From a virus, in IMG/VR virus record IMGVR_UViG_3300006846_000001, positions 37,314-101,313 of that record: DNA of 64,000 nucleotides. One strand, given 5' to 3'. The position numbers and the translations under genes were made by a program. The first letter of the stretch is position 1. Every line of letters starts with the position of its first letter. This document shows, piece after piece, positions 1 to 64,000 of this stretch. The notes below the pieces were generated by a model. That model did not search any database. It saw only the letters and a program-made list of their open reading frames with translations, and was not told the DNA's origin.

Positions 1-204
1 ATCCGGCTCATCGAGCGGGATGGGAGTTGAGGGCCGCGGGGCGTCAGCGAGTTGCGCCTCCACGGCGGCGGCGATCCAGCCGTTGCGGGTGACCTTCGGG
101 GCGCCCTCCGGTCGGCGCTCATTGGCGAGCTCGACGGCGGCCGTGATCCGGGCGGCCAGCCCGTCAGGGAGGCGCACGGAGATGGGCGCGGGCTGAGGTG
201 CCAT
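1..204 (-). CDS. Ribbon-helix-helix DNA-binding protein (partial, 3' end outside window)
   Basis: Starts at the ATG at 204 and runs off the left edge after 68 codons. The N-terminal strand (PAPISVRLPDG) is followed by two helices separated by a short turn, ending near QLAD; this matches the CopG/Arc ribbon-helix-helix fold. Such proteins are usually dimeric repressors that bind tandem repeats. A perfect 10-bp tandem repeat lies in its own promoter at 220-239, which suggests autoregulation. It is a candidate regulator of the phage, but nothing in the sequence links it to the palindromic operators elsewhere. The RHH call is from pattern only. Confidence 0.7.
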   Translation of the reverse strand, partial: MAPQPAPISVRLPDGLAARITAAVELANERRPEGAPKVTRNGWIAAAVEAQLADAPRPSTPIPLDEPD

Positions 205-240
205 AGGTAGTAATACTAACGGGGCGTGCCGGGGCGTGCA
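205..240 (-). promoter_or_regulatory. Promoter of the RHH gene with tandem 10-bp repeat
   Basis: On the minus strand a -10 box TAGTAT lies 8 bases before the ATG, predicting a leaderless mRNA. Immediately upstream, GCACGCCCCG occurs twice in tandem (220-239), filling the -10/-35 spacer. RHH repressors bind such tandem repeats, so this is a plausible self-operator. The -35 box is weak. Confidence 0.5.
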
Positions 241-246
241 GTACTA

Positions 247-552
247 CTACCCGGGGACCTCACCGGCCGCCGTCCAGGCCCCGCGGTACACCCAGGAGTG
301 GCCGCAGGAGCAGTGCAGGCGGGGCAGCAGGAAGTCGGTGTCGGCGCTGCGGGCCAGCCACTCCACGTGGAGGGTGTCCTGGTCAGAGCCGGTCACGAGG
401 GCGGACCATGCGACCTTGGCGACGACCTCGAAGATGACCTCGTTGTCACCGCTGTCGTCGCTCCCATGGCACCGCGGGCAGGTAATACCACTGGTTGTGT
501 CACAGGTCTCAGCCCGGGAATTCGGGGGACCTGCTGCCACCTCGGGGGTCAT
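247..552 (-). CDS. Small putative zinc-binding protein, unknown function
   Basis: 101 residues from the ATG at 552, which overlaps the stop of the preceding gene (ATGA), so translation is probably coupled. A CPRCHGSD knuckle near residue 25 and a CSCGHSW motif near residue 83 form a likely four-cysteine zinc site around a beta-rich middle. No family recognised. It is the second-last gene before the left edge, in the run that follows the small terminase gene. Confidence 0.6.
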   Translation of the reverse strand: MTPEVAAGPPNSRAETCDTTSGITCPRCHGSDDSGDNEVIFEVVAKVAWSALVTGSDQDTLHVEWLARSADTDFLLPRLHCSCGHSWVYRGAWTAAGEVPG

Positions 553-917
553 GAGGCGCGGGTCCGTTGGTGCCGGCGCATGGCCACGCCACCAGCCCGG
601 AGGATGCGCCACACCCTCCCCTCTGACAGACCAAAGGCCACGGCGACCGTCTTGCACGTGGCCTGCTCGTCGGTCTCGTAAGCCTGGCAGATGGCCTCGT
701 CGCGCTCGTCGCGGGGCACCGGGTGGGCCACGACGCCACGCAGCCGGTAGAGGGCCCGGCAGCGGTGACACGTCCACCGGTAGGCAGGTGGCTCATCAGG
801 GCCGGGGCACCGGTCGAAGTGAGCTCCGCCCAGGCACGGCGTGCGCTCCAGGGAGTCGAGGACGTCCTCGAGGACGTCCCTGGTCAGGGCTGGGTTCGTG
901 ACGGTCGGGCTGCTCAC
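549..917 (-). CDS. Putative HTH protein with CxxC motif
   Basis: 122 residues. The middle holds a CHRC pair and the C-terminal third has a helix-turn-helix pattern of the resolvase/sigma-like kind (TVAVAFGLSEGRVWRILRAGG). It overlaps both neighbours by 4 bp (ATGA junctions). It could be a small regulator; no target is visible. Family not assigned. Confidence 0.6.
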   Translation of the reverse strand: MSSPTVTNPALTRDVLEDVLDSLERTPCLGGAHFDRCPGPDEPPAYRWTCHRCRALYRLRGVVAHPVPRDERDEAICQAYETDEQATCKTVAVAFGLSEGRVWRILRAGGVAMRRHQRTRAS

Positions 918-1153
918 TGGCCGGTCTCATCCAGAGGTACGGCCAGGCCGTCACCCTGGTTGTAGCGGGTGGTGTGGTGCCGGATGGACTCCAGCTCGCG
1001 GGCCAGGCGCGCCCACCGGATGGCCAGGCCGTTTGCGATCTCACCTCGGGGCCGGCCGGCGTGCGCGTCACGGGCGGCAGCCCACCGGGCCGCCGCAGCG
1101 CGGGCAGACGCGATGGCCTCGGCGTGGGCGTCCTCGTCCAGCTCAGCGGGCAC
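914..1153 (-). CDS. Small helical protein, unknown function
   Basis: About 79 residues if translation starts at the GTG at 1153, which overlaps the end of the upstream gene by 11 bp. An upstream extension to 1207 is open but lies inside the neighbouring gene. The protein is Ala/Arg-rich and predicted almost wholly helical. No family recognised. Confidence 0.5.
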   Translation of the reverse strand: MPAELDEDAHAEAIASARAAAARWAAARDAHAGRPRGEIANGLAIRWARLARELESIRHHTTRYNQGDGLAVPLDETGQ

Positions 1154-1379
1154 GGTCGCCGTCCACGGTCCCGCGGGTCGAGGTGTGCCGGCCCGTCGAC
1201 CCGCCACCCCCGAGGGTGGGGCCGTCCTCTTTGCCGGGGTTGTCGTAGAGGGGCACCGGCGTGGAACGGACGGGCGGGGGGCCGGAGAGGATGCGATCGG
1301 CGGCGGCAGCGTCGAAGCCGGAGTCGAGGATCATCTGGCGGACGAGGTCGGGGGTGTCGTCAGGATCGTTGCGGGGCAC
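1143..1379 (-). CDS. Small protein with UBA-like N-terminus, unknown function
   Basis: 78 residues from a GTG at 1379 with a strong AGGAGG Shine-Dalgarno 5 bases upstream. Residues 9-31 (DLVRQMILDSGFDAAAADRIL) resemble a short three-helix motif; the rest is Gly/Pro/Ser-rich and probably disordered. It follows the small terminase gene after a 12-bp gap. Function unknown. Confidence 0.55.
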   Translation of the reverse strand: MPRNDPDDTPDLVRQMILDSGFDAAAADRILSGPPPVRSTPVPLYDNPGKEDGPTLGGGGSTGRHTSTRGTVDGDRAR

Positions 1380-1391
1380 GGTTCCTCCTGG

Positions 1392-2174
1392 TCAGGTGGG
1401 CTGGTCGCCCGGGTCAGGTGGGCGCTGGTCCGCCTCGTCGATGACGTCCACGTCGATGATCTGGTCCTCGGTGACGCCCGCGGCGGAGAGTTGGGTGAGG
1501 GCCTCAGTCTTGCGGCGGTGCAGGGCGATGAGGGCGTCGTTGATCTCGTCGACGGGGTCGGTGCCCAGATCGAGCTCGTCGAGGTCGGCTCCGCCGTTGA
1601 GGTCGATGTCGATGCGGGTGTGGTGGCCCCAGCGGGTGGGGAAGCGGCGTTCCATGCGCCACTGGATGGCCTGGCGGTCGGGGAGGGTGTGGGTGGTCTT
1701 GACGGAGCGTTCGATGACGTCGTAGATGGGTTCGCCGTCGGGGCCGCGGATGATGTTGCCGGCGGCGTTGCGGCGGGCTTCGACCTTCTCGGTGGTGGTG
1801 GTTTGGGGGATGCCGCCGAGGGCGAGGCGGGCGAGTAGTTGCAGGTCACGGGCCTCCGCCTCGGCCAGCGCGGAGCGGAGAGAGAGTGAGAATTCGCGGG
1901 CTAGGCGTTGGGCTTTGCGGAGCTTGGAGGGGCGAGTCCCTTCGAGGACGAGGCGGTGGGCGCGGGCGCCTTCGCGGAGCCAACCTTGCACGACCATGCG
2001 GTCGACTTGGACGAGGTTCGCGGCCGTCTCGAGGTAGTTGCCGCCGCGGACGTAGCGGACGATGGCATCAGCCACGGTGACGGGGGCGCCGGTTTGGGGG
2101 TTGTATTCGTGGACTTCGTCGAGGCGGGTGGGGCGACCGGCGGGTTGTCCAGTGGGCGGTCGTCCGGTGGTCAT
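1392..2174 (-). CDS. terS: Terminase small subunit
   Basis: 260 residues. The N-terminus carries an HTH region (about residues 32-70, with TAANLVQVDRMVVQGWLREG). The middle has the family-typical segment RQAIQWRMERRFPTRWG (about residues 168-184), seen in many actinophage small terminases just before the oligomerisation region. The acidic C-terminus is probably disordered. It would recognise packaging sites and recruit the large subunit, which is not in this window. A terS at the far downstream end of a gene order that starts with the capsid at the other edge suggests that the large subunit and portal genes lie beyond 64000 or across the genome ends. Confidence 0.75.
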   Translation of the reverse strand: MTTGRPPTGQPAGRPTRLDEVHEYNPQTGAPVTVADAIVRYVRGGNYLETAANLVQVDRMVVQGWLREGARAHRLVLEGTRPSKLRKAQRLAREFSLSLRSALAEAEARDLQLLARLALGGIPQTTTTEKVEARRNAAGNIIRGPDGEPIYDVIERSVKTTHTLPDRQAIQWRMERRFPTRWGHHTRIDIDLNGGADLDELDLGTDPVDEINDALIALHRRKTEALTQLSAAGVTEDQIIDVDVIDEADQRPPDPGDQPT

Positions 2175-2198
2175 GGTGGGACTGTATACAGGTGGGGG
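2175..2198 (-). promoter_or_regulatory. Possible leaderless promoter of terS
   Basis: The gap holds the perfect palindrome CTGTATACAG. On the minus strand TATACA ends 8 bases before the terS ATG, the spacing seen at the strong leaderless promoters of this phage, and there is no Shine-Dalgarno. No good -35 box is visible. Confidence 0.3.
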
Positions 2199-2543
2199 TT
2201 AGGTGGTGGCGGGGGTCGGCGGTGGTGACTGGTCCCTGAGATGCTCGATCTCGTCGACCAGCGCCTGGATGGTCTGGGCGTCGCGGGACCGCTCGTCACC
2301 CACGAGGTGCCCGGCCAGCTTCTCGGCACGCACCAGGAGGTCGTCGTGAGCGGGGCGGGCAGGCAGCAGAGCCACGAGGTCGGAGCTGATCGTGCGGATG
2401 CGGTAGGCGGCGTCGCCCATCACGGCCGATGTGTGACCGCTGGCAGGGACAGCGTCCAGTTCGTCGGCAGTGCGGCGCAGCTCAGCGACCAGTTCCCGGA
2501 TCTGCTCTCGGGTGGGGCCGGGTACCGGCTGGTCGACGCTCAC
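2199..2543 (-). CDS. Helical protein, unknown function
   Basis: 114 residues from a GTG at 2543 that overlaps the upstream stop (GTGA). Predicted helices span residues 10-50 and 65-105, with a Pro/Thr tail. No conserved motif recognised. Its stop lies 24 bp before terS. Confidence 0.55.
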   Translation of the reverse strand: MSVDQPVPGPTREQIRELVAELRRTADELDAVPASGHTSAVMGDAAYRIRTISSDLVALLPARPAHDDLLVRAEKLAGHLVGDERSRDAQTIQALVDEIEHLRDQSPPPTPATT

Positions 2544-2698
2544 CGGTTGTTCCCGAAGATGCCAGCGAACAGGCGACGCATGGAGCCGACCATTACCAGC
2601 GTCAGGCGACAGGTCTCGCAGGCTCGGGCAGCACCGAAGCCGTGCGGGCAGCGGCCAGCGAGCGTCTCGTCCAGCGCATCCGGCTCAGGACTGGCCAT
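2540..2698 (-). CDS. 52-residue CxxC mini-protein
   Basis: A very small gene (MASPEPDALDETLAGRCPHG...) with C17 and a CETC motif, a likely half zinc site. It ends in a TGA overlapping the GTG of the next gene, and its start lies inside the end of the 37-codon gene upstream. The overlapping junctions on both sides and the clean frame support it being real. Function unknown. Confidence 0.5.
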   Translation of the reverse strand: MASPEPDALDETLAGRCPHGFGAARACETCRLTLVMVGSMRRLFAGIFGNNR

Positions 2699-2798
2699 CG
2701 CCGGCCACCTCCGTCAGCTGGTCGATCATGTCGGCCCACGACTCGTACATGCTGACCTCGGCGGCGATCGCCTCTTCCCAGTCACTCATGGTGGCCAT
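2685..2798 (-). CDS. 37-residue acidic mini-protein
   Basis: Starts at an ATG overlapping the upstream stop (TGATG) and encodes a short acidic amphipathic helix (SDWEEAIAAEVSMYESWADM). It overlaps the next small gene by 14 bp. No family; supported mainly by the coupled start and phage-like gene packing. Confidence 0.45.
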   Translation of the reverse strand: MATMSDWEEAIAAEVSMYESWADMIDQLTEVAGDGQS

Positions 2799-3322
2799 CA
2801 CGGCTCCGTTGGTCGGGTGTAGAGGATCGAGTAGCGGTACCGGTCGCAGAGGCACCGCTCACCGTCAACGAGGCGGGTGCACGCCCCGGCATTGGTGGGG
2901 CCGGCGTGGGAGTCGCGGCGGCATTTGCAGCGCGAGCACGGCAGGGCCGGGTGGTCGTGGGGGACCTCAACGGCGGGGTCCAGGAGTAGGGACCCGTCAG
3001 GGCGGCGGGTCAGGATGAAGCGTTGACCGTGCTCCAACCCGAGGCGGGCCACGTTGATGCGGGCCTGAGCGTCGACGCGCACGAGGCGACTCAAGTCGCC
3101 GGCGTCGATGAGGTCGGGGAGTGCCAGGGGATCGGGGGGCTGCGGCGGCGGGGTGATGGTGAAGCCCAGTTCCTCGAGTGCGGCGCAGCCGAGGCGGACG
3201 CCCTCGATGACGTCGCCGGTGCCCCAGGGTCGGCCCTCGCTGGCCTGGGGCAGCGTGTTGTGGAGGGCCGCCGCGATCACGTCGACGTGATCGGGGTGGG
3301 CGATGGGCGGGGTGGTGGTCAT
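2798..3322 (-). CDS. Hypothetical protein with C-terminal cysteine cluster
   Basis: 174 residues from the ATG at 3322 (TGATG overlap with the upstream gene). The first 60 residues are helical and a Pro-rich linker follows. The C-terminus has CSRCKCRRDSH and CTRL...CLCDRY, probably one zinc site. No function recognised. Confidence 0.6.
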   Translation of the reverse strand: MTTTPPIAHPDHVDVIAAALHNTLPQASEGRPWGTGDVIEGVRLGCAALEELGFTITPPPQPPDPLALPDLIDAGDLSRLVRVDAQARINVARLGLEHGQRFILTRRPDGSLLLDPAVEVPHDHPALPCSRCKCRRDSHAGPTNAGACTRLVDGERCLCDRYRYSILYTRPTEP

Positions 3323-4026
3323 CAGTCTCCCAGGATGCAGGCGTCGCCGCGGGTGTGATGGTCGGGGGTGCACGCCAGGCACGACGAGTAGGCGGGGTCC
3401 GACCACTGGGGTTCGGCCGTGACCACGAGGTCGGCGACCCCGACGAGGAGGCGGTTGGCGATGCGCTCCTGGAGCGGTCCCCAGAACGACTCCCACGCGG
3501 GCGGGGCCAGCATGTGGGCGGGCACGTTCTCGATGAGGACGCCGCCCTCGCCGGGGGCGTTCCAGCGGTGCGACATGGTGACGCGGCAGTACCGGGGGAC
3601 CGGCGGGTTCGCCTCATGGAGGCGATCGATCTCAGCGGCGAGGAGGGCGCCAGCGCGGGCCAGGTTCACGACGGGATCGACGTCGGGGCGCCACGTGTCG
3701 GTACCCCACGGCCAGCGGTCCGGGGCCTTGAGCTTCCCATCGCTGGTGCGGCCGCACACGTAGCCCAGGCGGTCCGGTTCCTCCTCATCGAGGATGGCCT
3801 GCATCCTGGCGGCCTCGCCTCGGTCGTTCAGGCGGTCGACGGTCTCGGGGCCTCGGACGGTGAACCACCACTCAGCGTCGGTGAGCGCGCGGGCCACGGC
3901 GATGAGGGCCTGGGCAGCGGACAGGTACTCGCTGCGATGCTCGATGGGGGCACCGGAGGGCGTGGCGTGGGAGGAGCGGTCCAGGCCCTTGCGGCGCTGC
4001 TCCCAGATGATGTCATGGCCCCTCAC
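3322..4026 (-). CDS. Hypothetical protein, 234 aa
   Basis: Starts at a GTG at 4026 overlapping the stop of the 34-residue membrane gene (GTGA). Soluble, mixed alpha/beta, rich in Trp and charged residues, with a C-terminal CLAC...C group. No catalytic signature recognised. It is one of a coupled set of four genes whose promoter lies at 4601-4638. Confidence 0.6.
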   Translation of the reverse strand: MRGHDIIWEQRRKGLDRSSHATPSGAPIEHRSEYLSAAQALIAVARALTDAEWWFTVRGPETVDRLNDRGEAARMQAILDEEEPDRLGYVCGRTSDGKLKAPDRWPWGTDTWRPDVDPVVNLARAGALLAAEIDRLHEANPPVPRYCRVTMSHRWNAPGEGGVLIENVPAHMLAPPAWESFWGPLQERIANRLLVGVADLVVTAEPQWSDPAYSSCLACTPDHHTRGDACILGD

Positions 4027-4127
4027 GGCCGGCGCCGCTTGAAGGGGTCCCAGATGCCCAGGAACCCGGCCAGGCACGCCACCCACACGACGGCGGCGAT
4101 GCCGATGATCACCTCGTCGGGGATCAC
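4023..4127 (-). CDS. 34-residue single-pass membrane mini-protein
   Basis: Encoded between two coupled genes, with GTGA overlaps at both ends. Residues 6-26 (VIIGIAAVVWVACLAGFLGIW) form one hydrophobic helix, followed by a basic tail (KRRRP), giving a predicted N-out/C-in topology. Small phage membrane proteins of this kind can act in exclusion or host takeover; no direct evidence here. Confidence 0.55.
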   Translation of the reverse strand: MIPDEVIIGIAAVVWVACLAGFLGIWDPFKRRRP

Positions 4128-4600
4128 TGGCGGCCCAGCTCCTCGTCGATGATCCGGGCGGCCGCCTCGACCTCATCGCGGGGACCGGTGATGGTCGCCG
4201 TGACGGTGCGGGTCTGGGCCGGGGGGCGGGGACGCAGGGTCCGCAGGACGGTGAGGGCGGCCCTGACGCGCTGCTGGGCGATGGGCAGATGGTGCATCCC
4301 CGCGTCCGTGGTGGGGTCCAGGGCCTTGAGGGCGCCGTGGGCATCGAGCAGCTCAGCGATCGCGGCGTGGCACGCACCAAGGTCCGTCCTCACCCGTTCC
4401 TCATTGAGGCGGGACCGGTTGAGGCCGTGGGAGAGGCGGCGGTGGGAGGCGGCGAGGTGGGCGACGTCGCGGTTGGCGCGCAGGTCCATGGGGTCGCCCA
4501 GGTTGGATGCCAGGTTGAGGAAGGCCCGCTGGGCGGCGGCCTCGACTTCCTCGTCGGTCATCACGTCCGGGTCGGGGGCGGGTGTGGTTGGGTCAGCCAT
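4124..4600 (-). CDS. Helical protein, first gene of operator-controlled operon
   Basis: 158 residues. The start at the ATG at 4600 is fixed by a promoter whose -10 box TAGGGT ends 8 bases upstream, so the mRNA is probably leaderless. The body is predicted helical (residues 15-125) with a C-terminal Thr/Arg segment; no family recognised. It leads the coupled genes at 4023, 3322 and 2798. Confidence 0.6.
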   Translation of the reverse strand: MADPTTPAPDPDVMTDEEVEAAAQRAFLNLASNLGDPMDLRANRDVAHLAASHRRLSHGLNRSRLNEERVRTDLGACHAAIAELLDAHGALKALDPTTDAGMHHLPIAQQRVRAALTVLRTLRPRPPAQTRTVTATITGPRDEVEAAARIIDEELGRQ

Positions 4601-4638
4601 ACCCGGCGACCCTAACCGGGGTTAGCGGGCGGTGTCGA
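4601..4638 (-). promoter_or_regulatory. Operator-promoter (palindrome CTAACCCCGGTTAG)
   Basis: Minus strand: TCGACA (-35), an 18-bp spacer holding the palindrome at 4612-4625, TAGGGT (-10), then 8 bases to the ATG. The stop codon (TAA) of the preceding gene lies inside the palindrome. Confidence 0.7.
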
Positions 4639-4885
4639 GGGGTTGCACCCACCATGTGATGAGGGCGGGGTTGGCGTTGAGGGGAAGGATGTAGCGGCGC
4701 ATGCCCTCTTGGATGCGCGCCAGGTGGTCCGGCCCGTTGGGGCCGACGAGGAGGGTGGCCATCGATTCGGTGCCGTGGAACACGGCGGTGGCGGGGTCGT
4801 CGTAGCCATCCACCGGGCAGGACGCGTGGAGGAGGAAGCGGGCCTGGTCCGGGCGAGAGCAGAGGTCTCTGGAGGAGTCAGGCAC
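4622..4885 (-). CDS. Hypothetical protein, 87 aa
   Basis: Small soluble protein with the hydrophobic segment SMATLLVGPNG in its middle. It overlaps the upstream gene by 8 bp and its stop lies in the operator of the next gene. No family recognised. Confidence 0.5.
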   Translation of the reverse strand: MPDSSRDLCSRPDQARFLLHASCPVDGYDDPATAVFHGTESMATLLVGPNGPDHLARIQEGMRRYILPLNANPALITWWVQPLDTAR

Positions 4886-5210
4886 CGGTGGTGCGCTCCT
4901 CGATGATGGCCCGGCGGCGTGCGAGCTCGGCCCGGCCGGCGTCCGTGAGGCGCCACGGCAGGGCTTGGCCGTGGCCCCACATCGGGGGGTGGAACTTCTC
5001 GGCCAGGCCCTGGGCCTTGAGGCGGCGTAGGCCCTTGTCGGCCCACCCGGCGAGGACTGAGCGGGCGACGTCGGGGGCGCGGTCGGTCATGTGCTGGCAG
5101 AACGCTGACACGATGCCGGTGGTGGTGGCCCACCCGTCGTGGAGGTTCTCTTGCCGTTCGATCTCCCAGAGGAGCCAGCGGGCCGCCTTGTGCGGGCCAC
5201 GGGCGCTCAC
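4878..5210 (-). CDS. Putative winged-helix protein
   Basis: 110 residues from a GTG at 5210 overlapping the upstream stop. The order of helices and a final short hairpin (LRRLKAQGLAEKF...LPWRLTDAGRAEL) resembles a winged-helix domain of the MarR/PadR kind. The match is structural in style only. It could be a DNA-binding regulator. Confidence 0.5.
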   Translation of the reverse strand: MSARGPHKAARWLLWEIERQENLHDGWATTTGIVSAFCQHMTDRAPDVARSVLAGWADKGLRRLKAQGLAEKFHPPMWGHGQALPWRLTDAGRAELARRRAIIEERTTGA

Positions 5211-5968
5211 GTGGCCGGGAGGGGGTAACCGGGCCGGGCGGGCCGGGGGTGGGTGCGGACCTCGAGGAAGACGGGCATCGTCGAGGAGGGGCGCCAGTCG
5301 GCGCCGTCGAGGCGCAGGTTGAGGCGCACCTCCTGCCCCGGCGTGAGGCCATCCAACCACCGGCCGGGCTGGCCGGCCAGCCCGGCCCGGCCGTCGTCTC
5401 GGATCACGGTCACACGCTCGGGGGTGGTGGCATCGAAGCGGCCCTGGATGACGTAGCGGGGCTGGAAGTCCGGGGGTTGGGCCTCGTCGAGGACGGTGAC
5501 GGCCCAGTGGGTGGCGCCCGGTCGGGGCACGACGATGCCGGCCAGCTCCACCCACACCCGCGTCAGGTCCGGGGGGACGGTGAAGTTCACCGCGGGGTCC
5601 GGGACCGGGGTGCCGGGGAAGTGGCCCGTGACGCGCTCGTAGCCGATGAGTCCCTCACAGGGGCCGGCCACGCTGTGGTTGTACGCGGGGGGCTGGGCGA
5701 GGTAGGGGTCAGCGTCGGGGTGGCCGGCGCCGTCCCAGTCGAGGAGCTGCGCCGCGTCGATCTCGATATGAGCGTCGGGGGCGGCCGTGAGGAGGCGCAC
5801 GAAGTCGGGCCAGTCCTCGGTGCCCATGATGAGCTGCCCGACCTTCGCTCCGTTGCGGTCGGCGTGTTGGGCGGCGTTGCCTACCCAGATGCCCACGTGG
5901 ACGTGATCGCCCGGTACGTGCTGGCGTGCTCGGATGCGCCAGTGGCGGATCTGGTGCGGGGGTGTCAT
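5207..5968 (-). CDS. Hypothetical protein, 253 aa
   Basis: A soluble protein rich in beta strand and proline, with no recognised motif. The N-terminus (HVPGDHVHVGIWVGNAAQHAD) is His-rich. Linked to both neighbours by 4-bp overlaps in the co-transcribed run from 8.1 kb downwards. Confidence 0.55.
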   Translation of the reverse strand: MTPPHQIRHWRIRARQHVPGDHVHVGIWVGNAAQHADRNGAKVGQLIMGTEDWPDFVRLLTAAPDAHIEIDAAQLLDWDGAGHPDADPYLAQPPAYNHSVAGPCEGLIGYERVTGHFPGTPVPDPAVNFTVPPDLTRVWVELAGIVVPRPGATHWAVTVLDEAQPPDFQPRYVIQGRFDATTPERVTVIRDDGRAGLAGQPGRWLDGLTPGQEVRLNLRLDGADWRPSSTMPVFLEVRTHPRPARPGYPLPAT

Positions 5969-6273
5969 GGGGTCACCTCAGGAGGGGAAGAGTCAGCGGA
6001 ATGGGGGCGGGGCGGCGGAGGGCCCGGAGGGCGGGGCGGCCACGGAGGCGGGGGTGTGGGCGGGGTGCGCCTGTGCCGGGCCACCAGGTCCTCGGCGGCC
6101 TCCGTCAGGGCGTTGATGAGATACGCGAAGCCCATGCCCATGAGGAGCAGCACGAAGCACACGAAGGCCACGGCCTGCCAGGACAGCTCCGGTATGAAGA
6201 CGCGGATCATGACGAGGGCGCCGGTGGCCACGCCCAGCCCGTAGTCGTACGGGTCGAACAGGGGCCGCTTCAC
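5965..6273 (-). CDS. Two-helix membrane protein with Pro-rich tail
   Basis: 102 residues from a GTG at 6273 (GTGA overlap). Two hydrophobic helices span about residues 13-28 and 33-54; the rest (from residue 68) is a proline-rich cytoplasmic or extended tail. Function unknown. It is far from the lysis cassette, so a holin role is unlikely. Confidence 0.55.
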   Translation of the reverse strand: MKRPLFDPYDYGLGVATGALVMIRVFIPELSWQAVAFVCFVLLLMGMGFAYLINALTEAAEDLVARHRRTPPTPPPPWPPRPPGPPPPRPHSADSSPPEVTP

Positions 6274-6728
6274 GGCGTGTCCAGGGTGCGGAGGCGCCCC
6301 GGGTCGTGGTGGACGGGCGCCAGGTTCTCGCTCGCCTCCAGGGGGCTGAGGCGGTCGAGGGCGTTGGGGGTGGCGCCGGCCGTCCAGTCCCGGATGCGCT
6401 GGTTGAAGACGAGGCGCCGGTCGTAGGCGTCGACCGCGGCGTTCGCCAGCGCTGGGCCGTGCTCGTCAGAGAAGGCCACAGCCTCCCGCCAGCTCTGGCA
6501 GCGGAGGGTCCTGGTGATCGTCGTGACCCGGTCGGCGATGAGGGGCAACTCCACGGTGACCTTCCACACCTGGAGGCCGTCCTCGTCGCCGTCGATGTCG
6601 AGCTCGGCGCTGATGGACAGCTCGTAGGGGCCGGCCAGGTTGGGGCGGTCAACGACGTACGTGGAGGTGAAGCGTTCCCACCGGAAGTTGGTGAGGGTCT
6701 CCTCGACGGTCGGGGCGGGGCTAGTCAT
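6270..6728 (-). CDS. Hypothetical protein, 152 aa
   Basis: The ATG at 6728 overlaps the upstream stop (ATGA), which favours this start over longer frames. The N-terminal half is beta-rich (PYELSISAELDIDGDEDG) and the C-terminal half helical. No family recognised. Confidence 0.55.
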   Translation of the reverse strand: MTSPAPTVEETLTNFRWERFTSTYVVDRPNLAGPYELSISAELDIDGDEDGLQVWKVTVELPLIADRVTTITRTLRCQSWREAVAFSDEHGPALANAAVDAYDRRLVFNQRIRDWTAGATPNALDRLSPLEASENLAPVHHDPGRLRTLDTP

Positions 6729-7051
6729 GGGGTCTCTCCTGGGCAGGGGCCGTCCGCGCACGACTCGTCGCAGGCGGGCTTGCAGCACGGGCCATCACGG
6801 TCGGGCTGGTAGTGGTGGTCGGGGTTGATGTGGTAGGCGGCCACGTGGTTGGGCACGGGGTCCGTTTGGCCGGCGGCCTGGTGGTGTCGGCGGCGTTGCC
6901 CGGCGTGGCGGCCCAGGTTCGTGGTGAGGCCGACCCAGCCGCAGACGCACCGGCAGTGCGGCTCCCGGTTGTGCCTGTAGATCATCCACTGGCGGCCGCC
7001 TCGGGCGGTGCACCCCTCGATGGGACAGACGATCATGCGGGGCCTCGTCAT
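6725..7051 (-). CDS. Putative zinc-finger protein, paralogue of the gene at 49812
   Basis: 108 residues from the ATG at 7051. Residues 9-50 contain CPIEGCTA, a His pair and CRCVCGWVG...H, a compact zinc finger. The same order and several identical positions (CP.EGCTA, R.P H.RC.CGWVG) occur in the protein at 49812-50099, so the two are paralogues. The C-terminus adds a second cysteine cluster (CCKPACDESC). Possibly nucleic-acid-binding. Confidence 0.6.
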   Translation of the reverse strand: MTRPRMIVCPIEGCTARGGRQWMIYRHNREPHCRCVCGWVGLTTNLGRHAGQRRRHHQAAGQTDPVPNHVAAYHINPDHHYQPDRDGPCCKPACDESCADGPCPGETP

Positions 7052-7281
7052 GGTCGTTGGGCCTTCCACTCGTTGAGCCGTTCGATGGGTACCCACACCT
7101 CGTAGGGGACGTCGGAGTCCCACTCCACGTCGCCTGTCTCCGTCAGGTACACGGCAGCGCCGTTGATGTGCACCCGGGCAGTCGATGCGCCGGCGTCAAG
7201 CTCGAGGCGCTGGACGCGCCCATCTGAGGTGGTGCCCGTCATCCGGTAGACGACGGTCCGGTAGGCGCGGCCGTGGTGCAC
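7048..7281 (-). CDS. Hypothetical small beta-rich protein
   Basis: 77 residues if translation starts at the GTG at 7281; a TTG at 7293, overlapping the upstream stop region, is an alternative. Predicted beta-rich. No family recognised. It sits between the dehydrogenase and the zinc-finger gene in one run. Confidence 0.45.
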   Translation of the reverse strand: MHHGRAYRTVVYRMTGTTSDGRVQRLELDAGASTARVHINGAAVYLTETGDVEWDSDVPYEVWVPIERLNEWKAQRP

Positions 7282-7286
7282 CGCCG

Positions 7287-8105
7287 CTACCAATCCCAGA
7301 AGGACGCGTGGTGTTTGCGGATGCGCTCAGCGAGGGAGTAGGGCACGACGTGGCGGAAGCCGTGCGCCTCGCCCGTCACGATGTGGCAGATGGGGGCGAT
7401 GACCTCAGCGGGATCAGTAGCACCGCGAAGGTGCGGGTCGTCAGAGGCCGGCCCGGGCTCGTCGAGGGGGTTGCGGTGGCGCAAGTCCCGGGCGGCGATG
7501 GCGGCCCGGTCGAAGCCCGTGTCCAGGAGGCCGGGGTTGATGACGGCCACGCTGATGCCCTGGTCGATACGCTCGACGTGGATGGTCTCGGCGATGCCCT
7601 CGATGGCCCGCTTGGACGCGGCGTAGGCGCCCATCTGCTCCACGGGGATGAGGCCCGAGATGCTCGACATGAACACCAGGCGGCCCCGGGGAGCGTCGCG
7701 GCTCCCGTCGCGCCGGGCGAGGAAGGTGGGCAGGACGGCCCGGGTCAGGGCGTAGGTCCCGAAGACGTTCACGTCGAAGACCTCCCGCATGAGGCTGACG
7801 GGCACGCTCCCGAGGACGCCAGCCTCGATGATCCCGGCGTTGTTGAAGAGGACGTCGACGCGGTGCTGCTCGGCCAGGAGGCCGGCCTGGTTGATGTCAT
7901 CGGTGCGGGTCAAGTCGAGCCGGAAGGGCCGCACATCAAGGGGGCCGGCGTCATGCAACTCGGCCATGTCCAGGAGGTCAGTGACCTGGGGGCGGATCTG
8001 GCAACCGGCGAGGACGGTGTGGCCCAGGGCGCCCAGGGCCAGGGCCACCAAGCGGCCCAGGCCGGATCCGGCGCCGGTCATGAGGATCGTCTTGTGATCG
8101 GTCAC
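7287..8105 (-). CDS. Short-chain dehydrogenase/reductase (SDR)
   Basis: 272 residues from a GTG at 8105 overlapping the stop of the C5 methylase (GTGA). It has the complete SDR signature: cofactor motif TGAGSGLG (residues 10-17), NNAG (88-91), the catalytic Ser near 148, and YAASK (161-165). SDR enzymes carry out NAD(P)-dependent oxidation or reduction of alcohols or ketones in the cytoplasm. The substrate cannot be told. An intact SDR is unusual in a phage, and its coupling to a DNA methylase makes a role in base or sugar modification possible, but that is inference. Confidence 0.8.
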   Translation of the reverse strand: MTDHKTILMTGAGSGLGRLVALALGALGHTVLAGCQIRPQVTDLLDMAELHDAGPLDVRPFRLDLTRTDDINQAGLLAEQHRVDVLFNNAGIIEAGVLGSVPVSLMREVFDVNVFGTYALTRAVLPTFLARRDGSRDAPRGRLVFMSSISGLIPVEQMGAYAASKRAIEGIAETIHVERIDQGISVAVINPGLLDTGFDRAAIAARDLRHRNPLDEPGPASDDPHLRGATDPAEVIAPICHIVTGEAHGFRHVVPYSLAERIRKHHASFWDW

Positions 8106-9751
8106 GCTGCCTCCATGGCCTGTACGACGCGGCCGACGATCCATTGCATCTTGGGGTGCGGGACGGCGTTGCCGGCGAGTTTGATCTGGTGCTTCTTCGG
8201 GAGGTCGGTGGGGATGTAGCCCGGGGGGAATGCTTGGAAGCCGGCGATCTCGGGGGGTTCCAGCATCCGGTATAGGCAGGCGTCAATGGCCTCCTCGAGG
8301 GTGGCCCGGTCCCGTGGGGTGAGGAGGGCCCACGCGTCCTTCGTGAGGATGGTGCCCACCGGGCCGTCCGTGGGTAGGGCCAGGCCGGTCCGGTTGTAGG
8401 GCAGGAGGAGGCTCTGGGCGGCCGTGCTCGTCAAGGTGCGGGCCGGCTCGTCGACGGAGGTGACCATCTCGGCGCCGCCGCGGTTGTTGCGCATGAGGAG
8501 GGCGTGGCGGTTCCCGGAGGTGGTGATGGTCCCGATGGGCTGGTCGGTGGAGCGCGCCGTGTTGTGGGGGTTGTTGGCGATGACCAGCCCGTCAGGTGGC
8601 GGCCCGAGGAGGGCGTGGTGGGTTCCGCCTGCCGTCACGGTGGGTGCTGGGCCGGATGTGGGCCATGCTCGGCCGTTGTTGCGCGACGGGATGATCATCG
8701 GTTCCAGGAGCGCGGGCCGGTCGTCTGACGCGGCGACGGTCCACATGGGCTCCTGCACGCTGCGGGTGCGGCAGTTGTCTGAGCCGCCGTGGTGGGACTG
8801 GACGAGGTAGGGATGCGGCTCCACGAGGGCGTGGGTGGCCGTGGTCGACACGACGGTCAGCGGCTCTGATACGGGGTGGGAGCGGTTGCCGGGGGTGCGC
8901 TCATGAACGTGCCCGGCGCCGGCCGTGACGAGGGGCACCCACCCGTGTTTCACGAGGCCGGCGGCTACCCGAAAGCGGGTGTTGGGGACGAGGGCTTTCT
9001 TGCGGCCGCCGATGGGCTCGGATGGGAGGCGGAAGTCGATCACGTCAGTGGCGGGGCGCACGGGGGGCTCAGCGGGCTTGCCGCAGCGGATGCACGCCCA
9101 GAACCACTGTTGGCGGTAGCGGCCTACCGTCCGGCCGTTCTTCCAGGCTTGGCGCACGGTGGTGGCCACGTCGCAGCGGGGGCAGTGGGCGGGGAGCTCC
9201 AGCTCCAGGTTGGGGCGGAGGCCCGGCCGCCAGAAGACCATGTAGACCCGGTCCCGGCTCTGGGGGATGCCGAAGTGCATGGCGTTGTGGGAGAGGATGG
9301 CGTGCTCGTAGCCGAGGTCCTTCATGGCCTGGAGCCACGACGGGAACAGGACCCAGCGGGTCACCTCCACCACGTTCTCCACGATGACGGCCGCGTAGAT
9401 CATCTGCTCAGCGAAGCGCACGACGTCCCACATCGTGGCCCGGGAGCGTTCGGCGGCCGGGTCGGGGGCGTCCCACAGGGTGGGGTCCTGACGCCGGCGT
9501 GAGACGCCGCGGGCTTGGGAGTGGTTCACGCATTCGGGTGACGCGATGAGGATGTCGGTCCTGGGCCAGCGGCGGGGGTCGACGCCGGAGATGTCGGCCA
9601 GGTCGTGGGCGGCGTTGGGGAAGTTGGCCTGGTGAACGTCGATGGCCACCTCCCAGTGGTTGGCGGCCATCACCAGCTCGACGCCGGCGCCGGAGGCTCC
9701 CAGGCTGGAGCCTCCGGCGCCGCAGAACATGTCGGTGGCCGTGATCGTCAC
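8102..9751 (-). CDS. DNA cytosine-C5 methyltransferase with repeated recognition region
   Basis: 549 residues, GTG start coupled to the upstream gene. Motif I DMFCGAGGSSLG (residues 7-18), motif IV SPEC (71-74) with the catalytic Cys74, an ENV motif VI, QSRDR motif VIII, and AGNAV motif IX are present in order. Between motifs VIII and IX are about six copies of a degenerate unit with a core like P..TVT...HALL, forming an extended target-recognition region. It would methylate cytosines in phage DNA against host restriction. No cognate endonuclease is seen beside it. Confidence 0.85.
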   Translation of the reverse strand: MTITATDMFCGAGGSSLGASGAGVELVMAANHWEVAIDVHQANFPNAAHDLADISGVDPRRWPRTDILIASPECVNHSQARGVSRRRQDPTLWDAPDPAAERSRATMWDVVRFAEQMIYAAVIVENVVEVTRWVLFPSWLQAMKDLGYEHAILSHNAMHFGIPQSRDRVYMVFWRPGLRPNLELELPAHCPRCDVATTVRQAWKNGRTVGRYRQQWFWACIRCGKPAEPPVRPATDVIDFRLPSEPIGGRKKALVPNTRFRVAAGLVKHGWVPLVTAGAGHVHERTPGNRSHPVSEPLTVVSTTATHALVEPHPYLVQSHHGGSDNCRTRSVQEPMWTVAASDDRPALLEPMIIPSRNNGRAWPTSGPAPTVTAGGTHHALLGPPPDGLVIANNPHNTARSTDQPIGTITTSGNRHALLMRNNRGGAEMVTSVDEPARTLTSTAAQSLLLPYNRTGLALPTDGPVGTILTKDAWALLTPRDRATLEEAIDACLYRMLEPPEIAGFQAFPPGYIPTDLPKKHQIKLAGNAVPHPKMQWIVGRVVQAMEAA

Positions 9752-9957
9752 TGATCCTCAGCTTCCACGGTGGCCCGGTACGACTCGGCCGCCGCCCTCG
9801 TGGCCTCGATGTTGATCTTGGCCATGCGCTCGGCGTGGTTGCGGCGGTTGTACTTCAGGCATCCGATCGTCACGGAGGCGACTGACACGGCGGCGGAGGC
9901 GGCCCAGGCGGCCATGGCCCACGCGTCGTAAACGTTGGTCGCGGTGGCGGTGATCAC
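9748..9957 (-). CDS. Small single-pass membrane protein
   Basis: 69 residues from a GTG at 9957 (GTGA). One hydrophobic segment at about residues 11-33 is followed by a charged helical tail (NRRNHAERMAKIN...). The layout resembles small phage spanin-like or exclusion proteins, but it lies in the non-lysis region. Function unknown. Confidence 0.5.
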   Translation of the reverse strand: MITATATNVYDAWAMAAWAASAAVSVASVTIGCLKYNRRNHAERMAKINIEATRAAAESYRATVEAEDQ

Positions 9958-10586
9958 AGCTCGTGCTTCCTTTCCTGGATGACCTGGTACCGCACGTACG
10001 CCACGATGCCCTCGGGGTAGCGGTCCATGATGCGGCCCAGGCGGGCCAGAGACTCGGGGGTCTCTTGGCGGTCGAAGCGCTGGGCCTGGCGCCCCTCGAA
10101 GTCTCGGATGTCCACGAGCTGGAGGAGGGGCTGGATCTCGCCGATCTCGAGGAGGTCCGTCACGGTCCCAGCGATGCCCGGACAGCCGAGGGCCGCCCAG
10201 CGGGCGCAGGGCTCGCAGCACGGCGGCTCGATCAGGTACTGGCCTCCGTGGTTGTCGGTGGTCTCCACGAGGCCGGGGTGGTTGGGCAGGAAGCCGTGCT
10301 CGTGGATCTCATCGCCGCAGATTTGGCAGACGCCGTGGAGGACGGCGCGGCGCTGGCGCTCGGCGTTCATGACCCCGAAGACGGGCGTGCCCCGTCCGGG
10401 CCGGCCCTTCGTGAAGTAGGCGACCCGACCGACTAGGGGGTCGTAGCGGACGGTGCTCTGACCCTCACTCGACCAGGACGCCACCCACGGGACGGGCAGG
10501 CCCCGGCGGATGGGCAGGTGCTGGAGGAAGGTCGGGATGGGTGGCCGGGGGTGCGGGCCCCGACGCGGCGGGGATGGGGTGCTCAC
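9954..10586 (-). CDS. Hypothetical protein with CxxC zinc site
   Basis: 210 residues from a GTG at 10586 coupled to the gene upstream. A Pro-rich N-terminus is followed by CQICGDEIHEHG and CCEPCARW (about residues 91-130), a probable four-cysteine zinc knuckle, and a helical C-terminus. Its context is the second gene of the operon driven by the promoter at 11042. Confidence 0.55.
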   Translation of the reverse strand: MSTPSPPRRGPHPRPPIPTFLQHLPIRRGLPVPWVASWSSEGQSTVRYDPLVGRVAYFTKGRPGRGTPVFGVMNAERQRRAVLHGVCQICGDEIHEHGFLPNHPGLVETTDNHGGQYLIEPPCCEPCARWAALGCPGIAGTVTDLLEIGEIQPLLQLVDIRDFEGRQAQRFDRQETPESLARLGRIMDRYPEGIVAYVRYQVIQERKHEL

Positions 10587-11041
10587 GGCCGCAGGAGCCA
10601 CTCGTTGATGGCGGCGAGTGTCCCGCGGCGCAGGTGCGGGGGTTGGCGGCGCATGATGTCACGCAGGCCGTGGAGTGTGATGGCGCCGATGTCGCCGTTG
10701 TCCCGGGCGAGGCGAGCGGCGGCCTGGTTGGCGCTGACCTCCTGCTCGGCGGCCATGGCCTCGGCGCGCCAGCGGTTCATGTCCTCAGCGTCATCGTGCA
10801 TGCCGGCATAGCGGACCGAGTCGAAGTTGGCCGAGATGCGGCCCTCTTCACGGTGCCAGACGGTGAGTGTGTAGCGGCCTCCGATGGCGGGGTGGCGTAT
10901 GACCTTCCCGTTGAAGGCCCGGCTCTTGCCGCTCGGATCGAGGAACACGTGGGCCGGCTTGCCATCCTCGTAGCCGCCGCGGCGGCCGATGTACGTCCAG
11001 GTCTCAGTGGTGCCCTCATCAGGGTCAGTGGTGGTGCTCAT
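10583..11041 (-). CDS. Hypothetical protein, operator-controlled
   Basis: 152 residues. The ATG at 11041 is chosen because a strong promoter ends 7 bases upstream; a longer open frame to 11398 lies inside the neighbouring gene. The N-terminus MST is shared by nearly all genes behind this promoter type. N-terminal half beta-rich, C-terminal half helical. No family recognised. It leads the run that includes the C5 methylase and SDR. Confidence 0.6.
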   Translation of the reverse strand: MSTTTDPDEGTTETWTYIGRRGGYEDGKPAHVFLDPSGKSRAFNGKVIRHPAIGGRYTLTVWHREEGRISANFDSVRYAGMHDDAEDMNRWRAEAMAAEQEVSANQAAARLARDNGDIGAITLHGLRDIMRRQPPHLRRGTLAAINEWLLRP

Positions 11042-11078
11042 ACCGAGGACACTAACCCGGGTTAGCGGGGCGTGTCTA
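11042..11078 (-). promoter_or_regulatory. Operator-promoter (perfect palindrome)
   Basis: Minus strand: TAGACA (-35), 18-bp spacer holding CTAACCCGGGTTAG (11052-11065), TAGTGT (-10), then 7 bases (CCTCGGT) to the ATG. Predicted leaderless start. Confidence 0.8.
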
Positions 11079-11688
11079 GTGGGGCGTCGACGGGGAGGCG
11101 TGGATTCACAGCCTCGTCGTGGATGCCCTGGCGCTGGAGGTCCCACAGCGCCTCGCCGAGGGGGGAGCGGGTCAACTCGGAGCGGACCTCCCGCTCCCGG
11201 GCGGCCTCGCCCCACACGTGGCGGCAGGATCGGCAGAACAGGAACCACTTCGTGCCGTGGTCCGCCGTCTGGTAGGACACGGCGCGGCGGGTGGGGTCGT
11301 CCTGTTGGTAGACGGCGCGGCAGGCGGGGCAGGCCACGACTTGGAGGTGGCGGCGGCCGGCGCAGTCGGCGGGGCCGTGGAGGGGGCGGGGCATCCACCC
11401 GGGGAGGGGGATCATGCCGTCGTAGCTGGCCTCGATGAGGCGCACATCGCAGCCTGCGTGGCCGAGGGTGATGACGGCGCCCGTGTCCCAGCCGCCGGTC
11501 TGGGCGTCGTAGAAGGGCACGTCCCCGATGCTGTAGCCGTCAAACCAGCGGGTCCAGTCGTCGCGGGCGGTGGCGGCGTTGGCCTTGGGGCGGCCGGGGT
11601 AGCTGCGTTGTGTGATCGTCTTGGCGATGACGAGGGTGGGGCCGATGACCTCGCAGGTGTTGCAGGCCAGCACGAGGCGGGTCGTCAC
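11062..11688 (-). CDS. Hypothetical zinc-ribbon protein
   Basis: 208 residues from a GTG at 11688. Cysteine pairs CNTC (9-12), CPAC (about 125) and CRSC (about 157) suggest one or two zinc ribbons. The stop lies in the operator of the next gene. Function unknown. Confidence 0.55.
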   Translation of the reverse strand: MTTRLVLACNTCEVIGPTLVIAKTITQRSYPGRPKANAATARDDWTRWFDGYSIGDVPFYDAQTGGWDTGAVITLGHAGCDVRLIEASYDGMIPLPGWMPRPLHGPADCAGRRHLQVVACPACRAVYQQDDPTRRAVSYQTADHGTKWFLFCRSCRHVWGEAAREREVRSELTRSPLGEALWDLQRQGIHDEAVNPRLPVDAPLDTPR

Positions 11689-11978
11689 AGGATGCTCCCA
11701 ACGGGCTTGCGGTCAAGGCCGCGGATGGTGTTGTTGTAGCGGGCGTCGAGGTCGGCGCACATGTCCCACACGTCGATCATGTCGGGGGCGCCGCGGGCGT
11801 GGCGTTGGCCGGGGTAGCAGTCGCGGCAGGCGGGCCAGTCGCGGGCCTCGTCGAAGTCCACGACGGTCACGGTCCGGCCGCAGCGGGCCCGGTCGGTGGG
11901 CGCCCCCGTCGGTTGGTTGACGGCGTGGACGCGGTCGATGTTGCCGCGCAGGGCCAGGGCATGGGCGAGGGTGCTCAC
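11685..11978 (-). CDS. Hypothetical protein, 97 aa, CxxC
   Basis: GTG start at 11978. A CGRT...CRDC arrangement at residues 33-54 resembles the short zinc-binding domain found in many small actinophage proteins. A TACCCT sequence 7 bases upstream of the GTG may be a weak -10 box, but the upstream region is also part of a hairpin. Confidence 0.5.
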   Translation of the reverse strand: MSTLAHALALRGNIDRVHAVNQPTGAPTDRARCGRTVTVVDFDEARDWPACRDCYPGQRHARGAPDMIDVWDMCADLDARYNNTIRGLDRKPVGSIL

Positions 11979-11993
11979 GGGGGTAAGGGTACG

Positions 11994-12030
11994 TCCGGGC
12001 CGGGGCGCCGAAGGGGGGCCCCGGCCCGGA
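11994..12030 (-). terminator. Hairpin terminator, 13-bp stem
   Basis: TCCGGGCCGGGGC (11994-12006) pairs perfectly with 12018-12030 around an 11-base loop, just 3 bp downstream of the stop of the gene at 12033. No U-tract, as is common in GC-rich phages. Confidence 0.6.
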
Positions 12031-12032
12031 GA

Positions 12033-13373
12033 TCAGTCGCTCACCCGGGGGGCCGCGGTGGTGCCGGCGGCCTTCCACGCGTCGATGGCGGAGCGAAGGC
12101 GGCCGCGCTTGCGGGGACTGGGGCCGAGGGAGGAGCGGGGCATGGACGGGTCTGGGCGGGTGACGATGGCCGGCGTCCCGCCGGATGTGCGGCGGCTCGG
12201 CGGCTCAGACGGATCGTGGGGCATGGGGATCAGGCCCATGGCCGCGGTGGGGGCCTGCGGCTCGGGGAGGATCTCGACGCCGGTGATGTCGCCCGTCATG
12301 TCAGCGTCACCGTTGCCGGGCCGGCCCTTGCGGTCGTAGAAGCCCTCGAACTCCTCGGTCGCCTCCCTGGGGGCGGGGCGGGCAGTGACGGGCGGAGCGG
12401 GCACGTGGGCCTGGCGTGCGGCCCCCTCAGCCTCAGGGTGCCACTCGTTGGCGTTGGTGAAGCCCAGGGCGCCGATCAGCTCCTGAGCGGCGGTGAGCCA
12501 GTCGAACCATCGCCAGCCGGCCACCGCGGGCAGGCGGCCGCCGTTGGGATCCACGAAGTCTCGGGTCTCCCGGAAGGCGGCGATGGCCTCGACGAGTATC
12601 TCGACGAGGGCTTCCTCGCGGGCGAGGGGGTGTTGGCCCGTCAGCTCTCGGGCGATGATGCCCTGGAGCCACCGGACGTCCGCGGCGTCTACATGCTGGT
12701 TTTCGCCGTTCGGTGTGACGAACAGGGCGTAGGGCGGGGAGGTGCTGCCCTCGGGGAAGCCGAAGGACTCGACCGTCCAGCCGGTGCGGGTCGGGCGGCC
12801 GTGCCCGTCGGTGGGGCAGTTGGGGCACGCCACCTCGATATAGAAGCCCTCCTCGCCGTTGTTCAGCGGCATCGGGTTGGGCAGGCCGGGCGACCACGGG
12901 TAGGCGGTGAAGTCACCCTCCCAGACGTGGGCGCTGTCCCGGCGGGCTTCGAGGGTCACCCACCAGCCGCGCACCTCAGGGCGGTAGTCGCGTAGCGCCT
13001 CGACGGCCGCCTCGATGAGGCCGGCCCGGTTGGCGCCGGGGACCACGAACGTCACCCGTCCTGACAGTTGGGCCACCGGCGCCGGGGCGGCCGTCAGGAG
13101 GCCGGCGGCCTCGTCGCTGATGCGCTGCTCCTCCCTGTCGAGGAGGGACGAGATGGCGGAGCGGACCTCGGTCTCATCGACGCTGGGGTCGACGGGGGGC
13201 AGCCCGTCGAGGACGTCGCCCGTCGCCTCAGCGGCGGGCACCCGGTCGCGCTCGTCGCCGGGGAGGTCGAAGTCGTCCGGGTCGTGGTCCGGGCTGGGCG
13301 GGTCCTCGAACGTGCCGACGGTCGTAGTGTCCAGCTCGGGGACGGGCGGGGTGCCCTTGGGGGGCGTGGGCAT
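12033..13373 (-). CDS. Hypothetical protein, 446 aa
   Basis: ATG at 13373 with a GGAG site upstream. An acidic, probably disordered first 70 residues precede a folded domain (about 75-330) with a CPNCPTDGHG zinc half-site near residue 183 and Trp-rich segments. The C-terminal 110 residues are Pro/Arg-rich and disordered. No family recognised. It is flanked downstream by a strong hairpin, so it ends a transcription unit. Confidence 0.6.
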   Translation of the reverse strand: MPTPPKGTPPVPELDTTTVGTFEDPPSPDHDPDDFDLPGDERDRVPAAEATGDVLDGLPPVDPSVDETEVRSAISSLLDREEQRISDEAAGLLTAAPAPVAQLSGRVTFVVPGANRAGLIEAAVEALRDYRPEVRGWWVTLEARRDSAHVWEGDFTAYPWSPGLPNPMPLNNGEEGFYIEVACPNCPTDGHGRPTRTGWTVESFGFPEGSTSPPYALFVTPNGENQHVDAADVRWLQGIIARELTGQHPLAREEALVEILVEAIAAFRETRDFVDPNGGRLPAVAGWRWFDWLTAAQELIGALGFTNANEWHPEAEGAARQAHVPAPPVTARPAPREATEEFEGFYDRKGRPGNGDADMTGDITGVEILPEPQAPTAAMGLIPMPHDPSEPPSRRTSGGTPAIVTRPDPSMPRSSLGPSPRKRGRLRSAIDAWKAAGTTAAPRVSD

Positions 13374-13417
13374 GGCAGGGGGCTCCTTCGGTGATCGATG
13401 GCGTCCAGGGGCTGGGG

Positions 13418-13993
13418 TCAGCCCTTGGCGGCGTCGGCCTGGCGGGCCAGGGTGTCGGCCAGGAGGGTGGCGGCGTGGTTGGTGAGGGCGTCCTTGATCT
13501 GGGCCTTGCCCTTGTCCAGAGCACCGCGCAGCTCGGCCGTCAGGGTGCGGTCGAGGGCCTCGTTGATGATCTGGGTGATGCGGGTCTGGCGGCCGCCGCG
13601 GGAGGTGCTGACGGACTCACCGAGCCACGCCTCGCCCTTCGCCGCGATCAGGTCGGTGAGGGTCGTGGCCTCACAGACGCCCTCGCCCATGCGGTTGGTG
13701 GGCTGGATGGCCCGAGTCAACGCGTCCGCCAGGATGGGCTCGAGGAGCTTGGCCAGCAACTCGTCTCGGATCTGGCCGATGCGGTGGGTCAGACCGGTCC
13801 ACATGGACTTGTCCTGGGTGGCCTGCTCGATGAGGGCGGCGATGACGCCGTCAAGGACCAGGTCCTCAAGGGTGGCCGGCTCGTCGTAGTGCTCCTCGTA
13901 GGGCCCGTCGCTGGTGTAGGTCACGACGCGGCGGCGCCGGGACAGGGCCTGGTCGAGGTTGACGGTGACCTGGACGGTGATGGGCTCGGTCAA
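13418..13993 (-). CDS. Hypothetical helical protein, TTG start, coupled to a mini-ORF
   Basis: 191 residues from a TTG at 13993 that overlaps the stop of a 12-codon ORF (TTGA). It begins with a beta strand (PITVQVTVNLDQ) and is otherwise helical, with repeated acidic/Ala segments. Translation probably depends on the upstream mini-ORF. No family recognised. Confidence 0.55.
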   Translation of the reverse strand: MTEPITVQVTVNLDQALSRRRRVVTYTSDGPYEEHYDEPATLEDLVLDGVIAALIEQATQDKSMWTGLTHRIGQIRDELLAKLLEPILADALTRAIQPTNRMGEGVCEATTLTDLIAAKGEAWLGESVSTSRGGRQTRITQIINEALDRTLTAELRGALDKGKAQIKDALTNHAATLLADTLARQADAAKG

Positions 13994-14028
13994 CCCTCGT
14001 CCTCCATCATCCGGTTGAGGTTGGGCAT
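13990..14028 (-). CDS. 12-codon leader ORF (MPNLNRMMEDEG)
   Basis: ATG at 14028 preceded by a good AGGAG Shine-Dalgarno; ends in a TGA that overlaps the TTG start of the next gene. The gene behind it has a poor start codon, so the mini-ORF looks like a translational coupler rather than a product gene. Confidence 0.45.
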   Translation of the reverse strand: MPNLNRMMEDEG

Positions 14029-14143
14029 GGCTCTCCTAGGGGTTGGGGTGGTGGTTGGAGAACGGGCCGGCCGCCGCCCGGCCCTGAGCACGAGGCCATG
14101 TGGGCGGCGGCCGGTCGCACCGCGAGGAGTCCCGGTGCGAGGG

Positions 14144-14180
14144 TGGGAGGCCCCAGCCGGCAGCAGGCCGGGGCCTCCCA
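14144..14180 (-). terminator. Hairpin terminator, 11-bp stem
   Basis: TGGGAGGCCCC (14144-14154) pairs with GGGGCCTCCCA (14170-14180), 4 bp after the stop of the DUF932 gene. Confidence 0.6.
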
Positions 14181-14184
14181 TGAG

Positions 14185-15372
14185 CTACGCAGCGGCGGCG
14201 GCCAACTCCAGCGATCGCACAGCGTCAGCCTCCATGGCGTGGGCCGTGTCGGCGTTGAGTTGCTGCTGTGCCGCGGCGGTGACGGCGTGCATCACGCCAC
14301 CGGCGGTGCGGACGCCGCCGTCCATGAACATGGAGAAGACGGATTCGCGCTGGGCGTCGGTGTAGAGGAGGCTCTTGGCCACGTGCTCGATGACGGCGGC
14401 CGGCTCATCGACGGGCGTGCCGGCCAACTCGTTCAGCTCGGCGACCTTGCGCTTCACGTACTCGGCGTCGAGGAAGGTGCGGACGACGTCGGTGGTCTCG
14501 GCCTTGACGAGGGCCAGGTAGGCGATCTGCGTCTCGCGGCTGGGCTCGACGATGCCGGTGTCGGGCTTGCCGCCGCCGAGGTGGACCTTGCGGAACACGT
14601 CGCGCGTCATGGTCATGCCGTTGCCGCAAATCTGGACGGTGAGCTGGGGCGTCAGGGTGTAGGCGCCGCCGCCCGTCTCGCTGTTCGTCAGGACGAACCC
14701 GGCGAAGACGGTGGGGTTCTCGTCGCCCGTCTGGCCGCTGTAGGGCGACCGGTATCCGGCGAGTAGCTCGGGGGCGGCGATGGCCACGGAGGGGGCCTGG
14801 ATCTTGACGTACATGCGCGACTCGGTGAGGTCGCACTGCCCGACTTGGACCTCCAGCCCGGAGGACTGGACGGCGTCGAGGGCGGTGACGAGGACGTCGA
14901 GGTGGTCGATGATGCCGTAGCCCTGGGATAGGACGGCCCGGAGGATGCCCTTGCCCTCGTCGCCGCGGAAGGTCCGCAGGAGCCAGGGCTTCGTGAGGGG
15001 GTCGCCGCCCTCGGTGTAGCCGGCGCACCAGCCGTTCGCTGCGGCGCCTAGGGGGCTGCGGCCGTGCAACATGCCATTGACGGCCACATCGAAGATGTCG
15101 GGGCGCTGGTCGCGGAGGGCCCGCAGGTAGGGGGCGGGGGTGTTGATGCGCTCGGCGAGGCCGCCGATGGCCGTGTCGGTGATGACGTAGGTCCCGTCGG
15201 CCATGGTCACCCCGTCGGCGGTGATCTGCGGGTCGACGCCGGTGATCGTCAGGTTGCCCTCGTGGGCGGCGATGAGGCCGCCGTGGGCTATGACGTCGAC
15301 CTTGCGGGTGTGCTGCTCCTGGAGGAGTTGACTCAGCTCTGCCAGGCCCTGGTTGCGGAGGTCGGTGTGCAT
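14185..15372 (-). CDS. DUF932 family protein
   Basis: 395 residues. The order of conserved segments (N-terminal helix, GGLAERINTPAPYLR, a long central alpha/beta domain with RAVLSQGYGIIDH, and ICGNGMTM near residue 248) matches DUF932, a family common in phages and plasmids whose role is unknown; some members sit beside recombination genes. It has its own operator-type promoter about 50 bp upstream, a proper Shine-Dalgarno (AAGGGGAA), and a terminator behind it. It is therefore an independent unit transcribed with a leader, unlike the leaderless genes. Confidence 0.75.
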   Translation of the reverse strand: MHTDLRNQGLAELSQLLQEQHTRKVDVIAHGGLIAAHEGNLTITGVDPQITADGVTMADGTYVITDTAIGGLAERINTPAPYLRALRDQRPDIFDVAVNGMLHGRSPLGAAANGWCAGYTEGGDPLTKPWLLRTFRGDEGKGILRAVLSQGYGIIDHLDVLVTALDAVQSSGLEVQVGQCDLTESRMYVKIQAPSVAIAAPELLAGYRSPYSGQTGDENPTVFAGFVLTNSETGGGAYTLTPQLTVQICGNGMTMTRDVFRKVHLGGGKPDTGIVEPSRETQIAYLALVKAETTDVVRTFLDAEYVKRKVAELNELAGTPVDEPAAVIEHVAKSLLYTDAQRESVFSMFMDGGVRTAGGVMHAVTAAAQQQLNADTAHAMEADAVRSLELAAAAA

Positions 15373-15419
15373 GCTCAGATTCCCCTTCTCGAGGCCCCGG
15401 GTGGGGTCCGGGGCCGCTG

Positions 15420-15454
15420 CGGGGAACCTTACCCGGGTTAGTGCGGGGTGTCTA
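15420..15454 (-). promoter_or_regulatory. Operator-promoter of the DUF932 gene
   Basis: Minus strand: TAGACA (-35), 17-bp spacer with the palindrome variant CTAACCCGGGTAAG (15428-15441), TAAGGT (-10). The start codon is about 50 bp further on, so this copy drives a leadered mRNA. Confidence 0.65.
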
Positions 15455-16558
15455 GGCGTTGCGGAGGTACTCGCCGGTGGTGCGGGCGATGGCCTCGTTG
15501 ATGGCCTCGACGTCGCCCTGGCTCCAGCCCTTGTCGGGGTAGGCGGGGCCGGTGCGGGCCATCTGCACGGCGATCTCTAGGGTTGCCTGGGTGGCGGCGC
15601 TCGCGGCCAGTTCCTTGGACATGGCGCGGGGGTGGGGGATGTGCACGGCCAGCCACGGCGTCGGGGTGTGGTTGATGAGGTCGTGGCCGATGACGGCGCA
15701 GCGATGCACGGGCACCTCGGCGCGGGCGACGGCATGCGTCACGGTCTCGCCGGCCAGGAGGACGACCCGGCCCCCGATGTTGGGCAGGATGCGGTGGACG
15801 GCGAACTCCTGCCACGTGACGGTGCTGACGCGGGACCAGTCGGCGATGGGCTCGGGGGAGAGGTTGATGGTGTCGAGGGCGTCAAGGAGCCGCCCGGGCC
15901 CCAGGCGCAGGTACTGCTCCAGGCGCTCGCCTCCCACGGTGCCTATGAAGGGCGCAGCGTCGGCCAGCTCCGGGCGGGGGGCGAGGCCCACGAGGAGGGG
16001 CTTGCGGAGGCCGGCGTCGGCGGGGGCGTGGCGGCAGCCGGTCGCGGCCAGCTCTGCTGCGGTGCCGGTGGGGGAGCCGGGGCACACGAGGCAGCGCATG
16101 CGCCCGAGGTCCGCGGCGACGGCGCTGTACTCGGTGAGGGCGGCGCGGTCCGCTGCGCTGATGTCGCGGTGGGGTGCGCCCACGGCGAGGATCACATGCG
16201 GCGAGTCGGGGCGGGCGGACACGGCGTGGGGCACGGCGCCCTCGACCATGTAGACCTGCCCGGCCTCGGTGGGGTAGATGGTGCCCTCCACGGTGATGGT
16301 GCCGTAGCCGCCCACGACGATCAGGAGGTGGTCGCCGGGGTGGGTGTGGGGGGCGAAGCCCTTGCCGGGAGGCACTGAGATCAGGTCGACGCCCAGGAAG
16401 CCGTTGCCCACGAGGGTGCGGCCCGTCGCCTCGGTGCCGTACATGGGTTGGGGGCCGGGACCGAGGCGGACTTGGACGGTGGACCGGTCAGCGTCCTGGC
16501 CGGTGTGCTCGGCCCACTGGGCGAGGATCAGGGACCCGTCGTCGTGCTGGTACGTCAT
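15452..16558 (-). CDS. Cupin domain fused to UDG-superfamily-like domain
   Basis: 368 residues from the ATG at 16558 (TGATG overlap). Residues about 55-125 form a cupin with PHTHPGDHLLIV and a late His (PHAV). From about 130 there is a linker with CLVC...C, then a uracil-DNA-glycosylase-like region: LLVGLAPRPE replaces the usual motif A, PFIGTVGGERLEQYL follows, and a late VHIPHPR resembles motif B. The motif A acid is not in its normal place, so simple uracil excision is doubtful. Some UDG relatives in phages act in base hypermodification, which fits the neighbours. Last gene of the six-gene operon. Confidence 0.55.
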   Translation of the reverse strand: MTYQHDDGSLILAQWAEHTGQDADRSTVQVRLGPGPQPMYGTEATGRTLVGNGFLGVDLISVPPGKGFAPHTHPGDHLLIVVGGYGTITVEGTIYPTEAGQVYMVEGAVPHAVSARPDSPHVILAVGAPHRDISAADRAALTEYSAVAADLGRMRCLVCPGSPTGTAAELAATGCRHAPADAGLRKPLLVGLAPRPELADAAPFIGTVGGERLEQYLRLGPGRLLDALDTINLSPEPIADWSRVSTVTWQEFAVHRILPNIGGRVVLLAGETVTHAVARAEVPVHRCAVIGHDLINHTPTPWLAVHIPHPRAMSKELAASAATQATLEIAVQMARTGPAYPDKGWSQGDVEAINEAIARTTGEYLRNA

Positions 16559-17178
16559 CACATGCTCCAGATGAGATGGGCCTCGTCGGCTTCTAGGAGG
16601 CGGCCGGCGGGCAGCGGCGCCGAGGACACGGCCGCGTAGTCGCGGGTCACCTCGGCGTACAGGGGGTGGGCCGCTACCCTAACGCCCGTTACCCTCCCGG
16701 CGTACAGCCCGTCCGCGTCTGCCCAGATGAGGGCCTGTGGCGCACGGCATGCCAGTTGCAGGAGGGCGAAGCGGGCGCCCGGTGGGCGGTCCTGGCGGGC
16801 CAGGATGCGGAGGATGGCCTCCGAGTCGATGGTCACCTTGGCGGGGTCCTGGCCGAGGTCGGTGATGCACTCGGCGGTGAGGGTCCCGTTGTGGGCGAAG
16901 GCGACGCCGGCGTCGACCAGGGGCTGGCCCTCGTCAGGGTCGGGGGCGTCGCCGGGCCGGCGGGTGGAGGTGGCGAGGCGGGAGTGTCCAATTGCTATTG
17001 GACCGGGGGCGGGGGCGTCCTGTGCGGTGAGGCGCCCGGGGCGGCGGGTGACGGTCCAGCCTCCGGGGGCGGGGGTGGCCCAGCCGTGGGAGTGCGGGCC
17101 TCGGGCGGCGGCCCCGATGATGGCCGTTGCTCGGACCTCGGGGGGCACCTCTCCGGCGAGGGCTACGAGGCCGCACAT
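16558..17178 (-). CDS. Class II glutamine amidotransferase
   Basis: 206 residues starting MCGL, so processing would expose the nucleophile Cys2. GHSRLAT (64-70), HNGTL (96-100, oxyanion Asn/Gly) and a later DSEAILRIL match the Ntn-type glutaminase domain of GATase class II. It would release ammonia from glutamine for a partner enzyme. No synthetase domain is fused, but two PP-loop proteins lie immediately upstream. A free class II GATase beside PP-loop ATPases recalls split asparagine-synthetase or GAT-QueC arrangements; this is inference. Confidence 0.8.
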   Translation of the reverse strand: MCGLVALAGEVPPEVRATAIIGAAARGPHSHGWATPAPGGWTVTRRPGRLTAQDAPAPGPIAIGHSRLATSTRRPGDAPDPDEGQPLVDAGVAFAHNGTLTAECITDLGQDPAKVTIDSEAILRILARQDRPPGARFALLQLACRAPQALIWADADGLYAGRVTGVRVAAHPLYAEVTRDYAAVSSAPLPAGRLLEADEAHLIWSM

Positions 17179-17939
17179 CGCAGGGCCTCAGCGGCGCCGG
17201 GGATGCCGGCGGTGGCGGCGAGCTCGGCGACGCCGGCGTCGATGCTGGCGACCTCACGCCAGCCGTGGGCGCGGTCGCGTGTCCACTGGCGGGCGGGCCA
17301 CGCTCCCGTTCCGACGCGGAAGCCGCGGGGCCAGCCGTAGCAGGGGGGCAGCGGCGCGCGGTGCGCGCCGAGGACGCAGAGGAGGTCCTCGTGGGACCAG
17401 CCGGCGATGGGCGAGATCCTGTCGAAGCCGGCGCGGTCGCGGTAGCGGCCGCCGCCGGTGTGGTTCCCATCGGCGGTGCGGCGCCCGAGGACCAGAGCGT
17501 CGATGCCGGCCTGTCGGGCGTAGGCGCGTTGGCCGGTGTGCTGAACGAGGCGGAACCACCGGGCCGCCGTCTTGGCGTCTGCGGGGAAGAGCATGTCGGG
17601 GTTGCGGGCCAGCCACGCCAGGTCGAGGGGCCGGGCCTCCACGGTGCAGCCCCATGGCATGTGGTCGGTGGCCCAGGTGAGGAAGGCGGGGTACTCCAGC
17701 TCGGAGATGACCAGGACGCACTCGGTGATGCCGGCCGCCTCACAGACGATGCGTAGGCCCTGGGAGTCCTTGCCGCCCGACCAGCCGTAGGCGACGTGGT
17801 AGCCCTCCGTCGCCTGGCGCAACCAGGCGACGGCGGCCTCCACGAGGCGGCGGGCCCGGGGGACGTCGGGGTGCTGGTAGGCGTCGCGGACGGCGCCTAC
17901 CCAGTCGGCCTGGGTGGAGCGTTGCTTCTGGGGGATCAC
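17163..17939 (-). CDS. PAPS reductase-like PP-loop protein (second copy)
   Basis: 258 residues from a GTG at 17939 coupled to the ParB-like gene (GTGA). The PP-loop SGGKDS is at 54-59. The rest follows the PAPS reductase/ATP pyrophosphatase fold, with an RRTADGNHTGGG loop and the late ISPIAGWSHEDLLCVL segment typical of this family. Such proteins adenylate or thiolate substrates; DndC and IbrA are relatives. It differs strongly from the first copy at 18481, so they probably have different roles. Confidence 0.75.
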   Translation of the reverse strand: MIPQKQRSTQADWVGAVRDAYQHPDVPRARRLVEAAVAWLRQATEGYHVAYGWSGGKDSQGLRIVCEAAGITECVLVISELEYPAFLTWATDHMPWGCTVEARPLDLAWLARNPDMLFPADAKTAARWFRLVQHTGQRAYARQAGIDALVLGRRTADGNHTGGGRYRDRAGFDRISPIAGWSHEDLLCVLGAHRAPLPPCYGWPRGFRVGTGAWPARQWTRDRAHGWREVASIDAGVAELAATAGIPGAAEALRCAAS

Positions 17940-18484
17940 GTGGCGCGGGTCTTGGGGGCGGGGCGCCACGCCTGCCCGAAGCCCTCGGGGCTGGAGCCAC
18001 GCTCCAGCATGTTGCCGCGCTGGAGGAGGCGCTTCACCTCCTCGGCGTCCATGCCCAGCCGGCGGCGGACCTCGTCAGTGTCCATGCCCGACTCGACGAG
18101 GGTGGCCACGATGTCGGCCATCTTCACGACGTGGTGGGTGCCACGGGCTCGGTTGTGGCGCACGGTGGAGAGGCGCCGCTCGGCCTCGTCCTTGTCGATG
18201 GGGACGATGGGCACGTACCCCTCGGTGAGCTTCCACACGTCGGGGTCATCCGAGGTCAGCCACCGGTGGTAGCCGTCGACGACCTCGAAGTGATCGGCGA
18301 TGGTGTCGTGGGGGCCGGCCACGATGGGCTGCGTCCACCCGTCCTCGAGGATGCTGGTTCGGAGGAGCTTCAACTCGGGGGGTGCCACGTGGTTGGGATT
18401 CCAGGCGTTGGCGTGGAGGCGCTCACGCTCGACCCACATGACGTTGCTGATGGGCTGGAGGGGGCGGCCGATGGGGGCGGTCAC
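17936..18484 (-). CDS. ParB-like nuclease-domain protein (second copy, IbrB-like)
   Basis: 182 residues, GTG start coupled to the upstream gene. An N-terminal ParB/sulfiredoxin-type domain has the signature EVVDGYHRWL (about 69-78), followed by a HTH-like helical part (MDTDEVRRRLGMDAEEVKRLL). ParB-like plus PAPS reductase-like pairs are known as IbrB/IbrA; the biochemical role is not settled. Some ParB-fold proteins are NTPases or kinases rather than nucleases. Confidence 0.7.
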   Translation of the reverse strand: MTAPIGRPLQPISNVMWVERERLHANAWNPNHVAPPELKLLRTSILEDGWTQPIVAGPHDTIADHFEVVDGYHRWLTSDDPDVWKLTEGYVPIVPIDKDEAERRLSTVRHNRARGTHHVVKMADIVATLVESGMDTDEVRRRLGMDAEEVKRLLQRGNMLERGSSPEGFGQAWRPAPKTRAT

Positions 18485-19716
18485 TCGATGTCTCCGTTCG
18501 CGCGGGACGCCTCGACGTCCTCCCGGTAGGCGGCCCAGCCGGCGGGGGTGTTGAGGTGGGGCTGGGCTTGCATGATCTCGTTGCGGTCTTTGAGGTCACC
18601 GCGCAGAGCGATGGTCGCCACCCACTCCCAGGAGACGCCGGTGTAGGGGTGGCGGGCCTTGCCGGGAATGGGGTCGGTCGTCTTGGAGTAGTGGTTGCGG
18701 ATGATGCGACGGCACTTGTGGGCGACGAAGCGGCGCACGGCCGGCTCGGTGTGGTCCTCCACGAGGGTCCGCACGAAGGTCTGCCACGTCATGCCGTCGG
18801 GCTTGGAGGGCGCGTCGCCGTAGGCGAACAACTCCGTCCGCGAGTAGCGGGCCCCGCAGGCTGCGCCGGGGACCCGGTACACCATCCGTGACCACAGGTC
18901 CGGGAAGCACGCGGCCCACTGGTCGAGGTCCCGGGCGGGCTGCTCACCGAAGGGCGGCGCTATGCGCTGCTGGGAGGGGGAGAAGCCGTGCATGGATAGG
19001 AGGTCGTAGCTGCGGTTGTAGTCCCATCCGAGGGTGGCCGGCGCCGTCCACACGTCGGCCGCCGTCCAGTCGTAGACGGGATACACCTTGTAGTAGGCGG
19101 GGTTGTCGCTGGGCATCACGAAGTTGTCGGGGCGCTTGTTCGACACGGCCTTGCGGCGGATGATGGACTCGTCGGCCCGGATGCCCATGAGGGCGCAGCT
19201 CGTCCCGTACCGGTCGTGCGGTGACACCAGGTGCGTCATCGTGTCGGGGATGGACATGCGAGCGTCGGGCGGCTCGACGGGGAAGCCGTCGAGCTCGGTG
19301 ATGGCCTCCGGGGGCAGGGGCCACACCCACCGGTCGCGGGCCTCCGGTGCCCATGGCCACCAGTGCGGCTCATCCATGGAGCAGGCGTTGCGGTGCTTCA
19401 CCGGGAGGCAGAACCACTCCAGCCCGACCTCAGGCAGCTCGGCCACGCGGCGGGTGTACTCGATCGTCAGGTCGCTGATGCACTCCTCGTCGAAGAACAC
19501 GACGCGCAGGGGCAGGCGGTCCAACTCGGCGGCCACGGCGAGGGCCACGTTCAGGACGGCGGTGGAGTCCTTGCCCCCGGAGAAGCTGACGAAGACGTGG
19601 TCGAAGCGGGTGTAGGCGTAGCGGGTCCGTTCGAGGGCCGCCTCCCATACGGATTGCCCGGTGCGCTCGCGGCCCCACCAGCCCGTCGCCTCGGGGACGG
19701 CGGGAGTGGCCGTCAT
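18481..19716 (-). CDS. PAPS reductase-like PP-loop protein (IbrA-like, first copy)
   Basis: 411 residues. PP-loop SGGKDS at 46-51, then VVFFDEECISDLTIEY and a long insertion with HWWPWAPEARDRW; later SNKRPDNF and YPVYDWTAADVW are typical of phage/prophage IbrA-like proteins. It would bind ATP and activate a substrate. It sits directly after a ParB-like gene with an ATGA overlap, so the first ParB/PAPS pair is coupled, as is the second. Confidence 0.8.
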   Translation of the reverse strand: MTATPAVPEATGWWGRERTGQSVWEAALERTRYAYTRFDHVFVSFSGGKDSTAVLNVALAVAAELDRLPLRVVFFDEECISDLTIEYTRRVAELPEVGLEWFCLPVKHRNACSMDEPHWWPWAPEARDRWVWPLPPEAITELDGFPVEPPDARMSIPDTMTHLVSPHDRYGTSCALMGIRADESIIRRKAVSNKRPDNFVMPSDNPAYYKVYPVYDWTAADVWTAPATLGWDYNRSYDLLSMHGFSPSQQRIAPPFGEQPARDLDQWAACFPDLWSRMVYRVPGAACGARYSRTELFAYGDAPSKPDGMTWQTFVRTLVEDHTEPAVRRFVAHKCRRIIRNHYSKTTDPIPGKARHPYTGVSWEWVATIALRGDLKDRNEIMQAQPHLNTPAGWAAYREDVEASRANGDIE

Positions 19717-20432
19717 GCCGTGAGGCCGCGGAGGATCTCGAGGAGCGTCTCGACGAGGGTGTCCTTGTTCCGGGCCCCGGCCTGCTGGCGCAGGATGAGG
19801 ATGGCCTCGTCGCGTTGGGCCTGCGTCATGGCCAGCCGGAAGTCCACGACGTCGGTTCCGGTGCGGGCCGTGTCCCGGGCCGGCGCAGCGTCACCATCGA
19901 CGGGGGGCAGGTCCTCCAGGTCGGCGAGGAAGCCGGCTTCCTGGTCGCCGAGGATGCCAGCCTCCTGGATGAGGGCCCGATACTCCTCATCGTCAAAGCC
20001 GGCGCCCAGGGCGAAGCCGGCGACGTCCTGCTCGTAGCGGGCGAGCATCTGGGCCAGCTCGTCGGGCTTCCAGCCGCCCCGCTCGGGGGAGCGGTTGGAG
20101 ACGATCAGGTACTTGTCGGCCTGCTCGTCGCTATCACTGGCCCAGCCGTGCACGACGGGCATCGTCCACCGGCCGTCCTTGTCGACCACGATGCCCTCGG
20201 GGGGGTCGCCACCGGCCGCCTCTTGGCGGATGAGGGACTCGAGGCGGCCGTGCCCCACGACGAGGCGGCCGGTGCGCTGATCCAGGAGGCTGGGCTCGAC
20301 GAACCCGAACTCCTGGATCTTGTCGTCGAGGAAGTCGTCGTCGTGGCCCTTGGGGTTGGCGAGGGCGGGCGTCACCTGGTCGAGGCGGTGGTACTCGATC
20401 CAGCGGGGAGGGTTGGGGGCGGTGGCGGCCAT
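19713..20432 (-). CDS. ParB-like nuclease-domain protein (first copy)
   Basis: 239 residues from the ATG at 20432. The N-terminal ParB-like domain carries LVVGHGRLESLIRQE (about 58-72); the C-terminal part is helical with acidic loops and ends in a basic region. It opens the six-gene operon ParB, PAPS, ParB, PAPS, GATase, cupin-UDG, all with overlapping stops and starts. The start is supported by a TAGGAT -10 box 7 bases upstream. Confidence 0.7.
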   Translation of the reverse strand: MAATAPNPPRWIEYHRLDQVTPALANPKGHDDDFLDDKIQEFGFVEPSLLDQRTGRLVVGHGRLESLIRQEAAGGDPPEGIVVDKDGRWTMPVVHGWASDSDEQADKYLIVSNRSPERGGWKPDELAQMLARYEQDVAGFALGAGFDDEEYRALIQEAGILGDQEAGFLADLEDLPPVDGDAAPARDTARTGTDVVDFRLAMTQAQRDEAILILRQQAGARNKDTLVETLLEILRGLTA

Positions 20433-20470
20433 GCCCGGAATCCTAAGCGGTGTAACTGCCCGGAAGCCCG
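20433..20470 (-). promoter_or_regulatory. Probable promoter of the six-gene modification operon
   Basis: Minus strand TAGGAT ends 7 bases before the ATG, matching the leaderless promoters of this phage. The overlapping GTTACACCGCTTAG matches only 9 of 14 palindrome positions and no clear -35 box is seen, so regulation may differ from the main set. Confidence 0.45.
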
Positions 20471-20689
20471 GTACGCGCAGCTCCCCCGGGGGAGGCTCTT
20501 CCCACAGATACCCACCCGGGGGCGCTGCTAGTGCGGAGGTCTACTTCACCGACGATCCAGGTTCCGGTGTGCGCCACGACCGGAGACGTCCCCGCGGCGC
20601 GAGGCCAGCCTACGCGCTGGCGCTCCCGCAGCCCGGAGGCCACGGGAGCGCCACCCCGTCCGGTAACGGTCTCGGGCGGGGCTGCGGCC
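20471..20689. other. Longest intergenic region; no gene seen
   Basis: Together with the promoter it makes a 257-bp gap. It contains short GC-rich inverted repeats (CCCCCGGGGG near 20487) and the hairpin at 20619-20652. An open frame on the plus strand (20531 onwards) continues into the antisense of coding genes and is not supported. A small RNA or binding site is possible, but nothing specific is visible. Confidence 0.4.
20619..20652 (-). terminator. Hairpin terminator, 10-bp stem
   Basis: GGCGCTCCCG (20619-20628) pairs perfectly with 20643-20652 around a 14-base loop, 37 bp after the stop of the gene at 20690. It separates that unit from the ParB/PAPS operon. Confidence 0.55.
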
Positions 20690-21097
20690 TCACTCGCCGG
20701 GCAGGGCTACCCGTGCGATGGTGTCGCAGACCAGCTCCGTCATGCGCAGCGCGTCGGGGAGGGTGACGCCCCCATCGGTGCGGTCATTGAGGGCAAGCGC
20801 GATCTTGCGGCGGTGGTGGGGCAGCACGAGGTCGGAGACCTCATCGATGTCATCGAGGCCAGGCATGTGCCCCAGGTCCTTCTCCTGCTCCCGGAGCAGC
20901 TCGACGTACCGGAGGCCGAAGCGGTGCCGGTAGCGGTCCCTCTGGTCCCGTGTCAGGTCCGGGCCCCACGTCCCCAGGGCCATGGCCAGAAGGGCCCGCT
21001 CGTGGCGAGCGAGGCGCCTGAGGCGGCGCATGACGCGCTGCCACACCTCGTCGTCGGCGGGGACGGTGGCACCGTAGGGGCGGGCGGCGGCGCTCAT
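20690..21097 (-). CDS. Hypothetical helical protein, 135 aa
   Basis: Starts with an ATGA overlap after the gene at 21094. Predicted helical and highly charged (RVMRRLRRLARHERALLAMAL). Possibly nucleic-acid-binding; no family recognised. Ends a transcription unit at the hairpin downstream. Confidence 0.55.
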   Translation of the reverse strand: MSAAARPYGATVPADDEVWQRVMRRLRRLARHERALLAMALGTWGPDLTRDQRDRYRHRFGLRYVELLREQEKDLGHMPGLDDIDEVSDLVLPHHRRKIALALNDRTDGGVTLPDALRMTELVCDTIARVALPGE

Positions 21098-21606
21098 CGG
21101 GGGAACCCGGCGAAGGGATCGTCATCGGCGGGGGCGGGCGGGGCGGCCGGGGGTTGCCCGGCCAGCTCGGCGATGAGGTGCTGCGCCCGCACGTCATCGG
21201 CCAGCTTGTCGGTAGCCAGCCAGCAGGAGCCGCCCGAGGCCCGACTCGACTCCAGGTCCACGAACGAGGCGACGAAGCGGACGAGGTCGGCGTCACGCTC
21301 CAGGCGGCGCAGGACGCCCGCCGCGTGCTTGCAGCAGGCCCGGCCGTTGGAGCGGTGGGTGTCGCCGTGATCGTCGACTCGGCCGCCGCCCTGGGGCTGG
21401 CAGCGAGTGAAGACGGGGCGGCCGGCGCCTCGGTGGGCGATGACCGTGACGCGGTACGTCTTGTCCCGCTCAGTGTCTGAGTGGATGAGGCAGTGCCACC
21501 CCTCGGCGTCGTGGCGAAGCCAGGTGTGATGGCCCTCCTCGACGAAGCGAACCTCAGCGTCCACGTTGGTGTCTCCGGTGGCGGGAGTGACGGTGTCGGT
21601 GCTCAT
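21094..21606 (-). CDS. SWIM-like zinc-binding protein, operator-controlled
   Basis: 170 residues starting MSTDTVTP. A beta-rich N-terminus (residues 20-60) leads to FTRCQPQ...CCKHAAGVLRRL (about 67-103), which resembles the C-x-C...C-x-H pattern of SWIM zinc fingers; the C-terminus is helical. SWIM domains bind nucleic acid or protein. The start is set by the promoter 7 bases upstream. Confidence 0.55.
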   Translation of the reverse strand: MSTDTVTPATGDTNVDAEVRFVEEGHHTWLRHDAEGWHCLIHSDTERDKTYRVTVIAHRGAGRPVFTRCQPQGGGRVDDHGDTHRSNGRACCKHAAGVLRRLERDADLVRFVASFVDLESSRASGGSCWLATDKLADDVRAQHLIAELAGQPPAAPPAPADDDPFAGFPR

Positions 21607-21642
21607 GCCTCCGATCCTAACCGGGGTTAGCGTCGTCGTCTA
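21607..21642 (-). promoter_or_regulatory. Operator-promoter (CTAACCCCGGTTAG)
   Basis: Minus strand: TAGACG (-35), 17-bp spacer with the palindrome (21617-21630, one base from consensus), TAGGAT (-10), then 7 bases to the ATG. Confidence 0.75.
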
Positions 21643-21656
21643 GTGGGTGGCGCGAT

Positions 21657-21687
21657 GAGGCCCCCGCCCGGGGTGGGCGGGGGCCTC
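21657..21687 (-). terminator. Hairpin terminator, perfect 13-bp stem
   Basis: GAGGCCCCCGCCC (21657-21669) pairs with 21675-21687 around a GGGGT loop, 11 bp after the stop of the gene at 21699. Confidence 0.7.
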
Positions 21688-21698
21688 TGGGTTGGGGA

Positions 21699-22610
21699 TC
21701 AGGCCGGGGCCTTCCAGCCCACCTGCTCGGCGAACTTCATGAGCCACTCGTTGAGCTTGCAGGCGGCCTTGTCGCCGTCCTTGCACAGCGGGGCCAGGCC
21801 GGTGAGGAGGGCCCGCACCCCGTCAGCGTCCACGTCGACCCGCTTGGCCTCGGCGGCCACGGCGGCCCGCAGGGCCTTGATGGAGCCGGCGGCGTCCTCG
21901 GGGAGGGCGGCCAGCATGACGGTCCGGCGGACGGGCGAGAGGTTCAGGTCGGTGACCCGGCCCTCCGGTGCCCGGCTCTTGCGGGTGCGCTTGGCGGTGG
22001 TGGGCTGGTCTGCGGTCATGTTGGACGAGTCCACCATGCCGATGGGACCCTGCGCCACGCCCAGGCCCATGGGGTTGGCCGGATCGATGGGAGCGGTGCC
22101 GGGCTTGCGACCCTCCACCTCGGCGGCTTTGTCGGCGGCCTCTGCGGCCTTCTCCGCCTCGATGGCATCGAGGTTGGGGGTAGCGGGCCGGTCGCCCTTC
22201 TCGCCGCCCTCGGTCCACGCCTTGAGGGCGCGGGCCTCGGCGGTGGCCTTGACGACGCGGGGACCGCGCTTGGCCTCGGCCTGGGGCGCCTCAGGGGCGT
22301 CATCAGCCTCGGGGGCGTCGGCCGCCTCGATCTCGTCGACCTCGGCCAGCACATCAGCGGGGATGGGATCGGCCTCAGGGGCCTCCGACTCACCGGTGTC
22401 GGCGATGGTGAGGACGGCCTTGATCCGGCGGGTGGGGGCGCCGCCCGACTTCTTGGCCGGGCACTTGCCGCACTCGACGGTCTGGCCCATGAGGTTGTCG
22501 GCGGTGGGCTTACCCTCGGCCTGCTCGATGTCGATGACGTGCCGGCAGGACAGGCGGACCGTGACGGTGGGGGCGGTGCTGGCGGCGGGGGTGTTGGTGT
22601 CTGTGCTCAT
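21699..22610 (-). CDS. Hypothetical acidic protein with zinc-like N-terminus, operator-controlled
   Basis: 303 residues starting MSTDTN. CRHVIDI...CGKCP (about residues 22-50) looks like a small zinc ribbon. Residues 70-200 are Glu/Ala/Pro-rich and probably disordered, and the C-terminal 90 residues are helical with two Cys. It is monocistronic: its own promoter on one side and a 13-bp hairpin on the other. Function unknown; high expression is likely from the strong promoter. Confidence 0.6.
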   Translation of the reverse strand: MSTDTNTPAASTAPTVTVRLSCRHVIDIEQAEGKPTADNLMGQTVECGKCPAKKSGGAPTRRIKAVLTIADTGESEAPEADPIPADVLAEVDEIEAADAPEADDAPEAPQAEAKRGPRVVKATAEARALKAWTEGGEKGDRPATPNLDAIEAEKAAEAADKAAEVEGRKPGTAPIDPANPMGLGVAQGPIGMVDSSNMTADQPTTAKRTRKSRAPEGRVTDLNLSPVRRTVMLAALPEDAAGSIKALRAAVAAEAKRVDVDADGVRALLTGLAPLCKDGDKAACKLNEWLMKFAEQVGWKAPA

Positions 22611-22647
22611 GCCGATGACACTAACCCGGGTTAGCGGCGTCGGTCAA
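22611..22647 (-). promoter_or_regulatory. Operator-promoter (perfect palindrome)
   Basis: Minus strand: TTGACC (-35, 22642-22647), 18-bp spacer with CTAACCCGGGTTAG (22621-22634), TAGTGT (-10), then 7 bases to the ATG. The -35 box overlaps the stop of the helicase gene. Confidence 0.85.
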
Positions 22648-25406
22648 GCCGGGACGTCGGATTCCCTGGTCGCGGCCTCGGGTTGTGGCGGTGAGCTGGG
22701 CTTTGGTTTGGATGATCGGCGCCGCTCGGCGAGGGCGGTGATGGCGTCGGAGAGGTCGCCGGCCGTCTTGTACTTGCCGACGTCCTTGAGCTTCCAGCGC
22801 TTCGCCGCGTCGAGTTGGCGGGGACTGGGCTTGCGCTTGCGCCACCCAGCGTCGGAGCTGGTGAGGCGGGTGTCGCCGTGTAGGCGGGCGTAGTCCTCGC
22901 CGACGCCCTGGCACGTCTCGAGGTCCACGTCGCGGATGAGGGTGCGGGCGCCTTGGGTGGGGTGCTGGTCCTGGACGGCCCACGACTCGTCGCTGTTGGG
23001 GTCGAGTTGGACCATGACGAGGCGGGATGCGCCCTGCCTGCCCAGGGGCAGCACGTAGCGGAGGCGGTCGTCGTTGCGGCGGGGGGCCGTGACCCAGGCC
23101 AGGCCGTCGCCGCGGAGGCGCTTGAAGAGGTCGGCGGCCTCGGCGCGGAGGCGGCCGGCGGCGATCTCAGCCTCTTCGTGCTGGGCGACCAGCACGGACA
23201 CGGGCGCCTCGCCGGTCGTGGCGCGGCGGGCCAGCTTGGCCGGGAGGCCGAAGAGGCTGGGCACGGTGATGAGGCTGTTCTCGCGGGAGGCGCCCACCAC
23301 GTCGAGGACGAGGCAGTCGACCTTGTCAGGGTGCTTGCGGGTGCCGCGGCCGATCATCTGGGTGTAGAGGCCCGACGATTTGGTGGGCCGCCCGATGACG
23401 ATGCAGTCAGTGCGGGGCGCGTCGAAGCCCTCCGTCAGGACCATGCAATTGGTGACGACGTCCACCTCGTGGCGCCGGTACCGGTCCAGGAGGTTGCGCC
23501 GCTCGGTGGGCGGCGTCTTGTCCGAGACGCAGCCGGCCCGGAGGCCGACTTGGCGGCAGGCGTCGGCCGTCTGCTCGGCCGTCTCCACAGTGGGAAGGAA
23601 GGCCAGGGTCAGGCGGTGGGGGGCGTACTCGCGGATGGCCTGGGCGATCGTCCAGGGGGCGCCGGCGTCCTGGAGGGCCCGGCCGGTGTCGCCGGCCTGG
23701 TAGTCCCCGCGGCTCACCTTGACCTTGCCCAGGTCGAGGTCATCGAGGATGACGCGCTGGCCTCGCACGTCGGAGAGGTAGCCGGCGCGGATGCCCCACA
23801 GGATGTCGTAGGTGAAGGCGACCTCATCGAAGACGCCGTCGAGGCCCTGCCCGTCACCGCGTTGGGGGGTGGCGGTGGTGCCGTAGAGGATGGGGCCGCC
23901 GGGCTGGCCGACGCCGCACCAGTCAAAGATGCGCCGGTAGCTCGCGGCGGCGGCGTGGTGCGCCTCATCCACGATGACGAGGCCGAAGGGCCGGCCAGCC
24001 GTCGGATCGGGACCGACGCCGGGCTGCCACTCTGGGCACAGGCGGGCGAGGCGGCGGCGGTTGGCGAGGGTCTGCACGGACCCGACGATCACGTCGGCGT
24101 GCACGCCGTTCTCTGGGCCTTTGACGATGCCGAGGCTGGGCACATCGGGCCACGAGTTGAGGATGCTCTTGACGGCCTGGCGGATCAGCTCGTCGCGGTG
24201 GGCGAGGATCAGGGTGCGCAGCCCCAGCCGCTCGGCCAGCGCGCAGAAGATGACCGTGTTGTGGGTGACGACGTACCCGCGGGTGACGAAGAGGCCGTCG
24301 GGGTTGGCGACCTTGATGCAGACCATCTCGGCGTCGCCGGCCGGCTCGATGCCGGTGATGCGACGCTGGGGGTGGTACTTGGTCCGGGGCTTCCAGGCGT
24401 CGGCCTTGCGCTTCCAGCGGAAGGGGCAGATATCCATGGCGATGGAGAGTCGCCAGGCGGTGCCCTGGTGCTGTTCACCGTTGTAGGTCCAGGTGGTGCG
24501 TTTGTACCTGAGGCGGGCTGTGCCGCCGAGGCTACGGACGAGGTGGGCGGTGTCCTGTGCCAGTTGATGGTTGGCGAGCGTGAGCTCGATGTGACCGTCG
24601 CTAGGTCGCACGTGGCCGTCAGCGTCCATGATGCCGCGGAGGAGGTTGAGCCGGTCCGCTGCGGGGGCGAACTTGTAGAGGTCGGGAACAGCCTTGCTCG
24701 TCGCTCGGCTTCCTTCTAGTCCTAGGACGCGGATGGCGGACAGGATGGGGTTGTCGCCACGGCCGGTGGGTCCTCCGATTATCCAGGTCCCGGCTCCGCC
24801 GCCGCAGTCAGCGAGGCGCTTCCATCGGCAGGGCGCTGGTAAGTCGATGGTCTCGACTAGCTCATCCTCGGTGTGCACCAGGACGCGGCCGGGGACGGAG
24901 AGGCCGCCGTCGCCTAGGAGCACGCCTAGGAGGTACGGGTCGAGGGGCAACGTCACGGCGCTGTGCTGGACTGGTGCTACGAGCGGGGTCTCCCAGCGGT
25001 GGCCGGCTCCTTCTCGGAGGCCAACGTCGAGGAGCTGCTGAGTCGTGAGTGTCCGCCATGGGCGGCCACGGAGGCGGTCGTGTTTGGTGCGGACGGCCCA
25101 GAGGTGGTCGGCGTCACAGACGACTTGCTGCCCCTCGGTGAAGTGCACGCGGTAGGCAGGACGGATGCCCTGGGGGAAGACACCTTCAACCGTGGTTGGA
25201 AGGCCGTCGCCGCCGATGACCTGGTCGCCGGGGGTGAGTCTGCCGATCGGGGTCCAGCCGGTAGGGGTGAGGACAGGCTCGTCAGCGGCGAGGGCTTTCC
25301 CGAGGCCGGTGGCGGCTACGCCCAGTAGACGGCGGACGCCCTCGCCGAGTCGGGCATCGACTCGGGCGAGGGCGTCCTGCTGGTAGGGCCTGGGGGTCAG
25401 GCGCAT
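22644..25406 (-). CDS. SF2 DEAD/DEAH-type helicase interrupted by an intein
   Basis: 920-residue precursor; about 574 residues after intein removal. The Walker A motif AATGLGK-T is split after Lys37 by residues 38-383. The extein then has Thr384 (VIFCALAERLG), motif II VDEAHH, motif III TAT, and motifs V/VI with TEGFDAPRTD and QMIGRGTRKHP, the order of UvrB/RecG-type SF2 helicases. It would unwind or remodel DNA during phage replication or recombination. It follows the small gene at 25418 after 11 bp and has an AGGGGA site upstream. Confidence 0.85.
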   Translation of the reverse strand: MRLTPRPYQQDALARVDARLGEGVRRLLGVAATGLGKALAADEPVLTPTGWTPIGRLTPGDQVIGGDGLPTTVEGVFPQGIRPAYRVHFTEGQQVVCDADHLWAVRTKHDRLRGRPWRTLTTQQLLDVGLREGAGHRWETPLVAPVQHSAVTLPLDPYLLGVLLGDGGLSVPGRVLVHTEDELVETIDLPAPCRWKRLADCGGGAGTWIIGGPTGRGDNPILSAIRVLGLEGSRATSKAVPDLYKFAPAADRLNLLRGIMDADGHVRPSDGHIELTLANHQLAQDTAHLVRSLGGTARLRYKRTTWTYNGEQHQGTAWRLSIAMDICPFRWKRKADAWKPRTKYHPQRRITGIEPAGDAEMVCIKVANPDGLFVTRGYVVTHNTVIFCALAERLGLRTLILAHRDELIRQAVKSILNSWPDVPSLGIVKGPENGVHADVIVGSVQTLANRRRLARLCPEWQPGVGPDPTAGRPFGLVIVDEAHHAAAASYRRIFDWCGVGQPGGPILYGTTATPQRGDGQGLDGVFDEVAFTYDILWGIRAGYLSDVRGQRVILDDLDLGKVKVSRGDYQAGDTGRALQDAGAPWTIAQAIREYAPHRLTLAFLPTVETAEQTADACRQVGLRAGCVSDKTPPTERRNLLDRYRRHEVDVVTNCMVLTEGFDAPRTDCIVIGRPTKSSGLYTQMIGRGTRKHPDKVDCLVLDVVGASRENSLITVPSLFGLPAKLARRATTGEAPVSVLVAQHEEAEIAAGRLRAEAADLFKRLRGDGLAWVTAPRRNDDRLRYVLPLGRQGASRLVMVQLDPNSDESWAVQDQHPTQGARTLIRDVDLETCQGVGEDYARLHGDTRLTSSDAGWRKRKPSPRQLDAAKRWKLKDVGKYKTAGDLSDAITALAERRRSSKPKPSSPPQPEAATRESDVPA
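24258..25295 (-). mobile_element. Class 3 LAGLIDADG intein in helicase Walker A
   Basis: Encodes residues 38-383. The intein begins with Ala instead of Cys or Ser and ends VVTHN before extein Thr384. Trp103 (block B, DHLW), Cys363 (block F, MVCIKV) and Thr381 (block G) form the WCT triplet that defines class 3 inteins, which splice from a block F cysteine. Two endonuclease motifs, LLGVLLGDGGL (159-169) and LLRGIMDADGHV (255-266), mark an apparently intact LAGLIDADG homing nuclease. Insertion at a conserved ATP-binding loop is typical of inteins. Confidence 0.85.
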
Positions 25407-25417
25407 GGCGGGGTCCC

Positions 25418-25690
25418 CTAGCGGGTGACGTCCTGGGGCTGGACGACGCGGATGGCGGTGGACCCATCCGTGAGCTGGTCGGGGAAGATGGTGAACTCGT
25501 CGCCGCGGGTGTCCAGGTTGATGCCGGGGTCCCCGTCATTCCACTCGGCGAGGATGCGGACGGTGAGAGCGGTGCCCTGGTGGGTGTCCTCGACGGTGGC
25601 CAGGACCACGTCCTCACCGAAGTGAACTTGCAGCAGAGCGCCCAGGTGGTAGGGCATGGTGGCGGGGCGGGGAAGGGCAGAGGTGCTCAT
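25418..25690 (-). CDS. Hypothetical protein, 90 aa, operator-controlled
   Basis: Starts MSTSALPRP, like the MST proteins of other operator-controlled genes (compare MSTTALPRT at 33978). Predicted beta-rich throughout, with no motif. It precedes the helicase in the same unit. Confidence 0.6.
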   Translation of the reverse strand: MSTSALPRPATMPYHLGALLQVHFGEDVVLATVEDTHQGTALTVRILAEWNDGDPGINLDTRGDEFTIFPDQLTDGSTAIRVVQPQDVTR

Positions 25691-25727
25691 GCCCCGGATA
25701 CTAACCCGGGTTAGCTAGCGGCGTCTA
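25691..25727 (-). promoter_or_regulatory. Operator-promoter (perfect palindrome)
   Basis: Minus strand: TAGACG (-35), 18-bp spacer with CTAACCCGGGTTAG (25701-25714), TAGTAT (-10), then 7 bases to the ATG. The upstream gene's stop lies in the palindrome. Confidence 0.8.
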
Positions 25728-26058
25728 CCGCGACCTGGAGGCGGGGTGGGGGACCGAACTTCGTGCGGGCGCCCTTGACGATGGCGTTGACGCGGGGCCC
25801 GGTGACGCTGAGGCTCCCGGCCAGCCGCTCCTGGGTGACGCGCGGTTCCATGCCGTCCTGGCCGTAGAGGGCGAGTTGAGCGATCACCGCGTGGGCGGCA
25901 TCAGCGATGGCCTGGTGCCTGGCGGCGATGCGAGCCAGGCGCCCGAGCTGATGCAGGAGGCCGGCCTCGTCCTGGGGGTAGACGGCCAGACGGACCAGTT
26001 CCTTCGGGAGGGCGACGTCGCCGTCGGGGATCTTGGCGGAGGTGGTGGGAGACGTCAT
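25711..26058 (-). CDS. Putative HTH protein
   Basis: 115 residues; the ATG at 26058 is preferred because TAAGGT lies 7 bases upstream, while the longer frame overlaps VRR-NUC. The C-terminal half (VTQERLAGSLSVTGPRVNAIVKGAR) is a likely helix-turn-helix. It could be a regulator of the early genes; its targets are unknown. Confidence 0.6.
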   Translation of the reverse strand: MTSPTTSAKIPDGDVALPKELVRLAVYPQDEAGLLHQLGRLARIAARHQAIADAAHAVIAQLALYGQDGMEPRVTQERLAGSLSVTGPRVNAIVKGARTKFGPPPRLQVAVDAAS

Positions 26059-26095
26059 GGGGGTTACCTTACCGGTGTTAGTTACCGCAACAGGG
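26059..26095 (-). promoter_or_regulatory. Operator-promoter variant (CTAACACCGGTAAG)
   Basis: Minus strand: palindrome variant at 26068-26081 (11 of 14 matches), TAAGGT (-10), then 7 bases to the ATG. The -35 box is weak (CTGTTG, spacing 17). Confidence 0.55.
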
Positions 26096-26447
26096 CTTTG
26101 ATGGCCGGCCAGTGTCGGGGCCTCCACACGTGCACCTCCACGCCGGGCACCTCGGCGAGATCCCGTAGCCAGAGGTCCTGGGCGTCGGAGGTGTGGCCCT
26201 TCTCCCGTTTGAACTCGGCGATGACGAGGACGCCGCGTCGCACGGCGATGAAGTCGGGGAAGCCGGGGTCGCCTTGAAAGGCGGTGCGGACCTTGCCGTC
26301 TGGCATGCGGCAGGGGAGGTCGTGCTTGCGTCGCCACCCCTTGTCGAGGGCGTAGCGCATGACGACCTTCTGGAGGTCGGTCTCTGAGGCGGTGCGGTCC
26401 TGGACGCGGGCCAGGGCCTGGCGGATCTCCAGGGGGAGGCCGGGCAT
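26082..26447 (-). CDS. VRR-NUC family nuclease
   Basis: 121 residues from the ATG at 26447 (TAATG overlap). ASETDLQKVVMRYA, a GDPGFPDFIAVRRG segment carrying the catalytic Asp, and the following VIAEFKREKG (E-x-K) match the VRR-NUC fold of the PD-(D/E)XK nucleases, which act on DNA ends or junctions. This short single-domain form is common in phage replication regions. Confidence 0.8.
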   Translation of the reverse strand: MPGLPLEIRQALARVQDRTASETDLQKVVMRYALDKGWRRKHDLPCRMPDGKVRTAFQGDPGFPDFIAVRRGVLVIAEFKREKGHTSDAQDLWLRDLAEVPGVEVHVWRPRHWPAIKALLR

Positions 26448-26713
26448 TAGCGGCGCCGGTCTTGGATGGTGGCCTTGAGCTTCTCGGTGGCGCTCACCTT
26501 GCGGGGGAGCTCGACGCCACCGGCCGTGCGCTCCTCGATGGTGGCGGCCTGCCCGGTGATCTTCTGGTGCGCCTCCAGGGCGAGGCAGCACGCGGGGCAC
26601 TCGAAGTCGAAGGCCGTTTGCTTCGTGGCCGGCCGCTCCGGGAAGTCGCAGGCGTACCAGGCGCCGGGGCGGAGGCCGTCGCGCGGGTGCAGGGCCCTCG
26701 CTGGTCCCGTCAT
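26447..26713 (-). CDS. Small zinc-binding protein
   Basis: 88 residues, coupled to both neighbours. YACDFPERP...FECPACC (about residues 19-42) forms a probable zinc site, followed by a helical, charged C-terminus. Function unknown. Confidence 0.5.
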   Translation of the reverse strand: MTGPARALHPRDGLRPGAWYACDFPERPATKQTAFDFECPACCLALEAHQKITGQAATIEERTAGGVELPRKVSATEKLKATIQDRRR

Positions 26714-27531
26714 GTGATCGGCTCGGCGTAGTTGTGGGGGGCGCCGCGGCGGGCGCGGTCGGCGAGGGCCATGCGGACCGTCTGACCGATGGCGTCCTCG
26801 ATGGTGCGGCCCGGCCCGGATGCGGCGAAGGTCCCGTCGCCGCCGCAGTCCCAGGCGTTCTCGCCCTTGCCGGGGATCGGGATGTACCCATCAGGGCGCT
26901 TGCCGTCGGGGCCGTCCTCGGGGAGGTAGGGACCGTCAGGGCCTGGCCGGGACAGGATGTCGATGTCGTAGCCGTGGTGGATGACGGGCCAGGGCCAGCG
27001 GGGCCGGCGCCAGGTCACGGTCTCGAGGACGACGGTGGCCCGGTAGTTGCCTTCGGGCATGGGCACGTCGACCTCGACGGGCTCGGTGCTCGTCTTGCTC
27101 TTGGCGGGCTTGCCTGCGATCCAGTCGAACAACTGGAAGTTCCCGGAGCGCCAGCGGGGCGTGCCCCTCGTCCAGCTCCACTTGTCGTGCCACACCTCCC
27201 ACCAGATGGCCCGGTCGTGGGCCGTCAGGGTGGCGATGTTCCGTTCCGTCAGGTCGGGCCAGCGGGCGGCCAGGAAGCGGCGGATGGGCGGGCCGCCGAT
27301 GATCACCCACACCGAGGCGATGTGCGCGATGCCTGCGGTGAGCTTGAGTCCGCCCGAGTCGTCATCACCGGCGAGGCCGATGCCGGTGTGGCGGGCGCCA
27401 GAGGCGATGTACGCCTCGACGCGAGCCTCCAGGATGTCGTTGCCCTCCTGGCCCTTCGGGTGGTCGTAGAGGGTGGCGAACCAGCGGACGCCGCGGGTGC
27501 CTTCGCGGATGGTGAAGCGGTGCAGGTGCAT
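26710..27531 (-). CDS. Hypothetical protein, 273 aa
   Basis: ATG at 27531 overlaps the stop of the HNH gene (TGATG). Trp-rich, mixed alpha/beta (DRAIWWEVWHDKWSW), with a Gly/Asp-rich C-terminal part. No catalytic signature found. Placed among nucleases and replication genes. Confidence 0.55.
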   Translation of the reverse strand: MHLHRFTIREGTRGVRWFATLYDHPKGQEGNDILEARVEAYIASGARHTGIGLAGDDDSGGLKLTAGIAHIASVWVIIGGPPIRRFLAARWPDLTERNIATLTAHDRAIWWEVWHDKWSWTRGTPRWRSGNFQLFDWIAGKPAKSKTSTEPVEVDVPMPEGNYRATVVLETVTWRRPRWPWPVIHHGYDIDILSRPGPDGPYLPEDGPDGKRPDGYIPIPGKGENAWDCGGDGTFAASGPGRTIEDAIGQTVRMALADRARRGAPHNYAEPIT

Positions 27532-27914
27532 CAGGCGGGTGTCTCCCAGGACCAGCGGCGCAGGCCCAGAGCGTGCGCCTCGGCGGGGTGGGTGGTCTTC
27601 CACTCGTGGTGGGCGTGGCAGAGGACTTGCGTCTGGTCCGGTTCCAGGTGGGCGCCGGGCCGGACGCCGCGGGGTGTGATCTCATCGACCTCCAGGCCCC
27701 CAGCGCAGCGCACCTCCGGGACGAGGCTCCGGGCGGTGCACTGGTAGCCGGCGGCGGCGAGCGCCTGCTCCCTGACGGCGGCCCTGGCGGCCTTCTCTTG
27801 TCGTCGTCGGGCGGACTGCGCCGGGAGGCGCCCGGTGCGTTTGAGGCTGCCCGTGCGGGCCAGAGGGGCGCCTCTGGCCAGGGGCTTGCCTCGCTTGATC
27901 CCGGTGCGCTTCAA
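27531..27914 (-). CDS. HNH endonuclease
   Basis: 127 residues, TTG start overlapping the upstream stop (TTGA). After a strongly basic N-terminus, CTARSL...EVDEITPRG and QVLCHAHHEWKTTHP give the H-N-H metal finger with two cysteines. It may be a DNA nicking or recombination nuclease; it is away from terminase, so a packaging role is less likely. Confidence 0.75.
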   Translation of the reverse strand: MKRTGIKRGKPLARGAPLARTGSLKRTGRLPAQSARRRQEKAARAAVREQALAAAGYQCTARSLVPEVRCAGGLEVDEITPRGVRPGAHLEPDQTQVLCHAHHEWKTTHPAEAHALGLRRWSWETPA

Positions 27915-28543
27915 GAGCTGCGGCGCCGGGGCTTCCGGGTGGCGGCCTTGTCCTTCAGGTCAGTCACGGCCCCATCGAGGTCGGGGGGCACCGGGCCCTC
28001 ACCCTCAGCCTCGGTGTCGGCCGTCTGTGCCTGGGTGTCGGCGGGCCAGCCCTCCTCGTCGACGGGACCATCGGGCTCGGGGGCCACGGGCAGTTCGTGG
28101 ACGTTGGTCGCCTCGTCGCCCTGGTCGACCTTGGCGTCTTCGTCATCCCAACCATCGGAGCCGGGGAGGCGCTGGTTGCCCTTGGCGTCATCGGCGGCGC
28201 GCTGGTTGCGGAGCTTCTGCATGCGGATGCGCTCGTCGGCGAAGTCCCCGTCGACGATGGTGACCGTCTTGCCGATGAGGGTCATCACGAGGCGCAGGGG
28301 GGCGTCGGTCTCCTCATCGTCGTAGCCGCGGAGGACGCGGATCTGGTGGGGGCCGACGACGCATCGCACGAGGAGGTCGACCTCCTGGCCCTGCTCCAGC
28401 TCGTGGGCGCCCACGCCGAGGGACTCGGAGAGGCCGTCGCCCACGTTCGTGACCTTGGCCTCGACGCGGACGACGGGGCGCCCGCGGTAGGGCTGGAGGT
28501 TGCCGGGCTCGGGGGCGGCGAGGGCAGAGGCGAGATCGGACAT
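27911..28543 (-). CDS. Hypothetical replication-region protein, 210 aa
   Basis: ATG at 28543 with an AAGGAGA site 8 bases upstream. A beta-rich N-terminal 110 residues (VVRVEAKVTNVGD, VDLLVRCVVGPHQIRVLRG) is followed by an acidic, disordered tail ending in basic residues. This is the overall plan of single-stranded DNA-binding proteins, but no specific SSB motif is seen. Confidence 0.55.
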   Translation of the reverse strand: MSDLASALAAPEPGNLQPYRGRPVVRVEAKVTNVGDGLSESLGVGAHELEQGQEVDLLVRCVVGPHQIRVLRGYDDEETDAPLRLVMTLIGKTVTIVDGDFADERIRMQKLRNQRAADDAKGNQRLPGSDGWDDEDAKVDQGDEATNVHELPVAPEPDGPVDEEGWPADTQAQTADTEAEGEGPVPPDLDGAVTDLKDKAATRKPRRRSS

Positions 28544-28559
28544 GGGGCGGGTCTCCTTG

Positions 28560-28600
28560 CCGGCGGGTGAGGTGGCCAACATACCGGGGTTAGCGCCCCG
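28560..28600 (-). promoter_or_regulatory. Operator-promoter variant for the gene at 27911
   Basis: Minus strand: CTAACCCCGGTATG (28580-28593, 11 of 14 matches) with TATGTT as -10. The gene has a normal Shine-Dalgarno and about 30 bases of leader. The -35 box is unclear. Confidence 0.45.
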
Positions 28601-28697
28601 GTGGCCGGATGGCCCACGTCGCGTTCCTGGGGACGTGGGGGGCAAGGCGGGCGATGAGGTTGCAGGGGTCAGCGCCGGGTTGGATGGGGTGCTCCAT
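28590..28697 (-). CDS. Possible 35-residue protein
   Basis: From the ATG at 28697 the frame encodes MEHPIQPGADPCNLIARLAP..., ending with a TAA in the operator of the next gene. Coding-like sequence extends upstream to about 28736, but no standard start is seen there. It fills the only gap between the methylase and the next gene. Confidence 0.35.
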   Translation of the reverse strand: MEHPIQPGADPCNLIARLAPHVPRNATWAIRPPGR

Positions 28698-28737
28698 GCG
28701 CCCGGCGGGAAGGGTGATGACGATGACGGGGTGGGGG

Positions 28738-29532
28738 TCACGCCGCCGCGAGGGGGGCGTGATAGGCGATGACGTGCTCATGGGCGACGCGGGCATCGTG
28801 GTTTGCTCCGTTGCGGTTGCGGTCCGTCTTCACATCGACGAGGTCAGCGATGTCGTAGCCGAGGCTGGCGAGGTGGTTGTGGTGGAAGGCCGAGACGTGC
28901 TGGCGCCGCTGGCGGCCCCCGACCTTGCGCAGGTGATCGGAGATGTTGAGGATGAGCCAGCCGCCCAGCGCGGGGTCCTCAGCGACGTGGGGCCGCAGGA
29001 CCCGAGTCGCCTCCGCCCATGCGAGCTTGTGGAAGCGCCTGTACTCGGGTCCCCACTTCATGCCGGCCGAGCTCCCAGCGGTCAGGGCGCGGCCGAGGCT
29101 GAGGCGGTAGGTGTAGCGGGTGGAGGTGTCATGGCCGACGCCGCCACAGCGGGCGCAGGGCGGCGAGTCGAAGAGGTCGGTGGGGTGGCCCTTGCACTTG
29201 CGGCAGACGCCGAGGCCGTCATACAGGTCGGCCATGCGGTTGCCGTAGCAGGGACTGGTGATGATGGCGTCGAAGGTCCCGTCAGCGAAGGGCAGGCGGA
29301 GCGCGTCAGCAGCGAGGGCCCGGGGCCGGCCAGCGGCGGCCCACTCCCACTCCAGCTCCGACGCGACCGTGAGGCGCCCGTTGGCCAGCTCGTGGATGAG
29401 GCCGACGCCGGCGAAGGGGTCCAGGATCGTCCATCGGCGGTCGGGGTCCTCCCGCTCGAGGATGCCGGCGATGGCGTCGCGGATGGGCGAGGAGAATTTG
29501 GCGCAGTGGTCGGGGATGTCACGAACGGTCAC
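28738..29532 (-). CDS. DNA methyltransferase (N4/N6 type) with zinc insert
   Basis: 264 residues from a GTG at 29532. The SAM-binding motif ILDPFAGVGLIHEL (about 37-50) and catalytic SPCYGNR (about 99-105, a variant of SPPY) are followed by an insert CRKCKGHP...CARCGG that probably binds zinc. It would methylate adenine or cytosine amino groups in phage DNA. A second methylase, of C5 type, is at 8102. Confidence 0.75.
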   Translation of the reverse strand: MTVRDIPDHCAKFSSPIRDAIAGILEREDPDRRWTILDPFAGVGLIHELANGRLTVASELEWEWAAAGRPRALAADALRLPFADGTFDAIITSPCYGNRMADLYDGLGVCRKCKGHPTDLFDSPPCARCGGVGHDTSTRYTYRLSLGRALTAGSSAGMKWGPEYRRFHKLAWAEATRVLRPHVAEDPALGGWLILNISDHLRKVGGRQRRQHVSAFHHNHLASLGYDIADLVDVKTDRNRNGANHDARVAHEHVIAYHAPLAAA

Positions 29533-29782
29533 GGCGCCTCCGGGTGGGGCGTGGGGGGCGGCACTCCTCGCAGCGGTGACCGGGGCGCATGTGGCCCTGG
29601 CGGAAGAGGCGGTGCTGTCGGGGTTGGCACTCCTCGCACGGAACGGCGCTGTTCTCCGCGGCGGCCCGGCGTTGAGCGATGGTGGTGGGCTCCGTGTCGA
29701 GGCGAAGCTGTTCGCTCACCTCCTCGGGGGTGGCCTCGCGCCAGCCTGAGCCTCGGCACCGTGGGCAGGCGGGCGGCGTCAC
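29519..29782 (-). CDS. Small DnaJ-like zinc-finger protein
   Basis: 87 residues, GTG start overlapping the upstream stop. CPRCRGSG at the start and CEECQ...HRCEEC later give two CxxC pairs, like half of a DnaJ cysteine-rich domain. It lies between the helicase loader and the methylase. Confidence 0.55.
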   Translation of the reverse strand: MTPPACPRCRGSGWREATPEEVSEQLRLDTEPTTIAQRRAAAENSAVPCEECQPRQHRLFRQGHMRPGHRCEECRPPRPTRRRRDRS

Positions 29783-30438
29783 GGGTCCAGTCTCCTGTCT
29801 GGGCCGCCGACTCCCAGCACGACGGCGCCGCAGCCCAGGACCCGGGACGCGATGCGCTCGCCCACGGCGGTCATGAGGTCCTCTGGCGCGAGGTTGGTGG
29901 TGACGATGGTGGGCCGCTCATCCAGCCACCGGCGGTTGATGAGGGCGTAGAGGCGTTCGTCGGTCCAGTCCGTGGCGCGGCTGGCGCCCAGGTCATCGAG
30001 GATGAGCGTGTCAGCGTCGGTCACGGCGCGGTCCCACACCTCCAAGTCGCCGCCGGGGCGGAGGCCATCGAGCAACTCCACGACGGGCCAGAACTGCACC
30101 TCGTCTCCGGCGTCGAAGCGCAGGCGGGCGGCGGCCACGGCGGCGTGCGTCTTGCCGGTGCCGGTGGGGCCGTACAGGACGAGGTTGGGGGCCGGGCCCT
30201 CGGTGGTGGCCCACGCCTCCACGTCGCCGCGCCACGCCTCGGCCAGGTCCTCGATCTTCGCCCACCGGAAGCGGTTGGGGATCTGCTCCCATCGGGCCTC
30301 CCGCCAGCGGGGGGTGAGGGGCTGGTCCTCGTCATGGGCGCGGGGTTTGAAGCGGTCGAGTTGCTTGGCGGCGACCGTCCACACTTGCTGCGTGAGGCGG
30401 GCGGGCCCGTCTACCTGGTCGCTGTCGCTGGGGTCCAT
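29779..30438 (-). CDS. DnaC-like helicase loader ATPase
   Basis: 219 residues. Walker A GPTGTGKT (90-97), Walker B TLILDDLGA, sensor 1 (PTIVTTNLAP) and an Arg near IASRVLG match the DnaC/IstB AAA+ family. It would load the host replicative helicase at the phage origin. It directly follows the initiator-like gene, as P follows O in lambda. Confidence 0.85.
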   Translation of the reverse strand: MDPSDSDQVDGPARLTQQVWTVAAKQLDRFKPRAHDEDQPLTPRWREARWEQIPNRFRWAKIEDLAEAWRGDVEAWATTEGPAPNLVLYGPTGTGKTHAAVAAARLRFDAGDEVQFWPVVELLDGLRPGGDLEVWDRAVTDADTLILDDLGASRATDWTDERLYALINRRWLDERPTIVTTNLAPEDLMTAVGERIASRVLGCGAVVLGVGGPDRRLDP

Positions 30439-31259
30439 CGTCCACTCACGGTGCGGTCGGTCGCGATCTGCTGGCGGCCGGCGGGCGGGGGCGTCGGCCG
30501 CACCGGCGGGGAGTCAGGTGGCAGGGGTGTTTGCCAGTCCGGCCATAGCTTCTTCTCCAGCCACCGGAAGGCGTCCATGGCCCCGGCCTTGCCACGCTCT
30601 GAGGCGTCGGCGTAGTGGCGGGCGCCGGTCAGAGCGGCGGTCCGCTCGGCCCGCGTGAGGCCCCTCCACTTCTGGTGGGCCTGGCCCTTGCTCAGCTTGC
30701 GCCCGTTGCGCCTCGGCCACGCATCCCAGAACGCAGCGAAGGAAGCGGCATCGTCGCTGCCCTCCAGCGTCAGTTCCAGCGGAGCGGGGTCCGGCGCGCG
30801 CGCGTCGCGCGACACATGTTCTTTGTAGGGGTTAACCGTTGTAACCGTAGGGGTCGCGGAGGGGCTGGTGGGAGGGGGTGGGAGTGGACCGTTTCGCGTT
30901 ACAAGTGCACCGTTTGTTTGTGTCGAGTGCACCGTTTGTTGTGTAAACGGTCCGCTTACCGGACTGTTTTCTACGTACCCGAGGGGCGCGTCGATGACAC
31001 CAGGGATGTCATATGTGGTGGCCTTGCCGCGGCCGCCACCGGGCTCGGTTATGACGATCCAGCCGGCCTCTTGGAGGCGGTCGAGGATCTTGAAGACTTG
31101 CGTCCTCGAGTACAGGGACCCTTCGATGATTGCCGCTAGCCCGGGGTGGCTGTCTTTGCCATCACGGTTGGCGCTGTCTGCGATGGGCAGGAGGACGGCT
31201 CGCATGGCTCGGTCGCGTGGCCCATATCGCAGAACCCAGCCGGTGGCCTGGCCGCTCAT
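30411..31259 (-). CDS. Replication initiator-like winged-helix protein (lambda O-like)
   Basis: 282 residues. Residues 1-90 form a winged-helix domain typical of phage initiators (HPGLAAIIEGSLYSRTQVFK, then a wing GGGRGKATTYDIPG). A Thr/Pro/Ser linker (about 95-150) is encoded by repeat-containing, less GC-rich DNA, and the C-terminal domain (FAAFWDAWPRRNGRKLSKGQ) matches the DnaD/O-like C-terminus. It is preceded by a 16-codon ORF ending in an overlap with its ATG. Predicted to bind the repeats in its own gene and recruit the loader. Confidence 0.75.
   Translation of the reverse strand: MSGQATGWVLRYGPRDRAMRAVLLPIADSANRDGKDSHPGLAAIIEGSLYSRTQVFKILDRLQEAGWIVITEPGGGRGKATTYDIPGVIDAPLGYVENSPVSGPFTQQTVHSTQTNGALVTRNGPLPPPPTSPSATPTVTTVNPYKEHVSRDARAPDPAPLELTLEGSDDAASFAAFWDAWPRRNGRKLSKGQAHQKWRGLTRAERTAALTGARHYADASERGKAGAMDAFRWLEKKLWPDWQTPLPPDSPPVRPTPPPAGRQQIATDRTVSGRWTPATATR
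30826..30975. other. Predicted origin of replication (iteron-like repeats)
   Basis: Inside the initiator linker. AGTGCACCGTTTGTT occurs at 30904-30918 and 30926-30940, a 22-bp period. ACCGTT also occurs near 30835 and 30888, and AAACGGT inverted near 30945. An AT-richer stretch follows (30963-30976). Lambda-type phages have their iterons in the same place. Confidence 0.6.
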
Positions 31260-31306
31260 TGGCGGTAGCCCTCGGGGGTGCCTTGGGGGGTAGTAGGGTC
31301 GTTCAC
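31256..31306 (-). CDS. 16-codon leader ORF upstream of the initiator
   Basis: GTG at 31306 with a GAGGAG site; encodes MNDPTTPQGTPEGYRQ and ends in a TGA that overlaps the initiator ATG (ATGA). The initiator has no other clear Shine-Dalgarno, so coupling is likely. Confidence 0.45.
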   Translation of the reverse strand: MNDPTTPQGTPEGYRQ

Positions 31307-31350
31307 ATCTGCTCCTCGCCGTAATGCATCTATCGGAGTGGATGATCTGA

Positions 31351-31378
31351 GGTCCCCGGGAGTCGCGGCCCGGGGACC
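31351..31378 (-). terminator. Hairpin, 10-bp stem
   Basis: GGTCCCCGGG (31351-31360) pairs with CCCGGGGACC (31369-31378) around an 8-base loop. It lies between the ERF gene and the replication genes; it may end the recombination unit or act as an attenuator. The T-run lies on the plus-strand side, so plus-strand transcripts could also end here. Confidence 0.5.
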
Positions 31379-31406
31379 TTTCGCGTGTTGGTAGCGGACG
31401 TTATAG

Positions 31407-32744
31407 CTACTGGGCGGGGGGCTGCTCCTGGGCCGGCTCGTTGGTCTGCTGGGCGGCGATGCGGGCAGCGGCGTCCGCCTCGATGGTGGCCAAGTCGAGG
31501 CCGGCCAGGTTGCCCAGATGGTTGACGAGGGTCGCCACGTTGCGGGCAGGATCGTCGGTCACCTCCAGGTCCTCGCCGGTCAGGGCGTCGCTGAGCGCCT
31601 CGGTGGTGAGGGCCCGCACCGCGTCGATGACGTCGTTCCACGAGCCTGGCGGCGCCTCCGGGAACATCCGCTCTAGGACCGCTGGGCGGCCGTCCTCTGC
31701 GGGCAGGGCGTCCGGTGCCGGTGTGGGCGCCTCGGTGGCAGGGAAGGTCTTCTGTCGGGCCTGGGAGACCAGCGACTCGACTTGGCGGACCATGTTGACC
31801 TTGAGGTGGCGCATGGAGGGCTTGCCGTCCACGACGGGCAGGAGGGTGTCCTCCTCTCCCATGGGGTCCTCGGCCATCCACTGCTCCCGGATCCAGGCTT
31901 GGCGCTCCGGGGCCAGGGATTTGATGAGGCCGTTGAGGCGGTCCCAGGTGTCTTGGTCGATCCACTCCTGCGGGGCAGCGGCGGGCGGCTCGTCGCTGGT
32001 GCGCTGCTGCTGGCCTCGCTGGCCTCGCTGGCGGCCGCCGGTGCTGTGCTGCTGGTATTGGTCCTCGCCGGGCGGCTCCTGCGATTCGGTCTCCTCTCGC
32101 TTGTCCCCGATGTTGAACAGGGTGTTGAGGAAGCCCTTGCGCGCTTGGGTGCGGGCCTTGGCGATTTGCTTGTCGGACTTGTCCCGGCCCTGCCCGTAGG
32201 TGACGGGCAACTCACCGTCGGGGCCTCGGAGGAAGTCCCCGGCGGGTCCCTGGACGTACCAGGTGAGGCGGAGCCTCACCTCCATCCAGCCCGGGTTCAT
32301 GTTGATGGCCTCGTTGTCGAGCTGCTCGACGATCTCCTCGATGCTCCAGTAGACGACGCCGTGCCGGGCGCACACGTCTTGGAGGCGACCGACGATGGCC
32401 TCGATGCCCCGGAACATGTACCCCTCAGGGGAGCGGTCGTCCTTGCCGATGCCGGGGAGCTCGGCCATCACCCGGGCGATGGCCACCTGAACCGGCGGCG
32501 GGACGGCCGCCTGGGAGGCCAGGTCGAGGACACGGATCTTGTCGGGGTCGATGTTGGCGGGGATGACCATGAGGCGGGAGTTGGCGACGAGGCCGGCCAG
32601 GGCGGCCATGTCGCTGGGCTCGATGCCGGCGGCCTTGGCCAGGGCCTCCCGGACATCTTCCTCGCGGATGGCGTCACGTTCGGGCGTCTTGTCCGGCGGG
32701 GCGTTGCCGGCGGTGGCCTTCGCTGGGGTCGCGCGGGGGGCCAT
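31407..32744 (-). CDS. erf: ERF family single-strand annealing protein
   Basis: 445 residues from the ATG at 32744 (TGATG overlap with gam). The core (about residues 70-210) has PEGYMFRGIEAIVGRLQDV, HGVVYWSIEEIV and KSDKQIAKARTQARKGFL, matching ERF proteins that anneal complementary strands in phage recombination. The C-terminal 230 residues are acidic/Gln-rich plus helical and not conserved. Together with Gam it forms a Red-like recombination module; no partner exonuclease other than VRR-NUC is evident. Confidence 0.8.
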   Translation of the reverse strand: MAPRATPAKATAGNAPPDKTPERDAIREEDVREALAKAAGIEPSDMAALAGLVANSRLMVIPANIDPDKIRVLDLASQAAVPPPVQVAIARVMAELPGIGKDDRSPEGYMFRGIEAIVGRLQDVCARHGVVYWSIEEIVEQLDNEAINMNPGWMEVRLRLTWYVQGPAGDFLRGPDGELPVTYGQGRDKSDKQIAKARTQARKGFLNTLFNIGDKREETESQEPPGEDQYQQHSTGGRQRGQRGQQQRTSDEPPAAAPQEWIDQDTWDRLNGLIKSLAPERQAWIREQWMAEDPMGEEDTLLPVVDGKPSMRHLKVNMVRQVESLVSQARQKTFPATEAPTPAPDALPAEDGRPAVLERMFPEAPPGSWNDVIDAVRALTTEALSDALTGEDLEVTDDPARNVATLVNHLGNLAGLDLATIEADAAARIAAQQTNEPAQEQPPAQ

Positions 32745-33526
32745 CAGTCCCGCACCTCCGGGAGGTGGGGGTGCGGGGTGGCGGTGATGCGGGGCCACTC
32801 GACGCCGGCGCCGGGGACGGGCTCGGTCCCGAGGGTCACCTCCCCGTCGTCGTCGACTTTGCGGTGCACGACGATGAGGGCGTCCCGGTCGCCGGGCTCA
32901 GGGACGAGGGCCACGTGCTGGCGCAGGTCCGTGACGTTGACCTTGCGGGTCGTCGTGACTGCGTCGGGGCACTCGCGGCGCGCCCACGCCAGGAGGTCCG
33001 CGTCAGCCTGGATGATCGCGACGGGCTCGGCGGCGCAGCGGGTGGAGACGCTCCCGGAGGGGAGGTGGAACGTCTTGGGGTACGTCTTGCGGCCAGCGGC
33101 CTCAGCGGCGGCCATGGCCTCGTCGCGCTGGGCGATGCCCCACTGCTCCAGGTGCGCCCCGAAGAACGTGGCGATGCGACGCCAGTACGCGGCTTGCTTC
33201 CAGTACGCCTCCTGTGCCCTCGTGATGTAGGCGTCCCTCTGGCGGGCGAGGGACTCGAGGACGTGGTGGGCCTCGGCCAGGCGGCCCATGCACCACTCAG
33301 CGTCAGACTCGGTGGTGGGCGTCCAGCGGGGGGCACGGCCTGCTGCGGTCTCGCCCTGGCCGATGTAGCCGGTGATGACGGCACGGTCGTGGCTGTCGGT
33401 CTGGGTGGCGGCATCCACGCTGGTGGCCTGGTTGAACTCGTCGGCGAGCCGGCGACCCACTAGGTGTTCGATCTCAGCGTCAACGTCGATGGGGGCGGGG
33501 GTGATGTCGAGGTGGGGTACTGCCAT
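32744..33526 (-). CDS. gam: Gam-like host-nuclease inhibitor
   Basis: 260 residues with a strong AGGAGG site. A long coiled-coil region (about residues 90-150, LARQRDAYITRAQEAYW) is followed by TFHLPSGSVSTR and VNVTDLRQH, the order of Mu Gam-type proteins that coat DNA ends and block host exonucleases. Upstream lies an operator-type promoter. Confidence 0.75.
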   Translation of the reverse strand: MAVPHLDITPAPIDVDAEIEHLVGRRLADEFNQATSVDAATQTDSHDRAVITGYIGQGETAAGRAPRWTPTTESDAEWCMGRLAEAHHVLESLARQRDAYITRAQEAYWKQAAYWRRIATFFGAHLEQWGIAQRDEAMAAAEAAGRKTYPKTFHLPSGSVSTRCAAEPVAIIQADADLLAWARRECPDAVTTTRKVNVTDLRQHVALVPEPGDRDALIVVHRKVDDDGEVTLGTEPVPGAGVEWPRITATPHPHLPEVRD

Positions 33527-33544
33527 GGGGCCTCCTGGTCGCGG

Positions 33545-33580
33545 GGCCAGGACCCTAACACCGGTTAGCGCATGGCGGGG
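33545..33580 (-). promoter_or_regulatory. Operator-promoter variant for gam-erf
   Basis: Minus strand: CTAACCGGTGTTAG (33554-33567, 12 of 14 matches) followed by TAGGGT as -10. Leader of about 20 bases carrying a Shine-Dalgarno. The -35 box is poor. Confidence 0.5.
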
Positions 33581-33596
33581 TGGATGCGGACGCGAA

Positions 33597-33622
33597 AGCG
33601 CCCCCGCCGAAGCGGGGGCGCT
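33597..33622 (-). terminator. Hairpin terminator, perfect 11-bp stem with tetraloop
   Basis: AGCGCCCCCGC pairs with GCGGGGGCGCT around CGAA, 11 bp downstream of the gene at 33634. Textbook-strong stem. Confidence 0.7.
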
Positions 33623-33633
33623 GGCGGCCCGGA

Positions 33634-33978
33634 TCAGCCGGACTGGAGGATGCGACGGGAGACCGAGTCGACGTAGCCGTGGAAGACCCGGCCCTCAGCG
33701 GTCCAACGCTCGGCGTAGACCCAGCCGTTGTCCTCTCCGGTGTGCCAGCAGTTGGTGATGGCCTGACGGCCGTCCTCAGTGAGGGTCACGTCGATGAGGG
33801 GGCAGCGGCCGGCCATGACGTCAGCAACGTCGACGTGGCCGTAGTTGCCCGTCACGACGGTGAGGGGCGTGGCCTCGAAGGTGATGGCCTGGTCGCGCAG
33901 GTCCAGCCAGGACAGGATGTCGAAGCTGGTGGTGCGGACGACGGGGAAGGTGGTGCGGGGAAGGGCGGTCGTGCTCAT
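33634..33978 (-). CDS. Moron-like hypothetical protein, 114 aa
   Basis: Starts MSTTALPRT; beta-rich with no family. It has its own operator-promoter (leaderless, 6 bases) and a hairpin on both sides, so it is a self-contained unit between the lysis cassette and the recombination genes. Function unknown; expression in lysogens or early infection is likely. Confidence 0.6.
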   Translation of the reverse strand: MSTTALPRTTFPVVRTTSFDILSWLDLRDQAITFEATPLTVVTGNYGHVDVADVMAGRCPLIDVTLTEDGRQAITNCWHTGEDNGWVYAERWTAEGRVFHGYVDSVSRRILQSG

Positions 33979-34014
33979 GCCCTGATACTAACCCGGGTTA
34001 GCGTCATCGGTCAA
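33979..34014 (-). promoter_or_regulatory. Operator-promoter (perfect palindrome)
   Basis: Minus strand: TTGACC (-35), 18-bp spacer with CTAACCCGGGTTAG (33988-34001), TAGTAT (-10), then 6 bases to the ATG. Confidence 0.85.
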
Positions 34015-34027
34015 GGGTGGTAGCGCG

Positions 34028-34091
34028 GCTGAGGCCCCGGACCGTCTCCCCGGCAGGCGGTATGGGGGGGGGAGGTGGCCGGGGCCTCAGC
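34028..34091 (-). terminator. Hairpin terminator, 13-bp stem, long loop
   Basis: GCTGAGGCCCCGG (34028-34040) pairs with 34079-34091, 3 bp after the holin-like gene. It would end the late lysis transcript just before the moron at 33634. Confidence 0.6.
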
Positions 34092-34094
34092 GGG

Positions 34095-34484
34095 TCATCG
34101 TAGGGGCCGGATGACGCCTGGCCCGGTGGCCTGGTTGAGGCCGCCCCTCGACCGGAGGAGGGGGTCCCAGACGCCGAGGTACGTGCCGATGCCGGTGGCG
34201 AAGATGATGAGCGTCTGGAGGAGCCACTCCTGCGAGAGGATCGCCGTCCCGTCGTCCTGGATTGTCTGCACGAAGGCGTTGCCCACGGCGGCCAGGGCAC
34301 CGGCGAGGCCGATCTTCACCCACGCGGGGTTGCTGGGGTGGTTGAGGAGGCCGTTCACCAGGGGCAGCACGAAGCCCACCAGGAGGAGGACGAGGCTGTT
34401 GTTGATGGTGAAGACCGTCCCGACGGGTGAGTCGGGGGTGGCGTTGCCGGCATCCTGTGCCAGCGCTGTGAGGGTGGCGAGCAT
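34095..34484 (-). CDS. Holin-like membrane protein
   Basis: 129 residues from the ATG at 34484. Three hydrophobic helices (about 30-48, 57-74 and 86-104) and a short charged C-terminus. It lies 11 bp after the endolysin, the usual position for a holin in actinophages. Sequence alone cannot exclude another membrane role. Confidence 0.6.
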   Translation of the reverse strand: MLATLTALAQDAGNATPDSPVGTVFTINNSLVLLLVGFVLPLVNGLLNHPSNPAWVKIGLAGALAAVGNAFVQTIQDDGTAILSQEWLLQTLIIFATGIGTYLGVWDPLLRSRGGLNQATGPGVIRPLR

Positions 34485-34495
34485 GTGGTCTCCGT

Positions 34496-35230
34496 TCAGC
34501 CGTAGAGGAGCTGGTGCCAGGTCGCTGTGCCGCCGATGCCGTCGATCTTGAGGCCGTGCTTGCGCTGCCAATCCATGACGACGTGGTTCGTGGCCAGCCC
34601 GAAGACGCCGTCGACTTTGAGGCGGTAGCCCCGGTCCACGAGGAGTTGCTGCCACACCTTCACGGCGGGGCTTGGCCGCTCGGGTGTGCCCATGCCCAGC
34701 CTGACGGGACCGGGGTACTTGCGCCACGCGGGCTTGCCGGCGAGGGCCGGTGGGGTGGCGGGGGGCTTGGGGGTGGCCGGGTTGCTGTCCTCGAGGAAGG
34801 CCCGGAGGCGTGCGGTGATGGCGCGGGCTTGGGCGACGGTGCCCATGAACTCCATGTGCATGGGGTCCGGCGTGGAGGTCTGGTAGTCGCCGCCCCACCG
34901 GAAGCCGTGGTTCTTCCAGAGGTCCACGACCCGCTTGGGCATGTTCGTCTTGATGGGCCGACGCTGCGGGTTCTGGAGGCTGTTGATGTCGAGGGCCGTG
35001 CCCCACGAGTGGTTGCTCGGGGTTTGGGTCCCGCGGATGGGCCGGCACGCGGCGCCCCACGTCTGCCCGACCTGGATGTCGTAGCCCATCATCTCGGTCA
35101 GGTCGATGAGCATGGAGAACAGGTCGGCCAGCTCGCGGTGGACCACGACGCGAAGGCCGCCGGCCTTGGACAGGGTGACCTTGGGGTAGGAGCAGTCGGG
35201 GTACCCGCGGCCGAAGCTGGCGTCAGCCAC
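34496..35230 (-). CDS. lysA: Endolysin: M15 peptidase with peptidoglycan-binding domain
   Basis: 244 residues from a GTG at 35230. SNHSWGTALDIN (about 70-81) is the zinc-binding S-x-H-x6-D signature, and FRWGGDY...PMHME (about 107-125) supplies the second His of M15/VanY-type peptidases, which cut peptide stems. After a Pro/Ala linker, residues 175-244 are a peptidoglycan-binding domain (VDGVFGLATNH, IDGIGGTATWHQLL). It acts on the host wall when the holin opens the membrane. Confidence 0.85.
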   Translation of the reverse strand: MADASFGRGYPDCSYPKVTLSKAGGLRVVVHRELADLFSMLIDLTEMMGYDIQVGQTWGAACRPIRGTQTPSNHSWGTALDINSLQNPQRRPIKTNMPKRVVDLWKNHGFRWGGDYQTSTPDPMHMEFMGTVAQARAITARLRAFLEDSNPATPKPPATPPALAGKPAWRKYPGPVRLGMGTPERPSPAVKVWQQLLVDRGYRLKVDGVFGLATNHVVMDWQRKHGLKIDGIGGTATWHQLLYG

Positions 35231-35558
35231 CGGTCGGCCCTCGGAGTTGGCGTCGCACGTCCGCCTCGTAGGCCGCCTCGTCCTCGGCCGCCTCGGGCTC
35301 GGGGGTGGGGGGCGTGGGTTCGTGGTCTTCGGTGCCGTCGCCGTAGGTGGCGGCAGCCTCGTCGTTGTCGGGGAGGTTGACGCCATCCAGACCTTCGACG
35401 GGGACCGTCAGCGTGGCGGCCAGCTCGTCGTCGGCGGTGAGCTGGTCGACGGTCCCCTCCAGGGTGGCGCCGGTGCAGTCGTCGATGCCTCCGCCCGGCG
35501 CGTCGTCGTGGTCGGTGGCCTCTTCGATGATCCAGCCGACGGTGTCGGTTTCGCTCAT
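35223..35558 (-). CDS. Acidic protein, 111 aa
   Basis: Strongly acidic, Asp/Glu/Thr-rich, with a probably disordered C-terminal half. ATG at 35558, 7 bases after TACCCT, a possible weak -10. It overlaps the endolysin start by 8 bp. Function unknown; might modulate lysis. Confidence 0.55.
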   Translation of the reverse strand: MSETDTVGWIIEEATDHDDAPGGGIDDCTGATLEGTVDQLTADDELAATLTVPVEGLDGVNLPDNDEAAATYGDGTEDHEPTPPTPEPEAAEDEAAYEADVRRQLRGPTGG

Positions 35559-35577
35559 ACCGGTGAGGGTACCGGCC

Positions 35578-35997
35578 TCACCCGCCAGGGGTGGGGTACA
35601 GGTCGTGGGCCTGGCGGTTGCACGTCTCCACAGCTCCGGCGCGGCGTTCCTCGGCGGCGTCCTTCTGCCTCTTCAGGTCAACGAGGTGCCCGACGACGGT
35701 GAGGGCCTGGTCCCGGTCCTCGGCGGCGAGGGCTGAGAGGAGGTCGCTCATCCCGTCGAGTTGCTCACCCTCGATGACGAGGACGTCCAGGTTGAGCGTG
35801 AAGCGACACTCGGCCTCGTAGTCAGCGCGTTGGGACCGCAGTCGGGCCGCCTCGTCGTTGGCCACATCGGACCGCTCGTCGAGGTAGTTGGTGCCCACGG
35901 AGATGCCGGCGGTGAGGGACAGGGTGAGGCCTGATGCGGCGGCGGCCGTCTGCCAGCGCCACCAGCGGCGAGCTCGTAGAGTCTCACGGACGCTCAT
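35578..35997 (-). CDS. Membrane-anchored coiled-coil protein (spanin- or Rz-like plan)
   Basis: 139 residues from the ATG at 35997. An N-terminal TM helix (about 16-37) is followed by a long charged helix (DEAARLRSQRADYEAECR...) and a Cys pair. The plan resembles Rz or other i-spanin-like proteins, and the position in the lysis cassette fits. Gram-positive hosts lack an outer membrane, so the exact role is open. Confidence 0.5.
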   Translation of the reverse strand: MSVRETLRARRWWRWQTAAAASGLTLSLTAGISVGTNYLDERSDVANDEAARLRSQRADYEAECRFTLNLDVLVIEGEQLDGMSDLLSALAAEDRDQALTVVGHLVDLKRQKDAAEERRAGAVETCNRQAHDLYPTPGG

Positions 35998-36364
35998 CGT
36001 GTTCCTCCCGGTCGAGGCCCAGGCGCTGGTCGAGGACTTTGTTGCGTTCCTCGCATCGGGCCACGAGGACACGCACGTCACTTAGGGCCTGTTGGAGGGC
36101 GGCGACCTGTTCGGCGTGCTCCCGGCGCAGCCGCTCCTCGGAGGCTCTCCGCTCGGCGCGCTCAGCGTTCAGTTCGGACCGGAGGGTTTGCTCGGCGGTC
36201 GTGCGGTCAGCGAGTTGCCGTTCGAGGCTCGCGATCGCCGCGTCTGTGCGGGTGCTGGCGGCGTTGGTCGTGTCCTGGCGCATGGATCGCCAGAGGGCCC
36301 CGCCTCCCAGGAGGACCGAGCCGGCGGTGGTGATGGCGGTGAGGATCGTGGCGGGCTCGGCCAC
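35984..36364 (-). CDS. Membrane protein with coiled coil
   Basis: 126 residues from a GTG at 36364. An N-terminal TM segment (ILTAITTAGSVLLGGGALW, about 6-24) is followed by about 80 residues of heptad-rich coiled coil. It overlaps the next gene by 14 bp. With that gene it forms a pair of single-pass proteins ahead of the endolysin. Confidence 0.5.
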   Translation of the reverse strand: MAEPATILTAITTAGSVLLGGGALWRSMRQDTTNAASTRTDAAIASLERQLADRTTAEQTLRSELNAERAERRASEERLRREHAEQVAALQQALSDVRVLVARCEERNKVLDQRLGLDREEHDERP

Positions 36365-36371
36365 GGGGCCG

Positions 36372-36596
36372 CTAGTCGTCCCAGACGAGGACGGTGGCCC
36401 ATCCGCTGTTCTCGTTGACGGACGCGACCTGCGCCTCGAGTTGCCCGAGGGGCATCTCGACTTGCCGCTCGGCGGGGAACAGGAGCGTGAGGTGCACCGT
36501 GTCGTCGCCGTCGTTGATGGTGCCGTGGGCCAGCTCGACGAGGCCGCCCAGCTCGGGAGTCCTCTGTTGGGTGACTCGCAAGTGTCGCTCGGCCAT
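36372..36596 (-). CDS. Small hypothetical protein, 74 aa
   Basis: Beta-rich (HLTLLFPAERQVEMPLGQL). TAGGAT lies 7 bases before the ATG, which might be a leaderless promoter without the palindrome; the match could also be chance because it contains the upstream stop. No family recognised. Confidence 0.5.
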   Translation of the reverse strand: MAERHLRVTQQRTPELGGLVELAHGTINDGDDTVHLTLLFPAERQVEMPLGQLEAQVASVNENSGWATVLVWDD

Positions 36597-36606
36597 GGTG
36601 GCGATC

Positions 36607-37398
36607 CTAGGAGTTGGCGTCGATGGTCGTCGCTATCCACTCGGCGACCTCGGTGATGGGGGTGATGAGGTTGGAATCGTGGTCGCCGGGTCGCATGTGC
36701 AACTCGGCGCCGTAGGTGTTGGCGTACAGGATGGGCTCGGTGGAGGGAACGACCTCGTCATCGCTGGTGGCGTCGAGGCGGGTGCGGCCTCCGAAGGATG
36801 TGAGGACGCCGTGGGCGGTGGTGTTGGCGGGGTCGGCGGGGTCGTGGGTGGGGTAGGCGGCGGAGAGGCCGGCGATGTTGGTGTACGCGGTTTCCATGGT
36901 GGAAGGGATGCCGGAGAGGGTGGGGTGCCCGAGGAGGCGGTTGTGGAGTTCTTGCATGCGGGTGATGGGCGCCCGTAGCCAGATGCCGGCGCAGCGGGTG
37001 GGGTTGCGCCACGCCCAGTTCAGGGCGGCCAGGCTTCCCATGGACTCCCCGGCGATGAAGACCTTGTCCGTTCGGGTGCCCAGGTTCGTTCCGGCCCACG
37101 CGACGAGGACGTCGATGCGGCCCGTCGTCACGGCTACAACCGTGTCGTTGGCCCATGTGGCGAGGCCGCCCAGATCGGCGACGAGGACGGGACCGGCCAA
37201 CTCGGCGATGGCCCCGAAGCGGGGCACATAGGACGTCTTGCGCAGGTCCGCGGCTGCGGCGAGGAGGCCGTGGCAGTAGATGATGGGCACGCGGCCGGTG
37301 CTCGACCGCAGGCTGCTCTTGTACTCGATTTGCGTCTCAGAGGCGACGTAGGCGCCGACGCGGCGGGTGGTGTAGGCGCGCCAGAGGCGGGACGTCAT
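36607..37398 (-). CDS. Alpha/beta hydrolase (esterase/LysB-like)
   Basis: 263 residues; ATG at 37398 overlaps the upstream stop. IIYCHGLL (about 44-51) is the oxyanion HG, GESMGS (about 116-121) the nucleophile elbow with the catalytic Ser, a late Asp is in TSDDEVVPS, and PGDHDSN holds the catalytic His. This complete serine-hydrolase triad sits between tail genes and the lysis cassette. It may be a tail-tip depolymerase or a LysB-type lipid esterase; LysB would imply a mycolic-acid host. Confidence 0.7.
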   Translation of the reverse strand: MTSRLWRAYTTRRVGAYVASETQIEYKSSLRSSTGRVPIIYCHGLLAAAADLRKTSYVPRFGAIAELAGPVLVADLGGLATWANDTVVAVTTGRIDVLVAWAGTNLGTRTDKVFIAGESMGSLAALNWAWRNPTRCAGIWLRAPITRMQELHNRLLGHPTLSGIPSTMETAYTNIAGLSAAYPTHDPADPANTTAHGVLTSFGGRTRLDATSDDEVVPSTEPILYANTYGAELHMRPGDHDSNLITPITEVAEWIATTIDANS

Positions 37399-37844
37399 GC
37401 GCGGCGTGCCCATGCCTGGATGGGTGTGACGGCGTTGCCGACGGCGGCGCCGGTGTCGGAGCCTGTCTCGCGCCAGGCTCCCAGGATGTAGTCGCCGGGG
37501 GAGTGGGCGGGGATGCGCCGCTCGACGCGCAGTTTGCGGCCGGGGGGCTCAGTCGTGGAGCCGCCCACGTTGATGACGCCGTGCGCGTCGATGGCGGAGG
37601 CGGCCGAGAGGGTCCCGGCCGCTGATGCGGGGCCGATGACGAGGTACACGTCCAGGTTGCTGTTGCCGGCGGTGGCGTTCTGGACGGCGGCCTGGCCGCC
37701 TACGTACACGGGGGCGGGCAAGTCCGGGACTGACACGCGGAGCAGCTCCGTCACAGCGGTCACGGTGAGGATGTTGCCGATGGCCGAGATCGTGACGTTT
37801 GACAGGAGCTCGTCGAAGTCGATCTCGTTGGTGTCGCAGGTCAA
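37395..37844 (-). CDS. Putative minor tail protein
   Basis: 149 residues from a TTG at 37844 with an AGGAGG site 9 bases upstream. Predicted beta-rich (VTISAIGNILTVTAVTELLRV). Position between tail proteins and the hydrolase suggests a virion component. Family not recognised. Confidence 0.45.
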   Translation of the reverse strand: MTCDTNEIDFDELLSNVTISAIGNILTVTAVTELLRVSVPDLPAPVYVGGQAAVQNATAGNSNLDVYLVIGPASAAGTLSAASAIDAHGVINVGGSTTEPPGRKLRVERRIPAHSPGDYILGAWRETGSDTGAAVGNAVTPIQAWARRA

Positions 37845-37856
37845 GGGCGGGCCCTC

Positions 37857-38165
37857 CTATGGGATGACGCCCACGGCGTAGACGGCGCCGCGCAGCTCGC
37901 TGGAGAAGATCAGGAGGCAGCGGGTGCCGGCCACCTGGGATGCCGATAGGCGGGTCGCCTCGATGGTCGTGGACGGGTCATCGTCGGGGGCCACGTAGAC
38001 GACGTCGCCATCAGCATCCTGCACGCTCGCGCCCACGAAGCGGGTGATGCGGACTCGGGCCAGGGCCACGTTGACTGATGAGGTGACGGCCTGCTGGAGG
38101 AGGGGCGCGACCTGGCGGAGGACGTCGGCCACGATGCGGTCACGTTCGGCGCTGGAGAGGGCCAT
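37857..38165 (-). CDS. Small tail-region protein
   Basis: 102 residues, coupled by TGATG to the gene upstream. A helical N-terminus (RIVADVLRQVAPLLQQAV) is followed by a beta domain. Possibly a tail-tip or chaperone component. Confidence 0.5.
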   Translation of the reverse strand: MALSSAERDRIVADVLRQVAPLLQQAVTSSVNVALARVRITRFVGASVQDADGDVVYVAPDDDPSTTIEATRLSASQVAGTRCLLIFSSELRGAVYAVGVIP

Positions 38166-39238
38166 CAGTAGACCGTCCTCGCGGTGTGCGTCATGACGCC
38201 GCCTGGCACGCACGGAAGCGACCATGCCGTCTCGATGTAGGTGATGCCCAGGACGGTGACGGGGTCCCACGCGTCGTGGCGGGGGTCGGCGGGCGTCGAC
38301 CAGTTCACCCACTTGAACGTCTCGGAGCGGGTGGTGGCCATGGCCTTCGCGGCCTTGTTGGCCTGGGCGGTCGTCCTCAGGCCGGTGCGCCCCTCGACTT
38401 TGGGCACGGGGAAGCCGCGGGCGTCCTCGGAGTGCGGCTCGGAGGAGTCGATGTTGTACTCGCCGCGGACGGTGGACTGCCCGGACGTCTCATACACGAT
38501 GTAGGTGTTGGGCGCCTGGAGGCCATCGTCGCTGCGGGTGACGCTGTTCACGATGACCCGCGAGTCAGCGCCCACGGTGTACGCGGGGATGGTGGGCGTG
38601 ACCATCGTCAGGTCGGGCGTATCGGTGAGGCGCAGCTTCCCGTCCCGGTTGAAGTGGGGGGGCAGGAACCCGACGAGCTCCATGAAGTCGGCCAGGATCT
38701 GCGTCCTGGAGGTGCCCGGCGCATCGGCGCGGGAGGCGCCCAGGTCCGCGCTGATGGCATCCAGGATGATCTCATCGAGGGCCAGGACCTCCAGGGCCAC
38801 GCCCAGCGCAGCGATGCCAACATCGGCGCCCCGGTTGAAGCCGATCGTCTTCTTGATGCCCTGGTTGAGGATCAGGCTCTTGTCTACGAGGGAGGACACG
38901 AGGGCCTCGCCCCACGAGTAGTAGGGGCGGTCGCCGTTGCCCCACAGGAAGATCCCGAGGCTGTAACTATCGCCGTTCTCCAGGTCCATGAAGACCTGCA
39001 CCCGGTCGCTGAGGATGTTGATGTCGGCTTGCTGGTCGGGCGTCAGGTCGAAGTTCGTGAGGCTCCGGGGATTCTGCCCGGAGCTGTTGAAGCCCACGGT
39101 GGGGGTGCGACTCAGGTTGGGGTACAGGTCACCGATGGTCTGCTCGTCACGGTCGAGGAGGACGAAGCGGAAGCTGTCGCTGCGCTGGTACACGCCATCC
39201 AGGTTGAGGAGCTGGTCAGTGGTGGGGGCGTAGACCAT
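38165..39238 (-). CDS. Minor tail protein
   Basis: 357 residues. The N-terminal 90 residues are a beta domain with a FRFVLLDRDEQTIGDLYP segment resembling distal-tail/baseplate hub proteins of actinophages; a helical middle (LALDEIILDAISADLG) and a beta C-terminus follow. It follows the large tail protein by 6 bp, the usual order after the tape measure. Confidence 0.65.
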   Translation of the reverse strand: MVYAPTTDQLLNLDGVYQRSDSFRFVLLDRDEQTIGDLYPNLSRTPTVGFNSSGQNPRSLTNFDLTPDQQADINILSDRVQVFMDLENGDSYSLGIFLWGNGDRPYYSWGEALVSSLVDKSLILNQGIKKTIGFNRGADVGIAALGVALEVLALDEIILDAISADLGASRADAPGTSRTQILADFMELVGFLPPHFNRDGKLRLTDTPDLTMVTPTIPAYTVGADSRVIVNSVTRSDDGLQAPNTYIVYETSGQSTVRGEYNIDSSEPHSEDARGFPVPKVEGRTGLRTTAQANKAAKAMATTRSETFKWVNWSTPADPRHDAWDPVTVLGITYIETAWSLPCVPGGVMTHTARTVY

Positions 39239-39244
39239 CGGGCC

Positions 39245-41674
39245 TCAGGGGGTGGCGACGGTCGGCGTGCCGGTGAGGGGCGTTATGACGAGGCGGGCGT
39301 GGTACCGGAAGGCCGGTTCCTGGTTGCGCGCCTGGTCGATCTCGATGTGCGCGTACGTGACGTTGCCGTAGTGGTCGAGGACGCAGACGTAGGGCAGCGA
39401 CGCGTCCACGAGGGCCTCCAGCGGCGCCCACACAGCGTCCAGACCGATGTCCTGGCCGACTTGGTTGGTGGGCTGCTGCCCGAAGTTGGCCACGATGGTC
39501 AGCGTCTTGGACATGCCTCGGCGCTGGGGGTCCTTGAAGGCCACCTGGTACTCGCGGCCCTCTAGCTGGAGGAGGACGTCGGAGCGCAGGGGGGTGTAGT
39601 CGACGCCCGGCTCCCGGGTGTAGACGACTTGGAGGCTCGGGTCGGCGTTGCTGGTGAGGATCAGCTCGCACCCGTAGGTGAGGGGGATGATCCAGTCGGT
39701 CGTCGCCCAGTCAGAGAAGGCGGCGGTCGTGGCCACGGAGCGGATGCGGTACTGGGCCGACCGGTTGCGGCGGGCCTCGTAGTCAGCGAAGAACGTCGTC
39801 GCCTCGGTGTCGATGCTGGCCACGTCCTCCCACACCGGCTCTGTGCCGTCCCCGGAGTCGTAGCGCCGTTGGATCTCGTAGCGCGAGAAGCTCCCGGCGA
39901 GGGCGGTGGCCGTCCAGCGGACGAGGCTCTGATCGATGTAGGGCACCCTGCAGAAGCACCGGGCGTCACCGGTGGGTTGCTGGTCGACCTCGGCTCGCAC
40001 GTTCGTGGGCGCCGCGGGCTGGATGAGGATGGTGACCATGGCGTCAGCGTCAGCGACGGCCACGCCGCCTACCCGGAGGCTGTCCGTGGTACCACCGAAT
40101 GATGAGGAGGCGTCGCCGGTGTAGCAGTAGGGCGTCTCCACGACCCAGTCATCGGTCGTGTCGACGTCGAGGCGCACGTCGTATTGCGTCGCCGCTGACA
40201 GGGCCACCACCGCGGAGAAGAAGCCCTCCACGTACCGCAGCTCCGTGTCGTTGATGCGGGGCAGGGCCCGCACCTCCTCGGCGGTGATGGTGAAGGCCCC
40301 GGTGCCGACTTGGGCGCCGCCCGTCGTGAAGACCCGAACGGTGAGGGTCGCGTCCGCTGTGCTGGGGGGAATGATGACGAGGCGCACCCCCAGGTAGTTG
40401 TTGGCGCCCGGGCTCGTGATGCGCTGCGCGATCGAGGTCCCCGAGTCGAGGACGCGCAGGTGGTCCCCGGAGAACTCCATGGTGTAGGGCTGGGAGTCAT
40501 CCGAGTCGGCCGGTGCCGATGTGCGCAGCACGAAGCGGCCCATGCGCCGGCTCGTTCCCTCGAATGCCTGCACCGGCTCACCGTGGGACCCGACTTGCCA
40601 ATTCGTTTGGGAGACGAGGCCGGGCACCGACGGGTAGCTGATGCCCGCAGGGTTCCCGCCATCGCCCAGGTCCTGGTAACTGGACAGCCACCGGATGTCT
40701 GACGCCGGCGTCGTGGACCCTGACAGGAGGGTGTCGCGGCCCCAGCGGGGAGCGAGGAGGTAGTCGGTCGCGTTGACCTTCGACCAGTTCGTGGCCCACC
40801 CACCGGCCCCGTCCGGCTCGACGAGGGTGTCACTGGAGACGATCGTGGCGAGGGCCCCGGCGGGGCGCTGCCACACGCCCACGGCGTCGCGGTTCTCCGT
40901 CGTCCAGTAGGAGACCTTCAGCGACATGGACAGGACGACGGCGCCGCACGCGACCGTGCCTAGTGCCGTGATGCGAAGGTGCCAGTCCCCGGAGTCGAAG
41001 CTGCGCACATCATCGGGGCACCAGGGCAGCCCCGTCACGGGGTTGATTTCGCCCATCGAGACCTCGATGGGGTTGGGTGCCAGGCCGTTGTTCACGAAGC
41101 TGGCGCCGGGGGGCTGGTAGACGGTGGAGGTGGGCTGGTGGAAGAAGGACAGGGTGAAGGTGCGGGGGATGGTGCTGGTGCGATTCGGGTCCAGGCCCAC
41201 CACGGCGCGCATGGACAGCCTCGAGACGCGGGCCGTCAGAGGGAAGGCGCTGGAGTCAACGGAGCATCGGTACTGGGAGGTGCCGCCACCGATGTTGAGG
41301 ATGTAGTCCGTCGCTGACGCTGGAGGGAACACGACGGGATCGTCGATGTAGAGGTAGAGGTTGGTGGTGCCGCCCAGCGGGTCCGTCCAGGAGCCGATGG
41401 ACTCGTCGAGGATCGGCGCGTACTCCACGACTTGGAGGGTCCCGGGGTCCTCGGCGCCCTGCGTGAAGACCTCCCACAGGGTGTAGAGGGGCGCCGTCAC
41501 GGCAGGGTCGGAGGCGAGGGCCAACTCGATGTCTGTGATCGTCTCTGTGGCCGTCGAGGTGAAGCCCTGGACGAGGCCGGGTTGTGATTGGGCTATGGGG
41601 TCGGACGAGCCGACGGTGTTCATCGTCTCGTTGCCGAGGACGGCAGGGGCGTTGGTGTTCCAGTCGTTGGCCAC
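39245..41674 (-). CDS. Large minor tail protein
   Basis: 809 residues from a GTG at 41674 overlapping the tape measure stop. Almost entirely predicted beta, with several Ig/fibronectin-like repeats (for example around PAAPTNVRAEV and SRYEIQRRYDSGDG). It is probably a tail-tip structural protein or adhesin. The C-terminal 150 residues contain LTIVANFGQQPTN, seen in tail proteins that contact the baseplate. Confidence 0.65.
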   Translation of the reverse strand: MANDWNTNAPAVLGNETMNTVGSSDPIAQSQPGLVQGFTSTATETITDIELALASDPAVTAPLYTLWEVFTQGAEDPGTLQVVEYAPILDESIGSWTDPLGGTTNLYLYIDDPVVFPPASATDYILNIGGGTSQYRCSVDSSAFPLTARVSRLSMRAVVGLDPNRTSTIPRTFTLSFFHQPTSTVYQPPGASFVNNGLAPNPIEVSMGEINPVTGLPWCPDDVRSFDSGDWHLRITALGTVACGAVVLSMSLKVSYWTTENRDAVGVWQRPAGALATIVSSDTLVEPDGAGGWATNWSKVNATDYLLAPRWGRDTLLSGSTTPASDIRWLSSYQDLGDGGNPAGISYPSVPGLVSQTNWQVGSHGEPVQAFEGTSRRMGRFVLRTSAPADSDDSQPYTMEFSGDHLRVLDSGTSIAQRITSPGANNYLGVRLVIIPPSTADATLTVRVFTTGGAQVGTGAFTITAEEVRALPRINDTELRYVEGFFSAVVALSAATQYDVRLDVDTTDDWVVETPYCYTGDASSSFGGTTDSLRVGGVAVADADAMVTILIQPAAPTNVRAEVDQQPTGDARCFCRVPYIDQSLVRWTATALAGSFSRYEIQRRYDSGDGTEPVWEDVASIDTEATTFFADYEARRNRSAQYRIRSVATTAAFSDWATTDWIIPLTYGCELILTSNADPSLQVVYTREPGVDYTPLRSDVLLQLEGREYQVAFKDPQRRGMSKTLTIVANFGQQPTNQVGQDIGLDAVWAPLEALVDASLPYVCVLDHYGNVTYAHIEIDQARNQEPAFRYHARLVITPLTGTPTVATP

Positions 41675-44600
41675 TAGCCGCCCATCCTCGCGTTCGTGTC
41701 GATGCTGCGGCGAGCGATCGTCCACTCGGCCAGGACGGCGTTGGCAGCGCCCCGGGCCTTGCGCTCGAACGTCGCCTGGTCCTCCCCGGGCGTGGACTGG
41801 ATGACGACGGCGCCGGGCAGCACGTTGACCGTCGTGTCCCCGCCTGCCGCTGAGGTGGCCGTGACGGCGGCCAGAGCAGCCGGAGCGAGGCCGGCGGCCA
41901 CATCCAGGCCCTGGGCTGCCACATCGAGGGTCCCGGCCGCAGCGGCGGCCGCTGAGGTGACGAGGCCAGCGGCACTCTCGGCCACGGTTGGGGCGGTGGC
42001 GTCGAGGCCCACGGCGACGCCCTCGCCCATGTCGATGCCCAACTCGGCGAAGAGTCTGGAAGGGGAACCCGTCTTGGCCTTTGACCGGGCAGCGGCGATG
42101 GCCGCCTCCACGAGGTTCGCGGCGGCGTTCGCTGCGGCCTGCGCGGCGGCGTTGATGCCCGACTGCATGCCCTGGGCCAGTGCCGTGCCGAGGCTGTAGC
42201 CGGCGCCGCTGGCGGCGGACTGCTTGGCCGCCACCTTGGCGATGGCAGAGTTGGCGGCTCCTACCGCAGCGGTGGGCATGCCGGCCGCCCCGATCCTGGT
42301 GCCCCCGGTGAAGCCACCACCGAAGACGCCGCCAGCGACGCCGGCGGCGGGGGCCCTGCCGCTGATGCCTCCGATCGTCAAATCCGCGGAGCGGGCGCCC
42401 ACACCGGGCATGGGTGAGACGCCAGTCCCGAAGCCCAGGGTCGCGCCGCCACCAAAGAGGGCCCCGGCGATGACGGCTCCGGCCTGGTGGGCTTGGATCT
42501 CCTTGACGGTCAACTCAGCTTCACCGGCCCCCTCGATGGACATGCCGCCGATGCCGTCCTTGAAGCCTTGCTTGCCGGCCTCCCCGAGGCCGGCGCCAGC
42601 GGAGGCCATGTTGGCGTTCTCGTCCTCGATGGAGGCGATGGTCCCGCGGGTGGCTGCCGCTGCCTCAGCCTGCGGGTTGAAGTGCTCCCCGAATGCCTCC
42701 GTGGCGAGCTGGCCTATGAGGCCCGTCGCCTCAGCGGTGCGGGGGCCGATCTCGTTGCGGGCCTTGTCGTCGATGCCAGCGAGACTGAGGTCGTAGATGG
42801 CGAGCTGCTCCTCGGCGGCCGCCGCGATCTCGGGGTTGCCGGACCGGATGGCATCAGCGAAGGCCGCTGCCACCTCCGGGCCCTGCGTGGCGGCGATGCG
42901 CTGGAGGCGCGGGAAGTCGGCGAGGACATCAAGGTTCTCACCGAAGTTTGCGATGGCCTCGTTGGCCTTCTCCAGCTCCTCAACAAAGTTCTCAGCGGAA
43001 AACTCGTCGCCCAGCCCGCTGATGATGTCACCAATAGTCGGCAGACTTGAGACGGTGTCTTCAGCAAATTGGTTGATGGAATCGTTGACTGATTCGACGA
43101 AGCCCTTGAGGTCATCAAGGCTCACGCCCAGGGTGTCAGCGACGTTCTGGAGGTCCTCCTCCGCGACCCTCGCGTCGCCGGCCACGGTGGCCAGGCCCAC
43201 CAGCTCCAGGTTCAGGTTGCCGCTGTCATCAGTGACTTGGGCGAGGGAAAGGGCCAGGCGGTCAGCGGCCAGCGCAGCGGGGCCAGTGGCCTCCACGAGG
43301 TTGCCCGTCTCATCGACGGTCACGCCGATCTGCTCGGCCAGCCGTGCCTGCTCGTCGGTGAGGATCTGGAGGACCGTGGTGTAGTCAGTCGACGCGACCG
43401 TGACCCCCAACACCTCTTCCTTTGAGGTGTTGGCCTTGACCGCCATGTCCACGAACTCATCGGACAGGCCCGACGATGCTGTGACCGCGTCGACCTGGCG
43501 TTTCGCGGCCTGGTTGATCTTGTCGTTGACCTGGTCGAGGATCGGCCCGAGGATCCCCAGTTCTTCTCTCGTGGTCCCCAGCGCCTCCGCCCACGCGTCG
43601 GTGTCAGCGCCGTTCTTGGAGACGATCTGACCGAACTCTTCGGCGCTCAACCCAAGCGCTGCGAGCAGGCCGACGCCGCTGTCGCCCTGCTCAACGAGGT
43701 CCTCGAACGCCGCAGCAAACGCGTCGACCCCGGTCGCCCCCTCATCGAAGGCATCACCAAACGCTGTCTGGATTTGCACGACGCTGCGCTCGAACTCGGC
43801 GGCTTCCTTGGCGCTTTCCTCGAACGCCAGGCCAATGGCAGCGAGCCCGAGTGACAGGCCGATGCTCGCCGCGTTCGCGGCGACCATGTCCCCGACGGAT
43901 TGCTTGAGGCTGACGCCGAAGCCGCCCGGTCCCTTCTTGGGGTCGGCCAGGTCCGAGAATCCCAGCTTGAGGTTCTGGAAGAGGTCCGAGCCGCCGACCC
44001 TCTTGAAGGCAGCGAGGAGGCCCAGGAGGGTAATCAGCTCGGGGGGCACGCTGGCGATGGCACGGGCCACAGCCTCAAGAGCGGGGGCCGTGGATACCAG
44101 AAGCCGGGTGAAGGACCCGGCCACGGGGAGCAGGGCCACGAAGATGTCCGCGAGCGCGGGGAGGACTGAGGTGCCCAGCTCGATGAAGGCGGGGATCAGT
44201 TCCTCGCGGGCGACTCCCACCCCCTCCAGCAGGGCGGGGAGGAGGGCCTGGCCGAGGGTGGTGACGGCGTTCTGGAACTCGGCGGTGAGGATGCGCTGCT
44301 GGTTGGCCAGCCCGTCACTCGTCCGGGCGAAGTCACCCTGGGCCGTTGTGGACTGCTCGAGGATGAGGGCCCAGCGGGCTTGGAGCTTGGCCCCCTCGGT
44401 GATCTCCCCATTGGCTGATGCGAGGCCCAGCTCCATGGCCTTCGCCTCGACCTCGGCCGCGCCGAAGCTGATGCCCAGGGACCGCAGCGGTTCGATCTCG
44501 CCGACGAGGCCCGACCGGAGCTTCTCGAGGGTCTCATCGACGGAGAGGTTGTTGAAGGACGCCAGGTCGGCGGCCAGGGTGACGACGCCGGGGGCCAGTT

Positions 44601-45669
44601 CGGTGGCCGCTTCCTTCGTGGCGCCGAGCGCGACGAAGAGGTTGCCGAAGGTCGCGGTCGCTTCTAGGGCGGCGGCCTCGCTGAGGCCCACGCTCTCGGC
44701 GCTGACGTCCGCGAACTCTTGGACGGTGGTGATGCCCTCCCCGAAGACGACCGTCGCCTTGGAGGTGGACTCCTGGAGGTCTGAGGCGGCCTGAGCGGCT
44801 TGGAAGAGGCCAGTGGCTATGCCGGCGCCGCCCAGGGCTGTGAAGACGGCACGGAGGCGTACGCCTGACCCTGAGGCTGCGATGAGGCTGACGTCGAGGT
44901 CATCGAGGACGTCCCCAAGGCCGCTCACACCCCCGGCGGCGTCGCCGGCCGCAGCGCCTACGGAGGCGACTTGCCCATCAACCCGGTCGAGTTGGGCCCC
45001 GACTTGGGATAGGGCGGCGGTCGCGGCGGCGATGTCGACGCGCACGGCGGTGGAGACGTCGCCTGCGTCGATCTCGTTGAGGCGGGTCTGGATGCGGCCC
45101 AGCTCGGCGATGGCCTCGTCGTCGCTGATATCGACGCCCACGGTCTGGTTGTCCAGGCGCAGGAGGGCATCTCGGAGGCCGGCGATCTCTCGCTGCGCCT
45201 GGCTGGTGTCGGTGCCGACCTCAACGTCAGGTAGGGCCTTGACGGCCGCTGACACGGACCGGGAGAAGGCTTTGGCGAAGGCGCCGCCCACGGCGGTGCC
45301 CTTGCCCGGGGCCTGGCGCTGCTGCTCAGAGGTGCCCTCCTCGAAGCCGTCGTCGAGGCCCTCTTTGACGGACTGCTTGAGGGGACCGGAGTCACCATCA
45401 ACAGTGACCTCCGTGTCGGCCGCGTCCACAGCGGCGGTGACGTCGCTCGTGAGGTCAGTCGCGTCGCCGGTGACGACGACTTGGCTATCGGCCGCGTCTA
45501 CGGCGGCGGTGACCTCGGCGGCTAGGCCAGCAGTGTCCGCCTCGATGCGGATGGTCTGGCCGCTGGTGGCCTGGTCGAGGGTGGCCCGGAGGCGCTCGGC
45601 GGCCTGGAGGGCTGACCGAATATCGAGGGTGAGGTCAGCGTCAAGGCCGAGGTCGGACACGGCGCTCAT
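41674..45669 (-). CDS. tmp: Tail tape measure protein
   Basis: 1331 residues; ATG at 45669, chosen over a longer frame that enters a hairpin. Ala/Gly/Asp-rich and helical, with TKATVVFGEGITTVQEFADV and LAADLASFNNLSVDETLEKL typical of the TP901-type core, a hydrophobic central segment (about 530-570), and a C-terminal KTGSPSRLFAELG motif. Tape measure length correlates with tail length, so a tail near 0.2 micrometre is expected. It follows the frameshifted chaperone pair, as usual. Confidence 0.9.
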   Translation of the reverse strand: MSAVSDLGLDADLTLDIRSALQAAERLRATLDQATSGQTIRIEADTAGLAAEVTAAVDAADSQVVVTGDATDLTSDVTAAVDAADTEVTVDGDSGPLKQSVKEGLDDGFEEGTSEQQRQAPGKGTAVGGAFAKAFSRSVSAAVKALPDVEVGTDTSQAQREIAGLRDALLRLDNQTVGVDISDDEAIAELGRIQTRLNEIDAGDVSTAVRVDIAAATAALSQVGAQLDRVDGQVASVGAAAGDAAGGVSGLGDVLDDLDVSLIAASGSGVRLRAVFTALGGAGIATGLFQAAQAASDLQESTSKATVVFGEGITTVQEFADVSAESVGLSEAAALEATATFGNLFVALGATKEAATELAPGVVTLAADLASFNNLSVDETLEKLRSGLVGEIEPLRSLGISFGAAEVEAKAMELGLASANGEITEGAKLQARWALILEQSTTAQGDFARTSDGLANQQRILTAEFQNAVTTLGQALLPALLEGVGVAREELIPAFIELGTSVLPALADIFVALLPVAGSFTRLLVSTAPALEAVARAIASVPPELITLLGLLAAFKRVGGSDLFQNLKLGFSDLADPKKGPGGFGVSLKQSVGDMVAANAASIGLSLGLAAIGLAFEESAKEAAEFERSVVQIQTAFGDAFDEGATGVDAFAAAFEDLVEQGDSGVGLLAALGLSAEEFGQIVSKNGADTDAWAEALGTTREELGILGPILDQVNDKINQAAKRQVDAVTASSGLSDEFVDMAVKANTSKEEVLGVTVASTDYTTVLQILTDEQARLAEQIGVTVDETGNLVEATGPAALAADRLALSLAQVTDDSGNLNLELVGLATVAGDARVAEEDLQNVADTLGVSLDDLKGFVESVNDSINQFAEDTVSSLPTIGDIISGLGDEFSAENFVEELEKANEAIANFGENLDVLADFPRLQRIAATQGPEVAAAFADAIRSGNPEIAAAAEEQLAIYDLSLAGIDDKARNEIGPRTAEATGLIGQLATEAFGEHFNPQAEAAAATRGTIASIEDENANMASAGAGLGEAGKQGFKDGIGGMSIEGAGEAELTVKEIQAHQAGAVIAGALFGGGATLGFGTGVSPMPGVGARSADLTIGGISGRAPAAGVAGGVFGGGFTGGTRIGAAGMPTAAVGAANSAIAKVAAKQSAASGAGYSLGTALAQGMQSGINAAAQAAANAAANLVEAAIAAARSKAKTGSPSRLFAELGIDMGEGVAVGLDATAPTVAESAAGLVTSAAAAAAGTLDVAAQGLDVAAGLAPAALAAVTATSAAGGDTTVNVLPGAVVIQSTPGEDQATFERKARGAANAVLAEWTIARRSIDTNARMGG

Positions 45670-45694
45670 CGTAGGTGCGACGCTGGCCCGGCGG

Positions 45695-45727
45695 CCGGGA
45701 CGGTGACACCCCACGTCACCGTCCCGG
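45695..45727 (-). terminator. Hairpin between chaperone and tape measure genes, 13-bp stem
   Basis: CCGGGACGGTGAC pairs perfectly with GTCACCGTCCCGG around a 7-base loop. It probably causes partial termination, lowering tape measure levels relative to upstream structural proteins. Confidence 0.55.
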
Positions 45728-45765
45728 GCCGCTGCTACCCCGCAACTGCCCGCGTGCCGGCCACT

Positions 45766-46125
45766 CTACTGGTCGGTCATCTCCTCCTCCCACCACCGGT
45801 CCGGGAGGGTCCCGGCGCGGCGACGGGCGGCGAGCTCGGCGACCTCGTTGCGCATCTGGGCGTCCACGTCAATGCCGGCGCCGATGAGGACGCCGACGGT
45901 GGACACGTCCATCTCGTCGACCTCAGTGGGGGCGAAGCCTCGGCGGAGCTTCGTGGGGCGGGCCATCTCCCGGTACACCCCGTTGAACATGTCGATGATG
46001 GTGCCGGTGCGCCACTCCGGCTCGTCGGGCTTCATCTCTTCGAGGAGGACGGCCCCGCCGGGGATCTGCTCGGCCTGGTTGATGGGATCGGGGCCGGGCT
46101 TGGCCTTCACCCACGGCCCAAAGGG
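45766..46125 (-). CDS. Tail assembly chaperone, -1 frameshift extension (gpT-like)
   Basis: Reached by a -1 shift at 46119-46125 from the gene at 46107. Reading continues through the overlap into a 114-residue region (VKAKPGPDPINQ..., ending WWEEEMTDQ). Its own GTG at 46110 is a weak start. In lambda-type phages the fusion (gpGT) and the short form (gpG) bind the tape measure during tail assembly. Confidence 0.75.
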   Translation of the reverse strand, partial: PFGPWVKAKPGPDPINQAEQIPGGAVLLEEMKPDEPEWRTGTIIDMFNGVYREMARPTKLRRGFAPTEVDEMDVSTVGVLIGAGIDVDAQMRNEVAELAARRRAGTLPDRWWEEEMTDQ

Positions 46126-46691
46126 ACCGACCTCCAGTGCTCCAGGAGCTTCGTGGGCAGGCTCCCGTCAGCGACCCAGGCGGGCCACTCTCGGGGCACG
46201 ATGCCCTTGGAGCGTTCCGTCTCTCCGGAGCGTTGCACGTTGGCGATCTCGAAGGCCCTCGTCCACCACTCCATGCGCAGCTCGTCGGCCTTGTCCCGGA
46301 TGCTGCGCACGATGCTCCGGAGTTGGATGGCGATGTCGGCCTGGGCCTGCCACTTCTCCTCGCACTCCTCCATGGGATCGATCGTCTCCGTGAGGCGCTT
46401 CTTGAGGGCGTTCTCCTGGCGGAGGCACGTCTCGCGGTGGCGGGTCACGAGGTCCTGCTGCTCCTCGAGGAGCGTGAACAGGACCTTGAGCTGCCCGAAC
46501 TTGAGGTTGCGGAGGCGGTGCTCCTCGCCGCCGGCCTTGATGCGCACCCACCCGTTCTTGACGAACTGGATGTTGTCATCACCCTCATCGTCGCGGGCGT
46601 CGACGCGCACGTCGGCGCCCGCCCCTTGCGTCTTGAGGAACTCGACGAAGGCGGCGGTGAGCATGCTCTCAGCGTTGGCGGCGTCTGACAC
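46107..46691 (-). CDS. Tail assembly chaperone (gpG-like)
   Basis: 194 residues from a GTG at 46691 with a GGAGG site. Helical, with a coiled-coil middle (LLEEQQDLVTRHRETCLRQ). It directly precedes the frameshift extension and tape measure. The slippery heptamer lies 16 bases before its stop. Upstream a degenerate operator copy (46721-46734) overlaps the preceding stop. Confidence 0.75.
   Translation of the reverse strand: MSDAANAESMLTAAFVEFLKTQGAGADVRVDARDDEGDDNIQFVKNGWVRIKAGGEEHRLRNLKFGQLKVLFTLLEEQQDLVTRHRETCLRQENALKKRLTETIDPMEECEEKWQAQADIAIQLRSIVRSIRDKADELRMEWWTRAFEIANVQRSGETERSKGIVPREWPAWVADGSLPTKLLEHWRSVPLGRG
46119..46125 (-). promoter_or_regulatory. Programmed -1 frameshift slippery site CCCTTTG
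   Basis: Zero-frame codons are CCT TTG preceded by C, so X-XXY-YYZ holds. A -1 slip gives CCC TTT GGG CCG TGG and joins exactly to the open frame of the second chaperone part. Confidence 0.75.
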
Positions 46692-46730
46692 GGGGGGCCT
46701 CCAGGGGGGTGCGGCGGTCAGTAACGCAGG

Positions 46731-47192
46731 TTAGACGCCGGGGCCCACGAGGACGGGAACGGACACGTACGCCACGCCGGTCGAGGGTCCCTGGAAGGTG
46801 CCAGGCTCCACGGTGATGCGCCCGCACCCCTGCGCCAGGGACAAGTCCAGGAGGGCACCTTGCAGGGACTCGCACCGGTCCACGTAGATCTTCGTCCACT
46901 CCGTCACCGCGTCAGCGTCGGGGAGGCTGCGCTTCTCGACGTCGACGGTGGGGTAGCAGTCCCGGGCGTAGATGACCCTCCACCGGATGGACGGGAAGTA
47001 CATGCACTGCCCGCCGGGCAGGCCCGACGCCTCGCCGCCCTGGCGCTGCGGGTCAGCCGTCTCGGGGTACACGGCGATCATCTCGCAGGTGATCGCGAGG
47101 CTGGGGCCGGCGGCCAGGATTGCCCGGCCCACATCGGGTAGGGCCGCCTTCGCCGTATCGAGGAGGAGCTGGCCGTCAGCGGAAGTCGTCAC
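46731..47192 (-). CDS. Probable tail terminator protein
   Basis: 153 residues from a GTG at 47192. Alpha/beta, with an N-terminal helix pair (LLLDTAKAALPDVGRAIL) and strands ending GTFQGPSTGVAYVSVPVLV, the general layout of minor capsid/tail terminator proteins that cap the tail tube. The position just before the chaperones supports this. No gene for a tail tube protein lies between them. Confidence 0.5.
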   Translation of the reverse strand: MTTSADGQLLLDTAKAALPDVGRAILAAGPSLAITCEMIAVYPETADPQRQGGEASGLPGGQCMYFPSIRWRVIYARDCYPTVDVEKRSLPDADAVTEWTKIYVDRCESLQGALLDLSLAQGCGRITVEPGTFQGPSTGVAYVSVPVLVGPGV

Positions 47193-47214
47193 ACCGCTGA
47201 GGGTAGACGCGTGA

Positions 47215-47248
47215 CGGCCCAGCCTCCCGGGGTCGGGAGGCTGGGCCG
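47215..47248 (-). terminator. Hairpin terminator, perfect 15-bp stem
   Basis: CGGCCCAGCCTCCCG (47215-47229) pairs with 47234-47248 around GGGT, 27 bp after the small gene at 47276. The strongest hairpin in the window. Confidence 0.75.
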
Positions 47249-47275
47249 CTGAGCACACTCCTGCTGTGCCGGACG

Positions 47276-47446
47276 CTAGCCGGCCTCGACCTCCTCGACC
47301 TTGAAGACGGACGACTCGTCTCCGGCGTCGAACTCCAGGGTGCCGATCTCGTCATGGAGGGTGGCTTCGACGTCCTCGTCGTCCACGGCGGGCCCGTCGA
47401 CGCGCCTGACCTTGACCTTCACGGTGAAGGTCTGCTCTGTGGCCAT
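47276..47446 (-). CDS. Small acidic beta protein, 56 aa
   Basis: ATG at 47446 with an AGGAGA site. A single beta-rich segment (FTVKVKVRRVDGPAVDDED) and an acidic tail. It is framed by hairpins on both sides, so it behaves as a separate unit. Function unknown. Confidence 0.6.
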   Translation of the reverse strand: MATEQTFTVKVKVRRVDGPAVDDEDVEATLHDEIGTLEFDAGDESSVFKVEEVEAG

Positions 47447-47498
47447 GGTGGCATCTCCTACTTTGTTGGTTGGTGCGGGGGGTGCGGTCGGGCCGAGG

Positions 47499-47530
47499 CC
47501 GGGAGGCGGGCACGGAGGGGCGCCTCCCGG
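47499..47530 (-). terminator. Hairpin terminator, 10-bp stem
   Basis: CCGGGAGGCG (47499-47508) pairs with CGCCTCCCGG (47521-47530), 11 bp downstream of the gene at 47542. Confidence 0.6.
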
Positions 47531-47541
47531 GCCTGTGGCCG

Positions 47542-48537
47542 CTAGACGCGGGTGGCGCAGTCCGGGCCGATGCCGGCGGCGCGGGAGGCCTCGTCGGTGA
47601 GGGTGCGGTTGCACTTCCAGCACCGGCCGATCTCCTGGCCGTACAGCTCGCCCGCAGCCTCAGGGCCGGCGGCCTCGATGCGGGCCAGGATGCCGGCGAT
47701 GGCGTCGCGGCGCACGTTGCGGTCAGGCTTGCCGCCCACGATCATCTTGACGAAGACCCGGCCGGCGAAGGCGCCCTCGGTGGGCCGGTCGACGCGGTAG
47801 AAGACCAGGTCGTTCTCGCCGGTGGAGGGCAGGGCGTAGTGCCCCTCCGGGACGGTGGCGGCCACGGTGTTGATGGCCGGAGCGGTGGGGCAGGTGCCGT
47901 TGTGCTCGACGGTCCATCGTCCGGTGGCGTCCTTGCACAGGAGGCCGGCCTGCTCGGCGATGTGCTGGCCACAGTGGCGGCAGTTGCCTGCGTAGCGGTT
48001 GGGGCGGCACCCGGCGGGGAGCGGCGCCGGGGCAGGGGCGGGGCCGGCCAGGTAAGCCTTCAGGGCGAAGAGGTCGTCAATGAGCGCTGAGGCGGTGCCG
48101 TCGCGGCCGCCGGTCAGGTCGGCGCACACGTCCATGACGTCGGCGGCGGTGATGAGCGGATCGATCTCGTGGAGGAGCCGCTCGATGAGGCCGCCCTGCG
48201 CGTCGCTGAGGGGGGCACGGTGGCGCCCCCGGCCCGTGCCGGAGCCGGGCTCGCCATCACCCCACGGGCGGTAGTCGACGTCGTCGGAGGGGCGGATCTG
48301 GGAGGCGTCACCGGGGATGAAGCCCCGGACGCTGGCCAGCCGCTCGCAGTCGTGGAAGAACTCGTCGGCCACGGAGGGGAAGGTCTCGCCGCAGGTCCCG
48401 CAGGTGGTGGGGCGGTTCATCTCCTCGTCGATGACCTGGCGCCAGTCGGGGCGGCGGGTGAGGCCACGGATGGGGTCGATGTAGGCGATCGTCCCGGGGA
48501 TCTCGATGGCGCCGTCTGGGAGGGGCTGCGTGCTCAT
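47542..48537 (-). CDS. Moron-like zinc-finger protein (DUF6011-like end)
   Basis: 331 residues; ATG at 48537 (MSTQPLPDG) is preferred to a GTG 6 bases upstream because of the promoter. CGTCGETFP near residue 46, CRHCGQHIAEQ near 190, and a C-terminal CWKCNRTLTDEASRAAGIGPDC motif give three zinc-type sites; the last resembles DUF6011, seen in many actinophage proteins. It has its own leaderless operator-promoter and terminator, and sits inside the structural genes without being an obvious virion gene. Confidence 0.65.
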   Translation of the reverse strand: MSTQPLPDGAIEIPGTIAYIDPIRGLTRRPDWRQVIDEEMNRPTTCGTCGETFPSVADEFFHDCERLASVRGFIPGDASQIRPSDDVDYRPWGDGEPGSGTGRGRHRAPLSDAQGGLIERLLHEIDPLITAADVMDVCADLTGGRDGTASALIDDLFALKAYLAGPAPAPAPLPAGCRPNRYAGNCRHCGQHIAEQAGLLCKDATGRWTVEHNGTCPTAPAINTVAATVPEGHYALPSTGENDLVFYRVDRPTEGAFAGRVFVKMIVGGKPDRNVRRDAIAGILARIEAAGPEAAGELYGQEIGRCWKCNRTLTDEASRAAGIGPDCATRV

Positions 48538-48574
48538 ACCCACGACACTAACCCGGGTTAGCGGCGTCGGTCAA
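48538..48574 (-). promoter_or_regulatory. Operator-promoter (perfect palindrome)
   Basis: Minus strand: TTGACC (-35), 18-bp spacer with CTAACCCGGGTTAG (48548-48561), TAGTGT (-10), then 7 bases to the ATG. Confidence 0.85.
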
Positions 48575-48588
48575 GGGGCGGGCGCGGT

Positions 48589-48621
48589 GAGGCCGCCGAA
48601 CCCCGCAGGTCCGGCGGCCTC
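48589..48621 (-). terminator. Hairpin terminator, 10-bp stem
   Basis: GAGGCCGCCG (48589-48598) pairs with CGGCGGCCTC (48612-48621), 8 bp after the gene at 48630. Confidence 0.6.
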
Positions 48622-48629
48622 TGTGGTGG

Positions 48630-49079
48630 TCAGACGGAGCGCAGAGCGTCCGAGGGGCGGTGCACCTCCAGGGGCAGGATCTGCTCTGGGAGCACGTGCA
48701 CCGGGTCGAAGCCCATGGACGCCACGGCGTACGCCTGCTCGCCGGGGCCGGTCCCGTCCGGGAGGGGGCCACCGGCCTTGCCGCCGATGACGACGACGTC
48801 GCCGACGGACAGGGAGCGCAGGCGGACGGTCCGGTACGACTCGGCGGTGAAGCGGGCGCAGCCGACAAGGATGCACTCGTCGTCGGTGCAGCGGGCGTCG
48901 TGGGGGATCGCGTCAGTGTCCTGGTTGAACAGGTAGAAGGCGTTCTCGAGGACCTCGTGGACGTTGAGGGCTGTCACGTCCCGCTCGTACTGGTAGACGC
49001 CCTGGATCTTCGTGGAGTCGGTGAAGCGCTCGAAGGCGCCCTGGCCGAGCTCAGCGTGGTAGACGGTGATCGTGCTCAT
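48630..49079 (-). CDS. Moron-like hypothetical protein, 149 aa
   Basis: Starts MSTITVYHAE. Mixed alpha/beta; two Cys in a CTDDECILVGC cluster. Self-contained unit (own promoter and hairpin) between the gp10-like connector and the zinc-finger moron. No family recognised. Confidence 0.6.
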   Translation of the reverse strand: MSTITVYHAELGQGAFERFTDSTKIQGVYQYERDVTALNVHEVLENAFYLFNQDTDAIPHDARCTDDECILVGCARFTAESYRTVRLRSLSVGDVVVIGGKAGGPLPDGTGPGEQAYAVASMGFDPVHVLPEQILPLEVHRPSDALRSV

Positions 49080-49116
49080 GCCGACGACACTAACCCGGGT
49101 TAGGGGCCTCGGTCAA
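49080..49116 (-). promoter_or_regulatory. Operator-promoter (perfect palindrome)
   Basis: Minus strand: TTGACC (-35), 18-bp spacer with CTAACCCGGGTTAG (49090-49103), TAGTGT (-10), then 7 bases to the ATG. Confidence 0.85.
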
Positions 49117-49118
49117 GG

Positions 49119-49547
49119 TCACTGGGGGAAGACGCGGCGGGCGGCGATGGGCAGGGCCTGGCGGTAGCTCTGGGTGATGACGTCGCGCCACCAGGGCATG
49201 GGCAGGTTGCCGGGGTGGTTTACCTTCTTGAGGGCCACGACTTGCCCGGCCTTGGGCCAGTAGAAGACGAGGAGGCCGCCCGGGTTGCGGGGCCGGATGA
49301 CGTGGGGTCGGGCGCCCTTGTCCGTGGTGGTGGCTTGGATGACGGGGGCTCGGACCTTGCCCCTGCTCACGGGGCCAGCGAGGATGATGCCGGGGTCGCG
49401 GCGGATGCTCCCTCGGAGTTGGCCCTTGTCGTGGGGCACGAAGGGGTGACGGCGCGCCTGGTCGACGGTCTCGTCGATGGCGGCCGACAGGATGCGGGGG
49501 CCGACTGAGCGGAGGCCGTTGATGAGGCGGTCGGCTCTGACGGTCAC
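49119..49547 (-). CDS. HK97 gp10-like head-tail connector protein
   Basis: 142 residues from a GTG at 49547 (GTGA). Begins TVRADRLINGLRSVGPRIL, contains HPFVPHDKGQLRGSI near residue 40, and ends in a strand-rich part; this order is typical of HK97 gp10/tail-completion proteins. It would join the head connector to the tail. It is separated from the adaptor gene by the glycosylation island. Confidence 0.6.
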   Translation of the reverse strand: MTVRADRLINGLRSVGPRILSAAIDETVDQARRHPFVPHDKGQLRGSIRRDPGIILAGPVSRGKVRAPVIQATTTDKGARPHVIRPRNPGGLLVFYWPKAGQVVALKKVNHPGNLPMPWWRDVITQSYRQALPIAARRVFPQ

Positions 49548-49774
49548 GCTGCCCTCCGGCGCCGGCGTCGGGTGTGGCCGGGGAGGCGCAGAGCGACGAC
49601 GCCCTTGCTCGTGCAGGAGCCGCAGCACCCGGCCGGGGCGCGGGTGCCCACGGGACGGCCGCAGCACGGGCAGCAGAAGTGGGGGCGGACGCGCACGATG
49701 GGCGGCCGGCCGTCATCGTCGGGCCAGCAGAAGAGGCACGTCTCGCGTCGGTGGAAGCACAGGCGCTTGTCCAC
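49544..49774 (-). CDS. Cysteine-rich small protein, 76 aa
   Basis: GTG at 49774. Eleven cysteines (CFHRRETCLFC, CCPCCG, CCGSC) and a basic tail point to two zinc sites and nucleic-acid binding. An operator-like CTAACCCCGGCTAG (49802-49815) lies upstream, but the promoter parts are not clear. Confidence 0.5.
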   Translation of the reverse strand: MDKRLCFHRRETCLFCWPDDDGRPPIVRVRPHFCCPCCGRPVGTRAPAGCCGSCTSKGVVALRLPGHTRRRRRRAA

Positions 49775-49811
49775 GTGCCCACGGTACCGAGGGTGCCGGC
49801 GCTAGCCGGGG

Positions 49812-50099
49812 TTAGATCTCGATGACGGGCCGAGAGTCGGCCGGCGGCGGGACCGGTGCCGGGAGTACCGGCGGCCGGAGGTGGTCGCGCAGCACGGCGG
49901 CCCGCTCATGGGGCACGGACTCGCGGCCGAGGGCCCGGTCCGCTCGGCGGATGCTCCCCACGTGGGACCGGAAGGACTTGGCCATCCCGACCCAGCCGCA
50001 CGAGCATCGGACGTGGGGCTGGCGGATGTGGCGCTCCCGGTAGCTCCCCCGTCCCAGGCTGGCGGTGCACCCCTCCACGGGGCAGCCGTTGCCCGTCAC
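49812..50099 (-). CDS. Zinc-finger protein, paralogue of the gene at 6725
   Basis: 95 residues, GTG start (GTGA overlap). CPVEGCTASLGRGSYRERH...RCSCGWVG...H aligns closely with the protein at 6725-7051. The C-terminus is Pro-rich instead of Cys-rich. The two copies lie 43 kb apart. Confidence 0.6.
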   Translation of the reverse strand: MTGNGCPVEGCTASLGRGSYRERHIRQPHVRCSCGWVGMAKSFRSHVGSIRRADRALGRESVPHERAAVLRDHLRPPVLPAPVPPPADSRPVIEI

Positions 50100-50821
50100 T
50101 GGGGCGGGGGCCGGTGCTCGGCCAGGCGGGCGTAGAACAGGTCCCTGTCGACGTGGAGGCCGTCAGTGGCGAGTTGGTAGGTGGCGTCGACGGGGGCCGT
50201 CCCGAAGACGTGGTGGAGGTGCTGGATGATGGCCTTGGGGGCCTTGGCCCACATGTTGGGGCCCTCGTCGGGGGCGCCCGTGCGCCCGTCGGGGTGCCGG
50301 TTCTTCGCTGCGGCCATGATCTCAGCGTCGACGTAGTAGTGCCGATAGCCCTCGTGGCACACGACGCCCGGGCCGTCGAAGCTGGCGCCGTAGGCGTCCA
50401 CGTAGGCCCGGGAGATGAGGGGGTGGGAGGGGCCGGCGGCGTCCTTGTGGAAGCCCAGGTCGTTCGTGTTCACGACGCTGGCGCCCGTCTCCTGGGCGAC
50501 GGTCAGGACCTCATCGAGCCACCCCGCGTGGAAGCGCACGTCATCGCCGAGGAGGAGCATCCACGGGGCTGGCGTCCCGAGGTCGGGGATCTGGCGGTAC
50601 GCCAGGTTCACCTTCCTCGAGAAGGTCCCCGGCTCGTCGCAGACCATCACGTCAGCACCTACTTGCTGCCAGGCGCGTGCGGTGGCCACGTCCCGCTCCG
50701 ACGCGATCGCGACGAGGGCGACCCTGTCCATGTCCACGCTCTCGCGGAGGCTGTGCACGAAGGGCCGGGCGCTGTCGGGGCGCCACAGCACGGGCACGAT
50801 GAGGTCTACGACGGGCTCCAT
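50096..50821 (-). CDS. Glycosyltransferase, GT-A type
   Basis: 241 residues. An N-terminal Rossmann-like strand (VDLIVPVLWRPD), then LLLGDDVRF near residue 89, the metal-binding acidic motif, and a C-terminal acceptor region with GVVCHEGYRHYYVDAEI. It would transfer a nucleotide-activated sugar in the cytoplasm. Last enzyme of the glycosylation island; overlaps the next GT by 16 bp. Confidence 0.7.
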   Translation of the reverse strand: MEPVVDLIVPVLWRPDSARPFVHSLRESVDMDRVALVAIASERDVATARAWQQVGADVMVCDEPGTFSRKVNLAYRQIPDLGTPAPWMLLLGDDVRFHAGWLDEVLTVAQETGASVVNTNDLGFHKDAAGPSHPLISRAYVDAYGASFDGPGVVCHEGYRHYYVDAEIMAAAKNRHPDGRTGAPDEGPNMWAKAPKAIIQHLHHVFGTAPVDATYQLATDGLHVDRDLFYARLAEHRPPPQ

Positions 50822-51429
50822 GACCTGCCCTCGTTCCAGTCGCCGAAGCGGTAGAAGACGGTGCGCTGGCCGGTGGCGTAGAAGCGGGCGCCAGAGGTGA
50901 CGAGGCGCCGCCAGTTCGTCCAGTCAATCCACGTGCCGGACCCGGGTAGCGAGCCGGGCGGCGCCGGCTCAGCGTCCACCCACCGACCGAAGGCTGAGGC
51001 GCGGGCCACGACCATGGAGGGGACGAACCAATTGTCCCGCATGATGTCCGCGAAGTTGGTGCGGGGATCCCCGGCGACCTCACCGGCGCAGCGGCGCACG
51101 AGGGGCGGGCGGCCGCCGGTGGTGGTGCAGTCCGCGACGATCACGTCGTGGCCAGCGTCGAGGTGCTCCTCGGCGATGGCCAGGTGGCGGGGCGTCCACG
51201 TGTCATCGTCGTGGAGGAAGGCGTAGGCGAGCTCGGTGGCGTCCTGCCCGGAGGATCGGTCGGCCGCCTCCAGGAGGCGGTTCATGTTCATCACCTCACC
51301 GACGCCGGCGTAGTCGACGCCGATGAGGAGGTGGTCGGGCTGGCGGGTCTGGCGGTACACGCTGTCGATGGCCTCGGCCAGCAGGTCCCCGCGTGAGGGG
51401 AGGCTGACGCAGATGGCGGCGATCTCCAC
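50806..51429 (-). CDS. Glycosyltransferase family 2-like
   Basis: 207 residues from a GTG at 51429. The start VEIAAICVSLPSRGDLLAEAI followed by RQPDHLLIGVD and YAFLHDDDTW (catalytic DXD, about 88-96) is typical of GT2 nucleotide-sugar transferases. Acceptor unknown. Confidence 0.7.
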   Translation of the reverse strand: MEIAAICVSLPSRGDLLAEAIDSVYRQTRQPDHLLIGVDYAGVGEVMNMNRLLEAADRSSGQDATELAYAFLHDDDTWTPRHLAIAEEHLDAGHDVIVADCTTTGGRPPLVRRCAGEVAGDPRTNFADIMRDNWFVPSMVVARASAFGRWVDAEPAPPGSLPGSGTWIDWTNWRRLVTSGARFYATGQRTVFYRFGDWNEGRSWSPS

Positions 51430-51431
51430 GG

Positions 51432-51953
51432 TCAGCGCCTGGCGGTGGCGTAAACGTCGCCGTGCTGGGCGCCGGGCCGCAACGCGGCCGGGACGCCGCG
51501 GGCCTCGCGCACGACGGCCGATGAGTAGGACCGGGACAGGATGCCGGACAGCTCTGTGGAGTCGATGTTCTCGTAGAACTCGCCGGGCCGGAGGGCCCCG
51601 CCATCCTCGGCCGAGTGGGGCAGACGCCCGGGGCCCGCAGCGGTGAAGATGAGGTACCCGTCCGGGCGGAGGAGGGTGGAGGCGTGGGTGAGGTGGTCGC
51701 GCCAGTCGGGGGTGTGCTCGGCGACCTCCAGGTGAAGGATCATGTCGAAGGGCTCGGCCTCGCCGTGGTAGTGCAGGAAGTCGCACTGCACGTCGACGCC
51801 GGGGCCTGGGCGAATGTCCAGGGTGGTGTAGCTGGCGGGGGTGAAGAGGTCCCGGACGGTGCCGTTGATGTTGCGGCCGCCCACATCCAGGATGCGGGCC
51901 TGGTGGCCGGCGGCGGCGAAGCGTTCTACCCACTGGCGGGCGTCGAGGTGCAC
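51432..51953 (-). CDS. Class I SAM-dependent methyltransferase
   Basis: 173 residues from a GTG at 51953. ILDVGGRNINGT (motif I), FDMILHLEVAEHTPDW and LLRPDGYLIF follow the Methyltransf_11 order. It lies between two glycosyltransferases, so a sugar or glycan methylation role is likely. Confidence 0.7.
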   Translation of the reverse strand: MHLDARQWVERFAAAGHQARILDVGGRNINGTVRDLFTPASYTTLDIRPGPGVDVQCDFLHYHGEAEPFDMILHLEVAEHTPDWRDHLTHASTLLRPDGYLIFTAAGPGRLPHSAEDGGALRPGEFYENIDSTELSGILSRSYSSAVVREARGVPAALRPGAQHGDVYATARR

Positions 51954-51962
51954 GGGTCGTCC

Positions 51963-52715
51963 TTACGCGTCGGGGTCGTGGATGAGGGGCTGGGTGACGT
52001 ACTGGTCCCACCAGGCGTCCAGGGTGCCGGCGGCGGCCATGCCGGCGAGGTCGCGCCAGTAGGACCCTGATGATGCGCGGGCTGCTCCGGCGGCGTTGTA
52101 CGCCTCCATGCCGTTGCGGATCTTGCGGCGCAGGTGGTCGAGGCTCCTGAACTGGTAGTGGCGGCAGCCGAGGGCGTGGTGGTGGACGCGGTGGCCGGCG
52201 CCGTCTACGCCGTGGTTGCCCATGTGAAGTCGGGCGTAGGGGTTGGCCCGGAAGACGACTTTCGGGAGGGGCTCGGGGCCGGGGGTGCGCCACAACATCC
52301 GGGTGATGGGGTTGGGGTCGTCAGCATCGTCGCCGGGTTGGGGGACCATCACGTACGGGCGGGCCGTCAAGATGTCGTAGGGCGGGTCCTCGCGGAGCTG
52401 GTCGAGGTGGTACCACGCTTCGTCCGCGTCCCAGGGCACGACCCAGGTGGCGCCCATCTGCCACGCCTGGTGGGCCAGGCCCGTCATCTTGTCATCCTGG
52501 TAGTAGGCGGGCTCGGGGTCCTCGATGACGGTGACGCGGGAAGTGGTGGTGGGCGGCGGCATGTTCCGCTCGGCGTACGCGATGGCGGCCTCGACGCACC
52601 CGTCCACGGACCGGTTGTCAGCGATGATCACGTGGTCGACTTGGGCGAGCATGTGCTCAAGCGTCCACGGGAGGATGTCCGCCTCATCCCGGACCATCGT
52701 TATAGCTATAAGCAA
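51963..52715 (-). CDS. Glycosyltransferase (GT92/GT2-type)
   Basis: 250 residues from a TTG at 52715, with AGGAG 11 bases upstream. The start IAITMVRDEADILPWTLEHM is the family hallmark, followed by VDHVIIADNRSVDG and PWDADEAW (metal site). A His-rich C-terminal part follows. Transfers a sugar to an unknown acceptor. Confidence 0.75.
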   Translation of the reverse strand: MLIAITMVRDEADILPWTLEHMLAQVDHVIIADNRSVDGCVEAAIAYAERNMPPPTTTSRVTVIEDPEPAYYQDDKMTGLAHQAWQMGATWVVPWDADEAWYHLDQLREDPPYDILTARPYVMVPQPGDDADDPNPITRMLWRTPGPEPLPKVVFRANPYARLHMGNHGVDGAGHRVHHHALGCRHYQFRSLDHLRRKIRNGMEAYNAAGAARASSGSYWRDLAGMAAAGTLDAWWDQYVTQPLIHDPDA

Positions 52716-52790
52716 GAGTCGGCTCCTTCCAAGGACTTGGCGAGTGGGACCTGCGCCCCGGTCATGAGCTGATGGCGATGAGCTTCACGG

Positions 52791-53399
52791 CTAGCGGCGC
52801 AGGAAGAGGGCGTCATCGACGCGCTGGAGGGGAGCGAAGCCCCCGTTGATGGCCTGGTCGACGGTGGCCTGGATGCCGGGGATGGGCACGTCGTGGAACG
52901 CGAGGATGCCGGCGGGAGCGATGCGGGGCGCCCAGATGAGGAAGTCGTCCATGACGGTCTGGTCGTCGTGGCCACCGTCGATGAACAGGAAGCTGATGGG
53001 CGTCTGCCAGCGGCGGCCCACGATGCCGGACTTGCCCACGACGGGCACGACGTGGTCCTCGAGGCCGGCCACGTGCATCGTCCGTTGGAAGAAGGGCAGG
53101 CTGTTGAAGCGCCCGTCGGGGCCGACCATCTCGGGGTGGTGGCACTCGCGGCCCGGGGCCATCTCCGGTGACCCGCGGTGCCAGTCCACCGAGTAGAGGA
53201 TGGTGCTGTGCTGGCGGGCGGCCTCGCCGATCCAGCAGGCGCTCTTGCCGGCGTAGCCGCCGATCTCCACGAGGGGCAGGCCGGGGTGGGCCTGGGCGGC
53301 CATCGCGGCGTGACGGGCCAGCTCGGGGCCCTCAGAGGGGTGGAGCCACCCCAGCGCGTCCTCGGCGGCCTTGCGCCATGTCTCGGTAGGACCAGTCAT
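52791..53399 (-). CDS. Class I SAM methyltransferase (Methyltransf_24-like)
   Basis: 202 residues; ATG at 53399 lies 8 bases after TAAGGT within an operator variant (53410-53423). LVEIGGYAGKSACWIGEA (motif I, about 43-60), SFLFIDGGHDDQTVMDDF and GGILAFHDV-like ends match enzymes that methylate sugars. It overlaps the acyltransferase gene by 68 bp. Confidence 0.65.
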   Translation of the reverse strand: MTGPTETWRKAAEDALGWLHPSEGPELARHAAMAAQAHPGLPLVEIGGYAGKSACWIGEAARQHSTILYSVDWHRGSPEMAPGRECHHPEMVGPDGRFNSLPFFQRTMHVAGLEDHVVPVVGKSGIVGRRWQTPISFLFIDGGHDDQTVMDDFLIWAPRIAPAGILAFHDVPIPGIQATVDQAINGGFAPLQRVDDALFLRR

Positions 53400-53940
53400 A
53401 CGCCAGGACCTTACCGGGGTTACCGGCGACCACTGCCCCCGGGGGCACGTCATCGATGATCACGGCGCCGGCCCCGACGAAGGCCCCGGCGCCGATGGTG
53501 ATGCCGCCGTGGGACACGGTCGCGTTGGATCCGATGACGACGTCAGGGCCGACGGTCGTGTCCCCGCCCAGGACGGCCCCGGCACAGATGAGGGTGAACT
53601 CGCCGACGCTCGATCCGTGGGCGATGACGGCGTTGTACTGGATGTGGGTGTGGTGGCCGATGGTCACCTCATCGCCGAGGTGAGCGCCGGGCCAGAGCAT
53701 GACGCCGCCGCCCCGGGGTCCCACGATGCGCCGGTCGTAGAGGCGCTGGACGAGGGCCCGGCGCTGCTCGGGCCATGCTTGGCCGGCGATCCAGGGGTGC
53801 GTCTTGGCGCCCTCTACGCAGTCCAGGAGGTGGGGGTGCTGGCCCTGGTCGTCATCGTAGAGGACCGGGCCTCGGCCCTCGTCGCGGAGGATGGCGGCGA
53901 TCTGGCGGCCGTGCGGGCCGGCCCCGAGGACAGCGATCAT
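53332..53940 (-). CDS. NeuD-like sugar O-acyltransferase (left-handed beta-helix)
   Basis: 202 residues. The N-terminal MIAVLGAGPHGRQIAAIL is a small nucleotide-fold domain; residues 80-180 are hexapeptide repeats (TIGHHTHIQYNAVIAHGSS, VIGSNATVSHGG), giving a left-handed beta-helix as in NeuD/PglD acetyltransferases. It probably acetylates a sugar of the island's product. Confidence 0.8.
   Translation of the reverse strand: MIAVLGAGPHGRQIAAILRDEGRGPVLYDDDQGQHPHLLDCVEGAKTHPWIAGQAWPEQRRALVQRLYDRRIVGPRGGGVMLWPGAHLGDEVTIGHHTHIQYNAVIAHGSSVGEFTLICAGAVLGGDTTVGPDVVIGSNATVSHGGITIGAGAFVGAGAVIIDDVPPGAVVAGNPGKVLAYDWSYRDMAQGRRGRAGVAPPL
53405..53428 (-). promoter_or_regulatory. Operator-promoter variant inside the acyltransferase gene
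   Basis: Minus strand: GTAACCCCGGTAAG (53410-53423, 11 of 14 matches) with TAAGGT 8 bases before the methyltransferase ATG. The -35 box is poor. An internal promoter for the 3' half of the island is possible. Confidence 0.4.
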
Positions 53941-53969
53941 CCCGGGACGGTATCCCGGGCGGGGCCGGT

Positions 53970-54008
53970 GGCGGGGCACCTCGAATGGGGCGTAAGAGGC
54001 GCCCCGCC
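53970..54008 (-). terminator. Hairpin, 8-bp stem, after the LPXTG gene
   Basis: GGCGGGGC (53970-53977) pairs with GCCCCGCC (54001-54008) with a 23-base loop, 10 bp after the stop at 54019. Confidence 0.45.
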
Positions 54009-54018
54009 AGCGGAGGAC

Positions 54019-54696
54019 TCAGGCCGCCCGAAGGCGGCGGCGGGCGATGGCCATGATGGTGCCGCCCGCAGCGATGAGGCCCGCTCCGGTGGCCACCATG
54101 GGGCCGGTCGTGGAGCCGGTTTGGGGCAACTGCCCTGTTGAGGTGGGCGTCTGCGGGGCGGCGACGAAGGACGGCTCGTTGCAGGCGACGCCGTCACCGT
54201 CAGCGTCGAGGCCGGGGCGGTAGCCCACGTCACCGGAGGCGAGGGGCGCTCGGCCCGCGGCGCGCACGTCGTCGCAGTCCTGGTACAGGTTGGCGTCGCC
54301 GGCCGTCGTGGAGGTCGTGGCCGGGAGGGGAGGCATCGTGGTGGAGGTCGTCAGGATGGTAGAGGTCGTGGTTGGGGCCACGGTCGTGGACGTCGTCGTG
54401 GGTGGGGCTGTGGTGGAGGTCGTCGTCGGGGGCGGCTCGGCGCACACGCACCGGCCCTCCTCGTCGATCTCACCGATGAGGTCCGGGGTGGACTCGTCGC
54501 CGTCGTGGTCGAAGGTGCACCGGTTGCCGGGCTCGGCGTCGTCGCTGGACTCCCCATCGCAGTCGACGTCGGGGCTGGAGCATGGGGGCTTCTGCGTCTG
54601 GGGGCTGGCCGATGCTGGCGAGGCGGACGATGCCACACCGATGGTCAGGCCCAGCGTCAGGGCCACGAGGGCCAGGATGGCTCGGAGCGAGCGCAT
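54019..54696 (-). CDS. Secreted Excalibur-domain protein with LPXTG wall anchor
   Basis: 225 residues. A signal peptide (1-30, ending ASPASA) is followed by an Asp/Cys-rich segment (39-75), a Thr/Pro/Ser stalk (88-131), an Excalibur calcium-binding domain (138-173, with C141, LDADGDG and C172), and the sorting signal LPQTG (190-194), a hydrophobic helix and RRRLR tail. Host sortase would attach it to peptidoglycan with the Excalibur domain exposed. It sits inside the glycosyltransferase island behind an operator-type promoter, so it probably alters the surface of the infected cell or lysogen. Confidence 0.85.
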   Translation of the reverse strand: MRSLRAILALVALTLGLTIGVASSASPASASPQTQKPPCSSPDVDCDGESSDDAEPGNRCTFDHDGDESTPDLIGEIDEEGRCVCAEPPPTTTSTTAPPTTTSTTVAPTTTSTILTTSTTMPPLPATTSTTAGDANLYQDCDDVRAAGRAPLASGDVGYRPGLDADGDGVACNEPSFVAAPQTPTSTGQLPQTGSTTGPMVATGAGLIAAGGTIMAIARRRLRAA

Positions 54697-54721
54697 AGGG
54701 CTTCCTTCCCTGGGGGGTTGG

Positions 54722-54765
54722 TAAGCCAGCGACCCTAACCCGGGTGACCACCCGTGCGCGCAACC
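54722..54765 (-). promoter_or_regulatory. Operator-promoter variant of the LPXTG gene
   Basis: Minus strand: GTCACCCGGGTTAG (54734-54747, 12 of 14 matches), TAGGGT (-10), and about 30 bases of leader with a GGAAGGAAG Shine-Dalgarno. The -35 box is weak. Confidence 0.55.
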
Positions 54766-54772
54766 CGGCCGA

Positions 54773-55477
54773 TCACGGCCTCACGAGGTAGGCAGGGAAG
54801 CGCCCGTCGGAGTCCTCCAGGAGGGTGAGCTTGCCCAGCGCTCGAAGGTCGGCCATGGCTCCGTCGCGGTCGGCGATCCACGGCCAGTGCATGGAGATGA
54901 TCATGGGGCAGCGCACATCCGTGAGGCGCCCCAGGATGTCCGCCTCGCCTCCCTCGATGTCGATCTTCACGAGGGCCAGGTCCTGGCCGGCGCGGGCCAG
55001 GACGTCGCCGATGTCCACGGCCGGTGCCGTCACCTCTTGGATGATCGGCGCCTCCCCCTCGGAGTGGCGGAGGTACAACTCGGGGGCGATCGTCGTGGAC
55101 CCGGAGTTGCCCCAGTCAGCCCGGTTGCGGAGGATGATGGACCCGACGATGCCGTTGGTGACGGCGGCGGGCCAGATGCTCACGTTCTCCGCGTTCATGG
55201 CCACGTTCGATAGGAGGACGGGCACGGCGTAGGGGTCGGGCTCGATGGCAATGACGTGGTCGGCTCGCTGGGCGCCCCACAGGACGGTCGGGCCAACCCA
55301 GGCGCCGATGTCCAGATAGGTGCCACCATCCGTGAGGTGCCGATGGATGGCCTCCAGGACCTGGGGCTCCCAGACGCCAGAGGCGTACTGCTGCTCCCAG
55401 AAGTTCCAAGATCGGGTCTGGTCATCGTCCATGACGGCGAAGGTGTACCGGCCCCGGGTGACATCAATGATCCTCAC
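54773..55477 (-). CDS. FkbM-family methyltransferase
   Basis: 234 residues from a GTG at 55477 (GTGA overlap). YLDIGAWVGPTVLWGA (motif I), HVIAIEPDPYAVPVLLSNV, and VKIDIEGGEADIL (about 162-174) are the FkbM signature. FkbM enzymes O-methylate sugars and similar hydroxyls. First gene after the glycosyltransferase block on this side of the LPXTG gene. Confidence 0.8.
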   Translation of the reverse strand: MRIIDVTRGRYTFAVMDDDQTRSWNFWEQQYASGVWEPQVLEAIHRHLTDGGTYLDIGAWVGPTVLWGAQRADHVIAIEPDPYAVPVLLSNVAMNAENVSIWPAAVTNGIVGSIILRNRADWGNSGSTTIAPELYLRHSEGEAPIIQEVTAPAVDIGDVLARAGQDLALVKIDIEGGEADILGRLTDVRCPMIISMHWPWIADRDGAMADLRALGKLTLLEDSDGRFPAYLVRP

Positions 55478-63433: not shown

Positions 63434-64000
63434 TCAGGTGTAGGAGGCGCAGAAGGGCGCCGGGTCGATGGTGCCGGCGACGGCACCGGAGGGGCACACG
63501 TCGATGGTCCCGTCGATGGCCTCCGGGCCGACCATGTGAACGTTCTCGAAGGTCTCCGAGAAGACCTGGAAGTCGTTCACCGCGTTGGTCGCGGTGTCGC
63601 GCACGACGCCCAGATCCAGCTCGCCGCCGTCGAGGTGGATGAAGGTCCCCGCCGGGTACATCACGTAGTTGATGGTCGGCGGGAGGGCGGCCAGGGCGGT
63701 GTCCGCGCCCTGGTTGCCGATGGTGTTCACGTCCGGTGACCACACGGGCGTGATGAACCGGGAGGCGAACCACGCGTTGATCTGCGCCTGGGCCAGCGTG
63801 AGGTTCTCCTGGAAGCTGCCGCCGGGCAGGCTGCGGGAGATGTCGATGCGGAAGATGGTGTTCAGCAGCGACGGGAGGATCACGATGAAGGGGAAGTCGT
63901 CGTCCAGGCGGTGCCGCGAGCGCATGCCGGCGGCCGTCTGGTCGAGGATCGTGAGGACGTCCCGCGACGCGGAGAAGTCCGTCATCGTGTTGGTCGTCGT
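63434..64000 (-). CDS. Major capsid protein, C-terminal part (5' end outside window)
   Basis: The frame is open to the right edge, so only about 188 residues are seen. YVMYPAGTFIHLDGGELDLGVVRD and VNDFQVFSETFENVHMVG segments match the E-loop/C-terminal end of HK97-fold capsid proteins of actinophages (each written here only in part: INYVMYPAGTFIHLDGG, then NDFQVFSETFENVHM). Two Cys near the C-terminus (DVCPSG, PFCASY) are unusual for this fold. The upstream start and the protease and portal genes must lie beyond 64000. Confidence 0.8.
   Translation of the reverse strand, partial: TTTNTMTDFSASRDVLTILDQTAAGMRSRHRLDDDFPFIVILPSLLNTIFRIDISRSLPGGSFQENLTLAQAQINAWFASRFITPVWSPDVNTIGNQGADTALAALPPTINYVMYPAGTFIHLDGGELDLGVVRDTATNAVNDFQVFSETFENVHMVGPEAIDGTIDVCPSGAVAGTIDPAPFCASYT

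Follow-up and report, generated by a model that had tools for sequence, protein, structure and literature searches.

A widespread phage cassette of ParB-domain and PP-loop proteins with an exchangeable supplier gene, and its possible role in DNA hypermodification

IbrA and IbrB are known for the activation of prophage eib genes. In phage 9g, Gat-QueC and DpdA place dG+ (deoxyarchaeosine) in DNA, and some phages of this kind also carry YhhQ transporters (PMC6884629). CmoX and CmoY carry out an amide-forming hypermodification of DNA and frequently have ParB neighbors (PMC12783734), while DndC has Fe-S and paired cysteines (PMC10853773). We have analyzed a window of 64,000 nucleotides, part of a 101-kb virus record, that contains a cassette with an IbrA/IbrB-like core. 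The cassette is widespread yet undescribed in phages, and is usually filed as sulfur metabolism.

The window contains an operon of six genes on the minus strand, running from 20432 to 15452 (Table 1). All six open reading frames are found, and each is coding according to the GC-phase signal. Every junction overlaps, by 4 nt for A/B (ATGA) and B/C (GTGA), by 16 nt for D/E and as GTGA or TGATG for E/F. The C/D overlap is 34 nt if D starts at the upstream GTG at 17969, and 4 nt (GTGA) if it starts at the GTG at 17939. The latter is the more likely start because it agrees with that of the homologs. The joint operon proposed in an earlier note on this DNA is therefore borne out. Its family assignments hold for the two ParB proteins, the two PP-loop proteins, the glutaminase and the cupin, but not for the half of F that had been likened to UDG.

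Table 1. Positions and family matches of the six operon genes in the window
Gene	Product	Position	Strand	Match
A	ParB-domain protein 1, 239 aa	19713..20432	-	phrog_620 1e-18
B	PP1, IbrA-like PP-loop protein, 411 aa	18481..19716	-	PAPS_reduct + DUF3440
C	ParB-domain protein 2, ParBc / IbrB-like, 182 aa	17936..18484	-	phrog_2159 2e-64
D	PP2, second PP-loop ATPase, cassette marker gene, 268 aa	17163..17969	-	phrog_424 6e-12
E	Class II glutamine amidotransferase, 206 aa	16558..17178	-	GATase_6 3e-4
F	Cupin + orphan C-terminal domain	15452..16561	-	Cupin_2 6.5e-11

Protein A is a distant counterpart of the ParBa of the family, scoring 18 bits against the ParBa HMM built in this analysis, and it resembles the ParB domain in a type II methyltransferase model. 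The motifs DGxHR and NRARG of C are kept in 99% of 146 homologs. PP1 has Pfam matches to PAPS_reduct (1.6e-9) and DUF3440 (3.3e-12), and matches phrog_2302 at 4e-82. PP2 belongs to a family of 154 distinct homologs, and the PP-loop ATP-binding motif SGGKDS is invariant or nearly so across the homologs of both PP1 and PP2. The AlphaFold model of D (pLDDT 94.4) has the fold of a PAPS reductase or N-type ATP pyrophosphatase, and a fold search matched PAPS reductases, GMP synthetase, TtuA, TilS and NcsA. Such a search yields the superfamily and not the reaction. Since the fold is generic, it does not by itself favor amine chemistry.

Protein E has the N-terminal catalytic Cys of a class II glutamine amidotransferase, and its glutamine site has the characteristic Arg, Asp and Asn-Gly residues. 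These residues (C2, R67, N97, G98 and D118) are kept in 14/14 aligned homologs, and a homolog of E scores 2e-9 against GATase_6. The glutaminase gene directly follows PP2 in 15 loci; where the junction was measured, the two genes overlap or lie up to about 20 nt apart. We predict that E supplies ammonia to PP2.

The cupin part of F comprises residues 11 to 181 approximately, and its nearest relative is PDB entry 9ug7 (2.8e-40 for this part). The remaining domain (residues about 184–369) has no Pfam match. A UDG role for F was sought using Pfam, the PDB, phage tblastn and AlphaFold, and no support was obtained; even at a cut-off of E = 10 the Pfam UDG profile matched neither F nor any other part of the 101-kb record, and the AlphaFold model of F (pLDDT 44) is too poor for its fold to be judged. 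F contains the sequences GLAPR...PFIGTVGG and IPHPR, which resemble UDG motifs by eye only.

Searches that used E, D or F as a single query gave almost no matches, and the family surfaced through an alignment of three PP2 sequences. In high-GC loci shadow open reading frames masked the glutaminase and cupin genes, and GC-phase scoring recovered them. The PP2 gene led to 181 loci, and the operon is one version of a large cassette present in phages and prophages. In 108 loci the sequence extends 5 kb or more in both directions from PP2, and 105 of these contain PP1, ParBa and ParBc as well. The earlier note had proposed a search for the same gene set in other phages. Because about 180 other loci show this combination of genes, the operon is more than a chance arrangement. 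The note had taken broad occurrence of the single genes outside the set as evidence against its reading; this is seen for the PP1/ParB pair, which stands alone in IbrAB-like form in 28 phage loci, but PP2 almost never occurs without the gene set. In 148 loci a terminase large subunit gene follows downstream at a distance of no more than 2.9 kb, the median being 885 nt, whereas the operon in the window is not adjacent to any terminase. Matches to the PP2 cassette are rare in surveys of actinomycete genomes (2/392 and 1/396, each including the previously known center genome), and a single INPHARED record has PP2, unannotated. Lysogens in culture collections that carry the cassette include Anaerotruncus colihominis DSM 17241 and Acetatifactor muris DSM 23669 (both with a symporter), Streptomyces sp. 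NRRL B-1347 (DegT/MIPS) and Streptomyces cavernae (glutaminase).

A supplier module is present in 177/181 loci, its genes mostly overlapping or abutting PP2. There are five types, and no locus has two. An SSS symporter is found in 129 loci, a divergent symporter-like protein (c38) in 26, a class II glutaminase in 15 (including the window, and counted with locus L039), an ABC permease with an NMT1 binding protein in four, and a DegT aminotransferase with an inositol-phosphate synthase (MIPS) in three. The earlier note had seen the glutaminase, but overlooked that within a widespread cassette it is exchangeable with transporters or an aminotransferase pathway. Loci that have the IbrAB-like pair only provide an internal control, with a supplier or cupin in 0/28; the Fisher test gives p of about 5e-30, a value inflated by related loci. 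The supplier labels cluster on the PP2 tree, yet about 12 changes are still needed, and ABC suppliers appear at three separate places. The nearest solved relatives of the symporter in the PDB are the urea symporter DUR3 (9.5e-27) and a choline transporter (3e-22), with sugar carriers (1e-10) behind them. By sequence similarity it may be of urea/choline type, and it reaches no curated NCBIfam cut-off. The NMT1 proteins resemble the sulfonate-binding proteins SsuA and TauA, and in loci without PP2 a TctC-type solute receptor fills a related slot, so for some of the suppliers it is not clear that they carry amines.

We suggest that the operon descends from IbrA/IbrB and serves the phage in hypermodifying its DNA, with a nitrogen nucleophile added via PP-loop activation; we regard the case for this as evenly balanced. 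The order and linkage of the genes, the supplier slot with its mutually exclusive occupants, the terminase neighbors of the relatives, the conserved motifs of glutaminase and PP-loop proteins and the lack of those known precursor or handle pathways that were tested are observations; we infer DNA as the target, an amine as the donor and all of the chemistry. Modification would take place late, with the PP-loop enzymes activating a base and attaching ammonia or an amine. The ParB-domain proteins would bring the enzymes to phage DNA. PP2, acting with PP1 or alternating with it, would use ATP to adenylate a base position or a small carboxylate bound to the base, and the AMP would be displaced by the nitrogen nucleophile. 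TilS, which places lysine onto tRNA cytosine, and the amidotransferase-linked Gat-QueC of the archaeosine pathway offer parallels. In the phage of the window E would release ammonia from glutamine to serve as the nucleophile, and F, as a metal-binding cupin, may process the product or a precursor. In the relatives the nucleophile would instead come from the symporter, the ABC transporter or the DegT/inositol-phosphate-synthase pathway. The modified DNA would then be packaged, giving protection from host nucleases.

A more specific form of this proposal is tentative, and we think it somewhat doubtful. The fixed PP-loop/ParB core might replace a base position with an amine or conjugate one to it, while the swappable slot, filled by a glutaminase, a symporter of urea/choline type, an ABC transporter or an aminocyclitol (sugar-amine) pathway, picks the amine, and the DNA of related phages would then differ chemically. 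Given an exchangeable slot, the chemistry could be predicted phage by phage. If correct, this would be a new route to modified DNA, with phages importing or making the group that they attach. For PAPS-reductase-like phage genes of the PP1/PP2 family, the context points to a DNA-modification machine and not to sulfur metabolism.

Could the cassette function in defense or anti-defense without modification of packaged DNA, acting for example on nucleotide pools, through a signal nucleotide or in superinfection exclusion? Many copies of the cassette are in prophages, and proteins with the ParB/Srx fold and PP-loop proteins are also found in defense islands (PMC10853773, PMC12839542). However, PADLOC matched no system beyond weak PP-loop and MTase-ParB similarity, and in most relatives the cassette lies beside terminase genes, the place expected of a packaging-time function. 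We therefore consider such a role unlikely.

Sulfur chemistry is a little less probable again. The PP-loop pair would thiolate a base or the DNA backbone in the manner of DndC, and the suppliers would deliver sulfur compounds. PP1 matches PAPS_reduct and, weakly, DndC, it has one nearly invariant cysteine (97%), and the sulfonate-binding likeness of the NMT1 proteins would fit. Yet there is no invariant cysteine among the PP2 homologs, CxxC is rare (7/154 PP2 and 3/152 PP1), and the C-terminal catalytic cysteine motif of PAPS reductase, ECG[LI]H, occurs in 0/154 PP2 and 0/152 PP1 sequences. Neither PP1 nor PP2 has conserved cysteines matching the 4Fe-4S cysteines and cysteine dyad of DndC. Moreover, neither the glutaminase nor the DegT/MIPS module nor a urea/choline-type symporter is a source of sulfur. 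The earlier note had offered amidation or thiolation of base or backbone. Amidation-type chemistry fits the glutaminase beside PP2 with its catalytic residues kept, whereas thiolation is disfavored because PP2 lacks an invariant cysteine, PP1 has one that is nearly invariant, and CxxC and ECGH are nearly absent.

The target might alternatively be RNA or protein, such as tRNA, capsid or terminase. The characterized PP-loop amine ligases and thiolases act mostly on tRNA, and TilS, TtuA and NcsA are among the fold matches of PP2. However, the two conserved ParB-domain proteins of each cassette and the adjacency to terminase point to DNA, and Pfam scans of the window genes revealed no THUMP, PUA or similar tRNA-specific domain. 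Such a target is thus distinctly improbable. Least credible by far is an auxiliary metabolic cassette, with a true PAPS reductase and nutrient uptake boosting host sulfur or nitrogen metabolism, as annotated for a C. clostridioforme prophage with PHROGs 424 and 2302 (host metabolism; PMC11318856) and for the PAPS-reductase gene of a Psychrobacter phage (AMG; PMC10434257), given that all homologs lack the catalytic cysteine motif, that the genes keep a fixed association with terminase and a pair of ParB proteins, and that the glutaminase and DegT versions have no transporters of the types seen in other loci.

How then does the putative DNA-aminating cassette compare with the known systems? PP1 and PP2 share the SGGxDS motif with PAPS reductase (CysH), but not its catalytic motif, and they share the PP-loop superfamily with DndC, to which PP1 is weakly similar, but not its Fe-S and paired cysteines. 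A thymidylate-synthase-family hydroxymethylase, as used in 5-hydroxymethylpyrimidine hypermodification, is absent from 14 cassette-bearing records, and a C5-methylase scores above the cut-off in 1/14, that of the window itself, at 5.7 kb from the operon. With CmoA/CmoX/CmoY, which make carboxymethylcytosine-glycine amide, the cassette would have in common ATP-dependent amide formation on phage DNA, and it has a ParBc-domain neighbor. However, the virus of the window (G000) has no CmoA, which makes Cx-SAM, and the operon has no asparagine-synthetase-like ligase. In phage 9g, too, an amidotransferase and a PP-loop ATPase act together in adding a nitrogen group to the phage DNA, as we predict for the cassette. 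The cassette differs in having the GATase and PP2 as separate genes, two PP-loop proteins and two ParB proteins, and in the absence of DpdA/TGT, the transglycosylase of 7-deazaguanine DNA modification, from the 14 records, including that of the window's virus, some of which may be incomplete. The IbrA/IbrB-like core recognized in the earlier note is supported. PP1 and ParBc are of the same families, and the DUF3440 gene overlaps the ParB-like gene by 4 nt. Beyond this core the window has a second ParB, a glutaminase, a cupin and PP2, which represents a PP-loop family distinct from PP1; the relatives have transporters or enzymes that form amines in addition, and they adjoin terminase.

The six open reading frames of the window operon lie head to tail and show a coding signal in the phase expected of them; the overlaps that the earlier note had described are present at all five junctions. 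Junctions A/B, B/C and C/D are ATGA, GTGA and GTGA, the last provided that D begins with GTG 17939, the start favored by its homologs. D and E overlap by 16 nt, and E/F is GTGA or TGATG. A and C both have a ParB domain, B is a PAPS_reduct/DUF3440 protein (PP1), D is a second PP-loop protein (PP2, phrog_424) and E is a class II glutaminase. F starts with a cupin domain that has a solved relative (PDB 9ug7, 2.8e-40). The second half of F had been called UDG-like, a label that none of the searches supports; the structure model is unusable.

PP2 served as the marker gene. It is rare among sequenced phages, with one unannotated gut record in INPHARED, and was present in 2/392 and 1/396 actinomycete genomes in two surveys, each count including the centre genome. 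Aligned with two relatives, D picked up 130 related stretches in IMG/VR, of which 80 were kept, and another 64 in the collection of species genomes; a further search with aligned actinobacterial copies extended the set. The total is 181 distinct loci with 154 distinct PP2 sequences; because near-copies are among them, these counts are not independent. Conservation of the core was scored using HMMs from neighbourhood clusters, run on six-frame translations of every locus. PP2, PP1 and the counterparts of A and C (ParBa and ParBc) occur together in 105 of the 108 loci where PP2 is flanked by 5 kb or more on each side; A itself is a distant match to the ParBa HMM (18 bits). The terminase large subunit lies downstream of PP2 within 2.9 kb in 148 loci (median 885 nt), and no terminase adjoins the window copy.

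Beside PP2 is an exchangeable module, the supplier, predicted to be the source of an attached group. Exactly one of five types, mostly overlapping or abutting PP2, is found in 177 of the 181 loci, and none of the 181 has two types. Two of the four supplier-less loci (L025, L077) end at PP2 by contig end. The glutaminase of L039 is on the opposite strand and is counted with its type.

Supplier modules adjoining PP2
Module	Loci	Match
SSS sodium:solute symporter	129	Pfam SSF 1.5e-23
c38, divergent multi-membrane protein, symporter-like by eye	26	none in Pfam, NCBIfam or PDB
Class II glutaminase	15 (window, L006, L007, L011, L039, L042, L053, L058, L101, L149, L152, L157, L169, L179, L183/L185)	Pfam GATase_6 2.4e-9
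ABC permease + NMT1/THI5-type binding protein	4	Pfam NMT1 3e-28
DegT PLP aminotransferase + inositol-phosphate synthase	3 (L141, L144, L181)	Pfam DegT 2.5e-54, 3.4e-44; Inos-1-P_synth 1.6e-31

Mapped on the PP2 tree, supplier type requires 12 changes, versus 42 when the labels are shuffled. ABC transporters are found in three separate parts of the tree, and c38 requires up to four changes. The window PP2 is on a long branch, making its exact position uncertain.

Some loci depart from this layout. Bacteroidota versions carry c68 (~200 aa, signal-peptide-like start) between symporter and PP2 (L036, L051, L125, L127, L130-L132, L138, L167, L170-L172), perhaps a pore in the outer membrane that partners the symporter of the inner membrane. 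The ATP-grasp genes of L142 could represent a sixth type of supplier, or lie there by chance. Those between inositol-phosphate synthase and PP2 in L144 hint at a glycosylated side group, and the bare pair of L152 is a possible minimal unit for biochemistry.

Features of the window and of related loci
Sequence	Positions	Strand	Feature
Window	15452-20432	−	operon A to F
Window	22644-25406	−	920-aa helicase, apparent intein inside Walker A motif (TGLGK / intein ending VVTHN / TVIFC)
Window	8102-9751	−	C5-cytosine methylase, unusual SPEC motif
Window	7287-8105	−	short-chain dehydrogenase (SDR), 4-nt overlap with methylase
Window	50096-56103	−	gene run in tail-gene region; by eye small glycosyltransferases and methyltransferases
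Window	14238-14327	+	tRNA-Gly (ARAGORN)
Window	14185-15372	−	phrog_1362/DUF932 gene
L142	2-1434		RimK-like ATP-grasp genes directly upstream of broken PP2; no known supplier
L144	7431-8845		two genes, by eye LPS family-25 glycosyltransferases; no Pfam match
L152	1796-3162		overlapping PP2 and glutaminase, no PP1 or ParB; methylase-like gene next

The PP2 model (pLDDT 94.4) has the PAPS-reductase/N-type ATP pyrophosphatase fold. Its matches range over PAPS reductases, FAD synthase, GMP synthetase, TtuA, TilS and NAD synthetase, so the fold leaves the reaction undecided. No cysteine is invariant in PP2, and one is kept at 97% in PP1. CxxC occurs in 7/154 PP2 and 3/152 PP1 sequences, and the ECGH motif of PAPS reductases is absent from all 154 and 152. 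This pattern counts against PAPS reduction, and likewise against thiolation by its usual mechanisms; the earlier note had entertained thiolation beside amidation. The glutaminase keeps Cys2, Arg67, Asn97-Gly98 and Asp118 in 14/14 aligned copies, and should therefore release ammonia. Among solved proteins, those nearest to the symporter are DUR3, a urea symporter (9.5e-27), and then a choline transporter (3e-22); sugar carriers are well behind. From their families, DegT and inositol-phosphate synthase would make an amino-cyclitol or amino sugar. This makes a nitrogen nucleophile the simplest common denominator of the PP2-linked modules. Two features weaken this reading: the NMT1 proteins are sulfonate-like, and a TctC-type receptor occurs in loci without PP2.

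A scan with PP1 provided control loci that have PP1 and ParBc and lack PP2. Neither supplier nor cupin was found in 28 loci with IbrA/IbrB-like pairs (L249-L276). The 52 better PP1 matches (L197-L248) are mostly ParBa, PP1, ParBc and cupin (40/52), and 11 have PP2. L245 and L248 combine cupin, PP2 and glutaminase, the window gene set; L245 retains ParBc and terminase, and L248 is cut off after PP1. Within this modular family, which has an IbrAB-like core as its foundation, the window is thus the most complete version.

DNA is favored as the target by the position of the terminase and by the presence in each cassette of two proteins with ParB domains. A type II methyltransferase is accompanied by a ParB domain resembling that of A, and ParBc proteins often neighbor the CmoX/CmoY DNA-modification genes (PMC12783734). 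A search of 14 records that carry the cassette, several of them fragments, found neither TGT/DpdA nor a thymidylate-synthase-family enzyme, and the whole 101-kb viral record that includes the window has no CmoA. If DNA is the target, the cassette enzymes may therefore act directly on a canonical base. We infer each chemical step as follows. The ParB proteins would dock on DNA, the PP-loop enzyme would adenylate a base position or a carboxylate, and an amine would displace AMP. In the window the amine would be ammonia from E, and the cupin protein F would process the product or a precursor. TilS is a precedent for amine attachment by a PP-loop enzyme. Phage 9g Gat-QueC with DpdA (PMC6884629) and CmoY (PMC12783734) are others.

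A cytosine-C5 methylase scored above cut-off in one of the 14 records, the window's own virus. With its SDR partner, 5.7 kb downstream of the operon, it is possibly a second modification unit; relatives L235 and L238 have an SDR gene within their cassettes. Part of the helicase insert matches terminase and primase PHROGs, which probably have inteins in common. The tRNA-Gly, on the strand opposite the DUF932 gene, is probably a false positive, or else very oddly located.

We found no description of the cassette in the literature covered, which excluded most subscription papers and preprints, so an earlier account is possible. In a Clostridium clostridioforme prophage study the PP-loop genes were labeled "phosphoadenosine phosphosulfate reductase, host metabolism" (PMC11318856). 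The core is of the IbrA/IbrB type; by the features tested, the cassette as a whole falls outside the Dnd, 7-deazaguanine, hydroxymethylpyrimidine and Cmo systems. Our best reading places it with phage DNA hypermodification, and there is a substantial chance that it is a new class.

Follow-up and report, generated by a model that had tools for sequence, protein, structure and literature searches.

An Excalibur protein with a predicted cell-wall anchor encoded in the structural module of an Actinomycetota-type phage

Why would a phage encode a small secreted protein that ends in a cell-wall sorting signal, and what would it gain from displaying such a protein on the cell that it infects? The question is raised by a gene at 54019-54696 on the minus strand of a 64,000-nucleotide stretch of viral DNA, hereafter the window, which spans positions 37314-101313 of a virus record 101,313 bases long.

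The gene encodes 225 amino acids. A previous sequence-only reading had recognized a signal peptide, a stalk, an Excalibur domain and an LPQTG sorting signal in this protein, and all four were recovered within the minus-strand open reading frame, with Pfam and shuffle tests in agreement. The signal peptide (residues ~1-31, with an ASA-type site; 54604-54696) was judged from the hydrophobic N-terminus in a hydropathy scan, with no dedicated predictor, and residues 2-22 are helical in a single-sequence structure prediction of poor quality (mean pLDDT 50). It is followed by a Cys-rich acidic region (residues ~32-87; 54436-54603) that contains weak strands in the same low-confidence model and has no relatives in Pfam or among the collected Excalibur loci. 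Residues 88-133 (54298-54435) form a stalk rich in Thr, Pro and Ser (22, 9 and 5 of 46 residues, respectively). The Excalibur domain (residues 138-172; 54181-54285) was identified by Pfam family PF05901 with an E-value of 2.3e-11 and 44.3 bits against a cut-off of 22. Its disulfide-forming cysteines, C141 and C172, are invariant in our alignment (A3), and the Pfam search of the window protein found no nuclease-type domain ahead of Excalibur, of the kind present in gp27 of Gordonia phage Finkle.

The LPQTG motif occupies residues 190-194 (54115-54129) and is followed by a hydrophobic segment and a basic RRRLR tail (54022-54114), both supported by the hydropathy scan and the shuffle test. The Gram_pos_anchor family PF00746 matches residues 184-221 with an E-value of 5.7e-4 and 20.2 bits, barely above the cut-off of 20. 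The combination of LPxTG, hydrophobic segment and basic tail did not occur in 200,000 shuffles of the protein, as compared with 653 of 200,000 for a bare LPxTG at the same distance from the C-terminus. Of the 147 genes called heuristically in the record, only this one encodes a proper sorting tail; one other call fits a loose motif (LAATA) but has no membrane segment. The window protein is therefore built like a sortase substrate, with a signal peptide, an LPXTG motif, a hydrophobic segment and a basic tail.

The record begins and ends with the same 110 bases (L126 1-110 and window 63891-64000), and a capsid gene runs across the joined ends, thus the record, which is labelled linear, probably represents a complete and circularly closed genome of ~101.2 kb. 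Matches to PHROGs include a major head protein, a head-tail adaptor and a major tail protein; portal, terminase, tape measure and endolysin families were matched in group-wise protein scans of the record. A search with the capsid fragment gave 114 phage records, of which 113 are named, by the first word of the name, as phages of Actinomycetota and one as 'Dulem'. The record is a siphophage of the Actinomycetota type; no close relatives were found among viral contigs with the capsid fragment, the head-tail adaptor or a portal-region protein as query. The Excalibur gene is flanked by phage genes on both sides within this closed contig, in line with the earlier proposal that it is phage-encoded. 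Neither tyrosine nor serine integrase (PF00589, PF00239) was matched in the record, and a family search of the record revealed no ParA; therefore, a role in lytic infection is favoured over lysogenic conversion. No sortase was found in the phage record either. 'ParB-like' families in a group scan made a phage-plasmid thinkable, a possibility set aside with ParA not found in the record. Two further proteins of this phage may act at the cell envelope: a tail protein with a GDSL lipase/acylhydrolase domain (60202-61782, minus strand), through which the tail may act enzymatically on the host surface, and a secreted SGNH/GDSL-like hydrolase, identified by visual inspection, whose N-terminus resembles a signal peptide or that of a lipoprotein (L126:9595-10299, minus strand).

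Could the gene be a passenger, coding for a surface protein and captured recently from a host, nearly neutral and of little benefit to the phage? We consider this unlikely. The N-terminal part of the protein has no relatives among the collected loci, as would be expected of such a passenger, but the base composition of the gene matches the phage: its third-position GC content is 0.90, as in the neighbouring genes. Against a passenger there is also the 76-nt gap upstream of the gene (54697-54772, minus strand), which holds a half copy, ACCCGGGTTAG, of the phage's own promoter/operator-like element and then a leader with a GGAAGG-type ribosome site.

The full element, CTAACCCGGGTTAG, is repeated in intergenic regions of the phage inside leaderless promoter-like units ahead of genes starting MST. 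Each unit consists of a TTGACC-type box, the palindrome CTAACCCGGGTTAG and a TAGTRT-type box, followed within ~10 bases by ATGAGCAC. The window contains 27 matches, with at most two mismatches, to a pattern of 12 bases of CTAACCCGGGTTAG, versus 6.65 expected (both strands, a palindrome being counted twice). There are 14 units, 12 of them with a perfect palindrome, at window positions 59756, 59273, 49093, 48551, 33991, 25704, 22624, 21620 and 11055 (minus strand), at L126 18252, 17742, 17319 and 8079, and at L127 6966. These units look like one phage regulon, in which the operator would lie over the promoter. The control of the Excalibur gene is probably different from that of the units with the full element, because only the half copy and a leader with a ribosome site precede it. 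No promoter or terminator was detected when 49000-60000 was scanned with general methods.

The Excalibur gene lies within a cassette (50096-57934, minus strand) of genes for a GT4 glycosyltransferase, FkbM-type and other methyltransferases, a hexapeptide transferase and a GT2 glycosyltransferase, and lies between these genes on the same strand. On the upstream side of the cassette is the head-tail adaptor (58119-58934, minus strand); downstream is a gene for 1346 amino acids (41674-45714, minus strand), which we took as the tape measure from its length and from a group scan listing tape-measure families, with the matching member unspecified. These two genes are 12.4 kb apart here, versus 1.9 kb in Arthrobacter phage Mimi, 1.8 kb in Actinomycetia phage DSL-LC01 and 2.2 kb in Streptomyces phage TurkishDelight. 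The cassette is thus an insertion in the structural module, between head-tail adaptor and tape measure. In TurkishDelight, a relative of the cassette GT4 is located between capsid and major tail genes. Seven capsid or glycosyltransferase relatives, TurkishDelight among them, were checked for Excalibur and none has it; the two of nine records that matched in this check, Finkle and Big4, had both been picked as Excalibur matches beforehand.

This gene neighbourhood bears on two other explanations. The location among structural genes would be natural for a virion protein, but a signal peptide and a sorting signal would not, and the other phage Excalibur proteins examined carry export, membrane or anchor signals, so that we regard a virion role as highly improbable. 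Another proposal, which we find improbable, is that the protein is a partner or substrate of the cassette, its Thr-rich stalk being glycosylated and the whole set jointly remodelling the host surface. The mid-cassette position on the same strand is consistent with this proposal, as are the 22 threonines among the 46 stalk residues. However, substrates of the Sec pathway are glycosylated outside the membrane, whereas the cassette glycosyltransferases have no membrane segment and look cytosolic. TurkishDelight, with a related glycosyltransferase in the same module, has no Excalibur match, and phage glycosyltransferases are usually tied to virion glycosylation (PMC11256854), which also speaks against a cassette partner.

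A DNA pattern for the Excalibur loop retrieved at least 120 viral-contig loci. Among the matches listed, 105 of 120 contain an Excalibur-like frame by a frame search, and 7 of these 105 have an LPXTG/LAXTG-type tail. Among 50 loci from Actinomycetota genomes, 32 contain such a frame, and a tail of this type is present in 5 of the 32, two of these representing a single place; Excalibur proteins with such tails are therefore ordinary in Actinomycetota, which favours a host-derived passenger. Six of the seven tail cases in viral contigs were examined, and each of them adjoins phage hallmark genes (terminase, portal, tape measure or endolysin). L022 sits in a head module, flanked by terminase and a gene with weak similarity to portal, and a major head gene is close by; L117 is placed after tape measure and endolysin; L028 is near terminase and portal, L112 and L084 are near terminase, and L078 is near endolysin and tape measure. 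The recurrence of this architecture in several unrelated phages argues for repeated retention and hence against a passenger.

The best match of the window protein among the collected loci is L022 (IMGVR_UViG_3300037797_000133, L152:7771-8589), with 49% identity over 63 residues (159-220) spanning Excalibur and the anchor. The two proteins share a signal peptide, a Thr-rich stalk, Excalibur and an anchor, which is LPRTG/LPxTGST in L022. They differ in that L022 has its own N-terminal part, a shorter Excalibur match (profile positions 14-36), another phage lineage and another gene position; besides this protein, the compared stretch of the L022 phage has no match to our phage at an E-value of 1e-6. 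Another tail case, L117 (L154:16899-17804, minus strand), combines a GmrSD_C/HNH-type domain, Excalibur and an LPKTG anchor, and from these domains its product is possibly a wall-anchored nuclease able to cut incoming phage DNA. It resembles Finkle gp27, which has the same two domains but no anchor. A scan of eight viral contigs, including the six examined, and of Finkle revealed no sortase. The window protein and Finkle gp27 and gp28 have in common a phage-encoded Excalibur with an export or membrane signal; unlike the window protein, the Finkle proteins have no LPXTG, gp27 contains the GmrSD_C/HNH-type domain, and Finkle is a temperate phage with an integrase.

No full-length relatives of the window protein were found in viral contigs. 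A search of phage records with the full protein returned three records, in which the Excalibur part alone matched. One of them, Stenotrophomonas phage TS-12 (L003), was set aside as phage evidence, with an ABC transporter and a stage V sporulation protein nearby; these neighbours are atypical for a Stenotrophomonas phage, so that the deposit is possibly a mixture or carries a wrong label. Against genomes, the C-terminal half matched two loci, in Rubrobacter and in a Rhodobacteraceae bin, neither of which names a host, and the full protein matched in 33 of 396 Actinomycetota genomes, chiefly over the stalk and Excalibur stretch. A combined DNA pattern for Excalibur and LPXTG gave no matches with a short gap and two with a longer gap, thus such genes are rare by the strict pattern; L187, from the longer-gap pattern, has an LPETG tail, and the tail of L057 is LAHTG. 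The earlier description of such a protein as unusual in a phage is accordingly accurate as to rarity and has to be revised as to isolation, with wall-anchor proteins present in at least six other viral contigs and seven isolated actinophages.

These isolated actinophages were found with Microbacterium phage Big4 gp260, a 'hypothetical protein' of 751 amino acids with a signal peptide, LAATG, a membrane segment and a basic tail; its Excalibur domain at 662-696 scores 23.4 bits with a cut-off of 22. Big4 gp260 matches ten phage records, of which eight were examined, leaving out a duplicate Pumpernickel record and a record with a masked name. LAXTG with a membrane segment and basic tail is present in seven of the eight (Big4, A3Wally, Zooman, Magritte, Pumpernickel, Kurnik and FuzzBuster); the SM23 protein contains LATTG but, in its annotated form, lacks a proper membrane segment. 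On visual inspection, no obvious signal peptide is present in the Pumpernickel and SM23 proteins as annotated. Excalibur is found in two of the seven LAXTG-anchored proteins, Big4 gp260 and A3Wally gp278, and in none of the printed C-terminal 75 residues of the Zooman, Magritte, Pumpernickel, FuzzBuster and Kurnik proteins. Class E sortases recognize LAXTG, and no sortase was found in the eight examined records. Big4 gp260 and A3Wally gp278 share with the window protein a secretion signal, Excalibur near the C-terminus, a sortase-type anchor and the lack of a phage sortase, and differ from it by a length of ~735-750 amino acids, by LAXTG in place of LPXTG and by another N-terminal part. The LAXTG proteins of this group, from Microbacterium and Micrococcus phages (L203:5030-7285, L204-L210), are labelled hypothetical or membrane proteins and never wall-anchored.

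The function of the Excalibur tip was considered by comparison with known systems. In the Excalibur structure of CbpL, calcium is coordinated by one Glu and three Asp residues, and the domain is unfolded when calcium is absent; a role of Excalibur in adhesion and colonization has been proposed, and CbpL combines it with an Ltp-type domain, a kind of domain associated with superinfection exclusion (PMC5137146). The window protein retains the three loop aspartates (D164, D166 and D168), but the residue after the second cysteine, at the position of the Glu ligand, is Asn, and the domain terminates in ACNE in place of the usual ACE. Among the matches listed, this residue is E in 72, D in 13, K in 2 and N in 1 of 88 distinct viral Excalibur sequences, as tallied with a search pattern that admitted N, K, D and E only; ACNE is also present in Rubrobacter (L005). 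Calcium binding by the window Excalibur is possible but uncertain, and the earlier suggestion that the protein binds calcium at the wall is weakened by the replacement of the Glu ligand. The Excalibur of pneumococcal CbpL (5J8T) belongs to the same domain family and aligns at residues 134-173 with an E-value of 0.0066, but CbpL is a non-phage protein held by choline-binding repeats, with the Glu ligand present and an extra Ltp-type domain. The link between Excalibur and exclusion via CbpL is circumstantial.

An adhesin would serve the phage in another way: the infected cell would adhere to neighbouring cells, to flocs or to surfaces and thereby bring the progeny into contact with new hosts, with calcium tuning the folding of the tip. 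Stalked wall proteins are the usual anatomy of adhesins, which the window protein fits, and SasX of a staphylococcal prophage is a phage-carried LPXTG colonization protein. The likeness to SasX lies in an LPXTG protein on a phage element; SasX differs in belonging to a Firmicutes prophage and to lysogenic conversion, and the lack of an integrase match in our record argues against an integrating temperate carrier of that type. The calcium-dependent folding and the proposed colonization role of Excalibur (PMC5137146) also favour an adhesin. Nevertheless, the protein has no known adhesin domain, the phage without an integrase would form no stable lysogen to profit for long, and the Glu ligand is replaced by Asn, and we judge an adhesin to be quite unlikely.

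The explanation that we favour, with slightly less than an even chance of being correct, is that the gene is a phage moron whose product is anchored by a host sortase to the wall of the infected cell, to the benefit of the infecting phage. The Excalibur gene would be accessory and dispensable for the virion; the host would export the product, and its own sortase would link it to new peptidoglycan. Export and anchoring are predicted from the anatomy together with the frequency of sortase, which was found in 125 of 149 sampled Actinomycetota genomes, a base rate for Actinomycetota as a group. The Thr-rich stalk would then hold the small disulfide-bonded Excalibur and the Cys-rich tip at the surface of the infected cell, where the displayed protein may hinder adsorption or DNA entry of sibling or rival phages. 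Alternatively, it may keep released progeny from binding the wall of spent cells or debris. Either benefit would suit an integrase-free phage better than lysogenic conversion. Several observations weigh against this explanation. The score of the anchor match barely exceeds its cut-off; a gene located among late structural genes is presumably expressed late, in which case excluding other phages would be of less use; the window protein has no enzymatic domain or binding domain of known target; and the same picture would be expected of a passenger gene that is neutral or derived from the host.

Staphylococcal prophages are known to carry LPXTG proteins, and in the limited collection of literature searched we found no description of a sortase-anchored protein of a lytic actinophage. 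It can be tentatively speculated, as a plausible though less than even prospect, that genes for surface proteins relying on the host sortase are widespread in Actinomycetota phages, and that these proteins form a general class of wall-displayed proteins protecting the infection or the progeny. Isolated phages would then already contain several such genes labelled 'hypothetical' or 'membrane protein', and the window gene would be an integrase-free case within a cassette that may re-dress the host or the virion with glycans. What appeared as a single odd gene becomes a recurring pattern across unrelated actinophages. This pattern can be tested by ordinary phage genetics, since Microbacterium foliorum NRRL B-24224 is the recorded host of Big4, A3Wally, Zooman, Magritte and FuzzBuster, and the LPXTG/LAXTG tail provides a simple annotation rule for genes currently called 'hypothetical'. 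If the favoured explanation is true, a phage that makes its host weld a protein onto the host's own wall would exert an unusual control of the cell surface.
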